A stretch of DNA of 64,000 bases from Streptomyces sp. NBC_00440. Lineage in GTDB: Bacteria > Actinomycetota > Actinomycetes > Streptomycetales > Streptomycetaceae. The first letter of the stretch is position 1, and the number at the start of each line of letters is the position of its first letter. This document shows positions 1-64,000 of this stretch, one piece after another. A program made the translations under genes and the position numbers. The notes under the pieces were generated by a model. The model was not told the DNA's origin and made no database searches. It was given only the letters and a program-made list of their open reading frames with translations. The stretch is from the NCBI RefSeq assembly GCF_036014215.1, contig NZ_CP107921.1, positions 6,817,501 through 6,881,500 on the forward strand, read 5' to 3'.

Positions 1-2
1 CC

Positions 3-926
3 GAGGGCTTCGACGACTACTCCACCGCCCGGGTGCGGATGGAGATCATCAACGGCGAGCCCGTCGCGACCGTGCACACCGCGATGGCCGAGGTCGGCCA
101 GGGCGGCGTCACCGTCCACGCGCAGATCGTCCGCACCGAACTCGGCGTCAACCAGGTGACCATCCACCCGGCCGACACCCAGGTCGGCTCGGCTGGTTCG
201 ACATCCGCCTCCCGGCAGACGTACATGACCGGCGGCGCGGTGAAGAACACCGCGGAGGCCGTCCGCGAGAAGGTCCTGGAGATCGGCCGGGCCAAGCTCG
301 GCACGTACCACCCGGCCTGGGCGACGGCCGAACTCCTCCTGGAGGGCGGCAAGGTCGTCACCGACGGCGGCGAGGTCCTGGCGGACCTGGTCGACGTGCT
401 GGAGGACGAGGCGGTGGACCTGGAACTGGAGTGGCGCCACCGTCCCACGGTCGCCTTCGACCTGGTGACCGGCCAGGGCGACGGGCACGTCCAGTACTCG
501 TTCGCCGCCCACCGCGCGGTCGTCGAGGTGGACACCGAGCTCGGCCTGGTCAAGGTCATCGAACTCGCGGTGGCCCAGGACGTCGGCAAGGCGCTCAACC
601 CGCTCTCCGTCGTCGGCCAGATCCAGGGCGGTACGACCCAGGGCCTGGGCGTCGCGGTGATGGAGGAGATCATCGTCGACCCGAAGACCGCGAAGGTGCG
701 CAACCCCTCCTTCACGGACTACCTGATCCCGACGATCCTCGACACCCCGACGATCCCCGTCGACGTACTCGAACTCGCCGACGAGCACGCCCCGTACGGT
801 CTGCGCGGTATCGGCGAGGCTCCGACGCTGTCCTCCACCCCGGCGGTCCTCGCGGCGATCCGCAATGCGACCGGACTCGAACTGAACCGGACACCGATCA
901 GGCCGGAGCACCTCACGGCCACCTGA
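3..926 (+). CDS. Xanthine dehydrogenase, molybdenum-cofactor-binding subunit (C-terminal part)
   Basis: C-terminal ~307 residues of the large molybdopterin subunit of xanthine dehydrogenase, which oxidises hypoxanthine and xanthine to urate. The reading frame is open through the left window edge, so the N-terminus is missing. The visible part has family features: a cofactor-contacting stretch around 'GGAVKNTA', the 'AQDVGKALNPLSV' segment, 'GGTTQGLG', and near the end 'GLRGIGEAPTLSSTPA', which carries the conserved catalytic glutamate of the GxGE motif. A purine permease and an XdhC-type maturation protein follow on the same strand, which fits a purine-degradation operon (pucD/xdhB-like). Other molybdenum hydroxylases share the fold, but the purine permease next door favours xanthine dehydrogenase. 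Confidence 0.9.
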   Translation, partial: EGFDDYSTARVRMEIINGEPVATVHTAMAEVGQGGVTVHAQIVRTELGVNQVTIHPADTQVGSAGSTSASRQTYMTGGAVKNTAEAVREKVLEIGRAKLGTYHPAWATAELLLEGGKVVTDGGEVLADLVDVLEDEAVDLELEWRHRPTVAFDLVTGQGDGHVQYSFAAHRAVVEVDTELGLVKVIELAVAQDVGKALNPLSVVGQIQGGTTQGLGVAVMEEIIVDPKTAKVRNPSFTDYLIPTILDTPTIPVDVLELADEHAPYGLRGIGEAPTLSSTPAVLAAIRNATGLELNRTPIRPEHLTAT

Positions 927-939
927 CCGGCCCCAAGCT

Positions 940-998
940 CTCCGGGCGGCGCTGTGCCTCCTAGGAACGTCACACTTCCCAGCGCGCGCCGCCCGGAG
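940..998. terminator. 13-bp inverted repeat between xanthine dehydrogenase and the permease
   Basis: Arms CTCCGGGCGGCGC (940-952) and GCGCCGCCCGGAG (986-998) are perfectly complementary with a 33-base loop. There is no T-run. It could be a partial terminator that lowers permease expression, or an RNA structure in the permease 5' leader. I see no known purine riboswitch core in it. Confidence 0.4.
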
Positions 999-1162
999 TT
1001 ACCAGTACCGCCCCGCTCGCGGTCCTTGCCCCCACAGTCCCCACAGAGCAGTACCCCCTTCGTCTCGGGCCGTCCCCCGGGTCGTGCAGCCCACGCAGCA
1101 TCCCAAATCCCGCGTCTCCAATCTCCAGGCGGGTGCCCCTTTGAACCTTGGGAGTAGGCACC

Positions 1163-2641
1163 ATGACCCAGCAGTCCCTTGAGCCAGACACCGTGCCGGA
1201 AGACGCCGGCGCGGGCACGCGCCAGCCGGCCGGCAGGTCCTGGCTGGACCGGTACTTTCACATAACAAAGAGAGGATCGACGGTCGCGACGGAGGTGCGC
1301 GGCGGCATCACCACCTTCATGGCGATGGCGTACATCATCCTCCTGAACCCGGTGATCCTCTCCGGCGCCGATGTCACCGGCCACCATCTCAACGGCGGCC
1401 AGATCACCACCGCCACCGCGCTCGCCGCGGCCGTCACCACCCTGGTGATGGGCTTCATCGGCAACGTGCCGCTGGCCCTCGCGGCGGGGCTCGGCGTCTC
1501 CGCGGTCATGGCGTACCAGGTCGCCCCGGAGATGACCTGGGGCAACGCGTTCGCGATGTGCATCATCTACGGCGCCATCATCGTGCTGCTGGTCGTCACC
1601 GGCTTGCGCGAACTCATCATGAACGCCATCCCACTGGCGCTGAAGCACGCCATCACCATGGGAATCGGCCTCTTCGTCTGCCTCATCGGCCTGGTCCAGG
1701 CAGGCTTCGTCACCGGGATGAAGGGCCCCGGCGGCGTCTCCGGAGCCAAGCCGCTCCAGCTGGGCACCAGTGACATGCTCACCGGGTGGCCGGTGGTCTG
1801 CTTCGCCGTCACCCTCCTGCTGATCTTCGCACTCCAGGTCCGCAAGGTCCCCGGCGCGATCCTGATCGGCATCGTCGGCGGCACCGTCTTCGCCGCGATC
1901 GTCAACCAGGTCGCCGGGCTCAGTCAGAAGGACTGGGGACTCAACGCCCCTGCGCTCCACGGCTCGCCCGTCAGCGCGCCGGACTTCGGTCTCTTCGGCA
2001 GTGTCTCGTTCAGCGGTATCGGTCACGTCGGCGGCATCACCGTCGGTGTCATCGTCTTCACCCTGGTGCTCGCCGGGTTCTTCGACGCGATCGGCACGAT
2101 CATCGGTGTCGGCCAGCAGGCCAACCTCGTCGACAAGGACGGGAAGATGCCGGGCCTCAACAAGGCCCTGACCATCGACGGCGCCGGCGGCATCGTCGGG
2201 GGTCTCGCCGGGGCGTCCGGCCAGACGGTCTTCGTCGAGTCCACCGCGGGCGTCGGGGACGGTGCGCGCACCGGCCTCGCCAGCGTCGTCACCGGCCTCG
2301 GCTTCGCGCTCTGCCTGGTCTTCACCCCGCTCGCCCAGCTCATCCCCACCCAGGTCGCGTCCGCCGCGCTGGTCGTCATCGGCTCGATGATGCTGACCAA
2401 CGCCAAGCACATCGACTGGAACGACCAGGCCACCTCCATCCCGGTGTTCCTGACCACCGTTCTGATGCCGTTCGCCTACTCCATCACCGTGGGCATCGCG
2501 GCCGGCGTCATCTCCCACGTCCTCATCAAGGCCGTCCAGGGCAAGTTCCGGGAGATCGGCTGGCTGATGTGGGTACTCACCGCAGTGTTCCTGGCCTACT
2601 TCGCACTCCATCCCATTGAGAGCTGGCTGGGCGTCAGTTAG
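1163..2641 (+). CDS. NCS2/AzgA-type purine (hypoxanthine/guanine/adenine) permease
   Basis: A 492-residue polytopic inner-membrane transporter. After a ~35-residue hydrophilic N-terminus comes 'GGITTFMAMAYIILLNP', the signature of AzgA/PbuG-type NCS2 permeases, then about a dozen hydrophobic segments. 'GFFDAIGTIIGVGQQA' and 'GASGQTVFVESTAGVGDGARTGL' contain the conserved TM8/TM10 substrate-site residues. I chose ATG 1163, which has GGGAG about 9 bases upstream, over an in-frame GTG at 1148 with no site. It lies between the xanthine dehydrogenase and xdhC genes, so it probably imports hypoxanthine or guanine as proton symport substrates for catabolism. Exact substrate is inferred. Confidence 0.9.
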   Translation: MTQQSLEPDTVPEDAGAGTRQPAGRSWLDRYFHITKRGSTVATEVRGGITTFMAMAYIILLNPVILSGADVTGHHLNGGQITTATALAAAVTTLVMGFIGNVPLALAAGLGVSAVMAYQVAPEMTWGNAFAMCIIYGAIIVLLVVTGLRELIMNAIPLALKHAITMGIGLFVCLIGLVQAGFVTGMKGPGGVSGAKPLQLGTSDMLTGWPVVCFAVTLLLIFALQVRKVPGAILIGIVGGTVFAAIVNQVAGLSQKDWGLNAPALHGSPVSAPDFGLFGSVSFSGIGHVGGITVGVIVFTLVLAGFFDAIGTIIGVGQQANLVDKDGKMPGLNKALTIDGAGGIVGGLAGASGQTVFVESTAGVGDGARTGLASVVTGLGFALCLVFTPLAQLIPTQVASAALVVIGSMMLTNAKHIDWNDQATSIPVFLTTVLMPFAYSITVGIAAGVISHVLIKAVQGKFREIGWLMWVLTAVFLAYFALHPIESWLGVS

Positions 2642-2679
2642 TCGCCCGCCCCCTTTCACATATCCGTGAGGAGACCGAC

Positions 2680-3831
2680 ATGCTGGACATCGCCGAAGAA
2701 CTGAACCGGTGGGTCGAGCAGGGACGCGAATTCGCCGTCGCCACCGTGGTGGCGGTCGGCGGAAGCGCACCGCGCCGCCCCGGAGCCGCACTCGCGGTGG
2801 ACACCGAGGGCACCGCGATCGGGTCGGTCTCCGGCGGCTGTGTGGAGGGGGCGGTCTACGAACTCTGCCAGGAAGCCCTGGAAACCGGCCGCAGCGTCGT
2901 CGAACGCTTCGGCTACAGCGACGAGGATGCCTTCGCCGTAGGCCTGACCTGCGGCGGAGTCATCGACATACTGATCACCCCGCTCCGGGCCGGCGCACCG
3001 TCGCGCCAGACGTACGTGGCCGCGCTGGCCGCCGCCGCCGCCGGCACGTCGGCAGCCGTGGCCCGGATCACCGAAGGCCCCGACGATCTGCTGGGCCGCG
3101 CCGTGCTGGTCCACACCGACGGATCGTACGAAGGAACGCTGGGCGGCCAACGGGAGCTGGACCGCACCGCCGTCTCCCAGGCGCTGGCCATGCTGGACGC
3201 GGGCCGTACCGAGACCATCACGATCGGCGAGGACGGCTCCCTCTGCGGGCGCCCGCTGACGCTGCTGGTCGAGTCGAGCGTGCCGCCGCCCCGGATGATC
3301 GTCTTCGGTGCGATCGATTTCGCGTCGGCCCTGGTCAGCGTGGGCAAACTGCTCGGCTACCGGGTCACCGTCTGCGACGCACGCCCGGTCTTCGCGACCG
3401 CCACCCGCTTCCCGGACGCCGACGAGATCGTCGTCGACTGGCCGCACCGCTATCTGGAGTCCACCGAGGTCGACAGCAGGACCGTGCTCTGCGTCCTCAC
3501 GCACGACGCGAAGTTCGACGTGCCGCTGCTGAAACTGGCTCTCACCCTGCCGGTCGCCTATGTGGGCGCGATGGGCTCACGCCGTACCCACCTCGACCGG
3601 AACACCCGGCTCCGCGAGGTCGGCGTCACCGAGATGGAACTGAACCGCCTCCGCTCGCCCATCGGCCTGGACCTCGGCGCCAGGACCCCCGAGGAGACCG
3701 CCCTGTCCATCGGTGCGGAGATCGTCGCCCACCGGCGGGGCGGCACCGGTGTCCCGCTCACCGGCGCACACACACCCATCCACCACGACGGCTCGACGGG
3801 CCCGGCAGGCCGGATAGGCTCCGTCGCCTGA
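2680..3831 (+). CDS. xdhC: XdhC/CoxI family molybdenum-hydroxylase maturation protein
   Basis: A 383-residue protein needed, in its family, to insert sulfurated molybdenum cofactor into xanthine dehydrogenase. The N-terminal XdhC_CoxI domain (about residues 15-75) shows 'VGGSAPRRPG' and 'GSVSGGCVEG'. The C-terminal Rossmann domain (about 205-345) starts at 'RMIVFGAIDFASAL' and includes 'YVGAMGSRRTH'. The usual glycine-rich loop (VFGAGHVG type) is replaced by 'FGAIDFA', so dinucleotide binding may differ. ATG 2680 has GAGGAG upstream. It is 38 bases after the permease and is the last gene before a strong hairpin, so it closes the operon. Confidence 0.9.
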   Translation: MLDIAEELNRWVEQGREFAVATVVAVGGSAPRRPGAALAVDTEGTAIGSVSGGCVEGAVYELCQEALETGRSVVERFGYSDEDAFAVGLTCGGVIDILITPLRAGAPSRQTYVAALAAAAAGTSAAVARITEGPDDLLGRAVLVHTDGSYEGTLGGQRELDRTAVSQALAMLDAGRTETITIGEDGSLCGRPLTLLVESSVPPPRMIVFGAIDFASALVSVGKLLGYRVTVCDARPVFATATRFPDADEIVVDWPHRYLESTEVDSRTVLCVLTHDAKFDVPLLKLALTLPVAYVGAMGSRRTHLDRNTRLREVGVTEMELNRLRSPIGLDLGARTPEETALSIGAEIVAHRRGGTGVPLTGAHTPIHHDGSTGPAGRIGSVA

Positions 3832-3836
3832 CACCC

Positions 3837-3871
3837 CCGGGCAGTGCGTCCCCCGGGCGCGCACTGCCCGG
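3837..3871 (+). terminator. Operon terminator hairpin after xdhC
   Basis: Perfect 12-bp stem CCGGGCAGTGCG (3837-3848) and CGCACTGCCCGG (3860-3871), starting 5 bases after the xdhC stop. No T-run follows, as is common for streptomycete terminators. Confidence 0.7.
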
Positions 3872-3975
3872 CTTCACCCGATCGGGGCAATTAGGTGTCC
3901 TGAGGGGGTACGGGATGGAACGCGCGGGCATCGCAGCACGTCTTCGGGGCTGACCGGCAATAACCCCGAGAGGCA

Positions 3976-5481
3976 GTGGTGAACATGGCCGTCGACGCAT
4001 CGAGCGTCACCGTCCCCAGGCAACCGGGCGACGGAGACCGGACGTCGAGAGGCCCCGGGCGCGACGGACCGCTCCGGGAACTGGCCAGGTCCTGGGCGCT
4101 CGTCCTCTCCCTGGTGCCGCTCGGCCTGCTCACCGTGGCGGTCTGGTACGGGCAGTATGTGCGCCCCAGCGCCGACGAGTGGTGCTTCCTGCCGTACGTA
4201 CGTGACCACGGCATCTCCGGGCTCACCGGCAAGTTCTACTTCCACGACAACGGCCGGATCGCCAACGGCTGGCTCGTCGGCCTCTATGCCGAGCCGGGAG
4301 TCCCGGGCCACCAGTGGTTCGGACTGGTCAGCGGCGTGCTGATGGTGGGGCTGCTCTGGGCGGTGATCGCCCTGGCCGTCCGGGCGGGCCGGCTCACCGT
4401 GCCGCGCGGCGTACCACTGCTCGTGGCGTCCGTCACCGCCGTGGTCTTCCTCCTCGCCACCACCAACACGTACAAGACGTTCTTCTGGCCCGCGGCCTCC
4501 GTCTCGCACACCGTGGCGCCCGTGCTCGCCCTCGCCGCGGTCATCCCCGCGCTGCTGGCCCGCAGCCCCCGGGCCCGGATCGCAGCCCTGGTCATCACCG
4601 TGTTCGCGGGCACCTTCATCGGGACCCTGTCCGAGGAGACCTCGGTCGTGCTCCTCGTGGTCCTCTCGGCCGTCGTGCTCTTCGCCGGTCAGGTCTTCTC
4701 CGCCGAAGCACGGCGCTACGCCCGCCACTGGTCGCTCGCCACGATGGCCGGAGTCGTCATCGGTGTACTGCTCCTGGTGACCTCACCGGGCTCGCGTGAG
4801 CGCCGTCAGAAGTTCGGCGCCGGGACCTCGATGGTGGCCCCCGACTCGCTGACCACCTCCCTGCACCTCTACGCCCACATCATCTGGACGGTCCTGTCGA
4901 CCTGGCAGTACCTGGGCGCGGTCGCGGCCGGACTGGTGCTCGGTCTGGTGGCTCGCCGGGAGAGGCCGACGGCCCTGCTGCCGTGCCGTCCGTTCCTGCT
5001 GACCGGCGTCGGTGCGCTGGCCGTCCTGGTCTCCGGCTTCCTGTGCACCGTCATCACGTACCCGGTGTTCGGAAAGCACGTCCTGACCACCCAGCGGACC
5101 TGGAACGACTATCTGCTGCTCTACGTCCTGCTGCTCGTCGGCGTCGGCGCGCTGCTGGGCCGCGCGATCCGGCAGCGCCCGCGTGGGGCGCTGGCCGTGA
5201 CGGCCGCGGCGGGCGTCATCTGCGCCGGAGTCTGCGTCTCACTGGCCGTACCGCTGCACACCCTCGGGCACCAGATGCACGTCAGGGCCGAGAAGTGGGA
5301 CCGCCAGGACCAGTGGATGCGGAAGGAGTCGGCGGCCGGGGCGAAGGTGCTGCCGTACAAGCCGCTCCATGTGGCCAAGATGCTGGAGCCGTTCAGCAAG
5401 AAGCCGCACGGCTGGCCGGCCAGCTGCGTCGCCGACTACTACCACGTCGACCGCGTCACCCACGCGAAGCGGCTGCCCTGA
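3976..5481 (+). CDS. Polytopic membrane protein, DUF6056-like
   Basis: About 500 residues. A ~35-residue hydrophilic N-terminus is followed by roughly ten hydrophobic helices. The first external loop has 'YVRPSADEWCFLPYVRDHG' and 'YFHDNGRIANGW', an arrangement seen in membrane proteins of the GT-C/DUF6056 type thought to handle lipid-linked sugars. No catalytic assignment can be made. The start is uncertain: GAGAGG (3968-3973) could serve GTG 3979 (5-base spacer) or ATG 3985 (11-base spacer); the outermost GTG 3976 is given here. The 3' end overlaps the convergent GtrA-like gene by 26 bases. The GtrA/GtrB-type neighbours support a role in cell-surface glycosylation (inference). Confidence 0.65.
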   Translation: MVNMAVDASSVTVPRQPGDGDRTSRGPGRDGPLRELARSWALVLSLVPLGLLTVAVWYGQYVRPSADEWCFLPYVRDHGISGLTGKFYFHDNGRIANGWLVGLYAEPGVPGHQWFGLVSGVLMVGLLWAVIALAVRAGRLTVPRGVPLLVASVTAVVFLLATTNTYKTFFWPAASVSHTVAPVLALAAVIPALLARSPRARIAALVITVFAGTFIGTLSEETSVVLLVVLSAVVLFAGQVFSAEARRYARHWSLATMAGVVIGVLLLVTSPGSRERRQKFGAGTSMVAPDSLTTSLHLYAHIIWTVLSTWQYLGAVAAGLVLGLVARRERPTALLPCRPFLLTGVGALAVLVSGFLCTVITYPVFGKHVLTTQRTWNDYLLLYVLLLVGVGALLGRAIRQRPRGALAVTAAAGVICAGVCVSLAVPLHTLGHQMHVRAEKWDRQDQWMRKESAAGAKVLPYKPLHVAKMLEPFSKKPHGWPASCVADYYHVDRVTHAKRLP

Positions 5482-5944
5482 CCGGGTCCTCGCCGGGCGC
5501 GGGCGCCGTGCCCGAGTCGATGGCCCAGCGGGCCAGCAGGAAAGAGAGGGGAGTGACGAGGACACCGGCCGCGATGGCGGCGATGTCCTCGTTCATCCCG
5601 AGCATGCTCACCGCCAGGTAGAGCAGGATTCCGCTGCCCACGACATTGACCAGGCCGGAGAGCGGGTAGCGCGCGAAGGCGCGCCAGGTGGGGCGGGTGC
5701 GGCAGGTGATGTACGAGTTGAGCAGGAACGACACGGTGATGCCCACGGCCCAGCCCAGCACATGGGCCGCCAGATACGGCAGCCAGTGGTTCAGCGTGGC
5801 GAACACCGCGTAGTAGACCGCGGTGTTGGCGACCCCGATCGCCGCGAACGTGACGAACTGCCCGAGCGTGCGGGCCTTCTTCGCGGGCGCCGGGGACGGG
5901 ACCGGGGGAGGTGCGGAGGACGTGCGCGTTTCGTCGGAGCTCAT
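5456..5944 (-). CDS. GtrA family membrane protein
   Basis: A 162-residue protein with four hydrophobic helices typical of GtrA/DPMS-like flippases. The motif '[21 protein letters not shown]' opens the domain after a ~30-residue Pro/Ala-rich cytoplasmic tail; '[21 protein letters not shown]' and '[18 protein letters not shown]' follow. GtrA proteins translocate polyprenyl-phosphate-linked sugars across the membrane. It overlaps the upstream glycosyltransferase gene by four bases (ATGA), which implies translational coupling and a two-protein unit that makes and flips a lipid-linked sugar. Confidence 0.85.
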
Positions 5945-6930
5945 GAGGTCGGCCGCACCTGACCCGCGGCCTCCAGCGGGGAGCGCGCCGAGAAGTCCCT
6001 GGCGCGGTCGTCGGTCTCGCTGACCACGTAGTGCGGCCTGCGCTTCGACTCGTGGTAGATCCGCCCGACGTACTCACCGATGACGCCGAGGGTGGCGAGC
6101 TGGACCCCGCTGAGCGCGACGATCGCGGTGATCAGCGTGGTGTATCCGGGGGTGTCGACCCCGTCCAGCACGACGTTCCCGATGATGTACAGCGCGTAGA
6201 CGAGCGCCGACAGGAAGAGGCAGAGGCCCGTGTGGATGGCGAGCCGCAGCGGCTTGCTGTTGAACGAGAGCAGCCCGTCGATGCCGTAGTTGAGCAGGTG
6301 GCGCCCGCCCCACTTGGACTCTCCGGCCGCCCGCTCGACGTTCTGGTAGGTGAAGCTGACGGTGTCGAAACCGATCCAGGAGAAGATCCCCTTGGAGAAG
6401 CGGTTGCTCTCCGGGAGCGACAGCACACTGTCCACCGCGCGCCGGGACAGCAGCCGGAAATCGCCCGCTCCGTCGATGACTTCGACGTCCATGCAGCGCC
6501 GGACGAGCCGGTAGTACATCCGGCTGAGAGCGGACCGCAGCGCGCCCTCGCCCGTACGGTCACGCTGGGCGACGACCTGGTCGTAACCGTGCCGGTGCAG
6601 GTCGAGCATGCGCGGCAGGAGCGTGGGCGGATGCTGGAGGTCGGCGTCCATCAGGACCGCCGCGTCACCCGCTGTCATCCGCAGGCCGGCGAGCATCGCC
6701 GACTCCTTGCCGAAGTTGCGGCTGAAGGAGGTGTAGCGCACTCGTGAATCGTCGGCTGCGAGCCGGCGGAGTTCGCTCAGGGTCCGGTCTCCGCTGCCGT
6801 CGTCGACGTAGCAGATCTCGAACGTCTCCCCGGTCGGTTCGAGTGCGGCGACCAGCGCGGTGTGAAAGGCGCCGACCACCTCCGCTTCGTTGTAGCACGG
6901 TACGACAACCGAAAGGTGCACCATCGTCAT
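5941..6930 (-). CDS. GtrB/DPM-like family 2 glycosyltransferase
   Basis: A 329-residue polyprenyl-phosphate glycosyltransferase. The GT2 domain (about residues 5-235) begins '[14 protein letters not shown]' and shows '[10 protein letters not shown]', the DxD-type '[10 protein letters not shown]' and '[14 protein letters not shown]', all characteristic of bactoprenol glucosyl/mannosyl transferases. Two C-terminal transmembrane helices (about 235-300) are followed by '[19 protein letters not shown]', the usual GtrB tail. It is cotranscribed with the GtrA protein downstream. The sugar and the final acceptor cannot be read from sequence. ATG 6930 or the in-frame ATG 6924 may be the start. Confidence 0.88.
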
Positions 6931-7121
6931 TCACTCCGTGTCTGTTGCGAACGGCGATCTCCCTCCGGAAATCGCTACCCATGAAGAACGGTGCTGAGAG
7001 CGAAGGGTTGCCTGTCGTGACCAAACCGATTCAGACTTTGCGTCACCGGGCCATCACGATCGAAAAGGATCCGAACGGTAGCGAGTCGGACCCGCCCCGG
7101 AGATGCGGGCCGGTGTACGGC

Positions 7122-7301
7122 TCAGCCCTGCGGGACCTTCCCGGACGTCCGCCGGTGGGGCAGCGCGCCCTGCCAGTACTGCGCGGGGTCCGCCTGCTGG
7201 AGGGCTTCCTCGGCGAGCTTCCGCGCCTCGGCGAGGACGTCGCCCTGCTCCTGGACCAGCTGGTCGTATATCGGCGAACCTGGGGTGGAGGGATAGCTCA
7301 C
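7122..7301 (-). CDS. Small conserved-looking protein, unknown function
   Basis: A 59-residue soluble protein beginning 'SYPSTPGSPIYDQLVQEQGD' and ending in a basic tail. The middle 'DVLAEARKLAEEALQQAD' is predicted helical. GTG 7301 has AAGGAA about 9 bases upstream, which supports it over a longer open frame starting at 7409. It is divergent from the P450 gene. I recognise no domain. The composition and ribosome binding site argue that it is real. Confidence 0.6.
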   Translation of the reverse strand: MSYPSTPGSPIYDQLVQEQGDVLAEARKLAEEALQQADPAQYWQGALPHRRTSGKVPQG

Positions 7302-7379
7302 GGTCGTACGTTCCTTAGAACTCGGGTTCCTGTCCAGCCGCTGGTGCCCGGAAAGCGCCGGACCATGCACGATCGGCTG

Positions 7380-7413
7380 CTCCGTGCCCCGGCGACCTCG
7401 CCGGGGCACGGAG
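7380..7413. other. Strong 15-bp hairpin upstream of the P450 gene
   Basis: CTCCGTGCCCCGGCG (7380-7394) and CGCCGGGGCACGGAG (7399-7413) form a perfect stem with a four-base loop. It lies between two divergent genes and 38 bases before the P450 start, so on the plus strand it would sit in the 5' leader or stop transcription reading in from upstream. Confidence 0.55.
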
Positions 7414-7451
7414 TACCCCGGACCCGCCCCGAACCAGCCAGGAGTCCCGAG

Positions 7452-8699
7452 ATGACCACCTCACCCGTCTCCCCGCACCGGATGGACCCGTCCGGCGGTT
7501 GCCCGCACGCCGCCAACGCGCTGCTCCTGGCCCAGGGCGCGGTGGTCCCGGTCGTCCTGCCCGGCGAGGTCGAGGGGGCGGCGGTCCTCGGACACGCGGC
7601 GCTCAGGGAGTTCCTGGCGCACCCCGACGTCGCCAAGGGGTCGCAGCACTTCACCGCACTCCAGGAGGGGCGGATCGAGGAGGGCTGGCCGTTGCGGACC
7701 TTCGCCACCGTACGGTCCATGACAACGGCCGACGGCGCCGACCACCGCAGGTTGCGCTCCCTGGTTAGCCGGGCGTTCACCGGGCGCCGGGTGGAGTCGC
7801 TGCGTCCGCGGATCGAGACGCTGGCCGCGGGGCTGCTCGACGGCGTCGCGGCCGCGGCGGACCGCGACGGCACGGTCGACCTCCGTCGGCAGTACGCGCT
7901 GCCGCTGCCGATGGGCGTCATCTGCGAGCTCCTCGGGGTCGGTCCGGAGTACCGGGAGCGGCTGCACCACCTCTCCGACCAGGTCGTCTCCACCGGTATC
8001 GGTCCCGATGAGGTGGTGGCCGCCAACCAGGAGATGGTCGCCGTGCTGGCCGCCGTCGCGGCGGGGCGGCGTGAGCGGCCGGGCGACGATCTCACCAGCG
8101 CGCTGATCGCTGCCCGCGAGGAGGACGGCGACCGGCTGAGCGAGCCGGAGCTGATAGGCACCCTGCTCCTGATGATCGTCGCCGGTCACGAGACCACGCT
8201 GAACCTCGTCGCCAACGCGGTCCGGGCGCTCTGCGCCCACCGGGACCAGCTCGCCCTGGTCATGGCGGGCCGGGCCACCTGGCTGGACGTCGTCGAGGAG
8301 ACGCTGCGCTGGGACAGCCCGGTCAGCTTCTTCCCCTTCCGCTACCCGACTCGCGATCTGCCCGTCGCGGGCACGGTGATCCCACGCGGCACCCCGGTGC
8401 TGGCCGGGTACTCGGCGGCAGGCCGCGACCCGGCCGTCCACGGACCGGACGCCGACCGGTTCGACATCACCCGGGACGCCCGCCACATCTCCCTCGGGCA
8501 CGGCCCGCACTTCTGCCTCGGCGCACCGCTGGCCCGGCTGGAGGCCACGGTCGCCCTGGAACGGCTCTTCACGCGCTTTCCCGGACTGGAACTGGCCGTT
8601 CCCGAAGAGGAGCTGGCCCGGCACCCGGGCTTCGTGGGGAACGGGGTGCGCGAGCTTCCCGTACGACTCGGGCCCGACCGGGCTGCGCCGCCCCGCTGA
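7452..8699 (+). CDS. Cytochrome P450 (CYP105/107-like, soluble bacterial class)
   Basis: A 415-residue haem monooxygenase, the normal length for soluble actinobacterial P450s. Visible motifs are I-helix 'AGHETT' (about 244-249), the K-helix ExxR in 'EETLRW' (283-286) and the haem-binding loop 'LGHGPHFCLGAPLAR' with the axial cysteine near 355. An early cysteine-containing N-terminus ('GGCPHAANAL') is unusual but carries no known site. ATG 7452 follows AGGAG by 7 bases. The open frame extends upstream, but that part lacks P450 homology. No ferredoxin gene is adjacent, so redox partners must come from elsewhere. The substrate is unknown. The convergent MarR gene may be its regulator. Confidence 0.92.
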   Translation: MTTSPVSPHRMDPSGGCPHAANALLLAQGAVVPVVLPGEVEGAAVLGHAALREFLAHPDVAKGSQHFTALQEGRIEEGWPLRTFATVRSMTTADGADHRRLRSLVSRAFTGRRVESLRPRIETLAAGLLDGVAAAADRDGTVDLRRQYALPLPMGVICELLGVGPEYRERLHHLSDQVVSTGIGPDEVVAANQEMVAVLAAVAAGRRERPGDDLTSALIAAREEDGDRLSEPELIGTLLLMIVAGHETTLNLVANAVRALCAHRDQLALVMAGRATWLDVVEETLRWDSPVSFFPFRYPTRDLPVAGTVIPRGTPVLAGYSAAGRDPAVHGPDADRFDITRDARHISLGHGPHFCLGAPLARLEATVALERLFTRFPGLELAVPEEELARHPGFVGNGVRELPVRLGPDRAAPPR

Positions 8700-8739
8700 A
8701 CCGGCGGCAGGCGGACCCGCGCTGGGACCGGGGCGGCGG

Positions 8740-9246
8740 TCACTCCACCGGGCCGCCCAGCCGCCCTTCGAGCAGCACCAGTAGTTCGCTCAGCGCATCG
8801 GACAGCTCGGCGCGTCCCCGGGCGTCGATACCGTCGAGCAGGGCTGCCTCGTACCGCAGCTGGACGGGGAGCAGCCGGTCCAGAAGCGTGCGGCCCTCCT
8901 CGGTGAGGGAGAGGTGCGAGACACGGCGGTCGCGGTCGTCCGGCCGCCGGGCGACGAGCCCGCGCTCCTCCAGCTGCCGTACGCGCTTGGTCACCGCGGC
9001 CCCCGAAGCGAAGGTCTCGCGGGCGATCCGGCCCGGCGTGAGCTCCCGGTCCACCCTGCGCAGTGTGCCGAGTACGTCGAACTCCGGCCGGGAGAGACCC
9101 TCCTGGCGGAGCGGTGCGTCGGCGGCCTGCTGCAGCAGTGCGGAGCAGCGGTTGAGCCGTCCGATCACCGCCATCGGGTCGGTGTCGAGCCCGGGCAGCA
9201 CCTGCTCCCATTGCCGGATCACCCCCGCGACGATGTCCTCGGCCAT
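8740..9246 (-). CDS. MarR family transcriptional regulator
   Basis: A 168-residue winged-helix regulator. Residues ~55-120 carry the MarR fold: 'SRPEFDVLGTLRRVD', the recognition region 'TFASGAAVTKRVRQLEERG' and the wing 'RRPDDRDRRVSHLSLTEEG'. Helices flanking this form the dimer interface. ATG 9246 has GAGGAGG six bases upstream; a GTG at 9252 overlaps that site and is less likely. It converges with the P450 gene. MarR proteins usually repress nearby enzymes or pumps and are released by phenolic ligands; the target here is not evident. Confidence 0.88.
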   Translation of the reverse strand: MAEDIVAGVIRQWEQVLPGLDTDPMAVIGRLNRCSALLQQAADAPLRQEGLSRPEFDVLGTLRRVDRELTPGRIARETFASGAAVTKRVRQLEERGLVARRPDDRDRRVSHLSLTEEGRTLLDRLLPVQLRYEAALLDGIDARGRAELSDALSELLVLLEGRLGGPVE

Positions 9247-9380
9247 GTACACCCTCCTCGCTCTCGGTCCGGATCGATTCTGCCCTCTCTGGAGCTGTCT
9301 CCCTAAGCGGCCGGTACCGGCGGCGCGGTGCGACGTACCAGCAGCCCTTCGCCGCGGCTGTCCATGATGTGGTCGGTGGT

Positions 9381-9410
9381 TTGACCGGGTTCAGCCGTGC
9401 CGGATACGTT
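9381..9410 (+). promoter_or_regulatory. Promoter for a leaderless transcript starting at the 9418 ATG
   Basis: TTGACC (9381-9386), an 18-base spacer and TACGTT (9405-9410). The expected start of transcription, 7-8 bases after the -10, falls on the A of ATG 9418, and there is no ribosome binding site, so the message would be leaderless. Confidence 0.55.
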
Positions 9411-9417
9411 GCGCGCC

Positions 9418-9498
9418 ATGCAGCCTTCCGCACACCTGACGACGCGTGGTCATGTCGACCTGAAGCGTGTGTGCTCCGCGGCGTGTAACCGGGCCTGA
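9418..9498 (+). CDS. Cysteine-containing leader peptide (26 aa)
   Basis: A 26-codon ORF whose middle reads 'LTTRGHVDLKRVCSAAC'. This matches the actinobacterial leader-peptide pattern (T-R-x-H-V-D-L-x-R-V-x-S-x-x-C) found ahead of sulfur-metabolism genes. Cysteines are at residues 19 and 23, near the end, where stalling for lack of Cys-tRNA would be sensed. It appears to sit at the very 5' end of the transcript. A compact hairpin (9622-9638) and then the ROK regulator gene follow. The function (ribosome-mediated attenuation by cysteine supply) is inferred from the pattern and from the sulfonate operon downstream. Confidence 0.6.
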   Translation: MQPSAHLTTRGHVDLKRVCSAACNRA

Positions 9499-9621
9499 AC
9501 GCCCTGGCTGTACGCGCCGCCCGCTGACTTCACCTCCCCGCACCCGTCTCGCCGGGCAGCGCGGCGCCCTTCCCGGAAGAAGCAGAGCTCCACCGGCCCT
9601 CGTCGGCGGCGCCTGCCGTGT

Positions 9622-9638
9622 GGCTCCGCAGCGGAGCC
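9622..9638 (+). other. Hairpin between leader ORF and ROK gene
   Basis: GGCTCCG (9622-9628) pairs with CGGAGCC (9632-9638) around a three-base loop, 34 bases before the ROK start. It could be part of an attenuator or could mask the ROK translation start. Confidence 0.4.
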
Positions 9639-9671
9639 CCGTACTGGAGTGCCACCCCACCGAGCAACGGG

Positions 9672-10961
9672 ATGCCATCCGTGGACCGTCCGCCCGCGCC
9701 CGCCCGCCGCCCCGTCCCTGTCCGCCGTCCCACCCCCGTCCGCCGCTCCGACATACCGGCCGCCGGACCGCAGCGCCGTGCTGCCGGTGCCGCCACCGGC
9801 GCCGTACTCTCCGCGATCCTCGACCACGGTCCGGTCGCCCGCTCCACCGTCGCCCGTCTCACCGGCCTTTCGCCCGCATCGGTCACCGGCCACACCAGGC
9901 AGCTGCTGGCACGCGGGCTGATCCGGGAGGCAGCGGAGACCGCGGGGCCACGCGGTCTGGGTCGGCCGCACATTCCGGTCGAGATCGACACCGGCCAGTG
10001 CCTGGTGGCCGGTGCGCACATCGCCGTGGCGCACTCGACGCTGTCCCTGATGGATCTGCGCGGCCGGATCGTGGCCGAGGACCGGCAGCCGCACCGGGAC
10101 ACGGACCCCCGGCCGGTGCTGCGTGCACTGGCCGCGCGGCTGCCCCGGCTGGTGGCCGCGCACGCCGGCGGCCGCACCGTGCTCGGGCTCGGCGTGGCCA
10201 CCGGGAACCGCGTCGACCCGGCCGCCGGGACGATCGTGCACCATCCCCAACTGGGCTGGCGCGATGTGCCGGTACGCGAGCACCTCGCCGCGGCCACCGG
10301 GCTGCCCGTCCATGTCGACAGCCACGCACGGGCGTTGGCGCGCGCGGAGCAGATGTTCGGTGAGGTGACCACCCGTACCAGCGCGGTCCTGCTCTTCGTC
10401 GGTGCCGTCATCGACGCGGCGTTCACCTCCGCCGGAACCGTCCATCTGGGGCCGCGTGCCGGGGCGGGGAGTGTGGCGCATCTGCCGGTCGGCCCGGACT
10501 GCGGGACCGGTGCCGCAGCGGTCTGCGCGTGTGGCAGGCCGGGCTGCCTCCACTCCATGGCCTCGGAGTCCGCACTGCTGCGCCGGGCCGCCGAACAGGG
10601 CCTGCATGTCAGGGTGTTCAGTGAGCTGCTCGATCTCGCCCTGGCCGGGGAGCCCCGCGCGCGGGAACTCTTCAGGCGCCGGGCACGGTACGTCGGCCGG
10701 GCGGCGGCCCTGCTGCTGGACACCTTCGACCCCGAGATCCTGGTGGTCGCCGAGCCGGGGGCTGCCCGGCTGCCGGAGTGTCTGGCCGTGCTGCGGGCGG
10801 AGGCGGGCGAGCGCTCCCTGGTCTGCGACGACCCCGAACGGGCCGTGGTACCCGGCAGTTTCACCGGATCGGTGCTGGCCACCGCGGGCGGCGCGGTGGC
10901 GCTCGGTGCCCTGTACGCGGACCCGCTCGGCCCCTGGCCCGCGGTGACCGCGGCCTGCTGA
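9672..10961 (+). CDS. ROK family transcriptional regulator
   Basis: About 429 residues: a Pro/Arg-rich N-terminal tail (~1-40), a winged helix (about 45-105: 'ILDHGPVARSTVARLTGLS', 'SVTGHTRQLLARGLIREA') and a ROK domain. The ROK zinc motif is present as 'CACGRPGCLH' (CxCGxxGC). The ATP-binding DxGxT signature of ROK kinases is replaced by 'AHIAVAHSTL', so this is a regulator and not a kinase. ATG 9672 gives the cleanest start, although its ribosome site is weak. Its position between two cysteine-type leaders and ahead of a sulfonate operon suggests a role in sulfur control, which would be unusual for a family that mostly senses sugars. Confidence 0.85.
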   Translation: MPSVDRPPAPARRPVPVRRPTPVRRSDIPAAGPQRRAAGAATGAVLSAILDHGPVARSTVARLTGLSPASVTGHTRQLLARGLIREAAETAGPRGLGRPHIPVEIDTGQCLVAGAHIAVAHSTLSLMDLRGRIVAEDRQPHRDTDPRPVLRALAARLPRLVAAHAGGRTVLGLGVATGNRVDPAAGTIVHHPQLGWRDVPVREHLAAATGLPVHVDSHARALARAEQMFGEVTTRTSAVLLFVGAVIDAAFTSAGTVHLGPRAGAGSVAHLPVGPDCGTGAAAVCACGRPGCLHSMASESALLRRAAEQGLHVRVFSELLDLALAGEPRARELFRRRARYVGRAAALLLDTFDPEILVVAEPGAARLPECLAVLRAEAGERSLVCDDPERAVVPGSFTGSVLATAGGAVALGALYADPLGPWPAVTAAC

Positions 10962-11003
10962 CGCTCCCGGCGGTACACCGAATTAATTCAGAAGGTTGCA
11001 TTG

Positions 11004-11033
11004 TTGACCCGGCGGGAAAGAGGACGCGAGGAT
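11004..11033 (+). promoter_or_regulatory. Promoter for the second leader ORF
   Basis: TTGACC (11004-11009), an 18-base spacer and GAGGAT (11028-11033). Transcription would begin at about 11040, the A of the leader ATG. The -35 and spacing are identical to those before the 9418 leader. A palindrome GAATTAATTC (10980-10989) lies just upstream and could bind an activator. Confidence 0.5.
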
Positions 11034-11039
11034 GGATTC

Positions 11040-11162
11040 ATGACCGGAACGCAGCGGATTTCCCCGTACATGCCCCTCGGGGTGTGCGACTGCTGCGCGG
11101 CTGCGTCGGCCGGCCTCTTCGCCCGCCTTTTCTGTTGTCGCTCGGCTCGGGTGTCCCGATAG
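11040..11162 (+). CDS. Polycysteine leader ORF (40 aa) ahead of the sulfonate operon
   Basis: A 40-codon ORF with five cysteines, clustered as 'VCDCCAAA' (16, 18, 19) and 'LFCCRSAR' (32, 33). It ends 169 bases before the flavin reductase gene, and a terminator-like hairpin follows 43 bases after its stop. Polycysteine leader ORFs on leaderless transcripts are known in mycobacteria as cysteine-responsive attenuators of sulfur genes; the arrangement here is the same in kind. GAGG about 8 bases upstream could also serve as a ribosome site if transcription starts earlier. Confidence 0.6.
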   Translation: MTGTQRISPYMPLGVCDCCAAASAGLFARLFCCRSARVSR

Positions 11163-11205
11163 CCGCTGGGCGTCTCGTCCGCTCCCGTTGAAGAGCGCAC
11201 GTAGT

Positions 11206-11219
11206 CCCCGCTTCCGGGG
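11206..11219 (+). terminator. Candidate attenuator hairpin in the sulfonate operon leader
   Basis: CCCCG, loop CTTC and CGGGG (11206-11219), followed by the T-rich stretch TTCGCATTTTCC. Lying between the polycysteine ORF and the first structural gene, it could be the conditional terminator of the attenuator. Confidence 0.5.
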
Positions 11220-11330
11220 TTCGCATTTTCCGCGATCCCGCGATCCCGCTTTCCTTCTTCCGTTCTTTCCTGCCCTGGGTATGCCGTGTTGATCCGTCAT
11301 GCCTGAGGGCCGATTCCTCCTGGGGAGATC

Positions 11331-11873
11331 ATGACCGTCACCGCCACTCCAGCCGCTCCGTCCCCCGTGCCGTCCGCGCACTCCGCGCCCGGAATTGCTC
11401 CCGGAATCGCTCCCGAGCGGTTCCGGCAGGTGTTCCGCCGTTATCCCGCCGGGGTGGTCGCTGTCACCGCCGACTCCGGCCGGGGGCCGGTCGGGTTCAC
11501 CGCGACCTCACTCACCTCGCTCTCCCTCGAACCGCCGCTGGTGTCCTTCGGTATCGCGGTGACCGCCTCCAGCTGGCCGCACATCGAGCGCGCCACGACC
11601 GCCGTCATCAACTTCCTCAGCTCCGACCAGGAGCCGCTGGCCAGGACGTTCGCGAAGAGCGGCATCGACAGGTTCGCCGCGCCGACCCAGTGGCGGAGGC
11701 TGCCGGGCGGCGAGCCGGTGCTCGGCGGGGTGGCCGGCTGGCTGCGACTCGGCGTCGAGCAGATCGTGCCGGCCGGGGACCACCGGATCGTGGTGGCGCG
11801 GGTCGAGGAGTCCTGGCTCGACGAGAGCCGGGGCCCGCTGGTGTTCCACGACGGCAACTACCTGTCGCTCTGA
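11331..11873 (+). CDS. Flavin reductase family protein (SsuE-like partner)
   Basis: A 180-residue flavin reductase-like (split-barrel) protein that would supply reduced FMN to the two-component monooxygenase encoded downstream. The domain spans about residues 28-180, with 'FRRYPAGVVAVTAD', 'GFTATSLTSLSLEPPLVSFGI', 'INFLSSDQEPLARTFA' and the C-terminal 'PLVFHDGNYLSL' that contacts flavin. The first ~25 residues are a Pro/Ala-rich tail. ATG 11331 follows GGGGAG. It is the first structural gene after the polycysteine leader and is followed by sulfonate ABC transporter genes, so the whole set resembles ssu. Confidence 0.88.
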   Translation: MTVTATPAAPSPVPSAHSAPGIAPGIAPERFRQVFRRYPAGVVAVTADSGRGPVGFTATSLTSLSLEPPLVSFGIAVTASSWPHIERATTAVINFLSSDQEPLARTFAKSGIDRFAAPTQWRRLPGGEPVLGGVAGWLRLGVEQIVPAGDHRIVVARVEESWLDESRGPLVFHDGNYLSL

Positions 11874-11923
11874 ACCCGTTGTCCGTGCCGCCGTCCGCCA
11901 CCGCCCACTGATCAGGAATCACC

Positions 11924-12988
11924 ATGCCAGCTTTTCCGCCATCGGCTCCCGCCGGCCGCAGGTCCTTTCTCGCCCTCATGGGCGGAGCTGCACTCGGCCT
12001 CGCCGGCTGCGCCCCGCAGACCACGACGGCCGCCAGCGGGAAACCGCTCGGAAAACTCCCGTCCGGCGCCCCGCCGCCGGGAACGAAACTCTCGGTGGCC
12101 GTACGGACCACACAACTCCAACTCGCCCCGTCCGGGCTGAAAAAGGATCTGCGGTTCACCGTCTCAGACTGGCCCAATCTGAATGCGGGCCCCGACATCA
12201 TCCAGGGATTCCGCGCCCACTCCATCGACCTCGCGGTCAATGCGGGAATTCCCCCGATCCAGGCCGCCGCGATCGGGGTCGGCGCGCGGATCGTGGCGGT
12301 CCAGGAGCGCAATCACCCGTTGTACGTCTTCGCCACAGCGCCCGGCTCGTCGATCAGGAGGACCGGAGACTTCCGGGGCAGGAAGATCGGCTTCTCGCAG
12401 GGGCAGGCCCAGGGCGTGGTCGTCCTGCGGGCGTTGCAGAAGGCCGGTCTGCGCAACAGCGACGTCACCCTCGTGGCCCTGCCCAGCACCCAGTTCCTGA
12501 CCGCACTCCAGTCCGGGCAGGTCGACGTGGCCCCGCTCGCGGAGCCCACGCTCACCAAGTACCTCGGCCAGTACGCCAAGGACGGCGCCCGGGGCGTGCA
12601 CACCGATGTGGTCGACCTGCTCACCGTTCTCTGGGCGCCGGACGAGGTGCTGGACGACCGGGCCAAGGCCGCCGCTGTCCGTGACTTCATCCCGCTCTGG
12701 GCGCGCGGCCAGGTCTGGGCATGGGAGCACCCCGGCCAGTGGATCGACCGGTACTACGTCAAGGACCAGGGCGTCACGGCGGCGGACGGCAGGCGCATCG
12801 TCGCCTCGCTGGCCAGACCGGTCTTCACGACGAACTGGGACCGGGCGATCGCCTGGGAGCAGGAGACCGCCGACCTGATGGCCTCGGGCGGCTTCGTACC
12901 CCGTCAGGACGTCACCAAGCTGTTCGACCGGCGCTTCGAGCGGCTGGCCGCCGAGGCCGTACCCGCCGCCTACCGGGAGGGATCATGA
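11924..12988 (+). CDS. ssuA: Sulfonate/taurine-type ABC transporter substrate-binding lipoprotein
   Basis: A 354-residue SsuA/NrtA-like periplasmic-binding protein exported as a lipoprotein. 'GRRSFLALMGGAALGLAGC' combines a twin-arginine-like signal with a lipobox whose cysteine is residue 29. The mature part shows 'DIIQGFRAHSIDLAVNAGIPP', 'GRKIGFSQGQAQGVVVLRAL' and 'TQFLTALQSGQVDVAPLAEP', typical of the family. The stop overlaps the permease start by four bases (ATGA). It would bind alkanesulfonates or related organosulfur compounds; the exact ligand is not readable. Confidence 0.9.
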   Translation: MPAFPPSAPAGRRSFLALMGGAALGLAGCAPQTTTAASGKPLGKLPSGAPPPGTKLSVAVRTTQLQLAPSGLKKDLRFTVSDWPNLNAGPDIIQGFRAHSIDLAVNAGIPPIQAAAIGVGARIVAVQERNHPLYVFATAPGSSIRRTGDFRGRKIGFSQGQAQGVVVLRALQKAGLRNSDVTLVALPSTQFLTALQSGQVDVAPLAEPTLTKYLGQYAKDGARGVHTDVVDLLTVLWAPDEVLDDRAKAAAVRDFIPLWARGQVWAWEHPGQWIDRYYVKDQGVTAADGRRIVASLARPVFTTNWDRAIAWEQETADLMASGGFVPRQDVTKLFDRRFERLAAEAVPAAYREGS

Positions 12989-13917
12989 CCGAAGTACTGC
13001 CGAACGCCCGCGTCCGGGAAGCGGCGGACGCAGAGTTGCCGCATCTCGACTCCACGCACGCCGACTCCACGCACGCCGACTCCACGAAAACCGACCCCGC
13101 GCACCCCGAGTTGGCACAGCGGCCTCCCGGCCGTGCCGCCCGCAGGCGGCTGGGGCCCGGGCGGGCCGTGCCCTTCGGCCGGCTGATCGGTCCTGTGCTG
13201 GTGGTCGTCGTCTGGTGGGCCGCGTCGGCTCTCGGCTATCTCGACCCGAGGATCCTCTCGGGGCCCGGCACCGTGCTCTCCACCGCCGGCGATCTGGCCG
13301 CCGACGGACGGCTCCAGGCCAACGTCCTGATCTCGCTCCAGCGTGCCGGGCTCGGTCTCCTCTTCGGAGTGGCGGCCGGTACGGTCCTCGCCGTGGCGGC
13401 CGGGCTGAGCCGCACCGGGGAGTATCTGCTCGACGGCCCGCTCCAGATCAAGCGGGCCATTCCCTCGCTGGCGATGCTGCCGCTGCTGATCCTCTGGCTG
13501 GGCATCGGCGAAGAGATGAAGGTCACCGTCATCGCCCTGGGCGTCGCGGTGACCGTGTACGTCAACACGTACGCCGCGCTGACCGGTATCGACAGCCGGT
13601 ATGTCGAGCTCGCCGAATCCCTCGGGCTCAGCCGCCTCCAGTTCATCCGCAAGGTGGTCGGCCCCGGCTCGCTGCCCGGCTTCTTCGTCGGGCTGCGGCT
13701 GGGTGTGACGGCCTCCTGGCTCGGCCTGATCGTGGTCGAGCAGATCAACGCGACCAGCGGAATCGGCTACATGATGTTCCAGGCCCAGCAGTACGCCCAG
13801 TCCGACGTCATCATCGTCGGTCTGGTGGTCTACGGGATCTTCGGCTTCGCATCGGACGCCCTGGTCCAGACGATCGGAAGGAGGGCGCTGTCGTGGCGAC
13901 GCACCCTGGCGGGCTGA
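12985..13917 (+). CDS. ssuC: Sulfonate-type ABC transporter permease
   Basis: A 310-residue inner-membrane permease with six hydrophobic helices after a ~60-residue hydrophilic N-terminus. The EAA-type loop that contacts the ATPase reads 'ELAESLGLSRLQFIRKVVGPGSLPGFFVGLRLG'-like in position ~205-235. The N-terminal tail contains a short tandem repeat (the pentapeptide DSTHA twice, then DSTKT), encoded by a repeated 15-base unit near 13048-13087, likely a recent slippage product without function. The gene is translationally coupled to the lipoprotein upstream and overlaps the ATPase gene by 25 bases. Confidence 0.9.
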   Translation: MTEVLPNARVREAADAELPHLDSTHADSTHADSTKTDPAHPELAQRPPGRAARRRLGPGRAVPFGRLIGPVLVVVVWWAASALGYLDPRILSGPGTVLSTAGDLAADGRLQANVLISLQRAGLGLLFGVAAGTVLAVAAGLSRTGEYLLDGPLQIKRAIPSLAMLPLLILWLGIGEEMKVTVIALGVAVTVYVNTYAALTGIDSRYVELAESLGLSRLQFIRKVVGPGSLPGFFVGLRLGVTASWLGLIVVEQINATSGIGYMMFQAQQYAQSDVIIVGLVVYGIFGFASDALVQTIGRRALSWRRTLAG

Positions 13918-14648
13918 CCGGTACGCCTCCGGCGGCCGTACGGATGACGAAGCTGGTGCGCCGATTCGGCGACCGGACCGTCCTGCACGAGCTCGATCTG
14001 ACGCTGGCCCGGGGCGAGTTCACCGCCCTGCTCGGCCGCAGCGGCTCGGGCAAGTCCACCCTGCTGCGGGCCGTGGCCGGCCTCGACCACGCGGTCGACG
14101 GCTCAGGCGGGCTGAGCGTCCCCGAGCGGGTGTCGCTCTCCTTCCAGGACTCCCGGCTGCTGCCCTGGCTGCGCCTCCTGGACAACGTGGTGCTCGGGGT
14201 ACGCGGTCCCGGCGCCCGGGAGCGCGGGCTGACCGCGCTCGACGAGGTCGGCCTGGCGGGCCGTGAGCGGTCCTGGCCGCACGAACTCTCCGGTGGCGAG
14301 CAGCAGCGGGCCGCGCTCGCCCGCGCCCTGGTCCGCGATCCCGAACTGCTGCTGGCCGACGAGCCGTTCGGCGCGCTGGACGCGCTCACCCGGCTCAGGA
14401 TGCACGGGCTGCTGCGCGAGCTGTACGAACGCCACCGGCCCGCCGTGCTGCTCGTGACCCACGATGTCGACGAGGCGGTCGAACTCGCCGACCGGGTGCT
14501 GGTCCTGGAGGGCGGCCGGATCTCCCTCGACCTGACGATCGGCCTCGACGCACCCAGGAGCCGGCGCGATCCCCGGTTCCAGGAGTACCGGGACACCCTG
14601 CTCACCGCCCTCGGCGTGACAGAACCCCAGCTTCAGCCCCAGCCGTAA
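13893..14648 (+). CDS. ssuB: Sulfonate-type ABC transporter ATPase
   Basis: A 251-residue ABC ATPase: Walker A 'GRSGSGKST' (~46-54), Q-loop 'SFQDSRLLPW', signature 'LSGGEQQR', Walker B 'LLLADEP' and the H-loop 'VTHDVDEAV'. The 'SRLLPWLR' Q-loop is typical of the nitrate/sulfonate/taurine subfamily. I chose GTG 13893 because GAAGGAGGG sits seven bases upstream. This start lies inside the permease gene, so the two are translationally linked. The open frame continues upstream to 13215, but that part is only the shadow of the permease gene. Confidence 0.9.
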   Translation: MATHPGGLTGTPPAAVRMTKLVRRFGDRTVLHELDLTLARGEFTALLGRSGSGKSTLLRAVAGLDHAVDGSGGLSVPERVSLSFQDSRLLPWLRLLDNVVLGVRGPGARERGLTALDEVGLAGRERSWPHELSGGEQQRAALARALVRDPELLLADEPFGALDALTRLRMHGLLRELYERHRPAVLLVTHDVDEAVELADRVLVLEGGRISLDLTIGLDAPRSRRDPRFQEYRDTLLTALGVTEPQLQPQP

Positions 14649-14771
14649 CCCCCGCCCCGGCCCTTCCGAGCACCTGTCCGAGTGTCAGGGGCGCCCCTGC
14701 GCAAGCGCCCCACGCGCGAACACACCCGCGTACCTCTACACCCGCGAACCATCCGAGGAGACGACACCGTC

Positions 14772-16178
14772 ATGCCACGCACCCCCGGCGCCACCCCCGG
14801 CCGCGCCCCGCTGCATCTCAACGCGTTCCTGATGTCCACCGGCCATCACGAGGCGTCCTGGCGGCTCGCCGAGAGCCCGGCGCGCGCCAACTCCGACATC
14901 GAGCACTACAAGAACCTCGCCAGGATCGCCGAGCGCGGCAGACTCGACTCGCTGTTCCTCGCCGACAGCCCGGTCCTGATGGGCGACCCGGGCAGGCGGC
15001 CCTCGGCCAAGCTGGAGCCCACCGTCCTGCTCACCGCGCTGGCGGGCGCCACCGAGCACATCGGACTCATCGCCACGGCTTCCACCAGCTACAACGAGCC
15101 GTACAACCTGGCCCGCAGGTTCGCCTCGCTCGACCATGTCTCCGGGGGCCGGGCCGGCTGGAACATCGTCACGACCGCGGGCGCCGACGCGGCCCGTAAC
15201 TTCGGCCTCGACGACACTCCGCTGCACCGCGACCGGTACCGCAGGGCCGCCGAGTTCGTCGAGGTGTCCACCAAACTGTGGGACAGCTGGGCCGACGACG
15301 CCGTGGTCGCCGACAAGGAGCGCGGGGTGCACGCGCTGGCGGACCGCGTACGCCGGATCGACCACAGCGGCCCGTACTTCCGCGTCGACGGACCGCTGAA
15401 CGTCCAGCGTCCGCCGCAGGGTTATCCGCTGCTGGTGCAGGCGGGCTCCAGCGAGGACGGCAAGGACTTCGCCGCCCGCTACGCGGAGGCGGTGTTCACC
15501 GCCCAGCAGACACTGGAGGAGGGCATCGCCTTCTACCAGGACGTCAAACGGCGCGCGCAGGCCGTCGGCCGTGACCCCGGCGGCATCAAGATCCTGCCGG
15601 GGATCGTCCCGGTCATCGGCGACACCGAGGCCGAAGCGCGTGAACTGGACGCCGAACTGGACCGGTTGATCGTGCCCGAGTACGCCAAGCGGCAGCTGGC
15701 CGAGCGGCTGAGGATCGCCCCGGACGACCTGGCGCTCGACGAGGAACTGCCCGATGACATCCCCACCGAGGACGAGATCGAGGGGGCGAAGAGCCGGTAC
15801 ACCCTCGTCGTGGAGCTGGCCCGGCGCGAGCGGCTGACCGTGCGGCAGCTCATCGGACGGCTGGGCGGCGGCCGCGGCCACCGTACCTTCGCGGGGACGG
15901 CGGAGCAGGTGGCCGACACCATCGAGCACTGGTACGACAGCGGAGCGGCCGACGGGTTCAACATCATGCCCGCCGTGCTGCCCTCCGGCCTTGAGACCTT
16001 CGTGGACCGGGTGGTGCCGATCCTCCAGGAGCGCGGACTGTTCCGCACCGAGTACACGGGGCGAACGCTGCGCGAGCACTACGGCCTGCCGCGCCCCGCC
16101 AACCAGCTGTTCGACCCTCCCGCCGGGAGCGGCGGACAGACACCTGTGGGCCGGCCCGTGCCTGCGCGGGCACGGTGA
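14772..16178 (+). CDS. LLM class flavin-dependent monooxygenase (NtaA/SnaA/DszA family)
   Basis: A 468-residue FMNH2-dependent monooxygenase with the TIM-barrel fold of NtaA/SnaA/DszA enzymes. Markers are 'DSLFLADSPV', 'TSTSYNEPYNLARRFASLDH', 'SGGRAGWNIVTT', 'RYRRAAEFVEV' and 'HRTFAGTAEQVADTIEHWY'. Family members oxidise sulfones, sulfonates, EDTA/NTA or polyketide intermediates with reduced flavin from a separate reductase, encoded here by the first gene of the operon. With the sulfonate-type transporter this suggests cleavage of an imported organosulfur compound to sulfite. ATG 14772 follows GAGGAG by 11 bases. The end is 13 bases from the convergent hydroxylase gene. Confidence 0.9.
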   Translation: MPRTPGATPGRAPLHLNAFLMSTGHHEASWRLAESPARANSDIEHYKNLARIAERGRLDSLFLADSPVLMGDPGRRPSAKLEPTVLLTALAGATEHIGLIATASTSYNEPYNLARRFASLDHVSGGRAGWNIVTTAGADAARNFGLDDTPLHRDRYRRAAEFVEVSTKLWDSWADDAVVADKERGVHALADRVRRIDHSGPYFRVDGPLNVQRPPQGYPLLVQAGSSEDGKDFAARYAEAVFTAQQTLEEGIAFYQDVKRRAQAVGRDPGGIKILPGIVPVIGDTEAEARELDAELDRLIVPEYAKRQLAERLRIAPDDLALDEELPDDIPTEDEIEGAKSRYTLVVELARRERLTVRQLIGRLGGGRGHRTFAGTAEQVADTIEHWYDSGAADGFNIMPAVLPSGLETFVDRVVPILQERGLFRTEYTGRTLREHYGLPRPANQLFDPPAGSGGQTPVGRPVPARAR

Positions 16179-16191
16179 GGCGCCGGCGCGG

Positions 16192-17205
16192 CTACTGAAG
16201 TGCGTGGACGGCCGCCGTGAAGACGGCGGGCAGCCGGGCGGCCGCCGGTACGACGAGGCCGGCGGTCCGCGGGCTGCCGCTGAAGGACAGGAGGGCGCCG
16301 GTCAGCAGCCGGTGACGGCGGGTCAGACGCTGCCAGGCGCCCTCGTAGTCGGCGGGCCGGCCGGCGGCCAGACAGCGCACCGCCGCCCCGGCGCTCGCCA
16401 GGGCCAGGGCGATGCCCTCGCCGGTGAGGGCATCGACGTACCCCGCCGCGTCCCCGACGAGCAGGACCCGCCCGGCGACCCGGCGCCGTACCCGCTGACG
16501 GAGCGGTCCCGCCCCGCGCACGGTGCTCGCGTGCGGCCCGCGCAACGCCGCGTGGAGCGCCGGGAACCCGGCCAGGTGTTCGTCGTAGCCGCGACGGCTG
16601 CGGCTGAGCACCGCGACCCCGACCAACTCCTCGCCGACGGGGGTCACATACGCCTCCCCGTACGCGGACCAGTGCACCTCCACGAAGTCGGTCCACGGAG
16701 CGCACCGGTAGTGGCGGCGCAGCCCGTACCGGCCGGGGGAGCGGCCGGGCAGATCGAGCCCCAGACCGCGCCGCAGCGGTGAGTGCAGGCCGTCGGCGGC
16801 CACCAGCCAGCGCGCGGTGAGCCCGGCCGCGCTGACGCTGTCGGTGCGCTGGCGCACTTCGCCGACCTTGCCCGTGACCATCCGTACGCCCAGCTCGCGG
16901 GCGCGCTCGTGCAGCGCGGCGTGCAGCACCGTACGGCGGATCCCGAGGCCGGTACCGCCCCGGAACGCCGCCTCGACGCTGCGACGGCCGTCGAGATAGC
17001 GGATGCCGCGCAGGTCCCGCCCCTCCGCTTCCACCCCCAGCGCACGCAGCGCGGCGACACCGCCGGGCATGACTCCCTCACCGCAGGCCTTGTCCACCGG
17101 CGAGGTCCTGGGCTCCACGACGACCGCCTCAAGACCGGCCAGCGCGGCGTGGACGGCGGTGGCGAGCCCGGCGGGACCGCCGCCCGCCACCAGTACGTCG
17201 ATCAC
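16192..17205 (-). CDS. FAD-dependent hydroxylase (SrsC/AgqC-like)
   Basis: A 337-residue group A-type flavoprotein: dinucleotide motif 'VAGGGPAGLATAVHAA' (~6-21), 'KACGEGVMPGGVAAL' near 40, the DG motif 'VAADGLHSPLRRGLG' (~137-152) and the GD motif 'LLVGDAAGYVDALTGEGI' (~265-282). Sequence style also resembles geranylgeranyl reductases. It is last in the operon type III PKS, ICMT-like methyltransferase, hydroxylase, the order of srsABC for phenolic lipids in S. griseus and agqABC in Actinoplanes, where this enzyme hydroxylates the alkylresorcinol ring to a (hydro)quinone. It overlaps the methyltransferase gene by four bases. Confidence 0.85.
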   Translation of the reverse strand: MIDVLVAGGGPAGLATAVHAALAGLEAVVVEPRTSPVDKACGEGVMPGGVAALRALGVEAEGRDLRGIRYLDGRRSVEAAFRGGTGLGIRRTVLHAALHERARELGVRMVTGKVGEVRQRTDSVSAAGLTARWLVAADGLHSPLRRGLGLDLPGRSPGRYGLRRHYRCAPWTDFVEVHWSAYGEAYVTPVGEELVGVAVLSRSRRGYDEHLAGFPALHAALRGPHASTVRGAGPLRQRVRRRVAGRVLLVGDAAGYVDALTGEGIALALASAGAAVRCLAAGRPADYEGAWQRLTRRHRLLTGALLSFSGSPRTAGLVVPAAARLPAVFTAAVHALQ

Positions 17206-17747
17206 GCGGTGACGTTCCCCGCCGGACCGGACCGCGCAGGCCGGGCGCCGTCCAGCGCGGCGTTCTCACAGCGGATACGGACGGCCAGCAGTACGGAGTT
17301 GAGCGCGGTGAACGCCAGCGCGGTGAGCCACGCGGTGTGCACCAGCGGCAGCGCGAACCCCTCGGCGACCACGGCCACATAGTTCGGATGCCGCAGCCAC
17401 CGGTAGGGGCCGCCCTGCACCAGCGGCAGGCCGGGAACGACGATCACCCGGGTGTTCCAGCGCGGACCCAGGGTCCCGATGCACCACCAGCGCAGCCCCT
17501 GGGCGGCCACCAGCACGGCAGCCATCGACCAGCCGAGCGCGGGCAGGAACGGCCGGCCGCCCAGCCAGACCTCGGCCACGCAGGCCGCGAGGAGACCGGT
17601 GTGCAGCGCGACCATCGCCGGATAGTGGCCCTGCCCGGCGACGGTCGCACCGCGCGCCATGCTCCAGCGCTCGTTGCGCCGGGCGACGACGAGTTCGGCG
17701 ATGCGCTCGGCGGCGACAGCGGCCACCAGCAGCACGTACCAGATCAT
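17202..17747 (-). CDS. ICMT-like integral membrane O-methyltransferase (SrsB/AgqB-like)
   Basis: A 181-residue membrane protein of the isoprenylcysteine carboxyl methyltransferase family, with about five hydrophobic helices. The conserved C-terminal SAM-binding region reads 'GGPYRWLRHPNYVAVVAEGFALPL', containing the RHPxY motif. Next to a type III PKS, such proteins methylate alkylresorcinol hydroxyls (SrsB). It is translationally coupled to the hydroxylase by an ATGA overlap and follows the PKS gene by 117 bases. Confidence 0.85.
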   Translation of the reverse strand: MIWYVLLVAAVAAERIAELVVARRNERWSMARGATVAGQGHYPAMVALHTGLLAACVAEVWLGGRPFLPALGWSMAAVLVAAQGLRWWCIGTLGPRWNTRVIVVPGLPLVQGGPYRWLRHPNYVAVVAEGFALPLVHTAWLTALAFTALNSVLLAVRIRCENAALDGARPARSGPAGNVTA

Positions 17748-17864
17748 GGAGTCCTCCGAATCACTGCGTCCTCCGGAACATGGCGTCCTCCGGCTCGGTT
17801 GGGCTCGGTCCTGCTCAGTCCGGCTCGTCCGTCCGGCCCGGGCCTGCTGATGGGGAGCAGCGGC

Positions 17865-18968
17865 CTACCAGCGCAGCAGGACCAGTTCGCAGCTGAACCC
17901 CGGGCCCATCGCCATCAGCAGCCCCGGTGTGCCCGGCGCCGGGGGGTCCCCTGCCAGGGTGTCGCGCAGTACGTGCAGCACCGACGACGAGGACAGGTTT
18001 CCCACGTCGGCGAGGTGGCGCCAGGTGACGCCGAGCGCATCGTCGGGCAGTCCGAGCGACTCGGTCACGGCCTCCAGCACCTTGGGCCCGCCCGGGTGGC
18101 AGACCCAGGCGGCCACGTCCTTCGGCTTGAGCCCGTGGTCGGCGAGGAAACCCGTGACGTCCGCCCCGAGGTGACGGCGGACCACATCGGGCACGGACGC
18201 GTCCAGCACGACCTGGAAGCCGGAGCTCCTGATGTTCCAGCCCATGACATGACCGGTGTCGGGGTAGAGCCTGCTGCGGGTGTCCACGACGGTCGGGCCC
18301 GGCAGTTCCCGCTCTCCGGCGGAGCGGTCCGGGCCGCAGGCGACGACGGCCCCCGCGCCGTCCCCGAAGAGGGCGGTGGCGATCAGATTGGCCATCGAGC
18401 TGTCGTCACGCTGGAAGGTCAGGGAGCACAGCTCGACCGAGAGCAGCACCGCGACCTGGTCCGGATGGCCGACCAGGTAGTCGTGCATCCTGGCCAGCCC
18501 CGCCGCGCCCCCGGCGCAGCCGAGCCCGAAGAGCGGCAGCCGCTTGACGTCGGGGCGCAGCCCGAGCCGCCCGGCCAGCCGTGCGTCGACCGAGGGGGCG
18601 GCGATTCCGGTGACCGAAGTGAAGATCAGCAGGTCCACGTCCTCGGGGTGCAGCCCCGCCGCGTGCAGCGCGCCCCGCACCGCCGTGGCGCCGAGCTCCG
18701 TCGCGCCGGTGATGAACGCGTCGTTGGCGGCCCCGAAGCCGTCCAGCTTCTCGTACGCGTCGAGCGGCAGGGTCATATGGCGGGAGCGGACCCGGGCGCT
18801 GCGGTGCAGCCGGTCGAGGACCCGCCGGTCGGTGCCTTCGGGCAGACAGACGCGGGCCACCATGTCGGTGATCTCGTGCTGGGCGTGACGGTTCGGTGCC
18901 AGGACACCGTGGACAGCTGCGATCCGGGTCAATGTGTTCTCCCACCTCGGGGATGACGTGCCCTGCAT
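17865..18968 (-). CDS. Type III polyketide synthase (alkylresorcinol/alkylpyrone synthase-like)
   Basis: A 367-residue chalcone synthase-fold enzyme that extends a fatty acyl starter with malonyl-CoA. The catalytic triad is visible: Cys151 in 'LPLFGLGCAGGAAG', His291 in 'WVCHPGGPKVLEA' and Asn324 in 'LADVGNLSSSSVLHVL'. 'GPGFSCELVLLRW' is the standard C-terminus. Two starts are possible: ATG 18968 (AGGGA upstream) or TTG 18932 (GGGAG upstream), the latter giving an N-terminus 'TRIAAVHGVLAPNRH' that fits homologues better. It leads the srsABC-like operon and is divergent from a UbiA prenyltransferase, so the product is probably a methylated, possibly prenylated, phenolic lipid. Confidence 0.9.
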   Translation of the reverse strand: MQGTSSPRWENTLTRIAAVHGVLAPNRHAQHEITDMVARVCLPEGTDRRVLDRLHRSARVRSRHMTLPLDAYEKLDGFGAANDAFITGATELGATAVRGALHAAGLHPEDVDLLIFTSVTGIAAPSVDARLAGRLGLRPDVKRLPLFGLGCAGGAAGLARMHDYLVGHPDQVAVLLSVELCSLTFQRDDSSMANLIATALFGDGAGAVVACGPDRSAGERELPGPTVVDTRSRLYPDTGHVMGWNIRSSGFQVVLDASVPDVVRRHLGADVTGFLADHGLKPKDVAAWVCHPGGPKVLEAVTESLGLPDDALGVTWRHLADVGNLSSSSVLHVLRDTLAGDPPAPGTPGLLMAMGPGFSCELVLLRW

Positions 18969-19099
18969 TGCAGCATCCCTGCCCCGGGCACGGCCCCCGA
19001 CACCCTGGCCGGTGTCCCGGCACCGCCCGCCGATTCGCCCGTACGTGTGGAGGGCGCGGGGAACCGCGCAGTGCGGGCGCCCGCGCCTACGATCACCGG

Positions 19100-19969
19100 G
19101 TGGGAACTCCCGAACAGCCTCTGGCAGATGGACCCGCCGTCCGGCGGGGCGGTGTCGTGGCTGCCCTCGCCGGGTCGTGCCACCCGGGTCCCGTCGTGGC
19201 GGTCACCGTGCTGCTGGCGGCGCTCGCGGTGTCCGCCGGGCAGAGCCCGGCACGCTGTGTGCTGACCGCCGCCGCCGTGCTCACCGGGCAGCTGTCCGTC
19301 GGCTGGTGCAACGACGCGGTCGACGCCCGCCGGGACACCGCCGCGGGCCGCAGCGACAAGCCGGTCGCCGACGGCGCGGTCGGCGTACGCACCGTGTGGG
19401 CCGCGGCGTTCACCGCGCTGGCGCTCTGCGTGCCGCTGTCGTTCGGCTGCGGGCCATGGGCGGGCGCCGTCCATCTGACCGGGGTCGCCTGGGCCTGGGC
19501 GTACGACCTCGGGCTCAAGGCGACCGCCTGGTCCTGGCTGCCGTACGCGGTGGGCTTCGCCGCACTGCCCGCCTTCGTCGCACTCGGGCTGCCGGGACAG
19601 CCGTGGCCCGTCTGGTGGATCGTCACCGCGGGCGCATTGCTGGGAATCGGCGCCCACCTGGGCGACGTCCTGCCGGACATCCGCAGCGACCTGGTACTCG
19701 GAGTACGCGGCTGGCCGCACCGGCTCGGCCCCGACGGGGCGCGGCTGCTGCTCCCCGTCCCGCTGGTCGCGGCGTCCGCCGTCCTCGTCCTGGGGCCCGC
19801 GGGACCGCCTTCCGGCCGGTCCCTGGCGGCGCTCACCGCGGCGACCGCGGCCGCCGTCGCGGGGACGCTGCTGGGCCGGCGCAGGGAGCGGGCGGCGTTC
19901 GCCGCGGCGGTCGTCGTCGCCGCGGTCGATGTGACGCTGCTGCTGTTCAGCGGCGCCGCCATCGTCTGA
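19100..19969 (+). CDS. UbiA family prenyltransferase (AgqD-like)
   Basis: About 289 residues with 7-9 membrane helices. The two Mg-prenyl-diphosphate motifs are visible: 'GWCNDAVDARRDTAAGRSDK' (~68-88) and 'GDVLPDIRSDLVLGVRGWPH' near 190. GTG 19100 is chosen because the TACGAT box at 19088-19093 places a transcription start on its first base; the frame stays open upstream without homology. It diverges from the type III PKS operon. In Actinoplanes a PKS/methyltransferase/monooxygenase/UbiA quartet (agqABCD) makes O-dihydrogeranyl methoxyhydroquinones, so this enzyme may prenylate the phenolic lipid. Menaquinone-type prenyl transfer is the alternative. Confidence 0.85.
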   Translation: MGTPEQPLADGPAVRRGGVVAALAGSCHPGPVVAVTVLLAALAVSAGQSPARCVLTAAAVLTGQLSVGWCNDAVDARRDTAAGRSDKPVADGAVGVRTVWAAAFTALALCVPLSFGCGPWAGAVHLTGVAWAWAYDLGLKATAWSWLPYAVGFAALPAFVALGLPGQPWPVWWIVTAGALLGIGAHLGDVLPDIRSDLVLGVRGWPHRLGPDGARLLLPVPLVAASAVLVLGPAGPPSGRSLAALTAATAAAVAGTLLGRRRERAAFAAAVVVAAVDVTLLLFSGAAIV

Positions 19970-20010
19970 ACGCGCCATGTGTGACGGCTTCGGCGCCTGA
20001 CCGCCCCAGC

Positions 20011-20058
20011 GCCTGACGGCCTGACGGCCTGACGGCCTGACGGCCTGACGGCCTGACA
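20011..20058. repeat. 8-bp tandem repeat, six units
   Basis: GCCTGACG repeated five times plus a sixth unit ending in A, between two convergent genes. Likely replication-slippage product. Confidence 0.85.
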
Positions 20059-20078
20059 GCTTCCGGCGCCCGACCGCC

Positions 20079-21221
20079 TCAGCGCCGCATCCGCCGCCGC
20101 AGCAGCCAGAGCGACGCGGAGAGCGAAGCCAGCAGGGCCCCGACCGCCGCGAAGCCTCCCAGCACCGAAGCCTTCCTGGTCGTGGAGTGGTGGGTCGCCA
20201 CGAGCGCCGCGCCCGCCTGCGCCGGGCCGGCGGCCGACGCCGAACTGGTCCTCGCGACGGGGGGCCGGAGCGAGCCGACCGGCCGCACCTTGCCGGACGC
20301 GGCGAAGCCCCAGTCGAGAAGCGAGCGGGCATCCTCGTAGACCGTGCCCTCCTGAGGGTTCATCACCGTCACGATCAGCGTGCGGCCGCCCCGGTGCGCC
20401 GCGGCGATCAGGGTGTTGCCCGCCTCAGTGGTGTAGCCGTTCTTGACGCCGATGAGACCCGGGTAGGGGCTGACGTCCTGCGTACCAGCCAGCAGGCGGT
20501 TGGTGTTCTGGATCTCGAACGGTGCGTCGGTCCGGCCGGACTTCTCAAGGCCGCCGGGGAACTCCGCGACGCTCGTCGAGCAGTAGCGGGCGAACGCCGG
20601 GTCGGCCAGGCCGGTGCGGCCGAAGATCGCGAGATCGAAGGCCGACGAGTACTGGCCGGGTGTGTCGTAGCCGTCCGGGGACATGACACGGGTGTCCTGG
20701 GCCCCCAGCCGGACGGCCCGCTTGCGCATCTCGTCCCTGGTCTTCTGCCAGCCGCCGTTCATGGACGCCAGCACGTGCACCGCGTCGCCGCCCGAGCGGA
20801 GGAAGACCCCGCGCCACAGGTCGTCGACCCGGTAGGCGCGCCCCTCGACCACTCCGACGCGGCTGCTCCCCTCACCGAGGCCGTCCAGATCCGCGCGGGT
20901 CACGGTGTGCAGCCGGTGCGTGGCCAGATGGGGTAACACCGTGAGGGCGAAGAGTGTCTTGAGGGTGCTGGCCGGGGGCAGATGGCGGTGGGCGTCCTTC
21001 GACGCCAGCACATCGCCGGTGGTCGCGTCGGCGACCACCCAGGACAGAGCCGAGACCTCTCCCGGCAACGCCGGGGCCTGGGTCCCGCTCCCCGTCGTGC
21101 TGCCGGGCGGGCGGTAGCGGGGCTGCGGGGCCGACGCGGCACAGGGAGCGATCGCGGTGACGCCGGCGGCCAGCACCACAACTCCGGTGCAGAGGCTTCG
21201 TACCACTGGTCTGAAGATCAT
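20079..21221 (-). CDS. D-alanyl-D-alanine carboxypeptidase-like exported protein
   Basis: A 380-residue penicillin-binding-fold protein (S11 family) with an N-terminal signal (~1-30) and a C-terminal hydrophobic helix plus 'LLRRRMRR', so it is likely membrane-anchored outside the cell. The SxxK motif is 'PPASTLKTL' (Ser85, Lys88). The second motif, normally SxN, reads 'LRSGGDAVHVLA' (Ser143-Gly-Gly), and the KTG motif reads 'GVKNGYTTEAGNTL' (KNG at 260-262). Loss of the SxN asparagine makes carboxypeptidase activity doubtful, and the protein may bind muropeptides without efficient turnover. ATG 21221 has no clear ribosome site. Confidence 0.85.
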   Translation of the reverse strand: MIFRPVVRSLCTGVVVLAAGVTAIAPCAASAPQPRYRPPGSTTGSGTQAPALPGEVSALSWVVADATTGDVLASKDAHRHLPPASTLKTLFALTVLPHLATHRLHTVTRADLDGLGEGSSRVGVVEGRAYRVDDLWRGVFLRSGGDAVHVLASMNGGWQKTRDEMRKRAVRLGAQDTRVMSPDGYDTPGQYSSAFDLAIFGRTGLADPAFARYCSTSVAEFPGGLEKSGRTDAPFEIQNTNRLLAGTQDVSPYPGLIGVKNGYTTEAGNTLIAAAHRGGRTLIVTVMNPQEGTVYEDARSLLDWGFAASGKVRPVGSLRPPVARTSSASAAGPAQAGAALVATHHSTTRKASVLGGFAAVGALLASLSASLWLLRRRMRR

Positions 21222-21589
21222 TCAGTCACGTTAAAAACACTGTGCGTCACCCGCATCTCAGGCGTACGCCGAGGAGTCCGAACGGCCGAAACGCGGCTGC
21301 TCACGGCGCCGCACCGGCCCCGCGAGCAGCCGGACCGCGTGGCTGGCCTGTCCGGCGCAACCCGACGCCCCGTTCGGGTGTCAGGGCTCGCCAGATGACG
21401 GTGGATCCGCCTACCGTGGCCCGGCAGTGGTGTGCGTTTCCCGCTGAGCGCGTGGCCGCTGCACCGGCAGGTCCGTGCGCGTGTTCCTCTGCCGCGCACC
21501 CCTGTTGGCCGCAGCCCGGTCGTCGCAGCGCCCCGCACCGGCCTGCTGCCGCGGTCCTGTACCCGCATCGTGTGTCCGGAGGTACCCCA
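21222..21589. other. Intergenic region, 368 bp
   Basis: Holds the divergent 5' regions of the carboxypeptidase-like gene and the small exported protein gene. The part next to 21222 is relatively A+T-rich (TTAAAAACAC) and probably contains the minus-strand promoter. I see no convincing gene or repeat in the rest. Confidence 0.4.
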
Positions 21590-22075
21590 TTGCGCTTGAC
21601 GAGTATCGGGTCTGCCGCCCTGCTGAGCGCCGCCGTGCTGTCCCTGGCCGCCCCGGCCGCGGCGGCGGGCGACGACGGCGGGGCCCCGCCGTCGGGGTTC
21701 ACCGTGTCACCCGGATCGGTTGCCCCCGGGGGCACGGTCACCCTCGGCGCCACCGGCTGCCGGGCACCGGGCGTCACTGTCTCGTCCGGCGTCTTCGGCC
21801 CGGTCACCCTCCACCACGGACACCCCGCGACCGTGGTCGTCGACCCGGGCGCGCAAGCCGGGAAGCGGTACGACGTGACGTTCGCGTGCGCGGGGCGGCG
21901 GAGCAGCGCCCCGCTGCTGGTCTCCGGCACCCCGGACAAGCGCATCAGAGCGGTCCTCAGCGGTTCGCTCACCGACCTGGACACCACCGAGCTGGTCGCG
22001 GGCGGTGTCCTGATCGCGGCGGCTCTCGGCGGGGTCCTCCATCTGCGCCGGCGCACCGCACACGGCGCATCCTGA
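21590..22075 (+). CDS. Small exported, C-terminally membrane-anchored protein
   Basis: A 161-residue protein with a signal peptide ('RLTSIGSAALLSAAVLSLAA', cleavage after AAAAA), an extracellular ~100-residue beta-rich-looking region ('SGFTVSPGSVAPGGTVTLGA', two cysteines at 'GCRAPG' and 'FACAGR') and a C-terminal helix ending 'HLRRRTAHGAS'. The start is TTG 21590, with GGAGG seven bases upstream; the longer frame from 21242 has no support. The layout (signal, Ig-like domain, anchor) is common among Streptomyces surface proteins of unknown role. Confidence 0.7.
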   Translation: MRLTSIGSAALLSAAVLSLAAPAAAAGDDGGAPPSGFTVSPGSVAPGGTVTLGATGCRAPGVTVSSGVFGPVTLHHGHPATVVVDPGAQAGKRYDVTFACAGRRSSAPLLVSGTPDKRIRAVLSGSLTDLDTTELVAGGVLIAAALGGVLHLRRRTAHGAS

Positions 22076-22098
22076 TCCGGAACGCCGTACCGGGGGCT

Positions 22099-22126
22099 GC
22101 CCCGGCGGCGTGGCTGCCGCCGGGGC
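22099..22126. terminator. Bidirectional terminator between convergent genes
   Basis: Perfect 11-bp stem, GCCCCGGCGGC (22099-22109) and GCCGCCGGGGC (22116-22126), loop GTGGCT, placed between the stops of two convergent genes. Confidence 0.7.
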
Positions 22127-22133
22127 CAGGGCC

Positions 22134-22484
22134 TCAGTGGGCCCGGCACTCCGCCCTGATCAGCTGCGCGGCGTAGCGCGCGTCGAGGGCCGGGCTGATG
22201 AAGCTGTCCGGATGCGCGCACATACGGGCGCGGCCGGCCGCCGTGGTGCCCTTCCAGCTGAGCCGTACGGTCTGCTCGGTGAACGCGCGCCGGTCGTACG
22301 GAGGCGGATTCGTGTCGCCCTCGGTCCGGGGAGCGGCCTGGGGAGCCGCCCGGGGCGCGGTCCGGGGCGCCGACGGCTGCGCGGCAGTCGGGTGGAGCAC
22401 ACTTCCCGGGGTGATCGCGCCGGCGGTGAGTGTGATGGCCAGAGCTGCCGTGGCCAGCGCGGTACGCATCAGTGTGGATTGCAT
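22134..22484 (-). CDS. Small secreted protein, unknown function
   Basis: A 116-residue protein with a clear signal peptide ('RTALATAALAITLTAGAITP'), then a Pro/Ala-rich linker (~35-60) and a short C-terminal domain with two cysteines ('ARMCAHPDSF', 'IRAECRAH') that could form one disulfide. GGAG lies seven bases before ATG 22484. No family recognised. Confidence 0.65.
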   Translation of the reverse strand: MQSTLMRTALATAALAITLTAGAITPGSVLHPTAAQPSAPRTAPRAAPQAAPRTEGDTNPPPYDRRAFTEQTVRLSWKGTTAAGRARMCAHPDSFISPALDARYAAQLIRAECRAH

Positions 22485-23064
22485 GGCGGGGCTCCTTCGG
22501 CTCGTCGAAGGCAGGTCCGGGGCGAGCCGCCCCGGGGCCGGCCGCGGTGGTCCTCACACGGCCTGCACGGCGACGACGACATCAGAATCTGTCGCGCCGA
22601 TGGAGATGTCGCTCTGCCGGGGCGGTGGAGACGCGGGCGGTCGGGGCGCATGCGGTCGGGGCACAGGGGGCAGAGCCTGCAGAAGCCGTTCCAGCATGGC
22701 CGTGGGGCGGCGGCCCCGCAACCGGATGCTTCCTCCGGTCCGAAACACCAGGTCGGCGGGGCGCCCGGTAGTCCAGGCCCAGTTCGGTCAAATGACAGGT
22801 ATGAAGCATTCAAAAGACGTTCAACCTCTTACCAAGACTTGCGGCCGGGCCGACAGGGGGCAGGTCGCGGTGGGCCGGTGGAGCACCACATCCCAACAGC
22901 GGTTATGTCGTACCGTACCGCCCCGGGCACGCTCGGTGTCCGATCTTCCGGACGCTGCTCCCCTTGAGCCGGGCGTACGGTTTTCAACAGAAAGTTGATC
23001 TAGTGCCAATCCCCCCTGATCTGGGGGTATCTGGCCAATTCGCCATGTCCTCAAGGGAGTAGAC
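22485..23064. other. Intergenic region, 580 bp, upstream of the urea transporter
   Basis: I find no confident gene here. Two doubtful ORFs exist: minus strand 22554-22697 (ends 'SDISIGATDSDVVVAVQAV', no ribosome site) and plus strand 22792-22998 (starts MTGMKHSKD, contains a TTA codon). A hairpin CCCCC-TGATCT-GGGGG lies at 23012-23027, about 38 bases before the urea transporter ATG, and may be an operator or a leader structure for the urease cluster. Confidence 0.4.
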
Positions 23065-24018
23065 ATGTCTGCGGCGGAACAAGCGGTGCAGGCAAGGAGC
23101 CGGGCACCGTTCCGGATCGGGCAGGTACAGCTGCGGGGCATCGCACAGGTCACCCTCAGCGCGAACCCGTGGACCGGATTGCTGTTCACCGTCGGGCTGT
23201 TCGCCGAAGGGTGGCGTACCGGCGTGTACGGGCTGCTCGGCGCGGGCGTGTCCGCCGCGACCGCCGCCCTGCTGGGCGCCGATCGCGGAAATCTCGTCAA
23301 GGGGCTTGAGGGCTACTGCGGTTGCCTGACCGGTCTCGCCCTTCTCGTCACCTTCGGCTCGTCGGGACGTACCGTCCTGCTCACGGTCCTCGGCGCGGCG
23401 GTCTGCCCCATATTGAGCGCGGCGGCCGGCCGCGTCCTCGGGCGCGTCGGACTGCCCGTGCTGACAGCCCCGTACTGCCTGGTCGCCGGAGCGCTGATGA
23501 TCGCGCTGCCGACGGCCCCGGCCGCGGCCGCGGCCACCGCGCGGGTCGGCGGGTTCACCACACTGAGCGCCGCAGAGGCCGGCCGGGCCTTCTGCGACAA
23601 CATCGGGCAGATCTTCTTCCTCGACAAGTGGTACGCGGGCCTGATCCTGCTGGTCGGGATCCTGGTCACCTCGCGGGCCGCCGCCGTCGCAGCGGCCGGC
23701 GCCAGCGCTCTCGCGCTGCTGACCGCCTGCGTCGCCGGGCTGCCGGCCGACCGGATCACCGAGGGCCTCTACGGCTACAACGGGGTGCTCTGTGCCATTG
23801 CGCTGGGAGCCACCTTCCTGACACTCACTCCGTGGACCGCCGGGTACGCCGCACTCGCCGTGGTGGCCTCCGTCCCCTTCACCGCCGCCTGGGAGGCGTT
23901 CACCCGGCCGTCCGGCGGATCCCCCTTCACCTGGCCGTTCGTTGTGACGACCTGGCTCTTCCTCGCGGCGGGTCCAGCGCTGGGCCGGCCCGGCATCTCA
24001 TTCGAGAAAGCAGAGTGA
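23065..24018 (+). CDS. Urea transporter (UT family)
   Basis: A 317-residue channel-type urea transporter with two homologous halves. First-half signatures are '[16 protein letters not shown]', '[15 protein letters not shown]' and '[10 protein letters not shown]'. Second-half signatures are '[18 protein letters not shown]' and '[19 protein letters not shown]'. These are the hydrophobic slot residues of the UT family. ATG 23065 follows AAGGGAG. It ends four bases before ureA, so uptake and hydrolysis of urea are cotranscribed. Confidence 0.9.
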
Positions 24019-24022
24019 CGCC

Positions 24023-24328
24023 ATGAATCTCGCACCACGCGAAATCGACAAGCTCCACGTCTATGTGGTGGCCGACCTGGCCCGCCGCCGCAGGGCCAGG
24101 GGAACCAAGCTCAACTACAGCGAGGCCGCCGCGCTGATCACCGAGGCCGTCCTGGAGGCAGCACGCGACGGCCACACCGTCGCCGAGTGCATGGAGCTGG
24201 GCCGCAAGATCGTCGCCCAGGACGACGTGATGCCCGGCGTGCGCGAGATGCTCACGGTCCTTCAGGTCGAGACGGCGTTCGTCGACGGGACGAAGCTGGT
24301 CACCTGTCACGACCCGATCAGTGCCTGA
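24023..24328 (+). CDS. ureA: Urease subunit gamma
   Basis: A 101-residue gamma subunit of the expected length. Markers are '[21 protein letters not shown]', '[22 protein letters not shown]', '[17 protein letters not shown]'-like region and the terminal '[12 protein letters not shown]'. First of the ureABC structural genes; ureB starts 33 bases later. Confidence 0.95.
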
Positions 24329-24360
24329 AGCCTGAAGCCTGAACCACCGAGGAGACAGAG

Positions 24361-24807
24361 ATGTCGGGCGGAGCCCACTACCTCTACGGAGATGACCCCG
24401 TAGAGATCAACGCCAACCGGGCCACGGTCAGGCTCACGGTCGCCAACACCGGCGACCGTGCCATCCAGATCGGGTCGCACTACCACTTCTTCGAGATCAA
24501 CCGCGCGCTGCGCTTCGACCGTGAAGCCGCCTTCGGTATGCGCCTGGACATCCCCTCCGGCACCGCCGTGCGCTTCGAGCCCGGCGACAGCCGGGAGGTC
24601 GGCCTGTGCGCCTTCGGCGGCGCCGGGCGGCTCGTCGGATTCGCCGGGCTCGTCAACGGCGGCCTTTCGGCACCCGACACCAAGCGCGACGCGCTGCGCC
24701 GCGCGTCGGAGCTGGGATTCACACACGCCGACACCGCCGGTACGGACAGCACAGGGAACACGCCCGGCGCCGACAGCACCGCGGGCACCGAGGGGACTCA
24801 GCACTGA
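24361..24807 (+). CDS. ureB: Urease subunit beta with an extended tail
   Basis: A 148-residue beta subunit. The core (~1-105) has '[20 protein letters not shown]' and '[18 protein letters not shown]'. The last ~25 residues are a Thr/Gly/Asp/Ser-rich low-complexity extension (repeats of the type '[20 protein letters not shown]') beyond the usual ~100 residues. The stop overlaps the ureC start (TGATG), implying coupled translation. Confidence 0.95.
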
Positions 24808-26531
24808 TGGCGATCATTCCGCGCAAGCAGTACACGGACCTGTTCGGCCCCACCGTGGGCGACCGGTTCCACCTCGCCGACACCAACCTGGTCGTCGAGG
24901 TCGAGTACGACCACAACGCCGGTTCCTACGGGGAAGAGGCCGTCTACGGAGGCGGCAAGGCCATCCGTGACGGCATGGCCCAGGACCCGTCCGCGCTCAA
25001 CCGCGAGGGCGCCCTCGACCTGGTCATCACCAACGTCGTGGTCATGGACCCGGTGCTCGGCGTCGTCAAGGGCGACATCGGTGTCCGCGGCGGTCTGATC
25101 GTCGGGGTCGGCAAGGCCGGCAACCCGCAGCTCCAGAACGGCGTGGACCCCAAGCTCGTCATCGGCCCCGGCACCGAGGTGATCTCCGGCGAGCACCTGA
25201 TCGCCACCGCGGGCGGCGTCGACACGCACATCCACTTCATCTCGCCGCAGCAGGCCCAGGAGGGCCTGTCCAACGGCATCACCACCTTCTTCGGCGGCGG
25301 CACCGGGCCGACCGACGGCACGAACGGCACGACCTGCACCCCCGGCCCGTGGAACATCCACCGGATGCTGGAGGCCGTGGAGGACCTGCCGGTCAACGTG
25401 GGTCTGCTCGGCAAGGGCAACGGCAGCCGGCCCGAGGCCCTGCGCGAGCAGATCGAGGCGGGCGCGGCCGGTCTGAAGGTGCACGAGGACTGGGGCGCGA
25501 CCCCGGCCGCCATCGACACCGCGCTGCGGGTCGCCGATGAGCACGACGTGCAGATGGCCATCCACACCGACACCCTCAACGAGGGCGGCTTCTTCGAGGA
25601 CACCCTGTCCGCGATCAATGGCCGGACCATCCACACCTTCCACACCGAGGGAGCGGGCGGCGGCCACGCCCCGGACATCATCCGGGTCTCGGGCGAGGCC
25701 AACGTACTGCCCGCCTCCACCAACCCGACGCTGCCGTACACGGTCAACGCGGTGGACGAGCTGCTCGACATGGTGATGGTCTGTCACCACCTGTCCCGCG
25801 ACATCCCCGAGGACGTCTCGTTCGCCGACAGCCGGGTGCGCGCCGAGACGATCGCGGCCGAGACCGTACTGCACGACCTCGGCGTGATCAGCATCTTCTC
25901 CTCCGACTCCCAGGCCATGGGCCGGGTCGGCGAGTCGTTCGTCCGGGCGTTCCAGACCGCGCACCACTGCAAGGAGCTGCGCGGCCCGCTGGCCGAGGAC
26001 AGCTCCCGCAACGACAACGCACGCGTGCTGCGGTACCTGGCCAAGCTGACCATCAACCCCGCCATCGCGGTCGGCGCGGCCGATGTGATCGGCTCCCTGG
26101 AGCCCGGCAAGCTCGCCGACATCGTGCTCTGGCCGATGCACTCCTTCGGCGCCAAGCCGAAGCTGATCATCAAGGGCGGCATGGTCAACTGGGCGCTGAT
26201 GGGCGACCCCAACGCGTCGCTGCCGACGCCGCAGCCCGTCTACTACCGCCCGATGTTCGGCTCGTACGGCCGCGCCAAGCAGCAGACCTCGGTCACCTTC
26301 ATGTCGCAGGCCTCCATCGCCGCGGGCGTCCCCGCGGAACTGGGTCTGCAGCGGCGGACCGAGCCCGTGCAGCGCTGCCGGACCATCGGGAAGCAGCACA
26401 TGGTGCGCAACGACGCGCTGCCGCGCATCGAGGTGGACCCGGAGACGTACAAGGTCACCGTCGACGGCGAGCCCGCGACGATCGAACCCGCCGAGAAACT
26501 CCCGCTCAACCACCTCTTCTACATCGTCTGA
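24807..26531 (+). CDS. ureC: Urease subunit alpha (catalytic)
   Basis: A 574-residue catalytic subunit. Ni ligands and active-site residues can be placed: His141 and His143 ('[11 protein letters not shown]'), carbamylated Lys224 ('[13 protein letters not shown]'), His253 ('[12 protein letters not shown]'), His279 ('[14 protein letters not shown]'), the flap with 'MVCHHLS' near 325 and Asp367 ('[13 protein letters not shown]'). Nothing essential is missing. ATG 24807 overlaps the ureB stop. The frame remains open upstream to 24606 but is only a ureB shadow. Hydrolyses urea to ammonia and carbamate in the cytoplasm. Confidence 0.97.
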
Positions 26532-26596
26532 CCCCCCCGCGGTCTTCGACAGCCGGATCACCGCGAACCACCCCCTCGCACGAAAGGAGCCCCGGC

Positions 26597-27295
26597 GTGA
26601 ACGACCCGATGCCCACAGCCGCGCTGCTGACCGGGCTCCAGCTCACCGACTCGGCCTTCCCCAGCGGCTACTACACGCTCTCCCACGGTCTGGAGGGCTT
26701 CCAGCAGGCCCGTGCGGTGACCCCGCGCACCCTGCCCGGCCTCCTGAACGACCTGCTGCGCCACAGCGCGGGGCCGTCCGACGCCACCGCGCTCGCGCTC
26801 GCGCACCGCGCCGTCACCGCCGGCGACTGGGCGGAGGTGACGGCCGTCGAGCAGCGGCTGCACGCCACCAAACTGGGCCGTGAGGCCCGGCAGGCCTGTG
26901 TCCGTACCGGGCGGCAGCTCCTCGACCTGGCGGCGGAGGTGTACGGAACCCCGGAGATCGAGCAGTACCGCACCCTCTACCGGGACGGCGCCGTGCGCGG
27001 CTGCCAGCCGGTCGTCGCCGCCGCGGTCCACGCCGGCAACACGGTGTCCGTACGGCAGGCGGTCACCTGCGAACTGTTCGCCTTCGCGGCAAGTTTCGTG
27101 GGGGCCGCCCTACGGCTCCGGCTGACCGACCACCGCCAGGCGCAGGTCGTACTGCACCGGGCGGTGCCGGTCATCGAGGAGACCGCGGAAGCCGCCCTGG
27201 AGCGGGAGCTGTCCGACATCGGCGGCTTCGTTCCGGTGGCGGACATCATGGCCGGCCGTCATGAGCGGGCGGAGGCCCGGCTGTTCGCCAGCTAG
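26597..27295 (+). CDS. ureF: Urease accessory protein UreF
   Basis: A 232-residue all-helical accessory protein that with UreD and UreG delivers nickel to UreC. Family features are 'LQLTDSAFPSGYYTLSHGLE' and 'ELFAFAASFVGAALRLRLTDH'. GTG 26597 follows AAGGAG. It is followed by a strong hairpin before ureG. Confidence 0.93.
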   Translation: MNDPMPTAALLTGLQLTDSAFPSGYYTLSHGLEGFQQARAVTPRTLPGLLNDLLRHSAGPSDATALALAHRAVTAGDWAEVTAVEQRLHATKLGREARQACVRTGRQLLDLAAEVYGTPEIEQYRTLYRDGAVRGCQPVVAAAVHAGNTVSVRQAVTCELFAFAASFVGAALRLRLTDHRQAQVVLHRAVPVIEETAEAALERELSDIGGFVPVADIMAGRHERAEARLFAS

Positions 27296-27310
27296 GCGGA
27301 GCGCGGCACG

Positions 27311-27354
27311 CGGTGCTGTCCCGGCCGTGCGGCCGTACCGCCGGGACAGCACCG
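27311..27354 (+). terminator. 15-bp hairpin between ureF and ureG
   Basis: CGGTGCTGTCCCGGC (27311-27325) and GCCGGGACAGCACCG (27340-27354) form a perfect stem with a 14-base loop. It starts 16 bases after ureF and ends 43 bases before ureG, so it lies inside the operon and may act as a partial terminator or an RNA-stability element. Confidence 0.6.
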
Positions 27355-27396
27355 GGCGCCACCCACCCGAAGACACCACACCAGAGAAGGATCATC

Positions 27397-28086
27397 ATGC
27401 ACGACCCCATGCAGGCCCGGCACCACCACAGCCACGACGAACTCCTGCGGCGCCCGAAGGACGGCGTCCTGCGGGTAGGGATCGCAGGTCCGGTCGGCTC
27501 GGGGAAGACGGCTCTGATCGAGGCGCTCGTCCCCGTACTGTTCGCGCGCGGCCGTACCCCGGCCGTCATCACCAACGACATCTTCACCTCCGAGGACGCC
27601 GCCCACGTCCGGCGCACGCTCGACGGGATCCTGGACGCGGACCGGATCGTCGGCGTCGAGACCGGGGCCTGCCCGCACACCGCGGTCCGGGACGACCCGA
27701 CGATGAACCAGGCGGCGGCCGACGAGCTCCTGGAGCGCCACCCCGACGTGGACACGCTGCTCTTCGAGAGCGGCGGCGACAACCTGACGCTCACCTTCAG
27801 TCCCGCACTGGTCGACCTCTTCCTGTTCGTCCTCGACACGGCCGAGGGCGACAAGATGCCGCGCAAGCGGGGCCCCGGCATCACCGAGTGCGAACTGCTC
27901 GTCATCAACAAGGTCGACATCGCCCAGTACGTGCGGTGCAACCTGGAGACCATGGAGTCGGACGCCCTCAAGGTCCGGGAGGGGCGGCCCGTGGTGCTGA
28001 CCAACTCCCTCACCGGCGACGGCCTCGACACCATCGCCGACTTCATCCTGGCCCACGAAGCCGCCCAGGAGGCGGCTCCCGCGTGA
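27397..28086 (+). CDS. ureG: Urease accessory GTPase UreG
   Basis: A 229-residue SIMIBI-class GTPase that drives nickel insertion. P-loop 'GIAGPVGSGKTAL' (~27-39), 'VITNDIFTSEDAAH', the metal-binding CPH motif in 'ETGACPHTAVRDDPTMN', 'FESGGDNLTLTFSP' and guanine motif 'LVINKVDIAQYV'. The N-terminus is histidine-rich ('HDPMQARHHHSHDE'), which may bind nickel in place of the absent UreE. ATG 27397 follows AAGGAT. The stop overlaps ureD (GTGA). Confidence 0.95.
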   Translation: MHDPMQARHHHSHDELLRRPKDGVLRVGIAGPVGSGKTALIEALVPVLFARGRTPAVITNDIFTSEDAAHVRRTLDGILDADRIVGVETGACPHTAVRDDPTMNQAAADELLERHPDVDTLLFESGGDNLTLTFSPALVDLFLFVLDTAEGDKMPRKRGPGITECELLVINKVDIAQYVRCNLETMESDALKVREGRPVVLTNSLTGDGLDTIADFILAHEAAQEAAPA

Positions 28087-29024
28087 CCACGGCGCCCGCG
28101 CGGCTGGATCCCGCGCACTACGAACCCCGGCGGACACCGGCCCGGCTGCTCGGCCTGGCCGGTCCGGCGGACACCCTGGCCGCCGGGCGCCCCGGCAAGG
28201 TCGGCCTGCTCGAACTGCGCTACGCGCGCGTCGGCGACCGCACCGAACTCGTCGACCGCTACCAGAAGTCGCCGCTGCAGATCATGCGGCCGCTGTACAT
28301 CGACCCGCACCGGCCCGACCTGCCGGTGACCTATCTGATGTCGACCGGCGGCGGCATCCTCCAGGCCGACCGCAACCGGATCGACATCGACTGCGGCCCC
28401 GGCACCTCCGTGCACCTGACGACGCAGGCCGCCACCAAGGTGCACCGCATGGAGTTCGACCACGCGACCCAGATGGTCAACCTGACTGTGGGGGAGGGCA
28501 GTTACGTCGAGTACTTGCCCGATCCGCTGATCCCGTACCGGGACGCGCGTTTCTACCAGCACACCCTGGTGACGGCCGATCCGTCGGCGACCGTACTCCT
28601 CGGCGAGACGATCGCGGCCGGGCGGCTGGCCCGGGACGAACGGCACGCCTACCGGATGCTCTTCAGTGACCTGGAGGTCCAGCGCCCCGACGGCACGCTG
28701 CTGGCGGCCGACACCGTACGCCTCGAACCGCACGGCCCGGGCGGGGTGACAGGACCCGCGGTCTTCGCGGGTCATGACCTGATGGCCTCGCTGTATGTGC
28801 TCACACCGCTGGCCCCCGCCGCCCTGGTCGCCGACACCCTCCACGAGGCGCTGGCGGCCACCGGCCTGGTCTTCGGCGTGAGCGTGCTGCCCGACGACAC
28901 GGGCGCGTGGGTGCGCGTGATGGGAAGCGACTCCCCGGCCGTCACCCGTGCGCTGCGTGCCGCGTGGGATGCCGTACGCCGCCTGCTCATCGGGGTGCCG
29001 GCGCCGGACCTGCGCAAGACCTGA
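28083..29024 (+). CDS. ureD: Urease accessory protein UreD
   Basis: A 313-residue UreD/UreH scaffold that binds apo-urease with UreF and UreG. Family motifs are 'YLMSTGGGILQADRNRIDI', 'TTQAATKVHRM' and 'YLPDPLIPYRDARFYQHT'. GTG 28083 overlaps the ureG stop by four bases. It is the last gene of the urease operon and converges with a response regulator six bases away. Confidence 0.93.
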   Translation: MTTAPARLDPAHYEPRRTPARLLGLAGPADTLAAGRPGKVGLLELRYARVGDRTELVDRYQKSPLQIMRPLYIDPHRPDLPVTYLMSTGGGILQADRNRIDIDCGPGTSVHLTTQAATKVHRMEFDHATQMVNLTVGEGSYVEYLPDPLIPYRDARFYQHTLVTADPSATVLLGETIAAGRLARDERHAYRMLFSDLEVQRPDGTLLAADTVRLEPHGPGGVTGPAVFAGHDLMASLYVLTPLAPAALVADTLHEALAATGLVFGVSVLPDDTGAWVRVMGSDSPAVTRALRAAWDAVRRLLIGVPAPDLRKT

Positions 29025-29030
29025 CGGCGG

Positions 29031-29687
29031 CTACGGAATGAGACGCTGCTCCTTCGCCGTCGCGACGGCCCCCGCCCGCGTCTCGACGCCCAGCTTGCTG
29101 TAGATACGGCCCAGATGGGTCTTCACGGTCGCCTCGCTGATGAACAGGGCACGGGCGATGTCGCGGTTGCCGAGGCCGTGGGCGAGCTGGCCGAGGATGT
29201 CCAGTTCCCGGGGGGTGAGCGAGGGCCGGGGGCTGCGCATCCGGGCCATCACCCGGCTGGCGACCGGAGGGGAGAGCGCGGTGCGGCCCTGTGCTGCCGC
29301 GTGGATGGCGTCGAAGAGTTCATCGGGGCGCACGGCCTTCAGCAGATAACCCGTCGCGCCGGCCTCGATGGCCCGGGTGATGTCCGCGTCCGTGTCGTAC
29401 GTGGTGAGGACCAGCACATGCGGGCCGCCCGGGGGGACCGCGGCGGACGTGATGCGGCGGGTGGTCTCGACGCCGTCGATACCCGCGCCCAGCTGGAGGT
29501 CCATGAGGACGACATCGGGGACCAGCCCGGCGGCGAGCGTCACGGCCTCCTCCCCGGTGCCGGCCTCGCCGACCACCTCGATGCCGGGGGCGCTGCCGAG
29601 CAGGGCGAGCACGCCCGCGCGGACGACGACGTGGTCGTCGCAGACGACGATCCGCACCCGCCCCGAGACCTCGGACGGGGTGCTCAC
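29031..29687 (-). CDS. NarL/FixJ-type response regulator
   Basis: A 218-residue regulator. The receiver domain (~10-130) has the acidic pair 'CDDHVVVRAG' (17-18), phospho-acceptor Asp63 in 'VVLMDLQLGAG', 'VLTTYDTD' and 'GYLLKAVRPDEL'. The LuxR-type HTH (~153-215) reads 'LTPRELDILGQLAHGLGNRD' onward. GTG 29687 overlaps the end of the upstream kinase remnant by four bases, as in normal kinase-regulator pairs. The partner kinase has lost its sensor and phosphorylation domains, so this regulator is an orphan or is cross-activated. Confidence 0.9.
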   Translation of the reverse strand: MSTPSEVSGRVRIVVCDDHVVVRAGVLALLGSAPGIEVVGEAGTGEEAVTLAAGLVPDVVLMDLQLGAGIDGVETTRRITSAAVPPGGPHVLVLTTYDTDADITRAIEAGATGYLLKAVRPDELFDAIHAAAQGRTALSPPVASRVMARMRSPRPSLTPRELDILGQLAHGLGNRDIARALFISEATVKTHLGRIYSKLGVETRAGAVATAKEQRLIP

Positions 29688-30163
29688 GGGCTCTCCGGTG
29701 GAGCCGTCGGCGCGGGTGTGGCCAGGGGGACCGACACGGACAGTACGGTGCCGCGGCCCGGAGCCGACTCGACGGTGAGGGTGCCGCCGAGCTGCCGGGC
29801 GCGCGCCCGGATCGGGGGCAGGCCGTGCCCGCGCAGATCCTCTCCGCGCCGATCCTGCCCGTGCGGATCCTCTCCGCGCCGACCCTGCCCGTGTGCGGAC
29901 GACCGCGCCCCGGGCCGCTCGGGGTCGAAGCCCCGGCCGTCGTCCGCGATGTCGAGGACCACCTGGTCGTCCAGGCTGGTCAGGGTGAGTGCGGCGGTGG
30001 TGGCACCGGAGTGCTCGCGTACGTTGGCCAGCCCGCCCTGGGCGATCCGCAGCCCGCACTTGACAGCCCGTCCGACCTCGGGCGGGCCTCTCCTGCACAC
30101 CGTGCCGGAGGGCTCCCGGAGGATCTTCCGAGCATCCGGGCCGGGCAGGCCGCCCCCGTACAA
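29684..30163 (-). pseudogene. Remnant of a sensor histidine kinase (C-terminal ATPase domain only)
   Basis: Similarity to NarL-family kinases is seen only from about 30085 downward: N-box-like 'RIAQGGLANVREHSGAT', G1 'DIADDGRGFDPERPG', 'GHGLPPIRARARQLGGTLTV' and the terminal 'PGRGTVLSVSVPL'. Sensor, membrane helices and the HisKA_3 phosphorylation helix are missing, and the ~25 residues before 30085 show no family match. The ATP-lid is lengthened by a 10-residue duplication. The frame still ends on the response regulator start, so an upstream deletion probably removed the rest of the gene. Confidence 0.75.
29836..29895. repeat. 30-bp tandem duplication inside the kinase remnant
   Basis: Two 30-base copies (29836-29865 and 29866-29895) beginning GATCCTCTCCGCGCCGA, differing at three positions. 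They encode a repeated decapeptide (core GRRGEDPHGQ / DRRGEDLRGH) in the ATP lid. Confidence 0.8.
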
Positions 30164-30444
30164 CCAAACCCCTGCGACGTTTCCCTGGAGGTGTCCACAG
30201 GATCACATCTGCGAGCTTTTTGGTTGATGGGACGAGCATTAGCCAGCTGATTTACGTCAAGGCTATGGCAGATGCAGTATGTGGGGTGACGGATTCCCGG
30301 TAGGTGCGGAGGCGAAGACGGTGGCTGGTGTCGCGGAGAGGTCCGAGGTGCGGGAGCCGTCGGGCGGATTCACCGCGTCCGCCGGGTGGTCCGGCCTTCC
30401 CTCCTTCCCTGATTTCCTGCTCACGAGGCGAGGTTTGGATCTTC

Positions 30445-31263
30445 ATGGATGTCCGCAGCTCTGATGGCAGCGCCGGTGATGTCGACTACGGCAGCTTCGG
30501 CACCGGCTACGCGAACTACCGGCGGCCCGATCCCCGGATCGCCCAGGTCATCGCCGACGCTCTGGGCGGTGCCCGGAAGGTCGTCAACGTGGGTGCGGGA
30601 GCGGGTTCGTACGAGTCCGCCGCAGTGGCCGTCACGGCGGTCGAGCCGTCCGAGTCGATGCGGGCGCAGCGGTCCACGGGTCTGCCCAGGGCGGTGGACG
30701 CGGTCGCGGAGAACCTGCCGTTCGCGGACGGGGAGTTCGACGGGGCGATGACTCTCTTCAGCGTGCACCAATGGTCCGACGTCGACGTGGGTCTGCGGGA
30801 GATGCGCCGGGTGACACGTGGCCCGGTGGCCGTACTGACCTGCGATCCGGGACTGGTCAGGGACTTCTGGCTGTACGAGTACGCCCCCGAGGTCCTGGAT
30901 ACCGAGGCGCGGCGCTACCCTGCGCTCGGGACGATGGCCGAGGCCCTCGGCGGCACCGTCGACGTACAGGCCGTGCCGATCCCGCTGGACTGCACGGACG
31001 GGTTCAACGAGGCGTACTACGGCCGCCCGGAGATGCTGCTCGACCCGGCCGCCCGGCAGGCGTGCTCGGCCTGGAGTTTCGTGGACGACGGGGTGCGCGA
31101 GCGGTTCACGGACCGGCTGCGCGCGGATCTGGACTCCGGAGCGTGGGACGCGCGCTTCGGTCACCTGCGCAGCCAGTCGCACTACGAGGGATCGCTCGTT
31201 ATCGTGCGTGCGACACCGCAAGATGCCCAGGAAACAGAGGAACAGCACCATGGCGGTACCTGA
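30445..31263 (+). CDS. Class I SAM-dependent methyltransferase (type 11)
   Basis: A 272-residue methyltransferase. SAM motif I is 'VVNVGAGAGSYESA' (~42-55), the acidic loop 'TAVEPSESMRAQR', and motif III-IV 'AENLPFADGEFDGAMTLFSVHQW' resembles UbiE/type 11 enzymes. ATG 30445 is preceded by a weak GAGG; the 280 bases upstream back to the kinase remnant hold an A+T-rich stretch (30215-30285) that probably contains its promoter. The end overlaps the M24 peptidase start by 14 bases. The substrate is unknown. Confidence 0.85.
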   Translation: MDVRSSDGSAGDVDYGSFGTGYANYRRPDPRIAQVIADALGGARKVVNVGAGAGSYESAAVAVTAVEPSESMRAQRSTGLPRAVDAVAENLPFADGEFDGAMTLFSVHQWSDVDVGLREMRRVTRGPVAVLTCDPGLVRDFWLYEYAPEVLDTEARRYPALGTMAEALGGTVDVQAVPIPLDCTDGFNEAYYGRPEMLLDPAARQACSAWSFVDDGVRERFTDRLRADLDSGAWDARFGHLRSQSHYEGSLVIVRATPQDAQETEEQHHGGT

Positions 31264-31954
31264 TCGGATGGACGAGCAACTGCGCGCGCTCGGGCTGGTG
31301 GAGGCGCAGCGCAAGGCGGTGGCCCTCTTCGCGGAGGTCGAGACCCGGCGCCTGGTGGCGCCGGGCGCCGGTGAGCGGGAGGTCAGCGACCGGATCCGGG
31401 ACCTCGCGAACGAGATGTTCGGGACGACGAAGCACTGGCACAAGCGGATCGTCCGCTCCGGCCCGCACACGATGTTCCCGTACCAGGAGAATCCGCCGGA
31501 CCGGATGATCGGTGCGGACGACATCGCGTTCGCCGACTTCGGCCCGATCTTCGAGGAGTACGAGGCGGACTTCGGACGCACCTTCGTCCTCGGCGGCGAC
31601 CCGCACAAGCAGCGGCTGCGCGACGACCTGGCGACGGTGTTCGCGGCGGGCCGGGAGGCGTTCCGGGCGGACCCGGACATCACGGGGCAGCAGCTGTACG
31701 CGCAGGTCGAGCGGCTGGCCGCCGAAGCGGGCTGGACGCTGGGCGGCTGGCACGCGGGCCATCTGGTCGGCGAGTTCCCGCACGAGACGATCGACGGGGC
31801 GAAGGCGGAGTCGTACATCACGCCGGACAACGACACCCCGCTCCGCCGCACCGACCGCGCCGGGTGGCGCTGCCACTGGATCCTGGAGATCCATCTGGTC
31901 GACGAGGAGAACCGCTTCGGTGGTTTCTACGAGCAGCTTCTCGACCTCGCCTGA
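31250..31954 (+). CDS. M24 family metallopeptidase-like protein
   Basis: A 234-residue pita-bread-fold protein like aminopeptidase P/creatinase catalytic domains but with no N-terminal domain. Candidate metal ligands are the two aspartates in 'DIAFADFGPIFEEYEADFGR', His in 'GGWHAGHLVGEFPHE' and Glu in 'WILEIHLVDEENRFGGFYEQ'. The final metal Glu region is atypical, so activity as a peptidase is uncertain. ATG 31250 follows GAGGAA. It overlaps the methyltransferase gene, so the two are probably one functional pair. Confidence 0.8.
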   Translation: MAVPDRMDEQLRALGLVEAQRKAVALFAEVETRRLVAPGAGEREVSDRIRDLANEMFGTTKHWHKRIVRSGPHTMFPYQENPPDRMIGADDIAFADFGPIFEEYEADFGRTFVLGGDPHKQRLRDDLATVFAAGREAFRADPDITGQQLYAQVERLAAEAGWTLGGWHAGHLVGEFPHETIDGAKAESYITPDNDTPLRRTDRAGWRCHWILEIHLVDEENRFGGFYEQLLDLA

Positions 31955-32062
31955 CGCCAGGAACAGAAGGAACTGCGTTCATCCGCAGTGAAGTTGGTGT
32001 GGGAAGCTGTCGGCAACCGCTCGCCGGCGTGGAGCCGGGGCGGTCGTCGAGAGGGGCGCAGC

Positions 32063-32860
32063 GTGACACAGGGCGGCTTCCGTGCCGAGGGGATCGACAC
32101 CAGCAGGCCGCACCCCGCGCGGATCTACGACTACCTGCTGGGCGGCAAGGACAACTACCAGGTCGACCAGCAGGCCGCCGAGGAACTCGCCGCCGCGGCG
32201 CCCGAGGTGCGGATCGGGGTACGGGCGAACCGTGCCTTCCTGCGGCGCGCCGTCAGATATGTGCTCGGCAGCGGCGTCCGGCAGATCCTCGATATCGGCA
32301 CCGGGCTGCCCACCTCGCCCAATGTGCACGAGACCGCCCGGGAAGTGGCGCCGGACGTGCGCATCGCGTACGTCGACAACGACCCCATCGTGAACGCACA
32401 TGCCAACGCGCTGCTCAGCCGCTCCGGCGCGACCAGCGTCGTGCTCGCCGACCTGCGCGACCCGCAAGCCATCCTGCACCACCCCGACATCCGCCGGGTC
32501 ATCGACTTCGACGAGCCGGTCGCCGTGCTCCTCATCGCCATCCTCCACTTCCTCACCGAAGCCGAGAAGCCCGAGCAGGTCGTCGCCACCCTGCGCGACG
32601 CGCTGCCGGCCGGCAGCTTCCTGGTGCTCTCGCACGCCACGAGCGACTTCGCCGACCGAAGCGCGGCCCAGGCCGTCTACAACAACGCCACCGCCACCCT
32701 GAACCTGCGCTCCCGGGCCGAGGTGGAGCGGTTCTTCGACGGCTTCGAACTCGTCGGACCCGGCCTGGCCCAGGTGCCGTTCTGGCGCCCGGACACCCCG
32801 CCGCCGGCCGGGTCCGACGAGATCGGCTTCTACGGCGGGGTGGCCCGCAAGACCGGCTGA
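32063..32860 (+). CDS. DUF574-type SAM-dependent methyltransferase
   Basis: A 265-residue member of the S-adenosylmethionine methyltransferase family (PF04672) that is expanded in streptomycetes. The signature 'HPARIYDYLLGGKDNYQVDQ' lies near the N-terminus, followed by 'QILDIGTGLPTSPNVHE', 'AYVDNDPIVNAHANALL' and 'VAVLLIAILHFLTE'. GTG 32063 follows GAGGGG. Substrates of this family are largely unknown. It is the third gene in the strand run with the type 11 methyltransferase and M24 protein. Confidence 0.9.
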   Translation: MTQGGFRAEGIDTSRPHPARIYDYLLGGKDNYQVDQQAAEELAAAAPEVRIGVRANRAFLRRAVRYVLGSGVRQILDIGTGLPTSPNVHETAREVAPDVRIAYVDNDPIVNAHANALLSRSGATSVVLADLRDPQAILHHPDIRRVIDFDEPVAVLLIAILHFLTEAEKPEQVVATLRDALPAGSFLVLSHATSDFADRSAAQAVYNNATATLNLRSRAEVERFFDGFELVGPGLAQVPFWRPDTPPPAGSDEIGFYGGVARKTG

Positions 32861-32915
32861 CCTGCTGGCCCGTTGGCGCGTTGAACCGTCGAACCGGCTA
32901 GTGGGGAAGGGGAGT

Positions 32916-33977
32916 TCACCGCACTGACCCCGCCTGCCCGCCGCCGCCGTTCAGCACGGCGGGGGATGTCGCGTCGTGGATGAGGATGTGCGGGGTGCCG
33001 GTGCCGTCGGCCGGGGTCGCCCATACGTCCCAGCCGCCGCCGGAACCGCGTGGCCGGCCGTACATCACGGTGTGTCCGTCCAGCCAGGCCGCCTGGTCGT
33101 CGATGCTGTGGATCTCGGCGAGTGGGGTCTCCCGCATGGTTGCCAGGTCCAGGACGTACAGCCGCCAGGGGCGGTTGGCGCTGGCGTTGACGCGTTTCTT
33201 GAACACGATGCGGGTGCCGTCGGGTGACAGGGACGGGCATTCGGCGTTGGTGCGCAGGGTGCGCGCCGCCCACTTCCGGTAGTCGCCCTTGACCAGGTAG
33301 GTGCGGCCACCGGTACGTACCGTGGCGTAGAAGGTGTTGTCGTCGGCGGCGAAGTTGACGCCCCAGTAGTTCACGTCCGCCGCGTGGTACGGCTTGCCTT
33401 CGAGCGTGAGCGGGATCCGTTCGATGTTGCTCCGGAGCCTGCCGGTCCTGGTGTCCAGGATCGACGTACGGGTGGAGAAGTCGTCGCGGAGGTAGGAGTC
33501 GCCCTGGACGAACGTGGTCCAGGACAGCATCGCGCCGCTGGCGGAGACCCGGGCGCGGTTGGGGAAACCGGCGGCCTTGATCTGGCGGGTCCGGTGCATG
33601 TCGCGGTCGAGGACACTGACGTAGGTCGCCGGCACCGGCCCTTTGCGCTGCAGGCAGATGCCGGTGCCGTGGGCGGTGTAGAGGCGGTCGCAGCGCGCCG
33701 CCCCGGTTGTTCTGGCGCCGCCGGGGCGCGCGGTGGACACGGTCGCGGCATGGCCGAAACCGGCGCCCGGCGCGGTGTCGCGGAACAGGATCCGGCCCGG
33801 CCTGTCCAGTTGGATGCGGCCGGCAGGACCGGCAGCGGTGTCGTCCCGCGAGTGCATGACGTAACCGGTGATGGTGGTGGCCAGGACCAGAGCGGTCACG
33901 ACCAGGACCAGCACCCTCGTCCGGGTGCTCATGCCTGGATCCTTCGGGGAGTTCGCGGCGTTCGTCTGCGGGCTCAT
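32916..33977 (-). CDS. Membrane-anchored beta-propeller (TolB-like) protein
   Basis: A 353-residue protein with one N-terminal membrane helix ('VLVLVVTALVLATTITGYV', ~22-40), then an extracytoplasmic region with TolB/WD-like blades ('CPSLSPDGTRIVFKKRV', 'LYVLDLATMRETPLAEIHSI', 'WDVWATPADGTGTPHILI'). The start overlaps the MFS transporter stop by four bases (ATGA); an internal ATG at 33932 is an alternative. A role as accessory or sensor protein to the transporter is possible but unproven. Confidence 0.75.
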   Translation of the reverse strand: MSPQTNAANSPKDPGMSTRTRVLVLVVTALVLATTITGYVMHSRDDTAAGPAGRIQLDRPGRILFRDTAPGAGFGHAATVSTARPGGARTTGAARCDRLYTAHGTGICLQRKGPVPATYVSVLDRDMHRTRQIKAAGFPNRARVSASGAMLSWTTFVQGDSYLRDDFSTRTSILDTRTGRLRSNIERIPLTLEGKPYHAADVNYWGVNFAADDNTFYATVRTGGRTYLVKGDYRKWAARTLRTNAECPSLSPDGTRIVFKKRVNASANRPWRLYVLDLATMRETPLAEIHSIDDQAAWLDGHTVMYGRPRGSGGGWDVWATPADGTGTPHILIHDATSPAVLNGGGGQAGSVR

Positions 33978-35239
33978 GTGCGGCTGCCTTCTTCACGGAG
34001 CGGGAGGATCCACAGCGCGGCGAGTACCGCCGTCACCAGGGCGGCGAGCGCCAGCGCGAGCGCCGCGTGCAGCCCCCAGAGGGTCCAGGCGGCGCCGAAC
34101 AGTACCGAGGAGGCCAGCATCGCCACGGACTGGCCCGTCTGGATCAGTGCCATGCCGCTGGCGCGCAGTTCCACCGGCAGCAGCGGTCCGACGGCGGCCA
34201 TCAGAACCCCGTCGGTGGCCGCGTAGAACAGGCCGTGCAGGACGAGCGTGGTGATCAGCAGAGCAGCTCCACCGACCGGGCCGAACAGCAGCAGATACGC
34301 GCCGAGCAGCGCCACGTACCCGCCGGTGAACACCCGTAGCCTGCCGAGCCGGTCGGCCAGTTGCCCGAACGGGACCGCCAGCAGCAGATAGGTGGCCGTC
34401 GTGCCCAGCGGCAGCAGCGGGAAGTATTCGACGGCGATGTCCAGGCGCTCCTGGAGCAGCAGGTAGACGAACGAGTCGCTCAGCGCCACCGTGCCCAGCA
34501 GGGCCGCGCCGATGCAAACCCGGCGGAAGCGCGGCAGCAGGAGGAGCCGGAGCGCGGCGCGGACGGTCACGCCCTGCGGGCCGACCAGGGCCTCGCGCCG
34601 GTCGCGGACCGTCAGGGCCAGCACCACCACCGCGAACGCCGCGATGCAGAAGCTCGCGACGAACACCGTGTCGTACCGGTCCGGATCTGCCATGAGCAGC
34701 GCGAACGCGACCAGCGGACCGAGGAAGGCGCCGGTGGTGTCCAGCGCACGATGGATGCCGAACGAGCGGCCCAGCGTCCCGGGGGTGCTGCTGAGTGAGA
34801 TCAGCGCGTCCCGCGGTCCGGTGCGCAGGCCCTTGCCCGTACGGTCGGCGGCGATCACCGCGCCCAGGGCGGGCACGGACGCGCCTGCGGCGAACAGGCC
34901 CAGTTTGCACAGGGCGGACAGGGCGTACCCGCTGCCCGCCACGAGTTTGCGCCGCTGCCAGCGGTCCGCGGCGTGCCCTCCGGCCAGGCGTACGAGAGCG
35001 GTGATCCCGAAGTACATGCCGTTGAGAGCGCCGAACTGGAGGGGGCTCAGGCCGAGGGTGAAGATGACGTACATCGGCAGGACCGCGGTGATCATCTCCG
35101 ACGAGATGTCGGTGATCAGGCTGACCGACCCCAGTGCCACCACATTGGGTGCCACGGCCGCCCGCGCCCGTCCGGGCCCCGGCCGCGCGACCCCGGCGGT
35201 GCCGGGCGCCGGGGTGGACCGGCTCGATGAGACGTACAT
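33974..35239 (-). CDS. MFS transporter
   Basis: A 421-residue transporter with 12 predicted helices after a ~30-residue tail. The A-loop motif is 'GGHAADRWQRRKLVAGSGY', and 'TGKGLRTGPRDALIS' is the conserved segment of the TetA/ 'RDALI' group of efflux carriers. 'FGQLADRLGRLRVFTGGY' repeats the motif in the second half. Cotranscribed with the beta-propeller protein. The substrate is unknown; drug or metabolite export is likely by family. Confidence 0.85.
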   Translation of the reverse strand: MYVSSSRSTPAPGTAGVARPGPGRARAAVAPNVVALGSVSLITDISSEMITAVLPMYVIFTLGLSPLQFGALNGMYFGITALVRLAGGHAADRWQRRKLVAGSGYALSALCKLGLFAAGASVPALGAVIAADRTGKGLRTGPRDALISLSSTPGTLGRSFGIHRALDTTGAFLGPLVAFALLMADPDRYDTVFVASFCIAAFAVVVLALTVRDRREALVGPQGVTVRAALRLLLLPRFRRVCIGAALLGTVALSDSFVYLLLQERLDIAVEYFPLLPLGTTATYLLLAVPFGQLADRLGRLRVFTGGYVALLGAYLLLFGPVGGAALLITTLVLHGLFYAATDGVLMAAVGPLLPVELRASGMALIQTGQSVAMLASSVLFGAAWTLWGLHAALALALAALVTAVLAALWILPLREEGSRT

Positions 35240-35342
35240 GGCTGTCCTCCCTGCTGGCTTCTGCTGACTGCGCCGCGCCGGGCCTGAACCCCTGCGCCGG
35301 CTGAACTGCCGTGCTGCTGGGCTGTTGTGCCCGCTTTCTGAG

Positions 35343-35387
35343 CCTGCCGGCCGGCACGCCGTACACCGGTGTGTGCCGGCTGGCAGG
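35343..35387. terminator. 15-bp hairpin with a nested palindrome
   Basis: CCTGCCGGCCGGCAC (35343-35357) and GTGCCGGCTGGCAGG (35373-35387) pair with a single G-U. The loop contains a perfect 10-base palindrome, ACACCGGTGT (35363-35372). It lies 46 bases after the stop of the chitosanase fusion gene and upstream of the MFS gene, so it most likely ends the former transcript. Confidence 0.7.
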
Positions 35388-35433
35388 GGTTCATGGACCG
35401 GTCGGAGTTCCGCCGGCCCGGTGGGTCACGCCA

Positions 35434-37224
35434 TCACTGCGCGATCGTGTACGGGTCCCCGTACGTCTTCCAGGACAGCGGCGGGTTCAGATCGAGGTTG
35501 CCGGCGGCGAGGAACACCCGCTGCTCCGTGTCGACCCGGCTGGTGTCGTCGTGCGCCGCCTCGGTGAGCATCGCGGCCTTGCGGGCGTCGAGGAAGGCGT
35601 GGAGATACGTCGTCTCGTCGCCGCCCTGTGCGGGGATCCTGGCATGCTTCATCGCCGTGGCGCGGATCCCGCCGAAGCTGACCGGGTCCATTCCGGGGCC
35701 GTGCATGACCATCGCGTCGTAGTAGCTGAACTGCCCCAGCGCGTGCAGCCCGTCCTGCTTCGCCCGGTCCACGGACGGGGTGAAGTACACCCGGTCCCGT
35801 TCGTCGTTCTGGGCCTGCTGGAACGCCGGGTCCGACGCTGCCGTGTGCCAGGCCGAGACGAAGCCCGATCCCAGACCGGCGTGCGAGTCGCTGCCGTTCA
35901 CCGTGCGCAGCGCGGGCAGATACGCGGCCAGCGGGTTGCCCGGCTCGCGCTGCGTGTACAGCTGGACCAGGTCGAGCATGTCACCGGTGCCGGAGCAGAA
36001 CCCGACGATCCCGCCCGTGTAGCCGCGCCCGTCCCCGATGTCCTCGACATAGGTGTACTGCGCTTTCCAGTCGAGCGAGGAGTTCTCCGCACTGGAGACC
36101 AGCTCCATCGCGATGTCCTTCTTGCGCGGGTCCGTCAGGTCCGCTGCCGAACCGGCCGCTCTGCCGGCCGGGGCACTGGCCGGCGGGCCTGCCGGTGCCG
36201 GCGCAGGGGCGGCTCCGTAGCCCTTCGGGGGCGCGACGGAGGTGTCCCAGATGTCCGTGACGGGCTTCGCCGACGCGGCCTTCCCCAGCGGAGAGAGCGC
36301 GTACATGTCCTCCAGCGTGCGGAGCAGCGAGTAGTGGTTGTAGTGGGCCTTCGACTTGGCGCCCTGCTGCACATGGTCGCCGACGATCATGGTGGCGATC
36401 TGGTTGTCCGAGTCGTCCCCGTCGTCCTCGTCCCAGGTCAGCATGAGGGCGCTGTTGTGCGTCCTGGCCCACTGGACGTAGCCGTCGAGGTTCTTCTTCA
36501 GCCAGCTGTCGCCCTGCTTGACGCTGCCGTCGTGCATGTCGTTGTCCAGGTTGGGCGTCACGAAGGACACCGTGGGCAACTTGCTGTAGTCCGAGGGGAA
36601 TCGGTCGAATCCCAGGTTGGACGAGGCCGGGGTGCTGGCGAAGTCCACCCATCCGTTGTGCTTCCGGGCGTACCCGCTGTCGCCGTCGTCACCGCAGTCC
36701 TTCGAACCCGCGGACGGCAGGTCCTCGGAGTATCCGGTGAAGCTGTGGCCGCTGCCGATCAGCTGGTGGCCCAGGTTGTCGGCGCTGAAGTCGTGCGGGC
36801 AGTCGTCGTCGGCGACTCCGTGTGTGGAACCGGAGTACAGCGCCACGTAGTTGCCCTGGCTGGGGTGTGTGGTTCCGTGGAAGTCGGAGAACGAAGCCCC
36901 CTGCTTTGCGAGGGAGTTGATGTACGGGGCGTCCTTGCTGCCCACGATGTCGTCGTAGAACTTGTTCTCCTCCATGAGCACCACGACGTGGTCGTACTGG
37001 GGTATCCCGGATGCGGTGGTGGTCAGCGCCTTCGGCGGGGGAGGCGCTGTCTCCGCCGATGCGGCGGATCCGGCCATTCCGAGCAGGCTCAGCGCCACCG
37101 TTGTGCCGGCCGCGACAACGGCGCGGCGGGTACGGCGCGTTCCGGCCAGAATCCAGGTGGCCGGGCCGTCGTCGGACGGATCATGGGTGCGGCGTGCGCG
37201 CAGGGGTGGGTAGGGAGGCGTCAT
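35434..37224 (-). CDS. Secreted phosphoesterase-GH46 chitosanase fusion
   Basis: A 596-residue exported protein. Signal: basic 'RRTRRAVVAAGTTVALSLLG' with cleavage near residue 57. Residues ~72-330 form an AcpA/phospholipase C-type phosphoesterase domain: 'YDHVVVLMEENKFYDDI', 'GTTHPSQGNYVALYSG', 'LDNDMHDG' and 'TWDEDDGDDSDNQIATMIVG'. A Pro/Ala-rich linker (~335-360) leads to a full GH46 chitosanase (362-596) very close to Streptomyces CsnA: 'ELVSSAENSSLDWKAQY' with catalytic Glu380, 'IGDGRGYTGGIVGFCSG' with Asp398, and 'GPGMDPVSFGGIRATAM'. ATG 37224 follows AAGGAG by six bases. Each half is complete, so both activities are expected outside the cell. Confidence 0.9.
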   Translation of the reverse strand: MTPPYPPLRARRTHDPSDDGPATWILAGTRRTRRAVVAAGTTVALSLLGMAGSAASAETAPPPPKALTTTASGIPQYDHVVVLMEENKFYDDIVGSKDAPYINSLAKQGASFSDFHGTTHPSQGNYVALYSGSTHGVADDDCPHDFSADNLGHQLIGSGHSFTGYSEDLPSAGSKDCGDDGDSGYARKHNGWVDFASTPASSNLGFDRFPSDYSKLPTVSFVTPNLDNDMHDGSVKQGDSWLKKNLDGYVQWARTHNSALMLTWDEDDGDDSDNQIATMIVGDHVQQGAKSKAHYNHYSLLRTLEDMYALSPLGKAASAKPVTDIWDTSVAPPKGYGAAPAPAPAGPPASAPAGRAAGSAADLTDPRKKDIAMELVSSAENSSLDWKAQYTYVEDIGDGRGYTGGIVGFCSGTGDMLDLVQLYTQREPGNPLAAYLPALRTVNGSDSHAGLGSGFVSAWHTAASDPAFQQAQNDERDRVYFTPSVDRAKQDGLHALGQFSYYDAMVMHGPGMDPVSFGGIRATAMKHARIPAQGGDETTYLHAFLDARKAAMLTEAAHDDTSRVDTEQRVFLAAGNLDLNPPLSWKTYGDPYTIAQ

Positions 37225-37732
37225 ACGGATCTCCTTGACGGGCGGTTGCCGTCGGTTCGGCAGACGTGGGAGGTACCTGGGGGAGTGCCTGAGGACGTGC
37301 CTGTGCCTGAGGAGGTGTTCTGGGACGTGCCTGTGGAGGTTTCTGAACGCCTGCGGACCATCCGGCTGCGTTTCGGCCATGCCGCAGGTGTCAGCATTGG
37401 CTTGGTGCTGCGGCGAACCGGTGCCGCAGTGAGCGCGAGCGGCATCGGGCCGCGGGCAGCCGGGACAGAATCAACTGAGCGCGTCGGGTTACGAACTTCC
37501 GCGCCAGGCCGCTGACGGAGATTCCTACTCGTCGGCGCGGCGGCCTGTCAACCGTTCCGCAGGGGTGGCCGAGTTCGCCTGCGGCTCTTGACTGAGCATC
37601 GACAGGTCGGTAAAAATTCGGACCGTCAGGAAAGTTAACTAACAGTTGGTGAATCGAGGTAGGCGATGACGGTGCTAGGCCTCAACTGCCTTGATTCGTA
37701 TGCCGGTTGCTGGAAATGGCGATGGGCCGCGG
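37225..37732. promoter_or_regulatory. 508-bp upstream region of the fusion gene, with a candidate operator
   Basis: Contains no confident gene. GGAAAGTTAACTAAC at 37629-37643, with the palindrome AGTTAACT at 37633-37640, lies in the only A+T-rich stretch. Streptomyces chitosanase genes are controlled by a ROK repressor (CsnR) through an A+T-containing palindrome upstream, and a ROK gene sits immediately upstream here, so this is a plausible operator. Short direct repeats of GACGTGCCTGTG also occur near 37294 and 37323. Confidence 0.4.
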
Positions 37733-38920
37733 TCAGATGCGCGGCTGGGACTGCAGGAGTCGCGTGATGCCGTCGGGGCTGAAGATGTCGCGGGCGGCCA
37801 GGGCGACAGCGCCGGTCAGTCCGGGCTCGGAGCCCGGTTCCGTGGTGGTGATGGTCAGCTTGCGGGTGGCCAGCGGGAGAGCTCGCTGGTAGACGACGGC
37901 GCGCACGCCGGAGAGCAGCTCGTCGCGCTGCTCGCTCATCGGCCCGCCGAGTACCAGGGTGCGCGGGTTGTACATGTGCACCAGCATGGCGACGACTTCG
38001 CCGATTTCGGTCGCGGCCTGCCGGATGCGGTAGAGCGCCCGGGGGTCGCCGTTCGCGACGGCTTCCGCCAGCAGCCGGGCGCCCGCCGACGCGTCGCCCG
38101 GTCCGGTATGGAATCCGAGGTCGCGCAGCACGGCGTGGTGTGAGGCCACGGCCTCCACGCAGCCGGTCTTGCCGCAGCTGCACAGGGTGTCGGAGTGGCT
38201 GGATGCCCGCAGATGGCCGATGTCGCCCGCGGCTCCGTCCGCGCCGCGGTGCACCCGGCCGTCGGCGGTGATGATTCCGGCACCGATTCCGGCCCCGACC
38301 TTGACCGCCAGGAGGGGCGCGTCCACATCGTGCCGTTCGGCTTCGCCGAGCGCCATCAGATTCACGTCGTTGTCGACCACGACAGGGGCGTGGAAGTGTT
38401 CGCGCAGATAGGCGCCGACCGGGAAGGCGTCCCATCCGGGCATGATCGGCGGCCGTACGGCGCAGCCGTGCTGGAAGTCCACCGGGGCCGGCAGTCCGAC
38501 GACGACCTCCCGCACCGAATCCCGTCCCCGGCCGTGCTCCTGGAGCAGCTCGCACAGCCGGTCGGTGACCGCACCCAGCACAGCTGCCGGGCCGTCCTCG
38601 ACCGGTACGGCGACCACGTCGCGGGCGAGGATCCGGCGGCTGAGGTCGGCGATGACGACCCTGGTCCCGCTGACGTCCACATCCGCGACCGCGATGGTTC
38701 CCGCATGCGGGCTGATCGAGAGCACCCGGGGTGGCCGGCCCCGTACGGAGGCGCCGACCTCCGTCTCCTCCAGGATGCCGCGCTGCAGCAGCTGGTCGAC
38801 CTGGTGTCCCACCGTGGAGCGGGCCAGCGAGGTACGGCGGGCGATCTCCGCGCGGCTGGTGGCCTCCCCCGAGGCCACGGCGCCGAGTATCCGGCGCAGG
38901 GCGACGGTCGCCGAGTTCAT
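37733..38920 (-). CDS. ROK family transcriptional regulator of the sugar/chitosanase region
   Basis: About 395 residues: winged helix (~1-70: 'RRILGAVASGEATSRAEIAR', 'RSTVGHQVDQLLQRGILEE') and ROK domain with zinc motif 'CSCGKTGCVE' and 'VGAGIGAGIITADGRVHRGA'. The kinase DxGxT position reads 'ADVDVSGTRV', so ATP binding is degenerate and a repressor role is likely. ATG 38920 is chosen; the frame also allows GTG 38971, but that stretch looks like promoter DNA. It is divergent from the dehydrogenase/isomerase operon and upstream of the chitosanase fusion, so it may control both. Confidence 0.88.
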   Translation of the reverse strand: MNSATVALRRILGAVASGEATSRAEIARRTSLARSTVGHQVDQLLQRGILEETEVGASVRGRPPRVLSISPHAGTIAVADVDVSGTRVVIADLSRRILARDVVAVPVEDGPAAVLGAVTDRLCELLQEHGRGRDSVREVVVGLPAPVDFQHGCAVRPPIMPGWDAFPVGAYLREHFHAPVVVDNDVNLMALGEAERHDVDAPLLAVKVGAGIGAGIITADGRVHRGADGAAGDIGHLRASSHSDTLCSCGKTGCVEAVASHHAVLRDLGFHTGPGDASAGARLLAEAVANGDPRALYRIRQAATEIGEVVAMLVHMYNPRTLVLGGPMSEQRDELLSGVRAVVYQRALPLATRKLTITTTEPGSEPGLTGAVALAARDIFSPDGITRLLQSQPRI

Positions 38921-38961
38921 GGTCGGACCGCTTAAGGCTTCAAAGCTCTCACTGTCGCCGT

Positions 38962-38990
38962 CTTTATGCACTACAGAAAACTAAAACCGG
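38962..38990. promoter_or_regulatory. A+T-rich divergent promoter/operator between ROK gene and sugar operon
   Basis: CTTTATGCACTACAGAAAAC followed by TAAAACC lies 42 bases before the ROK start and about 100 bases before the first dehydrogenase. It is much richer in A+T than its surroundings and is the obvious place for an autoregulated ROK operator. Confidence 0.4.
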
Positions 38991-39089
38991 CGTCTTGTGT
39001 GTGTCAACGGGCTGAACAAGGCTGGAATCCGTCGGACACCGGAATCGATCACCGTCCGACTGAACGAAAGCAACAGGAAGGTTCTCCAG

Positions 39090-40271
39090 ATGTCCCGCGG
39101 GTACAAGGGAGCAGCCATCGTCGGCACCGGCATGATCGCCGGGGTGCACGCCCAGGCGGTGCGCGGAGCAGGCGCGACAGTGCGCGGGGTGGTCGCCTCC
39201 TCACCCGAGCGCGGCGCGCGGGTCGCCGCGGAGTGGGGAATCCCGCGGAGCTATCCGCAGCTGGAGGCGGCGCTGGCCGACGAGAGCGTGGACGTGGTGC
39301 ACATCTGCACCCCGAACGGGCTGCACGCCACCCAGGCCGAGGCCGCGCTCCGCGCCGGGAAGCACGTCATCTGCGAGAAACCGCTCGCCACCTCGGTGGC
39401 GGACGCCGAACGGCTGGCCGCCGTGGCCGAGGAGACGGGGCGTCTGCTGGCCGTGCCGTTCGTCTACCGCTACCACCCGCTGGTCCGCGAGATCCGGGCG
39501 CGCGTACGGGCGGGCGAGTTCGGGGCCTGGCAGCTCCTGCACGGCAGCTATCTGCAGGACTGGATGCTCGACGCGGACACCACCGGGTGGCGTGTGGACC
39601 CCGAACGCGGCGGCCCGTCCCGGGCGTTCGCCGATATCGGCTCGCACTGGTGCGACCTGGTCGAGTGGGTCGCCGGAGTGCGTTTCAGCGAGGTCTCGGC
39701 GCGGCTTGCGACCACCGTCCCCGAGCGCCCCGCAGGCGACGCACCCGGTGCGCCCCGCACGCCGGTCCGTACCGAGGACGCCGCGGCCGTACTGTTGCGC
39801 ACCGCCGAAGGCGTACTGGGCACGCTCACCGTCTCGCAGGTCTCGGCCGGCCGGAAGAACCGCCTCTGGTTCGAACTGGACGGCGCTGGATCGAGCGCCG
39901 TCTTCGACCAGGAGCAGCCCGAGACCGTGTGGCTCGGCACTCCCGAGGGGGCCAGGGTGCTCGCCCGCGACCCCGGCCGGGGCAGCCCGGAGCAGCGGCG
40001 GCTGGCCACGCTGCCCGCAGGACATCCGCAGGGGTACGCGGACTGCTTCCGCGCGTTCGTCGCCGACGCCTACGCGGCGGCCGACGGGGGAGCGCCGGAC
40101 GGACTGCCGGTGGCCGCCGACGGGGTGCGCTCGGCGCGGCTCGTCGAAGCGGTCCTCGAATCCTCCCGCTCACTGGCCTGGACCCCCGTCGGCAAGGCGA
40201 CCGGCGCGATGACCATGACCGCCGCCACCGCCGCCGTGACCTCCGCGACCCCCAAGGAGTACGCCGTATGA
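39090..40271 (+). CDS. Gfo/Idh/MocA family sugar dehydrogenase
   Basis: A 393-residue NAD(P)-dependent oxidoreductase. The Rossmann part starts 'GAAIVGTGMIAGVHAQAVRG' and contains 'VDVVHICTPNGLHATQAEAA' and the catalytic-lysine motif 'HVICEKPLATSVADAER' (EKP). The substrate domain includes 'GGPSRAFADIGSHWCDLVEW', the DIGxHxxD pattern of sugar/inositol dehydrogenases. It is the first gene of a five-gene operon and overlaps the isomerase that follows (ATGA). Confidence 0.9.
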   Translation: MSRGYKGAAIVGTGMIAGVHAQAVRGAGATVRGVVASSPERGARVAAEWGIPRSYPQLEAALADESVDVVHICTPNGLHATQAEAALRAGKHVICEKPLATSVADAERLAAVAEETGRLLAVPFVYRYHPLVREIRARVRAGEFGAWQLLHGSYLQDWMLDADTTGWRVDPERGGPSRAFADIGSHWCDLVEWVAGVRFSEVSARLATTVPERPAGDAPGAPRTPVRTEDAAAVLLRTAEGVLGTLTVSQVSAGRKNRLWFELDGAGSSAVFDQEQPETVWLGTPEGARVLARDPGRGSPEQRRLATLPAGHPQGYADCFRAFVADAYAAADGGAPDGLPVAADGVRSARLVEAVLESSRSLAWTPVGKATGAMTMTAATAAVTSATPKEYAV

Positions 40272-41191
40272 AACTCGGAATGCTGACCGCCTGCCTGCCG
40301 CAGCTCTCACTGGAGCAGATCGCCGGATGGGCCGCGGCGCGCGGGTACGAGGCCCTGGAGGTCGCGGTGTGGCCCGGCACCGGAGGGCGGGACTTCGAGG
40401 CCGCGCATCTGCCGGTGGCCGGTTTCGGCCCCCGCGAGGCCGACGCCACCCGTGCGGTCCTGGACCGACACGGCCTGGCCATCTCGGCGTTGGCGTACTA
40501 CGAGAACAACCTGCACCCCGACACAGGCCGGCGCGAGGAGATCCGCACCCATCTGCGGCACGCGATCGACGCGGCCGCGGCCCTGGAGGTGCCCTACGTC
40601 GGTACGTTCATCGGCCGCGACTGGAACCGCTCCGTCGCGCAGAACCTCGCCGAGGCCGAGAAGGTCTTCCCGCCACTGGTCGAGTACGCGGGGGAGCGCG
40701 GCGTGAAGCTCCTGATCGAGAACTGCGTGATGGAGGGCTGGCACCCGGACGGCTACCCGGGCAACCTCGCCTACTCGCCCGAGCTGTGGGAGTGGATGTT
40801 CTCGCTCGGCCTGTACCTCAACTGGGACCCCTCGCACCTCACCTGGATCGGTATCGACCCGGTGGAGACCATCGCGCCCTACATCGAGCACATCGCGCAC
40901 GCCCAGGCCAAGGACGTGGAGCTGCGGCCGGGCGACCGGCAGCGCTGGGGGCACTTCGGCCCGGCCGTGGACCGCAGCGGCAACCCCTGGGACATGGGCT
41001 GGTGGCGCTACCGCGTCCCGGGCCTCGGGCAGGTCGACTGGGTGCGTGTGGTCGACCGGCTCTACGAAGCCGGCTTCACCGGCACGCTCTCCGTCGAGCA
41101 CGAGGACCCCGTCTGGGGCGGCGAGGAGACCCGTACCAAGCAGGGCCTGGACATCGCCTACCGCACCCTGCGCCCCCTGATCGTCGGCTGA
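40268..41191 (+). CDS. Xylose-isomerase-like sugar phosphate isomerase/epimerase
   Basis: A 307-residue AP endonuclease 2-type TIM barrel, as in IolE/IolI-like epimerases. Candidate metal ligands are Glu in 'KLLIENCVMEGWHPDG', Asp and His in 'NWDPSHLTWIGIDP', His in 'IAHAQAKDVEL' and Glu in 'TLSVEHEDPVWGG'. Paired with the dehydrogenase it probably processes a keto-sugar or inositol derivative. Starts inside the preceding stop. Confidence 0.88.
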   Translation: MKLGMLTACLPQLSLEQIAGWAAARGYEALEVAVWPGTGGRDFEAAHLPVAGFGPREADATRAVLDRHGLAISALAYYENNLHPDTGRREEIRTHLRHAIDAAAALEVPYVGTFIGRDWNRSVAQNLAEAEKVFPPLVEYAGERGVKLLIENCVMEGWHPDGYPGNLAYSPELWEWMFSLGLYLNWDPSHLTWIGIDPVETIAPYIEHIAHAQAKDVELRPGDRQRWGHFGPAVDRSGNPWDMGWWRYRVPGLGQVDWVRVVDRLYEAGFTGTLSVEHEDPVWGGEETRTKQGLDIAYRTLRPLIVG

Positions 41192-41274
41192 CGGGCGTCC
41201 CGACAGCTGACACCGAGACCCGGCACCAGACACCAACACCCGTTCTGAACAGCACCAGTGATGTGGAGCGCTCC

Positions 41275-42393
41275 ATGACCTTCTCACCCGCACACCCGGC
41301 CCGGGTCGGCATCGTCGGCACCGGAAACATCTTCGACAGGTACGTCCAGGGCATGGCCCGCTACCCGCGCCTGCGCCTGACCGGCTGCGCCGACCTGGAC
41401 CACGCCCGCGCGCTCAAGGCCGCGGCCGAGCACGGGATCAGGGCGTACGACTCCGTCGACGCGTTGCTCGCCGACCCCGACGTGGACATCGTCGTCAACA
41501 TCACCCCGCCGCTCGCGCACGCAGCGGTCTCCGCCCAGGCCATCGCGGCAGGCAAGCACGTCTACGTCGAGAAGCCCGTGGCAGCGACCGTCGCCGAGGC
41601 GGCGCCGCTGACCGCGATGGCCGGCGGGAGCGGCGTCCTGTTCGGCTCGGCTCCCGACACGTTCCTCGGCAGCGCGGCCCAGACGGCCCGCAAGGCGCTC
41701 GACGACGGCCTGATCGGCCAACCGGTGGGCGCGACCGCCTTCGTCACCCACAGCAAGGCCGAGACCTGGCACCCGAACCCCGGCTTCCTCTTCGCGCCCG
41801 GCGGCGGCCCCGGGCTCGACCTTGGCCCGTACTACCTGACGAGCCTGGTCAACCTGCTCGGCCCGATCGCGACCGTCTCCGGCCTGAGCCGGATCGGCGC
41901 GCCCGTACGGAAGGTGACGAGCCCGGACCGCGTGGTCGAGAGCATCGAGGTCACCACACCCACGCACGCGGCAGCCGTCCTCGGCTTCGCCTCCGGTGTC
42001 ATCGGCTCACTCCAGATGAGCTTCGACGTGTGGAACCACCACCTGCCGTTCATCGAGATCTACGGCACCGAGGGCACCCTGACGATCCCCGACCCGAACG
42101 GCTTCGACGGCGACGTCCGCCTCCGGGGCAACCACGAGGAGCAGTGGCGGACGCTGCCGCCCGTCTTCCCGCCGTCCGGCCCGCTCGACATGGAAGTCCA
42201 GATGCTGCGCGGCGCGGGTGTCGACGACCTGGCCGGCGCCGTCGACGGCGCACCGCACCGCGCATCGGCCGAACTCGCCTTCCACGTACTGGAAGCGCTC
42301 GAAGCGGTCGAGACCTCCAGCCGCACGCGGCAGGTCGTGGAACTCACCTCGACCGCCGAACGCCCCGCGGCGATGCCCCGGCAATCGGCATAG
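41275..42393 (+). CDS. Second Gfo/Idh/MocA family dehydrogenase
   Basis: A 372-residue paralogue of the first dehydrogenase in the operon. It has 'RVGIVGTGNIFDRYVQGMAR', 'DIVVNITPPLAHAAVSAQAI', the EKP motif in 'HVYVEKPVAATVAEA', and 'GGPGLDLGPYYLTSLVNLLG' in place of DIGxHxxD. The family variant with 'DLGPYYL' is common among uncharacterised sugar dehydrogenases. ATG 41275 follows GGAG. A block of 16-base tandem repeats separates it from the next gene. Confidence 0.88.
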   Translation: MTFSPAHPARVGIVGTGNIFDRYVQGMARYPRLRLTGCADLDHARALKAAAEHGIRAYDSVDALLADPDVDIVVNITPPLAHAAVSAQAIAAGKHVYVEKPVAATVAEAAPLTAMAGGSGVLFGSAPDTFLGSAAQTARKALDDGLIGQPVGATAFVTHSKAETWHPNPGFLFAPGGGPGLDLGPYYLTSLVNLLGPIATVSGLSRIGAPVRKVTSPDRVVESIEVTTPTHAAAVLGFASGVIGSLQMSFDVWNHHLPFIEIYGTEGTLTIPDPNGFDGDVRLRGNHEEQWRTLPPVFPPSGPLDMEVQMLRGAGVDDLAGAVDGAPHRASAELAFHVLEALEAVETSSRTRQVVELTSTAERPAAMPRQSA

Positions 42394-42398
42394 GCGGC

Positions 42399-42514
42399 GC
42401 ATCCAGCACGCCACGCATCCAGCACGCCACGCATCCAGTACGCGGCGCATCCAGCACACAGCGCATGCAACACGCAGCGGAATCCATCACCGCACAGCGC
42501 ATCCAATACGCAGC
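42399..42514. repeat. 16-bp imperfect tandem repeats within the sugar operon
   Basis: Consensus GCATCCAGCACGCCAC. Five consecutive units (42399-42478), a 20-base variant (42479-42498) and a sixth (42499-42514). The period of 16 is not divisible by three and the block lies between stop and start codons, so it is not coding. Confidence 0.9.
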
Positions 42515-42538
42515 ACAGAACCGAGGAGCGGCAACCGC

Positions 42539-43477
42539 ATGAGCAGCAACACACCCAAGTTCGGCGTCGACCTGATCACCTTCTACAACCCGTCGTTCTG
42601 GAACCTGCCCGACGAGAGCGCCATCCAGGAGCTGTCGGACCGCGACCCCGACGCGATCTGGCGCAAGATCCTCGACTCGGCGGCAGCCGCCGGTGTCACC
42701 AGCCTCGAAGTCACCTTCGGCCCGGCCGACATCGGCAGCATCCGCCGCGCCTTCGGCTCGGCCACCGAGTTCAAGAAGGAACTCGACGGCCGCGGGATGG
42801 AGTTGAAGAGCGCCTTCTACCTCGAAGGAAGCTGGGAGCCGGACGCCGACCGCGGCGAGATAGCCGACAGCGCGGCCGCCTACGCCCGTTTCATCAAGGA
42901 GGCGGGCGGCGACGTGCTGGTCGCCGCGCCCCCGATGCGTACGACATGGAACGCCGAGCCCCCGCAGTTCAACGATTTCGACTTCCTCAAGAACGTCGCC
43001 GACATCGCCCATGTGGTCGGCCACGCCAGCCTCCAGGAGGGCGTGACCACTGCGCTGCACACCGAGGCGCACTCCACCTTCTGCACGGCCCGCGACGTCG
43101 ACCTGCTGATGGCTCTCACCGACCCGCTGTTCGTCAGCCTGTGCCCGGACACGGGGCATCTGGCGCTCGCCGGCGGCGAGCCCACGCAGATCGTCTCCCG
43201 CCACCGCGAGCGTGTCGTCATCTCGCACTGGAAGGACGCGACCGGCCCCGCGCCGCTGCGGGTTCCCATCGACGACTCGATCCACGACAGCCACCGCGAG
43301 TACTTCCGCAGGGTCGGCGCCGGCTCCGTCGACTGGTTCGCCTGGGGCCGCCTCATGCGCGAGATCGGCTTCACCGACCTCGCCCTGCTGGAACTGGACG
43401 CGGTCGCCGACCCGGTCACGGAGATCACGGCGGCCCGCGAATTCATCGAGCAGTCCCTCTCGACCGTCTTCCCGTGA
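42539..43477 (+). CDS. Second sugar phosphate isomerase/epimerase
   Basis: A 312-residue TIM-barrel isomerase: 'KFGVDLITFYNPSFWNLPDE', 'VTSLEVTFGPADIGS', metal-site candidates 'TTALHTEAHSTF', 'LCPDTGHLALAGGEP', 'VVISHWKDATG' and 'LALLELDAVADPV'. IolE-like inosose dehydratase or a related epimerase is possible. GAGGAG lies 11 bases upstream of ATG 42539. Confidence 0.88.
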   Translation: MSSNTPKFGVDLITFYNPSFWNLPDESAIQELSDRDPDAIWRKILDSAAAAGVTSLEVTFGPADIGSIRRAFGSATEFKKELDGRGMELKSAFYLEGSWEPDADRGEIADSAAAYARFIKEAGGDVLVAAPPMRTTWNAEPPQFNDFDFLKNVADIAHVVGHASLQEGVTTALHTEAHSTFCTARDVDLLMALTDPLFVSLCPDTGHLALAGGEPTQIVSRHRERVVISHWKDATGPAPLRVPIDDSIHDSHREYFRRVGAGSVDWFAWGRLMREIGFTDLALLELDAVADPVTEITAAREFIEQSLSTVFP

Positions 43478-43542
43478 CGGCCACGCCGCCGGCTTCCCGT
43501 CACAGCCTCTCCCGCTGTGTCCTGCCGTAACAGCACATCCCG

Positions 43543-43575
43543 CGCGCTGAGCGGCGGCCCTCGCCGCTCGGCGCG
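43543..43575 (+). terminator. 14-bp hairpin between isomerase and MFS transporter genes
   Basis: CGCGCTGAGCGGCG (43543-43556) and CGCCGCTCGGCGCG (43562-43575), one G-U pair, loop GCCCT. It may separate the transporter from the enzyme genes or reduce readthrough. Confidence 0.55.
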
Positions 43576-43629
43576 TCCGCCCGGCTCCACCCGTACAAGG
43601 GTCGCTTTGGCCCGTCGAAAGGCGTACCC

Positions 43630-44919
43630 ATGAGTGACAGAGTCGTCAGCTCACCGGAGAAGTCAGGTGAGCTCCCACCGTCCGCCCCCGCTGCCCCGGC
43701 GCGTGCGAGCGGATCCTTCATCGCTCTCTACATCCTGGCTCTCTTCGGCAGCTACGTCGCGATCATCACCCCGTCCGTCGTCTCGCTGGCACTGAAGATC
43801 CAGCAGATCGACCCCGCCGGCAAGGTCGGCTCGCTCTCCCTGGTCCTCAGCGTCGGCGCGCTGTGCGCAGTCATCGCCAACCCCCTCTTCGGGAAGCTCA
43901 GCGACCGCACGACCTCCCGGTTCGGTATGCGCCGGCCATGGATGATCGTGGGCCTCATCGGTGGAGCGGCCGGCCTGGCGCTCGTCGCCTACGCCACCAA
44001 CACCGGTACGGTCCTCATCGGCTGGTGCGTGGCCCAGATCTTCTTCAACGCGCTGCTGGCCCCGCTCGTCGCCGTACTCCCCGACCAGATACCGGCCCGC
44101 CAACGCGGAGTCGTCGGGGGCCTGATGGGCATCTGCTATCCCGTCGGCCTGATCCTCGGTACCTGGATCGCACAGCGCCTGGCCACCACCGCACCCCGGG
44201 CGATGATCCTGGCACCGATGGCCATCGCCGCCGCGACGGTGCTCCTGCTGTGTGCCAAGCTCAAGGACCGCAGGCTCGACCGGGCACACCAAGAGCCCTG
44301 GAACGCGGTGCAGTTCCTGCGCACTTTCTGGTTCAACCCGCGCAAGAGCCCCGACTTCGGCTGGGCGATCCTCAGCATCCTGCTGATCTCCACGGCGATC
44401 ATGACGTTCGTGACCTACGAGGTCTACTACCTCTCCGACTACCTCCACATCAGCGAATCCAGGCTCCCCGGTCTGACGTTCGTCCTCACCCTCGTCATCA
44501 ACGGAACGAGCGCGCTCACGGCCCTCGTCTCCGGCTGGCTGGCCGACCGCTTCCACCGGCGGAAGTTCTACATGGTCTTCGCCGGGATCCTGGCCATCGC
44601 CGGATTCCTCATCCTCATCACCACGCGCTCGATGGCCGGCATGTTCACCGGCGCGATCGTCCTGGGCTTCGGCACCGGCTTCTTCTACAGCGGGCACTAC
44701 ACCCTGCCCAGCTCGGTCCTGCCCAGTGAGCAGGACGCCGCGAAGGACATGGGTGTCGTCAACATCGCGGTCACCCTGCCCAGCTCCCTGGTCCCGATCT
44801 ACGCACCCACCTTGCTCGGCACCGGCGGCGGCGACAACTATCCGGCGCTCTTCGTCTCCGGGATCGTGCTCGCGCTGCTCGGCATCCCGGCGGTCAAGCG
44901 AATCCGCGGGGTCAACTGA
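43630..44919 (+). CDS. MFS sugar-type transporter
   Basis: A 429-residue carrier with 12 predicted helices and a ~30-residue N-terminal tail. Loop 2-3 reads 'FGKLSDRTTSRFGMRRPWMI', resembling glycoside/pentoside/hexuronide-type and related permeases, and 'GWLADRFHRRKFYMVF' marks the second half. Being last in a run of sugar dehydrogenase and isomerase genes, it probably imports the substrate of that pathway. Confidence 0.85.
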   Translation: MSDRVVSSPEKSGELPPSAPAAPARASGSFIALYILALFGSYVAIITPSVVSLALKIQQIDPAGKVGSLSLVLSVGALCAVIANPLFGKLSDRTTSRFGMRRPWMIVGLIGGAAGLALVAYATNTGTVLIGWCVAQIFFNALLAPLVAVLPDQIPARQRGVVGGLMGICYPVGLILGTWIAQRLATTAPRAMILAPMAIAAATVLLLCAKLKDRRLDRAHQEPWNAVQFLRTFWFNPRKSPDFGWAILSILLISTAIMTFVTYEVYYLSDYLHISESRLPGLTFVLTLVINGTSALTALVSGWLADRFHRRKFYMVFAGILAIAGFLILITTRSMAGMFTGAIVLGFGTGFFYSGHYTLPSSVLPSEQDAAKDMGVVNIAVTLPSSLVPIYAPTLLGTGGGDNYPALFVSGIVLALLGIPAVKRIRGVN

Positions 44920-45091
44920 CCGAGCGGGCCCTTCGATCGAGGAAGCGTCCTTGACCGAGCAGGGCCCTTCAGCCGAGCGGTGCCCCTCACCCGCCATCCG
45001 GCGGACCAGGCGCACCCGTGCGGAGGGCATTCGTACCCGGCAGAGCCCGACACCCCGGTGAGCCGTAAATCGTGTGCTTAACGTGCCGGGC

Positions 45092-45856
45092 ATGAGTCGC
45101 ACCAGTCTTCTCTCCGTGACCGCCTGTGCCATGTGCCCGGCCGCCGCTCCCACCGAGCACGACAGGGCGATGGCCGCCGGAAGTGCCCCCGACGGGCACG
45201 GCTACCACGTCGCACTGCACACACCCAGCGTGCTCACCGCACCCGTGGACTACCACCCGACGGCCCTGCTCATCGAGGCGGGCAGCAGTGACGGCGCGTG
45301 GTACCCCGCAGGGATCCGGGTACGGGGTGGCGACGAGGAACCGGCGTACGGCCGCTCGGTGTTCTGGCCCGAGGGCAGCGGCCGGCCGATGACCGGTCAG
45401 CACAGCCTCATCCCCCGTTCGAGGTCGCACATCTCGCTGAACGAAGGACACCCCGACGGGCTGCCGCTGACCGGTACGGGAGCGGCCGGCGCGGACCCTG
45501 CGGTCGCCACGACGGCGTCGGCCACCCCGCCGACGCCGTCGTGGCGACCGCCCGGGGCCGACGACCCGGCCGTCATCAACAACGCGTACACCTGGGACGC
45601 CCCCGAATACGTCCGGATCCCGGGCGAGCGGTGCTCGTACCGGCCGTGGAACGCAACCCCGGCGAACGGCCCCATCACGGCCGGCGGGCACGGGCCGGAA
45701 ACCGTCGCTTTCGCAGACCGCTCGCCGGCCGGGCCCGCACCCAGGTCCCGTCCCGGATTCACGGTGACCGGCCCGTCGGCCGTCTGGTACGTGGCAGGTG
45801 GAGCGCTGCTGCTGGTGATCGCCGGGGTGCTGGTCCGCCGACGGCCGAACCGCTGA
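45092..45856 (+). CDS. Unrecognised protein with C-terminal membrane anchor
   Basis: About 254 residues. The end is a clear hydrophobic helix followed by a basic tail ('AVWYVAGGALLLVIAGVLV', then RRRPNR), as in surface-anchored proteins. The N-terminus has only a short, weak signal-like segment ('LLSVTACAMCPAAA'). The middle is Pro/Gly/Ser-rich and contains a perfect 23-bp DNA inverted repeat. Start is uncertain (ATG 45092 or GTG 45074; no ribosome site). G/C bias at third positions supports coding. No family recognised. Confidence 0.5.
   Translation: MSRTSLLSVTACAMCPAAAPTEHDRAMAAGSAPDGHGYHVALHTPSVLTAPVDYHPTALLIEAGSSDGAWYPAGIRVRGGDEEPAYGRSVFWPEGSGRPMTGQHSLIPRSRSHISLNEGHPDGLPLTGTGAAGADPAVATTASATPPTPSWRPPGADDPAVINNAYTWDAPEYVRIPGERCSYRPWNATPANGPITAGGHGPETVAFADRSPAGPAPRSRPGFTVTGPSAVWYVAGGALLLVIAGVLVRRRPNR
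45500..45551. repeat. Perfect 23-bp inverted repeat inside a coding region
   Basis: Arms 45500-45522 and 45529-45551 are exact reverse complements (left arm begins GCGGTCGCCACGACGGCG), separated by CACCCC. The RNA hairpin would be extremely stable and lies mid-gene. Confidence 0.9.
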
Positions 45857-45890
45857 TCCGGTCCGGCTCCCGGCCACTCCGCCGTCAGGA

Positions 45891-45922
45891 CCCCGGGCCC
45901 TGCGCTCGCCGAAGACCCGGGG
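45891..45922. terminator. Possible terminator downstream of the anchored protein
   Basis: CCCCGGG (45891-45897) and CCCGGGG (45916-45922), 18-base loop, between two convergent genes. The rest of 45857-46048 shows nothing else. Confidence 0.35.
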
Positions 45923-46048
45923 CCGGTGAGGACGTCCCGCCGCCCACGTCAACGCTCGACCGGGAGACCCCGGCCGAGCGCCTCGCCGAGCTACTGGCCT
46001 CGTCCTTTCACTGATGACCTGTCGCAGTACCGGAGCAGGTCCGGACCT

Positions 46049-48286
46049 CTACTGTGCCGTGATCGCGAAGATGTGCAGGGCGTCCTCGTCCGGGAGCGTC
46101 ACCGCGCGGACTGTCTTGCCTGCGTCGAGCGGTACGGAGTTCCCGAACAGCTTGTAACCGCCCCCGAAGTTGGCGGGTCCCTGCGGTGTGTTGCGGTGAT
46201 CGGTCGTGACGACCGTCGTGGCGCCGTACTCGGTGCCCGCCGTGCAGCACCAGTTGGGCAGCCCGAGATCGCCGCTGCTGGTGGTGCCGTCGGTGTACGT
46301 GACGGTCACCTTGCCCGCTGCGGCACCTGCCTCAGCGCCCAGGAACCACAGCTTCGTCCCGCTGCCTGCCATGTTGATCACCTGACCCGCTGTGGTCACG
46401 TTGTCCGGCGCGCCGGGTGCTGTCTTCGGGAACGCCCAGCTGACGCCGTCCTTGGTGACGGTGCTTCCCGGTGTCACACCCGCGGTGGCCAGTGCCTGGG
46501 CGGAGTAACTGTCACCACCGCCGTCGAAATTGCCCAGCGTGTAGTTGCCGTCCGCCGGCGGGGCGTCCTCACTGGTGACACCGACATTGTTGAAGGCGTC
46601 CGCCAGAGCGGGATAGGGCACGACCGACACGACGGAACCCTGTCCTGTCGTACGGGACTCGCCGGCGGATCCTGCGCGGTACCGGGCGGTTGCGCTCAGC
46701 GTGACAGTCGTCGTTCCCGGCTTCGCCTCCGGGCCCTTCACGGTGAACTTCGCTCCGGCCGAGCCACCGGGGGCGATGCGGCCGAGCCGTGCCTTCGACG
46801 GGCTGACCGACCACCCCTGCGGCACGTCGACTTCGAGCGCTGCCGCGGACAGCCCGCCGGGGCCGTGGTCGGCCAGACTGACCTGCCAGGTCGAGGACGT
46901 CCCCTCACCCCCCGTCCGCTTCCAGGTGATCGCGCTGGCCGGCGGCACCTTGTGTGCCTGCCCGGCGTGTATCCGGTACAGGACGGTGCCATGAGCGGGG
47001 ACATTCGCCGCGATGGTGCCCGTGGACTGTGTGGTCCGCTTCGACCAGAGGTCCTTCAGCAGATAGGAGGAGCCCTTCGGGAGCCCGGCCTTGGCCGCCG
47101 TGGTCGTGATGGTCTGTGCCTGGTCCGAGGAGTTGAAGAGTGCCACGGCCCTGTCCCCGCCGCGGAGCTTCTTCGACAGCACGTCATAGCCGTCGCCCTG
47201 CTGGACGATGCGGCCCTGCAACCCCGTCGGATCCTGGTCGACCGCGATGACGTCACGGTTACCGAGAACGGACAGGGCGTCAGGGGAGGCCTTGGCCAGG
47301 TCGGTACTGGAGATCAGCGGCGCGGCCATCACCGACCACAGTGACATCTGGCTCCGGATCTCGTCGCCGGTCAGCCGGGACTGGCCGGCGAGCAGGAAGT
47401 CAGGGTCGTTCCAGCGGCCGGGGCTCTGCAGATCGGCGAGCGGCACGTTGTAGCCGTAGTTGTACTTGATCGAAGACCACTTGGAACTCGCCGATGCCGA
47501 TTCCACCGCGACGTCGGCGCCCTCCCGCCACAGATTGCCCACCTGGGCCGACCAGCCGATGACGTCGTGCCAGTCCTTCTCGCCCTCGAAGTACGCGGGG
47601 GCGGAGACGGAGAAGGTGATGGGCCTGCCGGTCCGCAGGAGAGCATTGCTCATATCACTGTAGAGCGAGTGGTAGACCTCGTCGGGCGTCCGGGTGTCAC
47701 TCTCGGGCACGTTGCAGCCGTCGAGCTTCAGATAGTCGACGCGCCACTTGGCGAAGAGGTCGGCGTCCTGCTGGATGTGGCCGTACGAGCCGGGATATCC
47801 ACCGCAGGTGGAGGTGCCTGCGTCCTCGTAGATGCCGAACTTCAGCCCCATCGCGTGCAGTTGCTGACCGATGTAGGCCATTCCGTGCGGGAAGCGGTCG
47901 GGGTCGGGGACCAGGTCGCCGTCGGCATTTCTGCTGTGCGACATCCAGCAGTCGTCGGTGGTGACCGTGTTGTAGCCCTTCGCGGCGAGACCGGAGGAGA
48001 CCAGGGCCCGGGCGTTGGACAGGACCGTGGCCTCGTCGATGTCACAGCCGTAGTAGGACCAGTTGTTCCAGCCCATGGGCGGGGTGGGGGCAAGATTCGG
48101 GTACGAGCTCCCCGAAGCACTGGCGCTTCCCGCGCCCTGCGCGGGAAGCGGGGTGCCCGTCGCCGCGGCGGACGGGCCGGCGAGCCCGCCGAGGGCGAGT
48201 GCGGTGGCCGCCGCCAGGGCGTACAGGCTCCGTCGCAGGGAAGCGGGGATCGGGGTCGTTCTCGCGGACAAGGCGTCTCCCGTCAT
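46049..48286 (-). CDS. Secreted GH27 alpha-galactosidase with C-terminal accessory domains
   Basis: A 745-residue exported enzyme. Signal peptide 'LRRSLYALAAATALALGGLA', cleaved after 'GPSAAA'. The GH27 barrel (~62-340) has 'PPMGWNNWSYYGCDIDEATV', 'TDDCWM', the nucleophile in 'VDYLKLDGCNVPE' and the acid/base Asp in 'GRWNDPDFLLAG'. A beta-sandwich (~340-430), an NEW3-type alpha-galactosidase-associated domain (~450-560) and a further beta-rich C-terminal module (~580-745) follow. Start ATG 48286 overlaps the stop of a short upstream ORF. A long inverted repeat upstream is a likely operator. Releases terminal alpha-galactose from plant oligosaccharides. Confidence 0.9.
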   Translation of the reverse strand: MTGDALSARTTPIPASLRRSLYALAAATALALGGLAGPSAAATGTPLPAQGAGSASASGSSYPNLAPTPPMGWNNWSYYGCDIDEATVLSNARALVSSGLAAKGYNTVTTDDCWMSHSRNADGDLVPDPDRFPHGMAYIGQQLHAMGLKFGIYEDAGTSTCGGYPGSYGHIQQDADLFAKWRVDYLKLDGCNVPESDTRTPDEVYHSLYSDMSNALLRTGRPITFSVSAPAYFEGEKDWHDVIGWSAQVGNLWREGADVAVESASASSKWSSIKYNYGYNVPLADLQSPGRWNDPDFLLAGQSRLTGDEIRSQMSLWSVMAAPLISSTDLAKASPDALSVLGNRDVIAVDQDPTGLQGRIVQQGDGYDVLSKKLRGGDRAVALFNSSDQAQTITTTAAKAGLPKGSSYLLKDLWSKRTTQSTGTIAANVPAHGTVLYRIHAGQAHKVPPASAITWKRTGGEGTSSTWQVSLADHGPGGLSAAALEVDVPQGWSVSPSKARLGRIAPGGSAGAKFTVKGPEAKPGTTTVTLSATARYRAGSAGESRTTGQGSVVSVVPYPALADAFNNVGVTSEDAPPADGNYTLGNFDGGGDSYSAQALATAGVTPGSTVTKDGVSWAFPKTAPGAPDNVTTAGQVINMAGSGTKLWFLGAEAGAAAGKVTVTYTDGTTSSGDLGLPNWCCTAGTEYGATTVVTTDHRNTPQGPANFGGGYKLFGNSVPLDAGKTVRAVTLPDEDALHIFAITAQ

Positions 48287-48321
48287 CGAGCGCGCCTCAG
48301 TGACGGCGCGATGGCCAACAC
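48283..48321 (-). CDS. Short upstream ORF overlapping the alpha-galactosidase start
   Basis: A 12-codon ORF (GTG start, peptide MLAIAPSLRRAR) has the best ribosome binding site in the region (GGAGG five bases upstream). Its TGA overlaps the ATG of the alpha-galactosidase as ATGA, which itself has no site of its own. Translation could be coupled through it. Alternatively the enzyme starts at ATG 48340. Confidence 0.4.
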   Translation of the reverse strand: MLAIAPSLRRAR

Positions 48322-48339
48322 CGTGCCTCCGTAAGTTCA

Positions 48340-48373
48340 TTTGTGCAAGATGTGATCGAGTTTCTTGCACAAA
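48340..48373. promoter_or_regulatory. Inverted-repeat operator upstream of the alpha-galactosidase gene
   Basis: TTTGTGCAAGA (48340-48350) and TCTTGCACAAA (48363-48373) are perfect reverse complements with a 12-base spacer, so each half-site falls on the same DNA face about two turns apart. Probably bound by a sugar-responsive repressor or activator. Confidence 0.65.
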
Positions 48374-48467
48374 CAGTCATGCGTCGCAGGAAGCCTACGA
48401 CCATGCTGATCGGCCTCCTGCTGACTCCACGGATCGCGACAAGTAGCGCTGCGATATCGCCGGGCAC

Positions 48468-48493
48468 CGCTCAGGTCCATCAGCACCTGAGCG
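48468..48493 (-). terminator. Terminator hairpin after corA
   Basis: CGCTCAGGT (48468-48476) and ACCTGAGCG (48485-48493), a perfect 9-bp stem starting 28 bases after the corA stop. Confidence 0.6.
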
Positions 48494-48520
48494 TCGGTCT
48501 GCAAGAGTCCGGTCCGACGC

Positions 48521-49675
48521 CTACAGCCAGTCCCGCTTCTTGAAGATGAAGTACAGGCTCACGCACACCACCGCCATCAGGCCGATCGCGAAGGGATAGC
48601 CGAACGACCAGTGCAGCTCCGGCATGTTGTCGAAGTTCATCCCGTAGATCGTCCCCACCAGGGTGGGCGCGAAGAGAATGGCCGCCCACGACGAGATCTT
48701 CTTGATCTCCTCGTTCTGCTCGAAACCCGCTTCCGCGAGTGCGCGCATCTCCGCGTTCTGCTGCTGGGTCACCAGCGTGGCATTCACGGTGAGGATCTCG
48801 GTCAGCGCCTGGCGGAATCCGTCCACCCGCTCGCTCGTATGCGTCACATGGTCGGCCACGTCACGCAGGTAGCGCTGCAGTTCCTCATGCGTCCCGTACT
48901 TGGCGAATCCCGCCATGAGGCCGTTCAGCATTCCCACCAGGGGCCGGGTGGCGCGCTGGAACTCGACCATTTCGCGGGAGAGTTCGTAGATACGGCGGGA
49001 CACCGCCGGGTCGCCGCTGAAGACCTCGGTCTCGATCTCGTCGATGTCGATCTGCACGCCGGTCACGACCGGGGCGTAGCCGTCGACGACCGCGTCCAGG
49101 ATCGCGTACAGCGCGGCCTCGGGGCCCAGCGCCAGCAGATCCGGGGTCTCCTCCATACGGGTGCGTACGGCGGACAGGTCGGGCGCCGCGCCGTGCCTGA
49201 CCGTGATCAGGAAGTCCCTGCCGATGAAGACATGCAGCTCACCGAAGTCGACCTCCTCGGGGGCGTCGAGATAGCGCGCCGCACGCAGGACGACGAAGAG
49301 CGTGTCGCCGTACCGCTCCAGCTTCGGCCGCTGATGGGCCTCCAGTGCGTCCTCCACCGCGAGCGGATGCAGGTCGAACTCCGCTGCCAGCGAGAGGATT
49401 TCCTCCTCCGTCGGGCGGTGCAGACCGATCCAGGCCATACCGTCCGGGTACTCGCGCAGCTGCCGGAAGGTCTCCGCGAGCGAGGCGGGGGTGGAGACGC
49501 GGCGGCCGTCGCGGTACAGCGCCGCCTGCACCACGCTGGTGTTGTCCAGCTGTACGGGCTCGGGCGCGGCCGAGGCGGGCGGGGCACTGTCGGGCGGCTG
49601 CTCCGTACGGTCGGGCGGGGAGGGCCTGCGCCAGAAGTGCTTACGGGCGTTCCGGTTCCTCGGGGACAGCGGCAT
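48521..49675 (-). CDS. corA: CorA family magnesium/divalent cation channel
   Basis: A 384-residue CorA-type channel protein. The large cytoplasmic domain (~45-320) includes 'WIGLHRPTEEEILSLAAEF', 'HPLAVEDALEAHQRPKLERY' and the long stalk helix. Two C-terminal helices carry the selectivity loop 'YGMNFDNMPEL' (GMN) and the basic end 'FIFKKRDWL'. ATG 49675 follows GGGAGG by 11 bases; the frame stays open far upstream but has no homology there. Transports Mg2+ or Co2+/Ni2+; specificity is not readable. Confidence 0.93.
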   Translation of the reverse strand: MPLSPRNRNARKHFWRRPSPPDRTEQPPDSAPPASAAPEPVQLDNTSVVQAALYRDGRRVSTPASLAETFRQLREYPDGMAWIGLHRPTEEEILSLAAEFDLHPLAVEDALEAHQRPKLERYGDTLFVVLRAARYLDAPEEVDFGELHVFIGRDFLITVRHGAAPDLSAVRTRMEETPDLLALGPEAALYAILDAVVDGYAPVVTGVQIDIDEIETEVFSGDPAVSRRIYELSREMVEFQRATRPLVGMLNGLMAGFAKYGTHEELQRYLRDVADHVTHTSERVDGFRQALTEILTVNATLVTQQQNAEMRALAEAGFEQNEEIKKISSWAAILFAPTLVGTIYGMNFDNMPELHWSFGYPFAIGLMAVVCVSLYFIFKKRDWL

Positions 49676-49939
49676 ATGGGCTCTCACCTCCCGTTCCGGC
49701 TGGGCCGGGCCCGGCTCCGACCGGCGTGGCCCGGCTTCGGTGCAGGATATACGGGCCGCATGACGCAGGCATGACGGAGCGGCCACCCGACCACGGACAG
49801 GAGATGTCGGCAAGCCGCGCTCGTGAGCGGTACGCGTAAGCCGCGCCGGTGAGCGGTGCCCGCCGGCCGGGTCCGAGGCGGTGCCCCCGCAAGCCCATGA
49901 CAGCCGGGAGGGACCGCACGCCCCGGTAGCGTGCCCCGC

Positions 49940-51043
49940 ATGGCCCCGATCAGCACCCGCGCACTCAACCGCGCCACCCTGGAACGCCAGCTTCTGCTGC
50001 GCCGCGCCGAACTGCCCGCCGGGGAGGCCGTCGCGCGGCTGCTGGGGCTCCAGGCGCAGAACACCAGGCCGCCGTACTTCCAGCTCTGGTCCCGGCTCGC
50101 GGATTTCGACCCGTACGAGCTGTCGGAGCTGCTGGAGAGCCGTGCGGCCGTACGGATGGTGACCATGCGCTCCACCATCCATCTGCACACCGCCGACGAC
50201 GCCCTCACCCTGCGGCCGCTCGTCCAGGCCGCACGGGAACGAGAGCTGAAGGCCTTCCGTGCCGGGCTGACCGGGGTCGACCTCGACCGGCTGGCGGAGC
50301 TGGCCCGCGACCTGGTGGAGGAACGTCCCCGCACGATGAAGGAGCTCAGGGAGCACCTGCTCACGGAGTGGCCGGACGCCGACCCGCTCGCTCTCTCCGT
50401 CGCCGCCCGCTGCCGCCTCCCGCTCGTGCAGGTCACCCCGCGCGGCCTGTGGGGCCGCAGTGGGCAGGTCGCGCTCACCACCGTCGGACAGTGGCTCGGC
50501 CGTGCGTCGGCGCCCGCCCCGGCACCCGACGAGACGGTGCTGCGCTATCTGCGGTCCTTCGGGCCCGCCTCGGTCAAGGACATGCAGATGTGGGCGGGAC
50601 TGACCCGGCTGGCCGGGGTGTTCGAGCGGCTGCGGCCGCAGCTGATCACCTTCCGGGGCCCCGGTGGCGCCGAACTCTTCGACCTGCCCGACGCGCCCCG
50701 GCCGGACGAGGACACTCCCGCACCACCGCGCTTCCTGCCGGAGTTCGACAATCTGCTGCTCGCCCACGCGGACCGTACGCGCGTCATCCCCGCCGAGTAC
50801 CGGGGCCGCAACGGCATGGGCAACCAGGCCTTCGGCAGCTTCCTGCTCGACGGGTTCCTCGCCGGCATCTGGCGGCTGAAGGAGCACCGGACCACGGCCA
50901 CGCTCCGTATCGAACCGTTCGCCCGGCTCACCCGCGCCGACCGGGTGGCCCTGGCGGACGAGGGCGAGCGGATGCTCACCGGCATGACGGAGGCCGAGGT
51001 CCACGACATCGGGTTCGGCACTCTCGGCACTCTCGACGCATGA
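49940..51043 (+). CDS. AlkZ/YcaQ-type DNA glycosylase (winged-helix HTH_42 family)
   Basis: A 367-residue protein of the HTH_42 family. The catalytic QxQ motif of AlkZ/YcaQ glycosylases is visible as 'LLGLQAQNTRPPYFQLWSRL' (Gln38 and Gln40). Also present are 'RMVTMRSTIHLHTADDALTL' and 'LPEFDNLLLAHADRTRVI', both typical of the family. Members unhook interstrand crosslinks or excise bulky alkylpurines, sometimes giving self-resistance to a genotoxin. No toxin cluster is adjacent, so housekeeping repair (AlkX-type) is likelier. ATG 49940 or GTG 49931 is the start; imperfect 23-base direct repeats lie upstream at 49813-49862. Confidence 0.82.
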   Translation: MAPISTRALNRATLERQLLLRRAELPAGEAVARLLGLQAQNTRPPYFQLWSRLADFDPYELSELLESRAAVRMVTMRSTIHLHTADDALTLRPLVQAARERELKAFRAGLTGVDLDRLAELARDLVEERPRTMKELREHLLTEWPDADPLALSVAARCRLPLVQVTPRGLWGRSGQVALTTVGQWLGRASAPAPAPDETVLRYLRSFGPASVKDMQMWAGLTRLAGVFERLRPQLITFRGPGGAELFDLPDAPRPDEDTPAPPRFLPEFDNLLLAHADRTRVIPAEYRGRNGMGNQAFGSFLLDGFLAGIWRLKEHRTTATLRIEPFARLTRADRVALADEGERMLTGMTEAEVHDIGFGTLGTLDA

Positions 51044-51130
51044 GCCGGGCGAGCCTCCTGCCCCGGATGCCCCCGTGAGCTGCGTGAACCGCATGTGCTG
51101 GCTCCGCAGCGGCCGGTTACTGTCCTGGGC

Positions 51131-52021
51131 ATGGAGTTGCGCCAGCTCAGCTACTTTGTGACCGTCGCCGAGGAACTGCACTTCGGCCGTGCCGCGGACC
51201 GCCTGCACATCGTCCAGTCGGCCGTGAGCCAGCAAGTGCAGCGCCTGGAGCGGGAGTTGGGGCAGGAGCTGTTCGACCGTTCACCCCGGCACGTACGGCT
51301 CACCGAAGCGGGGGAGCGGCTGCTGCCCGAAGCGCGGGCCGTGCTGGCGGCGGTGGACCGGGCCAGGGCGGCAGTCGCACCGCGTACCACCCTGCGGCTG
51401 GGGACCAGCACCGGACTCGGCGAACATCTGGACCGGGTCCTGACCGCTTTGGCCGGGATCGCGCCGGACCTGGCGGTCGAGCTGGTCTCCGCGCCGACCC
51501 GGACCCGGCTGGAACAGGTCGCGGACGGGCGGCTGGACGCGGCGTTCGTACGGGCCGCGGAGCCGGTGCGCGGGGTGCGGCTCATCCCGCTCTGGGAGGA
51601 CCCGCTGGTCGCGGCCGTTCCAGCCGGGCACCCGCTCGCGGACCGGCCCGACGTCGCCCTGGAGGACCTGGCCGGACTCCGGCTCAGGATCGTGGCCCGG
51701 CGCAGCAATCCGCCCCTCGTCGACCTCGTGATGTCCGCCTGCGACGCCGCAGGGTTCGAGCCGCTGTCCGGACCGGTCGGCGGCTCGCTCCAGGACATCC
51801 TCGCCACCATCGGTGCCTCCCCGGCACCGCAGTGGACCGTCGTGTACGCCGCACACGCCCGCCAACTGCACAGTCCGCGCGTGACGTTCCTCCCGTTCCG
51901 GCCCGCACCGCTCGCGCTGCCCACGGCGCTCGCCGTGCGGCGGTCGGCCCCGCCTGCCGGTATCGATCTGCTCCTCGAAGCCTGCGCCGCGCCGCCGGAC
52001 TGCAGCGATCACGGATCCTGA
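51131..52021 (+). CDS. LysR family transcriptional regulator
   Basis: A 296-residue LysR-type regulator: N-terminal HTH 'MELRQLSYFVTVAEELHFGR', 'AADRLHIVQSAVSQQVQRLE' and a type 2 periplasmic-binding effector domain from ~88 on. It precedes a small tautomerase gene by about 115 bases on the same strand, so it may regulate it, although LysR targets are usually divergent. Confidence 0.92.
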   Translation: MELRQLSYFVTVAEELHFGRAADRLHIVQSAVSQQVQRLERELGQELFDRSPRHVRLTEAGERLLPEARAVLAAVDRARAAVAPRTTLRLGTSTGLGEHLDRVLTALAGIAPDLAVELVSAPTRTRLEQVADGRLDAAFVRAAEPVRGVRLIPLWEDPLVAAVPAGHPLADRPDVALEDLAGLRLRIVARRSNPPLVDLVMSACDAAGFEPLSGPVGGSLQDILATIGASPAPQWTVVYAAHARQLHSPRVTFLPFRPAPLALPTALAVRRSAPPAGIDLLLEACAAPPDCSDHGS

Positions 52022-52136
52022 TCGCTGTGGTCGCGATCTGGCTCTTGGCCGCCCGTCGCGGTTCGGATGGACTGGGGTCATGCCGGTGAGCGGCCCGGAA
52101 CAGCCGGGAAGCCGCCGTGGGACAGGGAGTTCAGCC

Positions 52137-52319
52137 ATGCCGATCGTCACTATCCAGCAGGGCCCGCGCGACATCGAGCTCAAGCGCGAGCTGGTCAAGC
52201 GCGTCACGGACGCCTTCGTCGACTCGCTCCGTATCCCCGCCGAGGCCGTACAGGTCTGGATCCAGGAGGTCCCCACCGACAGCTGGGCCATCGGCGGCAA
52301 GCTCACTGCCGACAAGTAG
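52137..52319 (+). CDS. 4-oxalocrotonate tautomerase-like enzyme
   Basis: A 60-residue tautomerase superfamily protein. Pro2 (the catalytic Pro1 after Met removal) is present in 'MPIVTIQQGPRDIELKREL'; 'VQVWIQEVPTDSWAIGGKL' holds the usual second active-site segment. GGGAG lies before ATG 52137, which is preferred over the in-frame ATG 52080 because only this start exposes the proline. Forms oligomers in related enzymes. Substrate not evident. Confidence 0.85.
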   Translation: MPIVTIQQGPRDIELKRELVKRVTDAFVDSLRIPAEAVQVWIQEVPTDSWAIGGKLTADK

Positions 52320-52343
52320 CCCGGCTGATCCGAACGAAAGGCC

Positions 52344-53198
52344 CTACCCCAGTTCGAGCGTGGTGACGCCGTAGACGCACTGGTCGGCGACCGGACGGAT
52401 CGGACCCGTGTACATGCGGGCCGTCTCGAAGGAGGGCGTGAGGCCCAGCGACCTGACCAGTGCGACGGCGGACGCATTGGACTCGGGGACGTCCACGGCG
52501 ACCTGCGCCGTACCGGCCTCGTCCGCCAGCGCCCCGAACAGTGCCTCGGCGTCCGCGGGCGAATCGGCGAACAGCGGTCCGATACGGAGGACTTCGCCGA
52601 CCGTCGGGCGGATCACCGCGTACCCGGTCAGATGCCCGTCGTCGACGCGTACGAACGCACGGTGCCCGTCCGTGGTCAGCCAGTGCTTCAGGAAGCGCGG
52701 GCGATCGGCCGGGTAGCAGGCGCTGTCGTACGCCGCGACGGCCTCGTGGTCCTGGGCCCGGACCGGCCGTACGCCCGTCGATCCGCGGGGCGGCAGGACG
52801 CCGGTGTGGCGGAAGGTGCTGTGAGCGGGTGAGAACCCCGACTTGCGGTAGTTGTGCTGCTGGGCCACGACCCCGTCCAGGCCGATGGTCCGGCTTCCCG
52901 CGTGGCCCTGCGCGGCCTGCCAGGTGGCCAGGCCGTGGCCGCGGCCCCGCAGGTCCGGGCGGACCAGATAGCAGCCGAGAAACGCGTAGTGCGCACCGTA
53001 GTTGACGACCGAGACCGCGGAGACGGGCTCCCCGTCGAGGCGTCCGAGGAAGAACCCGTCGGGGTCCTGGGCGAAGAAGCTCCGCGCGTCGCTGGTCCCC
53101 GGGTTCCAGCCCTCGTCGTGCGCCCACCCGCTGATGACGGGCCAGTCCTCCTCGGCCGCCGGCCCGACGACGAGCTGCCCGGCGGATGAGTACGTCAT
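52344..53198 (-). CDS. Two-domain GNAT acetyltransferase
   Basis: A 284-residue GNAT protein. The N-terminal GNAT domain has the acetyl-CoA loop 'LVRPDLRGRGHGLATWQAA' (RxxGxG/A); the C-terminal half has a SCP2-like/second GNAT fold with 'DGHLTGYAVIRPTVGEVLRI'. It resembles YitI-type acetyltransferases acting on small amines. GGAGCAGG precedes ATG 53198. Confidence 0.85.
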   Translation of the reverse strand: MTYSSAGQLVVGPAAEEDWPVISGWAHDEGWNPGTSDARSFFAQDPDGFFLGRLDGEPVSAVSVVNYGAHYAFLGCYLVRPDLRGRGHGLATWQAAQGHAGSRTIGLDGVVAQQHNYRKSGFSPAHSTFRHTGVLPPRGSTGVRPVRAQDHEAVAAYDSACYPADRPRFLKHWLTTDGHRAFVRVDDGHLTGYAVIRPTVGEVLRIGPLFADSPADAEALFGALADEAGTAQVAVDVPESNASAVALVRSLGLTPSFETARMYTGPIRPVADQCVYGVTTLELG

Positions 53199-53225
53199 GC
53201 CTGCTCCGTAAGTCGTGAGTTCTGG

Positions 53226-53277
53226 GTTGAATGGCTGGGTTGCATGGCTGAGTTGCACGGCTGACTTGCATGTCTGA
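53226..53277. repeat. 13-bp imperfect tandem repeat, four units
   Basis: Units of the type GTTGCATGGCTGA, 1-3 mismatches each, in the 5' region of the acetyltransferase gene. Confidence 0.75.
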
Positions 53278-53324
53278 GCTGCCTGAACTCGCATGGGGCT
53301 TTTCTCATGGCTTCGGCCGGGATG

Positions 53325-54152
53325 TTACGGCAGCAGACCCGCCCGCCGGGCCGCCACGACCGCTTCGAGCCGGGTGTGCGCCCCCAGCTTGCGCATCGCG
53401 GACCGCAGATAGCCCTTCACGGTCTCCGGCTTCAGCCCCAGCCGCGCACCGGCCGCCGCGTTCGTCGCGCCGGTCGCCACCCAGGCCAGCACGTCCACCT
53501 CACGTGGCGCCAGCGCGACCGGGCGTTCAAGCCCGGCTCCGCCGCCGCCACCGGCCAGCCGGGCGCAGACGGCGAGAAGTTCATCGCGCAGCTCCCGGTC
53601 CGCGATGCGTGTCGCCAGCGCGCGCAGTTCACTGTGCGCCTCGCGCACCTGCTCCCACGCGCCGGGCTCGGCCACCGGCTCGCGCGCCGCCGCCAGCCGT
53701 TGCTGCACTTCGTCCCGCACCGCCAGCGACTGCTCCACGTCGCGGGCCGCCTCGACCGCGGCGTTGTACGTCCGGTCGCCGAACGACAGCCGCTCGCGTA
53801 CCGCCCCGTACAGCACACCGCGCACCTGCCGCCTCACCACCACCGGCACGGCGAGCACCGCGTGCAGCCCTTCAGCGCCCACCGCCGTGTCGTACTCATG
53901 GCTGATGTGGACCGAGGAGCGGTAGTCGGTCACCGCGCACGGCCGCGACAGCGCTATCGACTTGCCGCCGAGACCGTTGCCGGCCGACACCGTGAGGCCG
54001 CGCAGCGCCGGTGTCGCCGTACCGCTGAGCTCGGCGATGCGCAGCTGCCCGCTCCCCGTCAGCAGACCCCCGAAAGCGACCGGCAGCCCGGTGGTGCGGC
54101 GCATCCGCAGCAGCGCCGCCCGCATGTCCACTGCCTCGACCGGCTCCGGCAC
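53325..54152 (-). CDS. GAF-domain LuxR-type transcriptional regulator
   Basis: A 275-residue regulator: GAF-like sensor domain (~10-160, 'GLPVAFGGLLTGSGQLRIAE', 'GLHAVLAVPVVVRRQVRGVL'), a helical linker and a C-terminal LuxR HTH (~215-275, 'LAPREVDVLAWVATGATNAA'). GTG 54152 has GAGAGGAG seven bases upstream, better than the open extension to 54305. It is divergent from two acyl-CoA ligase genes, which it probably controls; LuxR regulators of this form in actinobacteria often sit beside fatty-acid or aromatic-acid activation genes. Confidence 0.85.
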   Translation of the reverse strand: MPEPVEAVDMRAALLRMRRTTGLPVAFGGLLTGSGQLRIAELSGTATPALRGLTVSAGNGLGGKSIALSRPCAVTDYRSSVHISHEYDTAVGAEGLHAVLAVPVVVRRQVRGVLYGAVRERLSFGDRTYNAAVEAARDVEQSLAVRDEVQQRLAAAREPVAEPGAWEQVREAHSELRALATRIADRELRDELLAVCARLAGGGGGAGLERPVALAPREVDVLAWVATGATNAAAGARLGLKPETVKGYLRSAMRKLGAHTRLEAVVAARRAGLLP

Positions 54153-54291
54153 GCGGCCGCTCCTCTCCGCCGGGGGGCGGGGCCTCCGGCGCTCCTCGGG
54201 CGGACCCACGCTTTGCCCCCGTTCGGGGGTGGTGGGACCCGGACCACTGATTACACGATGCTGGGCAGCAGTCCCGCAATGAGGAGGACAC

Positions 54292-55971
54292 ATGGTGTCG
54301 AACAACGCGACGGAGGAGTTCCGGGCCGCACGGGACTTCCTGCTCCGTCACCGTACGGAGTACCGCACGGCCTACGAGGGCTTCAGCTGGCCACGCCCCG
54401 AGCATTTCAACTGGGCGCTCGACTGGTTCGACACCATCGCCAGGGACAACGCGAGGACCGCGCTGCACATCGTCGAGGAGGACGGCACCGAGACCAAGGT
54501 CTCGTTCGCGGAGATGGCCGTGCGGTCCGACCGGGGCGCCAACTGGCTCCGGGCGCAGGGCGTCCGGGCCGGCGACCGCATCCTGGTCGTGCTCGGCAAC
54601 CAGCAGGAGCTGTGGGAGACGGCGCTCGCCGCGATGAAGCTCCGCGCCGTCGTGATCCCGGCAACTCCGCTGCTCGGAGCGGCAGATCTGCGCGACCGCG
54701 TCGACCGCGGCGGCGCCCGCCATGTGCTCGTACGGACCGAGGACACCCCCAAGTTCGCCGAGGTGGCGGGCGATTACACCCGGATCGCGGTCGGCGCGGG
54801 CACCCCGGACGGCTGGCTGTCGTACGGGGACGCCGCCGCCGCACCGGCCGGCTTCGAGCCCGACGGAGCCACCGGTGCGGACGATCCGCTGATGCTGTAC
54901 TTCACCTCGGGCACGACCGCCCGGCCCAAGCTGGTGGAGCACACCCACACCTCGTACCCGGTCGGCCATCTGGCGACGATGTACTGGATCGGTCTGCGCC
55001 CCGGCGACATCCACCTCAATATCTCCTCACCCGGATGGGCCAAGCACGCCTGGTCGAATCTGTTCGCGCCCTGGAACGCCGAGGCGACGGTCTTCATCCA
55101 CAACTACACGCGCTTCGACCCGGCGCGGCTGATGGCCGAGATGGACCGGGTGGGGGTGACGTCCTTCTGTGCGCCGCCGACCGTCTGGCGGATGCTGATC
55201 CAGGCCGACCTGACCCGGCTGCGCACACCGCCGCGCGAGGTCGCGGCGGCGGGTGAGCCGCTGAACCCCGAGGTCATCGAGACCGTACGGCGCGCCTGGG
55301 GTGCGACGATCCGGGACGGCTTCGGGCAGACGGAGACAGCCGTCCAGGTGGCGAACAGCCCCGGCCAGCTCCTCAAGGCGGGCTCCATGGGCCGCCCGAC
55401 GCCCGGATTCAAGGTCGAGCTGCTCGACCCGGTCACCGGGGAGCCGGGGGTGAGCGAGGGCGAGATCTGCCTGGACCTCTCCGCCAGGCCCGTCGGTCTG
55501 ATGACCGGATACCACGGCGATCCGGACCGCACGGCCGAGGCGATGGCCGGTGGCTACTACCGCACCGGCGACATCGGCTCACGGGACGTGGACGGCTACA
55601 TCACCTACACCGGCCGTTCCGACGACGTCTTCAAGTCGTCCGACTACAAGATCTCGCCGTTCGAGCTGGAGAGCGCGCTCCTGGAGCACGAAGCCGTGGC
55701 GGAGGCCGCGGTCGTGCCGGCCCCCGACCCGCTGCGGCTCACCGTCCCGAAGGTGTACGTGGCCCTGGCGGAGGGCTGGGAACCCGGCCCCGACACGGCG
55801 AAGGTGCTCTTCGCGCACTCGCGTGCGGTGCTCGCCCCGTACAAGCGGATCCGGCGGATCGAGTTCGCCGAGCTGCCCAAGACGGTCTCCGGGAAGATCC
55901 GCAGGATCGAACTGCGCCGGGCGACCGCGGAGGGCTCCACCGCCGAGTACGACGAGGGGGACCTGCGATGA
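54292..55971 (+). CDS. AMP-forming acyl-CoA synthetase (medium-chain/benzoate-type)
   Basis: A 559-residue ANL-superfamily ligase. P-loop 'LYFTSGTTARPKLVEHTH' (~203-220), 'RDGFGQTETAV' (A5 region), 'YYRTGDIGSRDVDGYITYTG' (A7) and the catalytic lysine in 'LPKTVSGKIRRIELRR' near the C-terminus. It resembles acyl-CoA synthetase medium-chain (ACSM) proteins. ATG 54292 follows GAGGAGG. The stop overlaps the second ligase gene (ATGA), so both are made together. Confidence 0.9.
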   Translation: MVSNNATEEFRAARDFLLRHRTEYRTAYEGFSWPRPEHFNWALDWFDTIARDNARTALHIVEEDGTETKVSFAEMAVRSDRGANWLRAQGVRAGDRILVVLGNQQELWETALAAMKLRAVVIPATPLLGAADLRDRVDRGGARHVLVRTEDTPKFAEVAGDYTRIAVGAGTPDGWLSYGDAAAAPAGFEPDGATGADDPLMLYFTSGTTARPKLVEHTHTSYPVGHLATMYWIGLRPGDIHLNISSPGWAKHAWSNLFAPWNAEATVFIHNYTRFDPARLMAEMDRVGVTSFCAPPTVWRMLIQADLTRLRTPPREVAAAGEPLNPEVIETVRRAWGATIRDGFGQTETAVQVANSPGQLLKAGSMGRPTPGFKVELLDPVTGEPGVSEGEICLDLSARPVGLMTGYHGDPDRTAEAMAGGYYRTGDIGSRDVDGYITYTGRSDDVFKSSDYKISPFELESALLEHEAVAEAAVVPAPDPLRLTVPKVYVALAEGWEPGPDTAKVLFAHSRAVLAPYKRIRRIEFAELPKTVSGKIRRIELRRATAEGSTAEYDEGDLR

Positions 55972-57566
55972 CCCTCTCCTACACGCACGGCACCGGTACG
56001 ACGCCGCTCCTGGGCGACACGATCGGCGCGAATCTGGACCGCGCCGTCGCGGCGTTCCCCGACCGTGAGGCGCTCGTCGATGTGCCGTCCGGGCGCCGGT
56101 GGACATACGCCGCGTTCGGCGCCGCGGTGGACGAGCTGGCCCGGGGGTTCACCGGCAGCGGGGTCGGCAAGGGCGACCGGGTGGGGATCTGGGCGGTCAA
56201 CTGCCCGGAGTGGGTGCTCGTCCAGTACGCCACCGCGCGGATCGGCGCGATCATGGTCAACATCAATCCGGCGTACCGGGCGCACGAGCTGGAGTTCGTA
56301 CTGCGGCAGGCCGGGGTGTCGGTGCTGATCGCCTCCACCGGGCACAAGGGCAGCGACTACCGGGCCCTGGTCGGCGAGGTGCGCGGCAACTGCCCGGCGC
56401 TGCGGTCCATCCACTACATAGGCGACCCGTCCTGGGACGAACTGACCGCCGCCGCCCGGCCGTTCGGGCTCGACGCGGCGCTGTCCTGCGACGACCCGAT
56501 CAACATCCAGTACACCTCGGGCACCACCGGATTCCCCAAGGGCGCCACCCTCTCCCACCACAACATCCTCAACAACGGCTTCTTCGTCGGGGAACTGGTG
56601 GGCTACACGGAGCAGGACCGGATCTGTCTGCCGGTGCCCTTCTACCACTGCTTCGGCATGGTCATGGGCAATCTGGGGGCCACGTCGCACGGCGCGTGCA
56701 TCGTCATCCCGGCGCCCTCCTTCGACCCCGGGGCGACCCTGCGCGCTGTCGAGCAGGAGCGCTGCACCTCGCTCTACGGGGTGCCCACGATGTTCATCGC
56801 GGAGCTGAACCACCCGGACTTCGCGGCGTACGACCTGAGCTCGCTCCGTACCGGGATCATGGCGGGCTCGCCGTGCCCGGCCGAGGTGATGAAGCGGGTC
56901 GTGGCCGAGATGCATATGGCCGAGGTGTCGATCTGCTACGGGATGACGGAGACCTCGCCGGTGTCCACCCAGACCCGCCGCGACGACGATCTGGAGCGCC
57001 GGACCGGGACGGCCGGACGGGTGCTGCCGCATCTGGAGGTGAAGGTCGTCGACCCGGCGACCGGGGTCACGGTGGAGCGCGGTGAGCCGGGCGAGCTGTG
57101 CACCCGCGGCTACAGCGTGATGCTCGGCTACTGGGAGGAGCCGCAGCGGACCACCGAGGTGATCGACGCGGGCCGCTGGATGCACACCGGGGATCTGGCC
57201 GTCATCCGCGAGGACGGCTACGTCCAGATCGTCGGCCGGATCAAGGACATGATCATCCGGGGCGGCGAGAACGTCTATCCGCGTGAGATCGAGGAGTTCC
57301 TCTACGGCCACCCCAAGATCGCCGACGTCCAGGTGGTCGGTGTACCGGACGAGCGGTACGGCGAAGAGGTGCTGGCCTGCGTCATCCCGCGGGATCCGGC
57401 CGACCCGCCGACGCTGGACGGGATCCGGGAGTTCTGCCGCGACCGGCTGGCCCACTACAAGATCCCGCACGGGCTGCGGATCCTGGAGACCTTCCCGATG
57501 ACGGTCAGCGGCAAGGTCAGGAAGGTGGAGCTGCGCGACCGGTACGGCCCGGGCGCCGCCGGGTAG
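55968..57566 (+). CDS. AMP-forming fatty acyl-CoA ligase (FadD-like)
   Basis: A 532-residue ANL ligase: 'IQYTSGTTGFPKGATLSHHN' (~180-199), 'CYGMTETSPVS', 'WMHTGDLAVIREDGYVQIVG', 'IKDMIIRGGENVYPREIEEF' and Lys in 'FPMTVSGKVRKVELRD'. Closer to fatty-acid AMP/CoA ligases than the preceding gene. Two ligases in tandem under one regulator suggests activation of two related carboxylates in a degradation route whose later enzymes are elsewhere. Confidence 0.9.
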   Translation: MTLSYTHGTGTTPLLGDTIGANLDRAVAAFPDREALVDVPSGRRWTYAAFGAAVDELARGFTGSGVGKGDRVGIWAVNCPEWVLVQYATARIGAIMVNINPAYRAHELEFVLRQAGVSVLIASTGHKGSDYRALVGEVRGNCPALRSIHYIGDPSWDELTAAARPFGLDAALSCDDPINIQYTSGTTGFPKGATLSHHNILNNGFFVGELVGYTEQDRICLPVPFYHCFGMVMGNLGATSHGACIVIPAPSFDPGATLRAVEQERCTSLYGVPTMFIAELNHPDFAAYDLSSLRTGIMAGSPCPAEVMKRVVAEMHMAEVSICYGMTETSPVSTQTRRDDDLERRTGTAGRVLPHLEVKVVDPATGVTVERGEPGELCTRGYSVMLGYWEEPQRTTEVIDAGRWMHTGDLAVIREDGYVQIVGRIKDMIIRGGENVYPREIEEFLYGHPKIADVQVVGVPDERYGEEVLACVIPRDPADPPTLDGIREFCRDRLAHYKIPHGLRILETFPMTVSGKVRKVELRDRYGPGAAG

Positions 57567-57616
57567 CAGGCCGGGCCGGCGCCGGGGAGCCGGTCAGGCC
57601 GGTGCGGGGTATCCGG

Positions 57617-58486
57617 TCACGCCGGCGCCGCGCCCGTACTGACCAGTTCGTCGGCCGGCCCGTTGACCGGCTGCGGGGCGCCGGTGAGATCCAGCGCGAA
57701 GAGCGGGACGGCCAGTTCGTCGGCCCGGTCGCGCGCGTCCTGGGCGTACCCGGAGAGTGAGAAGAAGACGCACGCCGCCGCGGAACTCATCCCGTGCAGC
57801 CACAGGCACTCTATGTCGCGCAGGGCGGCGGGCCGGGTGGTGGCCTCCACCGTGGCGATCAGTCCGGGGCCGTGCAGATCGATCCCGGAGGCGGGCCGCC
57901 GCTCCGGCTGCACGATGTCCTGGAAGCCCAGCCACTCCAGATAGCGCGCCGCCGTCGACACCACGTCGCCGGCGGTGCGGATCGCCATGGGCCGGAAGGC
58001 GGGCCGGGGCGCGGCGGCTGTGCGCGGCAGCGGGATATGCGCCGGGGGCCGGGCTGGGCCGGCGGCGTCCGGGGCGGTACGGCCGGTCAGGCCCTGAGCG
58101 GTCGCATCCGGAGCGTCCGTGCCCGGTACCGCCGTGTCCGAAGCAGCCGTGTCCGGGGGCGCCGTCACCGGGCGCACCGCGAGGCGCAGCACCGTGCCGC
58201 AGGAGCAGCCGAGCTCCGGTCGCGGCCACTCGTCCTGCCGGCCGCACGACGTGCAGCGAACCGCGACCCACTCGTCCGACCAGCTGCGGCGGGTGAGCGG
58301 CTCCGGCGGGGCGTCCGTCAGCAGCGGCGGAGCGAGCGGAGCGCCGCAGGCGCACGGCAGGACCGTCGCCAGATAGGCGTGTTCCTTGTGGCAGACGGGG
58401 CAGCGCACGACAGCGCTCGTCGCCCATCCGTCCGCGCTTCTTCCCGCACCCTTTCCCGCTCCCTCTCCCATGGGCCCATCGTCCAT
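57617..58486 (-). CDS. Zinc-ribbon protein with a restriction-endonuclease-like (Mrr) domain
   Basis: About 289 residues. Two zinc-ribbon pairs near the N-terminus, 'VRCPVCHKEHAY...CACG' and 'VRCTSCGRQDEW...CSCG'. A Pro/Ala/Asp-rich linker follows, then a C-terminal domain whose 'AARYLEWLGFQDIVQPERRP', 'GIDLHGPGLIATVEATTRPA' has the D...ExT/K-like layout of Mrr-type nucleases. The canonical ExK reads ExT ('VEATT'), so cleavage activity is doubtful. Start uncertain (ATG 58486 or 58471). Possibly a surveillance protein for foreign or damaged DNA. Confidence 0.65.
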   Translation of the reverse strand: MDDGPMGEGAGKGAGRSADGWATSAVVRCPVCHKEHAYLATVLPCACGAPLAPPLLTDAPPEPLTRRSWSDEWVAVRCTSCGRQDEWPRPELGCSCGTVLRLAVRPVTAPPDTAASDTAVPGTDAPDATAQGLTGRTAPDAAGPARPPAHIPLPRTAAAPRPAFRPMAIRTAGDVVSTAARYLEWLGFQDIVQPERRPASGIDLHGPGLIATVEATTRPAALRDIECLWLHGMSSAAACVFFSLSGYAQDARDRADELAVPLFALDLTGAPQPVNGPADELVSTGAAPA

Positions 58487-58545
58487 CAAGCGGCGCGGCC
58501 CGGGGGCGTACTTCGGACAGGTGACGCACGCCGGCAGCCCCTCCC

Positions 58546-58575
58546 TTGACGGCAGGCGCAGCCAGCTCTTACATT
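58546..58575 (+). promoter_or_regulatory. Promoter of the glyoxylate carboligase gene
   Basis: TTGACG (58546-58551), an 18-base spacer and TACATT (58570-58575). The transcription start would be near 58582, inside the first operator half-site. Confidence 0.6.
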
Positions 58576-58577
58576 GC

Positions 58578-58613
58578 TTCCGTATAGCAGAAATGAACTT
58601 CCGTAATACGGAA
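58578..58613. promoter_or_regulatory. Double operator, probably for an IclR-type (AllR-like) repressor
   Basis: TTCCGTAATACGGAA (58599-58613) is a perfect 15-base palindrome. An imperfect copy, TTCCGTATAGCAGAA, starts exactly 21 bases earlier (58578-58592). Both overlap or follow the transcription start, a repressing position. AllR of streptomycetes, an IclR protein, controls allantoin and glyoxylate genes, so it is the best candidate. Confidence 0.65.
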
Positions 58614-58674
58614 TTGGGCGATCTCAGGTTGGCGCGACAGGAGGCCCACTCCGACTGGCGAGCAGGAGTATTCA

Positions 58675-60465
<1,791 letters not shown>

Positions 60466-60481
60466 CCCTTCGCACCCCGAG

Positions 60482-60514
60482 GGGCGGACCACCGGCAACG
60501 GCGGTCCGCCCTTT
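60482..60514 (+). terminator. Terminator after gcl
   Basis: GGGCGGACC (60482-60490) and GGTCCGCCC (60503-60511) followed by TTT; the inner part adds CCG/CGG pairs around GCAA. Confidence 0.8.
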
Positions 60515-60560
60515 GCGCGTTCCGGCGCCCCGCCGCACGGGAGTGGCCGGAGGCTACGGG

Positions 60561-61583
60561 TCACAGCAGCCGCTTGCGGCCCCAGAGGATGACGAAGGCG
60601 ACGACGGCGGCGCTGAGGGCGAGCATGATGCCGGCTCCGAGCCACTGCATCGTGTGCATCTGGGAGACGGGGAGGTAGTCCAGGGACCAGCCGACGACGT
60701 GCTTGGACTCCAGGCAGGCGGTGTGCGCCCGGTCGTTGTCCATCTTGTCGAGACAGGTGGTCCAGTCCAGGCGGCCTCCGGAACCGGTGAGGAAGTAGGT
60801 GCCCTGGCCCTGCTGTTCCGCCTGGGCGGGCAGCTCCGGCGGTACCGCGCCGTGTCCGACGCCCTTGTCGGTGCTGATCGACATGGTGTGTCCCAGCTTC
60901 CGCCAGACCTCGCTCCAGACGAACCCGATCGCCCCGACGATGCCGAGCGTGACCACCATCGACACCAGCGTGCGGCGCAGGAGCATGCCGACCGCCGCGC
61001 CCACGGTGAACGTGAGCAGGGCGTAGGCCACCGGCGTGACCCCCGTGACACTGAAGAAGGCGGTCCAAATGAGGCCGCTGGAAAGTCCCTTGACCGGGTC
61101 CCACCACCAGGTGAGGACGGCGGTGAGCACGCCGGTCGACAGGGTGAGCATCGCGGCGGGAAGGGCGAGCTTCGTGATCAGCCACCGCAGTCGGCTGACG
61201 GACTGCGAGGTCACCAGCTTGGCGGTGCCGGACTCCAGGTCGCCCGCGATGAGCGGAGCCCCGAGGAGGACACCGGCCAGGACAGGGATGTAGCCGAGGT
61301 ACCTCCCGATGCTGAACAGAGGGTTGACGTAGGTCTCGAACTCGGGCGGCAGGCCGCCGGACTTCCGTGAGGCCGGGTCCTGGGCGGCCAGGAAGTCCAT
61401 CATCTGCCCGCGCAGCCAGAGCATGACGAGCGTGCCGATGAGGGTGACGGCGATGAGCGTCCAGAACGCGGCGCGGTGCTGGCGCCAGACGAGCCAGACC
61501 GGACCGCCGAGCCGTGGGATCCAGCTGTTGCGTGTGGGTCCGGCGGGCGCCGTACGGGCCGGGTCACGAGTGAGCGTACTCAT
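60561..61583 (-). CDS. ABC-2 type transporter permease
   Basis: A 340-residue permease with about six hydrophobic helices ('LIAVTLIGTLVMLWLRGQMM', 'LGYIPVLAGVLLGAPLIAGD', 'LVSMVVTLGIVGAIGFVWSE') and a large loop between the last two. 'DLESGTAKLVTSQSVSRLRW' is typical of ABC-2 permeases of antibiotic- and lipid-export systems. The start overlaps the ATPase stop (ATGA). Confidence 0.85.
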   Translation of the reverse strand: MSTLTRDPARTAPAGPTRNSWIPRLGGPVWLVWRQHRAAFWTLIAVTLIGTLVMLWLRGQMMDFLAAQDPASRKSGGLPPEFETYVNPLFSIGRYLGYIPVLAGVLLGAPLIAGDLESGTAKLVTSQSVSRLRWLITKLALPAAMLTLSTGVLTAVLTWWWDPVKGLSSGLIWTAFFSVTGVTPVAYALLTFTVGAAVGMLLRRTLVSMVVTLGIVGAIGFVWSEVWRKLGHTMSISTDKGVGHGAVPPELPAQAEQQGQGTYFLTGSGGRLDWTTCLDKMDNDRAHTACLESKHVVGWSLDYLPVSQMHTMQWLGAGIMLALSAAVVAFVILWGRKRLL

Positions 61584-62566
61584 GCGGTCACAGCCTTCTT
61601 CGGGTCGCGGGTGATGATGTCGTGGATGTCGCCGACCCGGGCGCTGGGGGCGATCAGCGGGGGCGCGTCGGGTGAACGCAGATAGGCGAGCAGAAGCTCC
61701 TCCAGGGTCGGAGGCTCGGCCTGCCTGCCGTACTCGACCGGTCCGCCGAGCCGCACCAGGACGCCCGGCCGGCCGTCGCCGCTGCGGGACTCGATGACCC
61801 GGTGCGGTGCGACCGCGGGGCGCGAGCCGTCCGGCGGGACGGCGAACAGGGCGTGTGCGGCGCGCAGTTCGTCCACTTCGCCCGCGAGACGCAGACCGCC
61901 GTTCGCGATGACGAGGAGGTAGTCGCAGATGTACTCCAGCTCGGCGAGCATGTGTGAGGACACCAGTACCGTCGTGCCGTGTCCGGCGGCCTCCGCCGTC
62001 AGTGTGGCCATGAGTTCGCGGCGGACCAGCGGGTCCAGATCCGACATCGGCTCGTCGAGGATGAGCAGATCCGGGCGCTTGCCGAAAGCCAGCGCGAAGG
62101 CGACGCGGGTGCGCTGGCCGCCGGACAGTGTTCCGATCCTCGCTTCCAGCGGCACCTGGCCCGCGCGGACGATGCCCTCGGCGACCTCCTGGTCCCAGCG
62201 GGGGTTCAGTTCGTGGCCGAGGCGCAGGGTCTCGGCCACGGTGAAGCGCTTGAACAGCGGCTTCTCCTGGGTGAGGAACGCGGTCCGCAGGACCGCGTCC
62301 GTCGACCCCGGCGCCGCGCCGAACACCCGCAGGCCGCCGGTCGTCGGCCGGATCATGTGGGTGGCCAGGCCCATCAGGGTGCTCTTGCCCGCGCCGTTGG
62401 GGCCGACGAGGCCGCATACCCGTCCGGTCGGCAGCCGGAAGGAAACGTCCCGCAGGGCCCAGCCGCGCCGGTACTTCTTGCCGAGCCCCTGAGCCTCGAT
62501 CGCCGACCCGCCAACAGGGCGATCGAACCCCGTTCCGTCGCCGTGGTGTGTCTCTGCGTGGTCCAT
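61580..62566 (-). CDS. ABC transporter ATPase (BcrA/CcmA-like)
   Basis: A 328-residue ATPase: Walker A 'GLVGPNGAGKSTLMG', Q-loop 'FLTQEKPLFKRF', signature 'LSGGQRTRVAFALAFGKRPD', Walker B 'LLILDEPMSDLDPL', H-loop 'LVSSHMLAELE'. The ~90-residue C-terminal extension is typical of ABC-2 exporters. ATG 62566 follows AGGAG; the open frame to 62809 is not supported. With the permease it forms an exporter, and the divergent histidine kinase may regulate it. Confidence 0.9.
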   Translation of the reverse strand: MDHAETHHGDGTGFDRPVGGSAIEAQGLGKKYRRGWALRDVSFRLPTGRVCGLVGPNGAGKSTLMGLATHMIRPTTGGLRVFGAAPGSTDAVLRTAFLTQEKPLFKRFTVAETLRLGHELNPRWDQEVAEGIVRAGQVPLEARIGTLSGGQRTRVAFALAFGKRPDLLILDEPMSDLDPLVRRELMATLTAEAAGHGTTVLVSSHMLAELEYICDYLLVIANGGLRLAGEVDELRAAHALFAVPPDGSRPAVAPHRVIESRSGDGRPGVLVRLGGPVEYGRQAEPPTLEELLLAYLRSPDAPPLIAPSARVGDIHDIITRDPKKAVTA

Positions 62567-62682
62567 GTGTGGCTCCTGTACGTGGGGGAGGGGCGGCCGT
62601 GTGCGGGTGGGGGAGGGCCGGCTGTTGTGCGGGCGGGTCGGCCACTGCGGGAAATCGCCTGCGCGGGCGGTCTGCGCGGCTG

Positions 62683-62763
62683 TCACCGGGGCGGGCGGCG
62701 CGACGGATGCGTGCTCCGGGGTCCCCGGGGTTTCCCCACCGGGACGACGTCTGCCGTGGTCAT
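62683..62763 (-). CDS. Short ORF with a strong ribosome binding site upstream of the ABC genes
   Basis: A 26-codon ORF (begins MTTADVVPVGKP, then rich in Arg/Pro) with AAGGAG six bases before ATG 62763. It lies where related exporter operons often carry a GntR-type regulator gene. It may be a leader ORF or the remnant of a first gene. Confidence 0.35.
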   Translation of the reverse strand: MTTADVVPVGKPRGPRSTHPSRRPPR

Positions 62764-62909
62764 GGCATGCTCCTTGTGCGATGAATGGCGAACGCCGCCC
62801 GGTGGACACGACTCTGCTCCGCCGCGTCTCGCAGCGGATCGGGCGAAAGACAGATCATGTGCGGCCGGCTCCGACTTTCGGCCGGTACACGAGGGAGACG
62901 GTGAGGGAG

Positions 62910-64000
62910 ATGCTGGAGGCGGCGAACGGAGCGGTCGCGCCCACAGCCGCACGGGGGAAGGGGCGGTCGTGGCTACTGCCTGTCACGGCGTGGCTGCTGC
63001 TGGTCGGGGGCCTGGCCGGTCTCGTCCTGCTGGACTGGGTGGCCGGTTTCTACTGGGTCGTGGAACACGGCCCCGCCAAGCTGGTCGGCGCCCTGCTGGG
63101 CGTCGGTCTCGTCGTGGCCTCGCCCCGGCTCGGCAGCCGGGCGCTGCCGGTGGCCGCCTGCGTACTCGCGGTCGAGTCGCTGTGCCTCTCGGTATGGCTG
63201 CACGTGGAGATGGACGTGGGGTCGCAGGCGATGGGATTCGCCGAACCGGCGGCGCTGGTGTGGCTCCTGCTGCTCGTCGCCCGAAGGGGGAAGCCCTCGT
63301 GGGCGACGCTCGCCGTCCTTCTGCTGGGCATGGCGGTCGTGCTGCGGCCGGTGTCGGTCGCGGCGAGGCAGTCCACCTTCATCTTGGCGCTGCTCTTCGC
63401 CCTGGCAGCGGTCACGGCGTTGGGTATCGGCCTCGGGATGCGCCTGCTCCTGGTGGACCGGCGGCGGCAGGCGGCGGCTCTCCGGCTGGAGCAGCGGACC
63501 GAGTTCGCCAGGGATCTGCACGACTTCGTCGCCCACCATGTGACCGGCATCGTCGTACAGGCGCAGGGGGCCCAGGTGATGGCGGGCCGGCGGCCCGAAC
63601 TGGTGCCGCCCGCGTTGCAGCGGATCGAACAGGCCGGCTCGGAGGCGCTGACCTCCATGCGGCACATGGTGGGGATGCTGCGCGACGCCGACGGAGAAGT
63701 GGCGCTGACGCCGCTGGCCGGCATCGGCGAAGTGCGTTCGCTGGTCGAGGAGTTCTCGGCCGTCGGTGGTGCCCGGGCGCGGCTCGATCTGCAAGGCACC
63801 TTCGATGACCTGCCGGTGGAGGTGACCACCACCGCACACCGGGTGGTGATGGAGGCTCTCACCAACGTACGCAAACACGCCCACGGTTGCACCGAAGTGC
63901 TGGTGCGGGTGGGCCGGTCGGGAGACCGGCTCACCGTACGGGTCAGCGACGACGGACGTCCGCGCCACCTCTCCCACGGCGGCTTCGGGCTGAAGGGCCT
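62910..64000 (+). CDS. Sensor histidine kinase, NarL/DesK type (3' end outside the window)
   Basis: At least 363 residues, truncated by the window edge. Six hydrophobic helices (~25-185) form the membrane sensor. The HisKA_3 region has 'EFARDLHDFVAHHVTGIVVQ' with the phosphorylated His in LHD, and the ATPase domain begins 'VVMEALTNVRKHAHG' (N-box), then 'VSDDGRPRHLSHGGFGLKGL' at the edge. Start is ATG 62910 or GTG 62901 (GAGGGAG upstream of both). Divergent from the ABC exporter; its response regulator is probably just beyond the window. Confidence 0.88.
   Translation, partial: MLEAANGAVAPTAARGKGRSWLLPVTAWLLLVGGLAGLVLLDWVAGFYWVVEHGPAKLVGALLGVGLVVASPRLGSRALPVAACVLAVESLCLSVWLHVEMDVGSQAMGFAEPAALVWLLLLVARRGKPSWATLAVLLLGMAVVLRPVSVAARQSTFILALLFALAAVTALGIGLGMRLLLVDRRRQAAALRLEQRTEFARDLHDFVAHHVTGIVVQAQGAQVMAGRRPELVPPALQRIEQAGSEALTSMRHMVGMLRDADGEVALTPLAGIGEVRSLVEEFSAVGGARARLDLQGTFDDLPVEVTTTAHRVVMEALTNVRKHAHGCTEVLVRVGRSGDRLTVRVSDDGRPRHLSHGGFGLKG

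Follow-up and report, generated by a model that had tools for sequence, protein, structure and literature searches.

The question raised by this locus is whether a single secreted protein joins a phosphoesterase to a GH46 chitosanase and, if so, what such a pairing would do. Within the window (the whole 64-kb stretch of DNA that was analyzed), the minus strand of positions 35434 to 37224 was found to be a single frame of 596 codons, running from ATG to TGA and preceded by AAGGAG. A first-pass annotation had placed a continuous frame at exactly these coordinates, without a strand, and the four parts that it had proposed (signal peptide, phosphoesterase, Pro/Ala linker, and GH46 chitosanase) were all recovered by sequence, Pfam, and PDB matches (Table 1). 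The plus strand of the same interval was also open and was taken as a mechanical antisense frame. Third-position GC in the fusion gene was 0.83 to 0.97 in all 11 overlapping 100-codon intervals, including those over the linker, and the same open frame was present at 99% identity in Streptomyces sp. NBC_01306. A sequencing error at the linker, which had been named as a possible source of the fusion, does not account for a frame that holds in relatives, and the predicted fusion is judged real and intact.

Table 1. Features of the fusion locus in the window
Feature	Coordinates	Strand	Basis
Fusion gene: signal peptide, SapM-like phosphoesterase, Pro/Ala linker, and GH46 chitosanase (predicted, 596 aa)	35434..37224	-	Frame, Pfam, PDB match
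Putative signal peptide, residues 1-57	37054..37224	-	Sequence; 15-row alignment
Putative SapM-like phosphoesterase domain, residues 73-330 (E86, N87, S122, K188, H189, H231, D265, E266)	36235..37008	-	Pfam, motif, spacing
Pro/Ala linker, residues 331-359	36148..36234	-	Sequence, alignment; CBM32 here in most relatives
Predicted GH46 chitosanase domain, residues 360-594 (E380 general acid, D398 general base, R400, T403, D415)	35443..36147	-	Pfam, PDB, alignment
Ribosome-binding site AAGGAG of the fusion gene	37231..37236	-	Sequence
Predicted MFS transporter, second cassette gene, 194 nt past the fusion stop	33974..35239	-	Pfam MFS_1, synteny
TolB-like beta-propeller protein, third cassette gene, N-terminal hydrophobic segment (by eye), 4-nt overlap with the MFS stop	32916..33977	-	TolB structures, synteny
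CsnR-box-like palindromic operator (candidate), 419 nt upstream of the fusion start codon	37625..37643		15/19 versus 19-mer on gene strand; 3 mismatches on plus strand

The signal peptide has a long n-region with RR pairs, and R33, R34, A38, G49, and A54 were invariant in a 15-row alignment; a putative cleavage site follows ASA (by eye). The structure model of the whole protein was middling (mean pLDDT, 70.2; pTM, 0.48), with pLDDT below 50 at linker residues 330 to 360 and at residues 119 to 124, which include the phosphoesterase nucleophile. Public annotations call these fusions chitosanase or phospholipase C, names that hide the pairing of phosphatase and chitosanase.

The phosphoesterase half matched PF04185 over residues 97 to 310 (E 4.5e-38; 131.8 bits versus a cut-off of 23), with the match starting at profile position 105 and positions 1 to 104 unmatched. 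The eight residues listed for this domain in Table 1 are, in order, the counterparts of SapM E59, N60, S95, K159, H160, H204, D238, and E239, and the residue steps N-S, S-K, H-H, and H-D were 35, 66, 42, and 34 in the window protein versus 35, 64, 44, and 34 in SapM, a comparison of motif and spacing made without sequence alignment to SapM and with SapM residues taken from the accessible text of PMC6635428. An incomplete metal site, named beforehand as a reason to doubt this half, was not found: by motif and spacing the residue set is complete. The nucleophile motif was PSQ (HPSQGNY) and not the PSE that SapM orthologues carry, according to the same partial source (PMC6635428), and the domain is therefore called SapM-like rather than a SapM orthologue. 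Since the predicted phosphoesterase is closest, by residues and spacing, to SapM-type phosphomonoesterases, phospholipase C activity is not the first expectation for it. The model for phosphocholine-specific phospholipase C (TIGR03396) gave 20.9 bits versus the 580.25 required, over residues 38 to 96 only, and a profile of 17 phosphoesterases retrieved no chain at an E value of <0.1 from the PDB sequences.

The chitosanase half matched PF01374 over its entire length (profile positions 1 to 210 of 210; residues 374 to 583; E 7.4e-99; 330 bits versus a cut-off of 27). The best PDB sequence match, over residues 360 to 594, was the Streptomyces sp. N174 chitosanase (1CHK), with E380, D398, R400, and T403 aligned to N174 Glu22, Asp40, Arg42, and Thr45; both catalytic acids named earlier, Glu380 and Asp398, are thus present. 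The active-site residue sets are complete in both halves of the predicted protein, and its chitosanase half should still cut. The statement that GH46 enzymes are normally single-domain needed qualification, as GH46 with an extra CBM32 module has been described (PMC4663542 and PMC5635096, in their accessible text), and CBM32 modules are mentioned in the GH46 review among these (PMC4663542).

Proteins of this architecture were found to form a lineage. Among the best 120 of 1556 protein matches, 14 clusters contained full-length PF04185 and PF01374, namely, that of the window protein (P0003) and 13 further 90% clusters (P0004 to P0016), which answers the domain-architecture search proposed in the first-pass annotation; the search scored 7990 candidates, those with the most words in common, and homologue sets were chosen by similarity. 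Among the matches listed, all 13 of these other clusters also had F5/8 type C (CBM32-like) domains, and the window copy had none. One more cluster (P0022) was a shortened fusion, and the named sources were Streptomyces, Streptacidiphilus, and Catenulispora. Both halves were present in 8 loci (L011, L012, and L014 to L019) among the best 80 of 497 confirmed loci in the species-genome collection, and a further fusion locus (L013) was cut by a contig end; in the other 71 (L020 to L090) the match started at residue 291 or later, and no phosphoesterase was detected by profile in the DNA fetched. A phosphoesterase of at least 75% identity occurred in 6 of 345 Streptomycetaceae genomes, that of the window included (next best, 60%), and all six also had GH46, one (G153/L161) with a broken frame. 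The fusion was found in 5 of 14 genomes of the Catenulispora family. Across the class, with genomes drawn evenly, only the window's own genome passed E 1e-95 (1 of 394), a strict limit that Catenulispora fusions may fail. Sixteen plasmid records matched, none of them covering 80% of the query. Rather than being a one-off, the pairing marks a lineage that spans Streptomyces-type genomes, Streptacidiphilus, and Catenulispora, and most of its members have CBM32 between the halves.

In a quick tree of 68 phosphoesterases, 24 fusion phosphoesterases formed one clade (SH-aLRT, 100) apart from 44 others. Many of the 24 nearest GH46-free relatives carried other C-terminal extensions on the phosphatase, and the family therefore seems prone to module pick-up. 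The GH46 domains of the fusions did not group as a single clade: in a tree of 72 GH46 rows, the 25 from fusions needed three label changes, of which starred branches force only one, with the bootstrap unsettled. A single fusion origin is therefore well supported by the phosphatase clade and by gene order, for which the GH46 tree alone would be insufficient. The 245 distinct GH46 sequences comprised 27 from fusions (the window's and two near-identical sequences included), 2 from broken or partial fusions, and 216 others, and sorting by motif agreed with sorting by phosphoesterase profile. In the frames counted as non-fusions (the long frames L139, L140, and L141 included), the phosphoesterase profile found no phosphatase. 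Four candidates for other fusions were set aside: L138, L142, and L143 have unrelated sequence in frame ahead of GH46, and L137 has GH46 followed by a CBM32-like stretch.

The fusion gene is followed by genes for a predicted MFS transporter and a beta-propeller protein (Table 1). The MFS protein matched no PDB sequence up to an E value of 10; the propeller protein matched no Pfam family, with its TolB assignment coming from a TolB model at E 6e-5, far below the cut-off, and from TolB structures at E 1e-4. The order fusion-MFS-propeller was found in all eight fusion contigs with enough flank (of nine fetched, with L011 from the near-identical strain) and in all four of a further group of fusion contigs. 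The upstream ROK gene (37733 to 38971) was rejected as a partner, being present only in the near-identical L011 among the nine fusion loci. Of 15 GH46-free loci chosen for closeness of their outer genes, 14 had the order phosphoesterase-MFS-propeller, and the fifteenth had no MFS gene. When the 24 closest loci without GH46 were instead picked only for the similarity of their phosphoesterase (approximately 1.5 kb of flank), 9 had MFS next, 3 had the propeller, and 12 had neither. The cassette, which recurs in Streptomycetaceae, is therefore wider than the fusion, and the most economical history is one in which the cassette came first and its phosphatase apparently gained the chitosanase later. 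A role of the MFS and propeller proteins in product uptake or sensing would be a guess. We know of no description of this cassette.

Upstream of the fusion gene lies a palindrome that resembles the CsnR box, for which a core AGGAAANTTTCCT, with positions 5 and 9 weighing most, and an effect of chitosan oligomers on CsnR binding are given in the accessible text of PMC6097792. Compared by eye, 10 of the 12 fixed positions in the published 13-base core matched the gene-strand reading, AGTTAACTTTCCT, and positions 5 and 9 were kept. A longer form of the box, GTTAGGAAAGTTTCCTAAC, came from exact palindromes that precede 4 of 14 stand-alone GH46 genes, and against this form all 10 Streptomyces-type fusions scored 14 to 17 of 19 (window, 15; L012, 16; L013, 14; L014, 15; L018, 17; L019, 17; L158, 15; L159, 15; L160, 15, with its upstream region cut by a rougher rule; and L162, 17), as compared with a maximum of 13, reached 5 times, in 2000 shuffles of single-base content. 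Of 37 stand-alone GH46 genes, 25 scored at least 15. No operator above the shuffle level was found in five Catenulispora fusions (13, 13, 11, 11, and 12), in which the chitosanase part is the most changed, and none of 39 upstream regions of GH46-free phosphoesterases scored above 11 (two of these regions are short, and two genes are counted twice, as L208/L181 and as L214/L186). As an operator is present in the Streptomyces-type fusions and absent from the GH46-free phosphatases, it appears to go with the chitosanase part.

The candidate operator was the only match to the 19-mer at three or fewer mismatches in the window, and 100 dinucleotide shuffles gave none. Genome-wide, a degenerate pattern at two or fewer mismatches occurred in five places, and a reversed control pattern occurred in one; the pattern was written to include the window site, so that its zero mismatches there are by construction. 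Four of the places preceded genes: the fusion, a separate stand-alone GH46 gene, a secreted GH18-like gene (Pfam, 21.7 bits versus a cut-off of 29.6), and a candidate csnR that encodes a ROK regulator. The fifth, close to a frame that by eye resembles a gamma-glutamyltransferase, was taken as chance. The best PHO box repeats upstream of the fusion scored 8 to 11 of 14 versus 7 to 12 in shuffles, and phosphate-starvation control is therefore without support.

The chitosanase half does not keep its general acid in all fusions. Over 245 distinct GH46 sequences, none of which was dropped for length, position 22 (N174 numbering, the general acid) carried a residue other than Glu in 12 of 26 fusion sequences (Gln in 9, Asp in 2, and Ala in 1; the 27th fusion, P0022, does not contain the region) and in 1 of 216 sequences without a phosphatase (Met in L143). 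The two sequences from broken or partial fusions keep Glu22. At 60 to 70% identity to N174, position 22 was changed in 10 of 12 fusion sequences versus 0 of 4 others; among non-fusion sequences, it was changed in 0 of 5 at 50 to 60% identity and in 1 of 6 below 50%. Four distant stand-alone GH46 genes from the same genus (35 to 38% identity) keep Glu22, Asp40, Arg42, Thr45, and Asp57. The changed sequences fall in one clade of 13 (99/96) from Catenulispora, Streptacidiphilus, and several metagenome rows, and the 12 of 26 are therefore not independent; the tree requires a minimum of four state changes at position 22, or two if only Glu or not is scored. The phosphoesterase residues stay in this clade by alignment. 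These sequences are at odds with the accessible text of PMC4663542, which describes the general acid of GH46 enzymes as a glutamate in every case.

Pairwise dN/dS counts, from pairs that share sequences, were 0.16 to 0.47 for GH46 versus 0.06 to 0.19 for the phosphoesterase in six Catenulispora pairs (GH46 higher in 6 of 6; L147, which keeps Glu22, is in two of them) and 0.07 to 0.34 versus 0.13 to 0.33 in six Streptomyces-type pairs (GH46 higher in 1 of 6). These values suggest that the GH46 half of the Catenulispora fusions is under looser, still purifying, constraint, and the GH46 half of the Catenulispora/Streptacidiphilus fusions is probably a chitosan-binding module. Residue E19, which we take to be the GH46 general acid, is replaced by alanine in chitosanases crystallized with chitosan oligomers (titles of PDB entries 6LWU and 7C6D).

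On balance, the window protein appears to act as a secreted, chitosan-directed phosphomonoesterase that resembles SapM. CsnR, a chitosan-responsive ROK repressor, would keep the fusion gene off until chitosan oligomers appear; the exported protein would bind chitosan through its chitosanase half, aided by CBM32 in relatives, and in the window protein this half would still cut, with the phosphatase half freeing phosphate from esters held in the chitosan material. The likeliest target would be the walls of Mucoromycota, in which chitosan and polyphosphate occur together, and the two activities might help each other, removal of phosphate baring chitosan and cutting loosening the wall. Zygomycete walls are suggested as a target by literature in which chitosan, chitin, and polyphosphates are their main ingredients, with a cited phosphate content of 8.3% to 23.3% (accessible text of PMC5037708). 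Because SapM-type enzymes are monoesterases, polyphosphate may be poorly attacked, and the enzyme could in fact act on phosphorylated sugars, nucleotides, or phospholipids.

The fusion would have arisen when a CBM32-GH46 chitosanase joined the phosphatase of an existing phosphatase-MFS-propeller cassette, and in the Catenulispora/Streptacidiphilus daughter clade the chitosanase would have lost its general acid and probably become a chitosan-binding module. The fuller account, in which a cassette for chitosan-induced phosphate mining captured a chitosanase as an aiming device, the Catenulispora/Streptacidiphilus GH46 became a natural non-cutting pseudoenzyme carrier, and phosphate is stripped from chitosan-rich fungal walls, is tentative. 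Several points count against the favored reading of a chitosan-directed phosphatase: 419 nt separate the operator from the start codon, 2 of 12 fixed core positions differ on the gene strand, the window copy has no CBM32, and, within the flank covered, no more than 12 of the 24 phosphatase loci closest among those without GH46 have a cassette partner. The earlier suggestion that the protein releases phosphate while cutting chitosan fits the window and Streptomyces fusions; the alternative suggestion of targeting fits the Catenulispora/Streptacidiphilus clade better, with its direction reversed, as chitosan binding would target the phosphatase.

The two halves might instead be independent enzymes that share only a gene, a CsnR switch, and export, with the linker cut outside the cell. 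The K. setae CBM32-GH46 chitosanase Csn2 is cleaved in its Ser-Ala-Pro linker (accessible text of PMC5635096), and cleavage of this kind, if it occurs here, would part the halves after secretion. The linker of the window protein is Pro/Ala-rich and was modeled at low confidence, both active-site sets are complete, and the common CsnR-like operator would alone explain a benefit of co-delivery; such an arrangement nevertheless seems rather unlikely, given that one phosphatase clade preserves both the pairing and the order of the domains and that changed-acid GH46 domains are still under purifying selection, which would be needless for a second enzyme without activity.

Delivery to chitosan by a non-cutting GH46 half in the sister clade would be put in question if another carboxylate had taken over from the changed acid, leaving a hydrolase of altered specificity. 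Asp at position 22 in P0006 and P0010, Glu kept in clade members P0016 and L147, and the persistence of purifying selection on GH46 are consistent with such a hydrolase. We consider it unlikely, as the residue is Gln in 9 of the 12 and Ala in one, position 40 is in addition Asn in two of these ten, some sequences are changed at positions 42 and 57 as well, and the general acid is described as invariably glutamate (PMC4663542, in the part accessible).

That the protein serves chiefly to break down chitosan for carbon and nitrogen, with the phosphatase stripping masking phosphate so that GH46 can reach its substrate, would agree with an operator that places the fusion among chitosan genes; it is improbable, because the genome has a separate stand-alone GH46 gene with its own box and because 12 of the 26 GH46 sequences from fusions have a changed general acid, so that chitosan cleavage would be the dispensable part in that clade, in which the phosphoesterase residues are kept. 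An assembly or frame artifact that fused two adjacent genes is scarcely credible: one relative has a stop between the halves that breaks the frame (L014 and L161, the same gene; frames of 403 and 388 codons), but codon-position bias runs through the whole fusion frame, an uninterrupted frame is likewise present in the near-identical strain and in 13 other protein clusters, and independent genomes rule such an error out.

Consistent with the earlier remark that no described enzyme with this pairing was known, no phosphoesterase-GH46 fusion was found in the literature searched (titles and abstract starts, with few subscription papers). The accessible text of the GH46 review (PMC4663542) contains no word beginning with "phosph," and the accessible parts of PMC5635096 and PMC6097792 describe no such fusion. 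If the proposed delivery to chitosan is correct, a single secreted molecule, probably switched on by chitosan, would join the nutrient programs for chitosan and phosphate, which suggests that fungal walls supply soil actinobacteria with phosphate. Within one protein family, the sister clade would further show naturally occurring steps from an active chitosanase to what is probably a binding module.

Comparison with known systems places the window protein as follows. SapM-type phosphatases (PF04185) are likewise secreted and share the eight tested residues in order and spacing, from which the window protein differs by PSQ at the nucleophile and by the attached GH46. Francisella AcpA and the non-specific phospholipases C (2D1G and 8K3G) have a fold in common with the phosphoesterase half, at only 12 to 19% identity; the label AcpA/PLC-type given to this half earlier thus applies to the fold, and the SapM type is closer by residues and spacing. 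The Streptomyces sp. N174 chitosanase (GH46; 1CHK) is a single hydrolase module without a phosphatase, whereas GH46 is the C-terminal half of the window protein. Csn2 of Kitasatospora setae, with CBM32 ahead of GH46 and a low-complexity linker, resembles the C-terminal part of most fusions, unlike the window copy, which has no CBM32; no phosphoesterase is mentioned for Csn2 in the accessible text (PMC5635096). The CsnR regulon of Streptomyces lividans and Streptomyces coelicolor has parallels in the palindromic box upstream (PMC6097792) and in the GH46 gene and ROK regulator among the pattern places of the window genome; of the regulon members described in the accessible part of that paper, none is a phosphatase fusion accompanied by MFS and propeller genes. 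The closest parallel to the sister clade is an engineered chitosan affinity protein, an inactive chitosanase-GFP used as a chitosan stain, which likewise relies on chitosan binding by an inactive chitosanase (accessible text of PMC8092297); that protein is man-made, whereas the acid change in Catenulispora and Streptacidiphilus is natural and the putative cargo is a phosphatase.

The phosphoesterase half of the fusion belongs to a phosphatase family that often acquires add-on modules, since many of its GH46-free relatives (loci L164 to L186) carried diverse C-terminal extensions, including Ser/Pro linkers and other domains, with a ricin-like extension recognized by eye in one of them. Five protein clusters (P0017, P0018, P0019, P0020, and P0023) consisted of double SapM-like phosphoesterases in tandem. 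By eye, the HPS and DE motifs were absent from the first copies of P0017 to P0020 and mostly present in the second copies, and these motif patterns suggest that the four tandem clusters are possibly another pseudoenzyme pairing.

Broken members of the fusion family were also found, namely, the gene represented by both L014 and L161, which is interrupted by a stop, and P0022, from which the middle part of the protein is missing. In genome G091, locus L207 retained a propeller (72% identity) and a short MFS match, with no phosphatase or GH46 matches found in the 8 kb of sequence covered; judged from these matches, it seems to be a cassette whose front has been lost. Among 216 distinct GH46 sequences without a phosphatase, the general acid (Glu22 in N174 numbering) was altered in one, that of L143, which is probably membrane anchored.

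Features in the window and in other loci (L-numbers).
Location	Strand	Feature	Basis or remark
L143:629-3286	+	Stand-alone GH46; Met at general acid, altered neighboring residues	
L014:7048-7050 (also L161)		Stop separating phosphatase from CBM32-GH46	
L232:4866-5933	+	Secreted GH18-like protein	Below the Pfam cutoff
Window 24606-29024	+	Frames resembling urease cluster (UreC, accessory proteins)	By eye
Window 37733-38971	-	ROK regulator, divergent from sugar-type cluster	Domain search
Window 38966-44919	+	Sugar-type cluster: Gfo/Idh/MocA oxidoreductase, xylose isomerase-like TIM barrel, MFS transporter, others	Domain search
Window 46049-48370	-	Alpha-galactosidase (Melibiase_2, Melibiase_C, NPCBM-associated domains)	Domain search

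Across the nine fusion loci compared, the sugar-type cluster adjoined the fusion in the near-identical strain only. The window also contains an alpha-galactosidase gene and a urease-like cluster, the latter assigned by eye alone. Elsewhere in the genome that the window comes from, a strong CsnR-box-like palindrome was located directly ahead of the GH18-like gene of L232.
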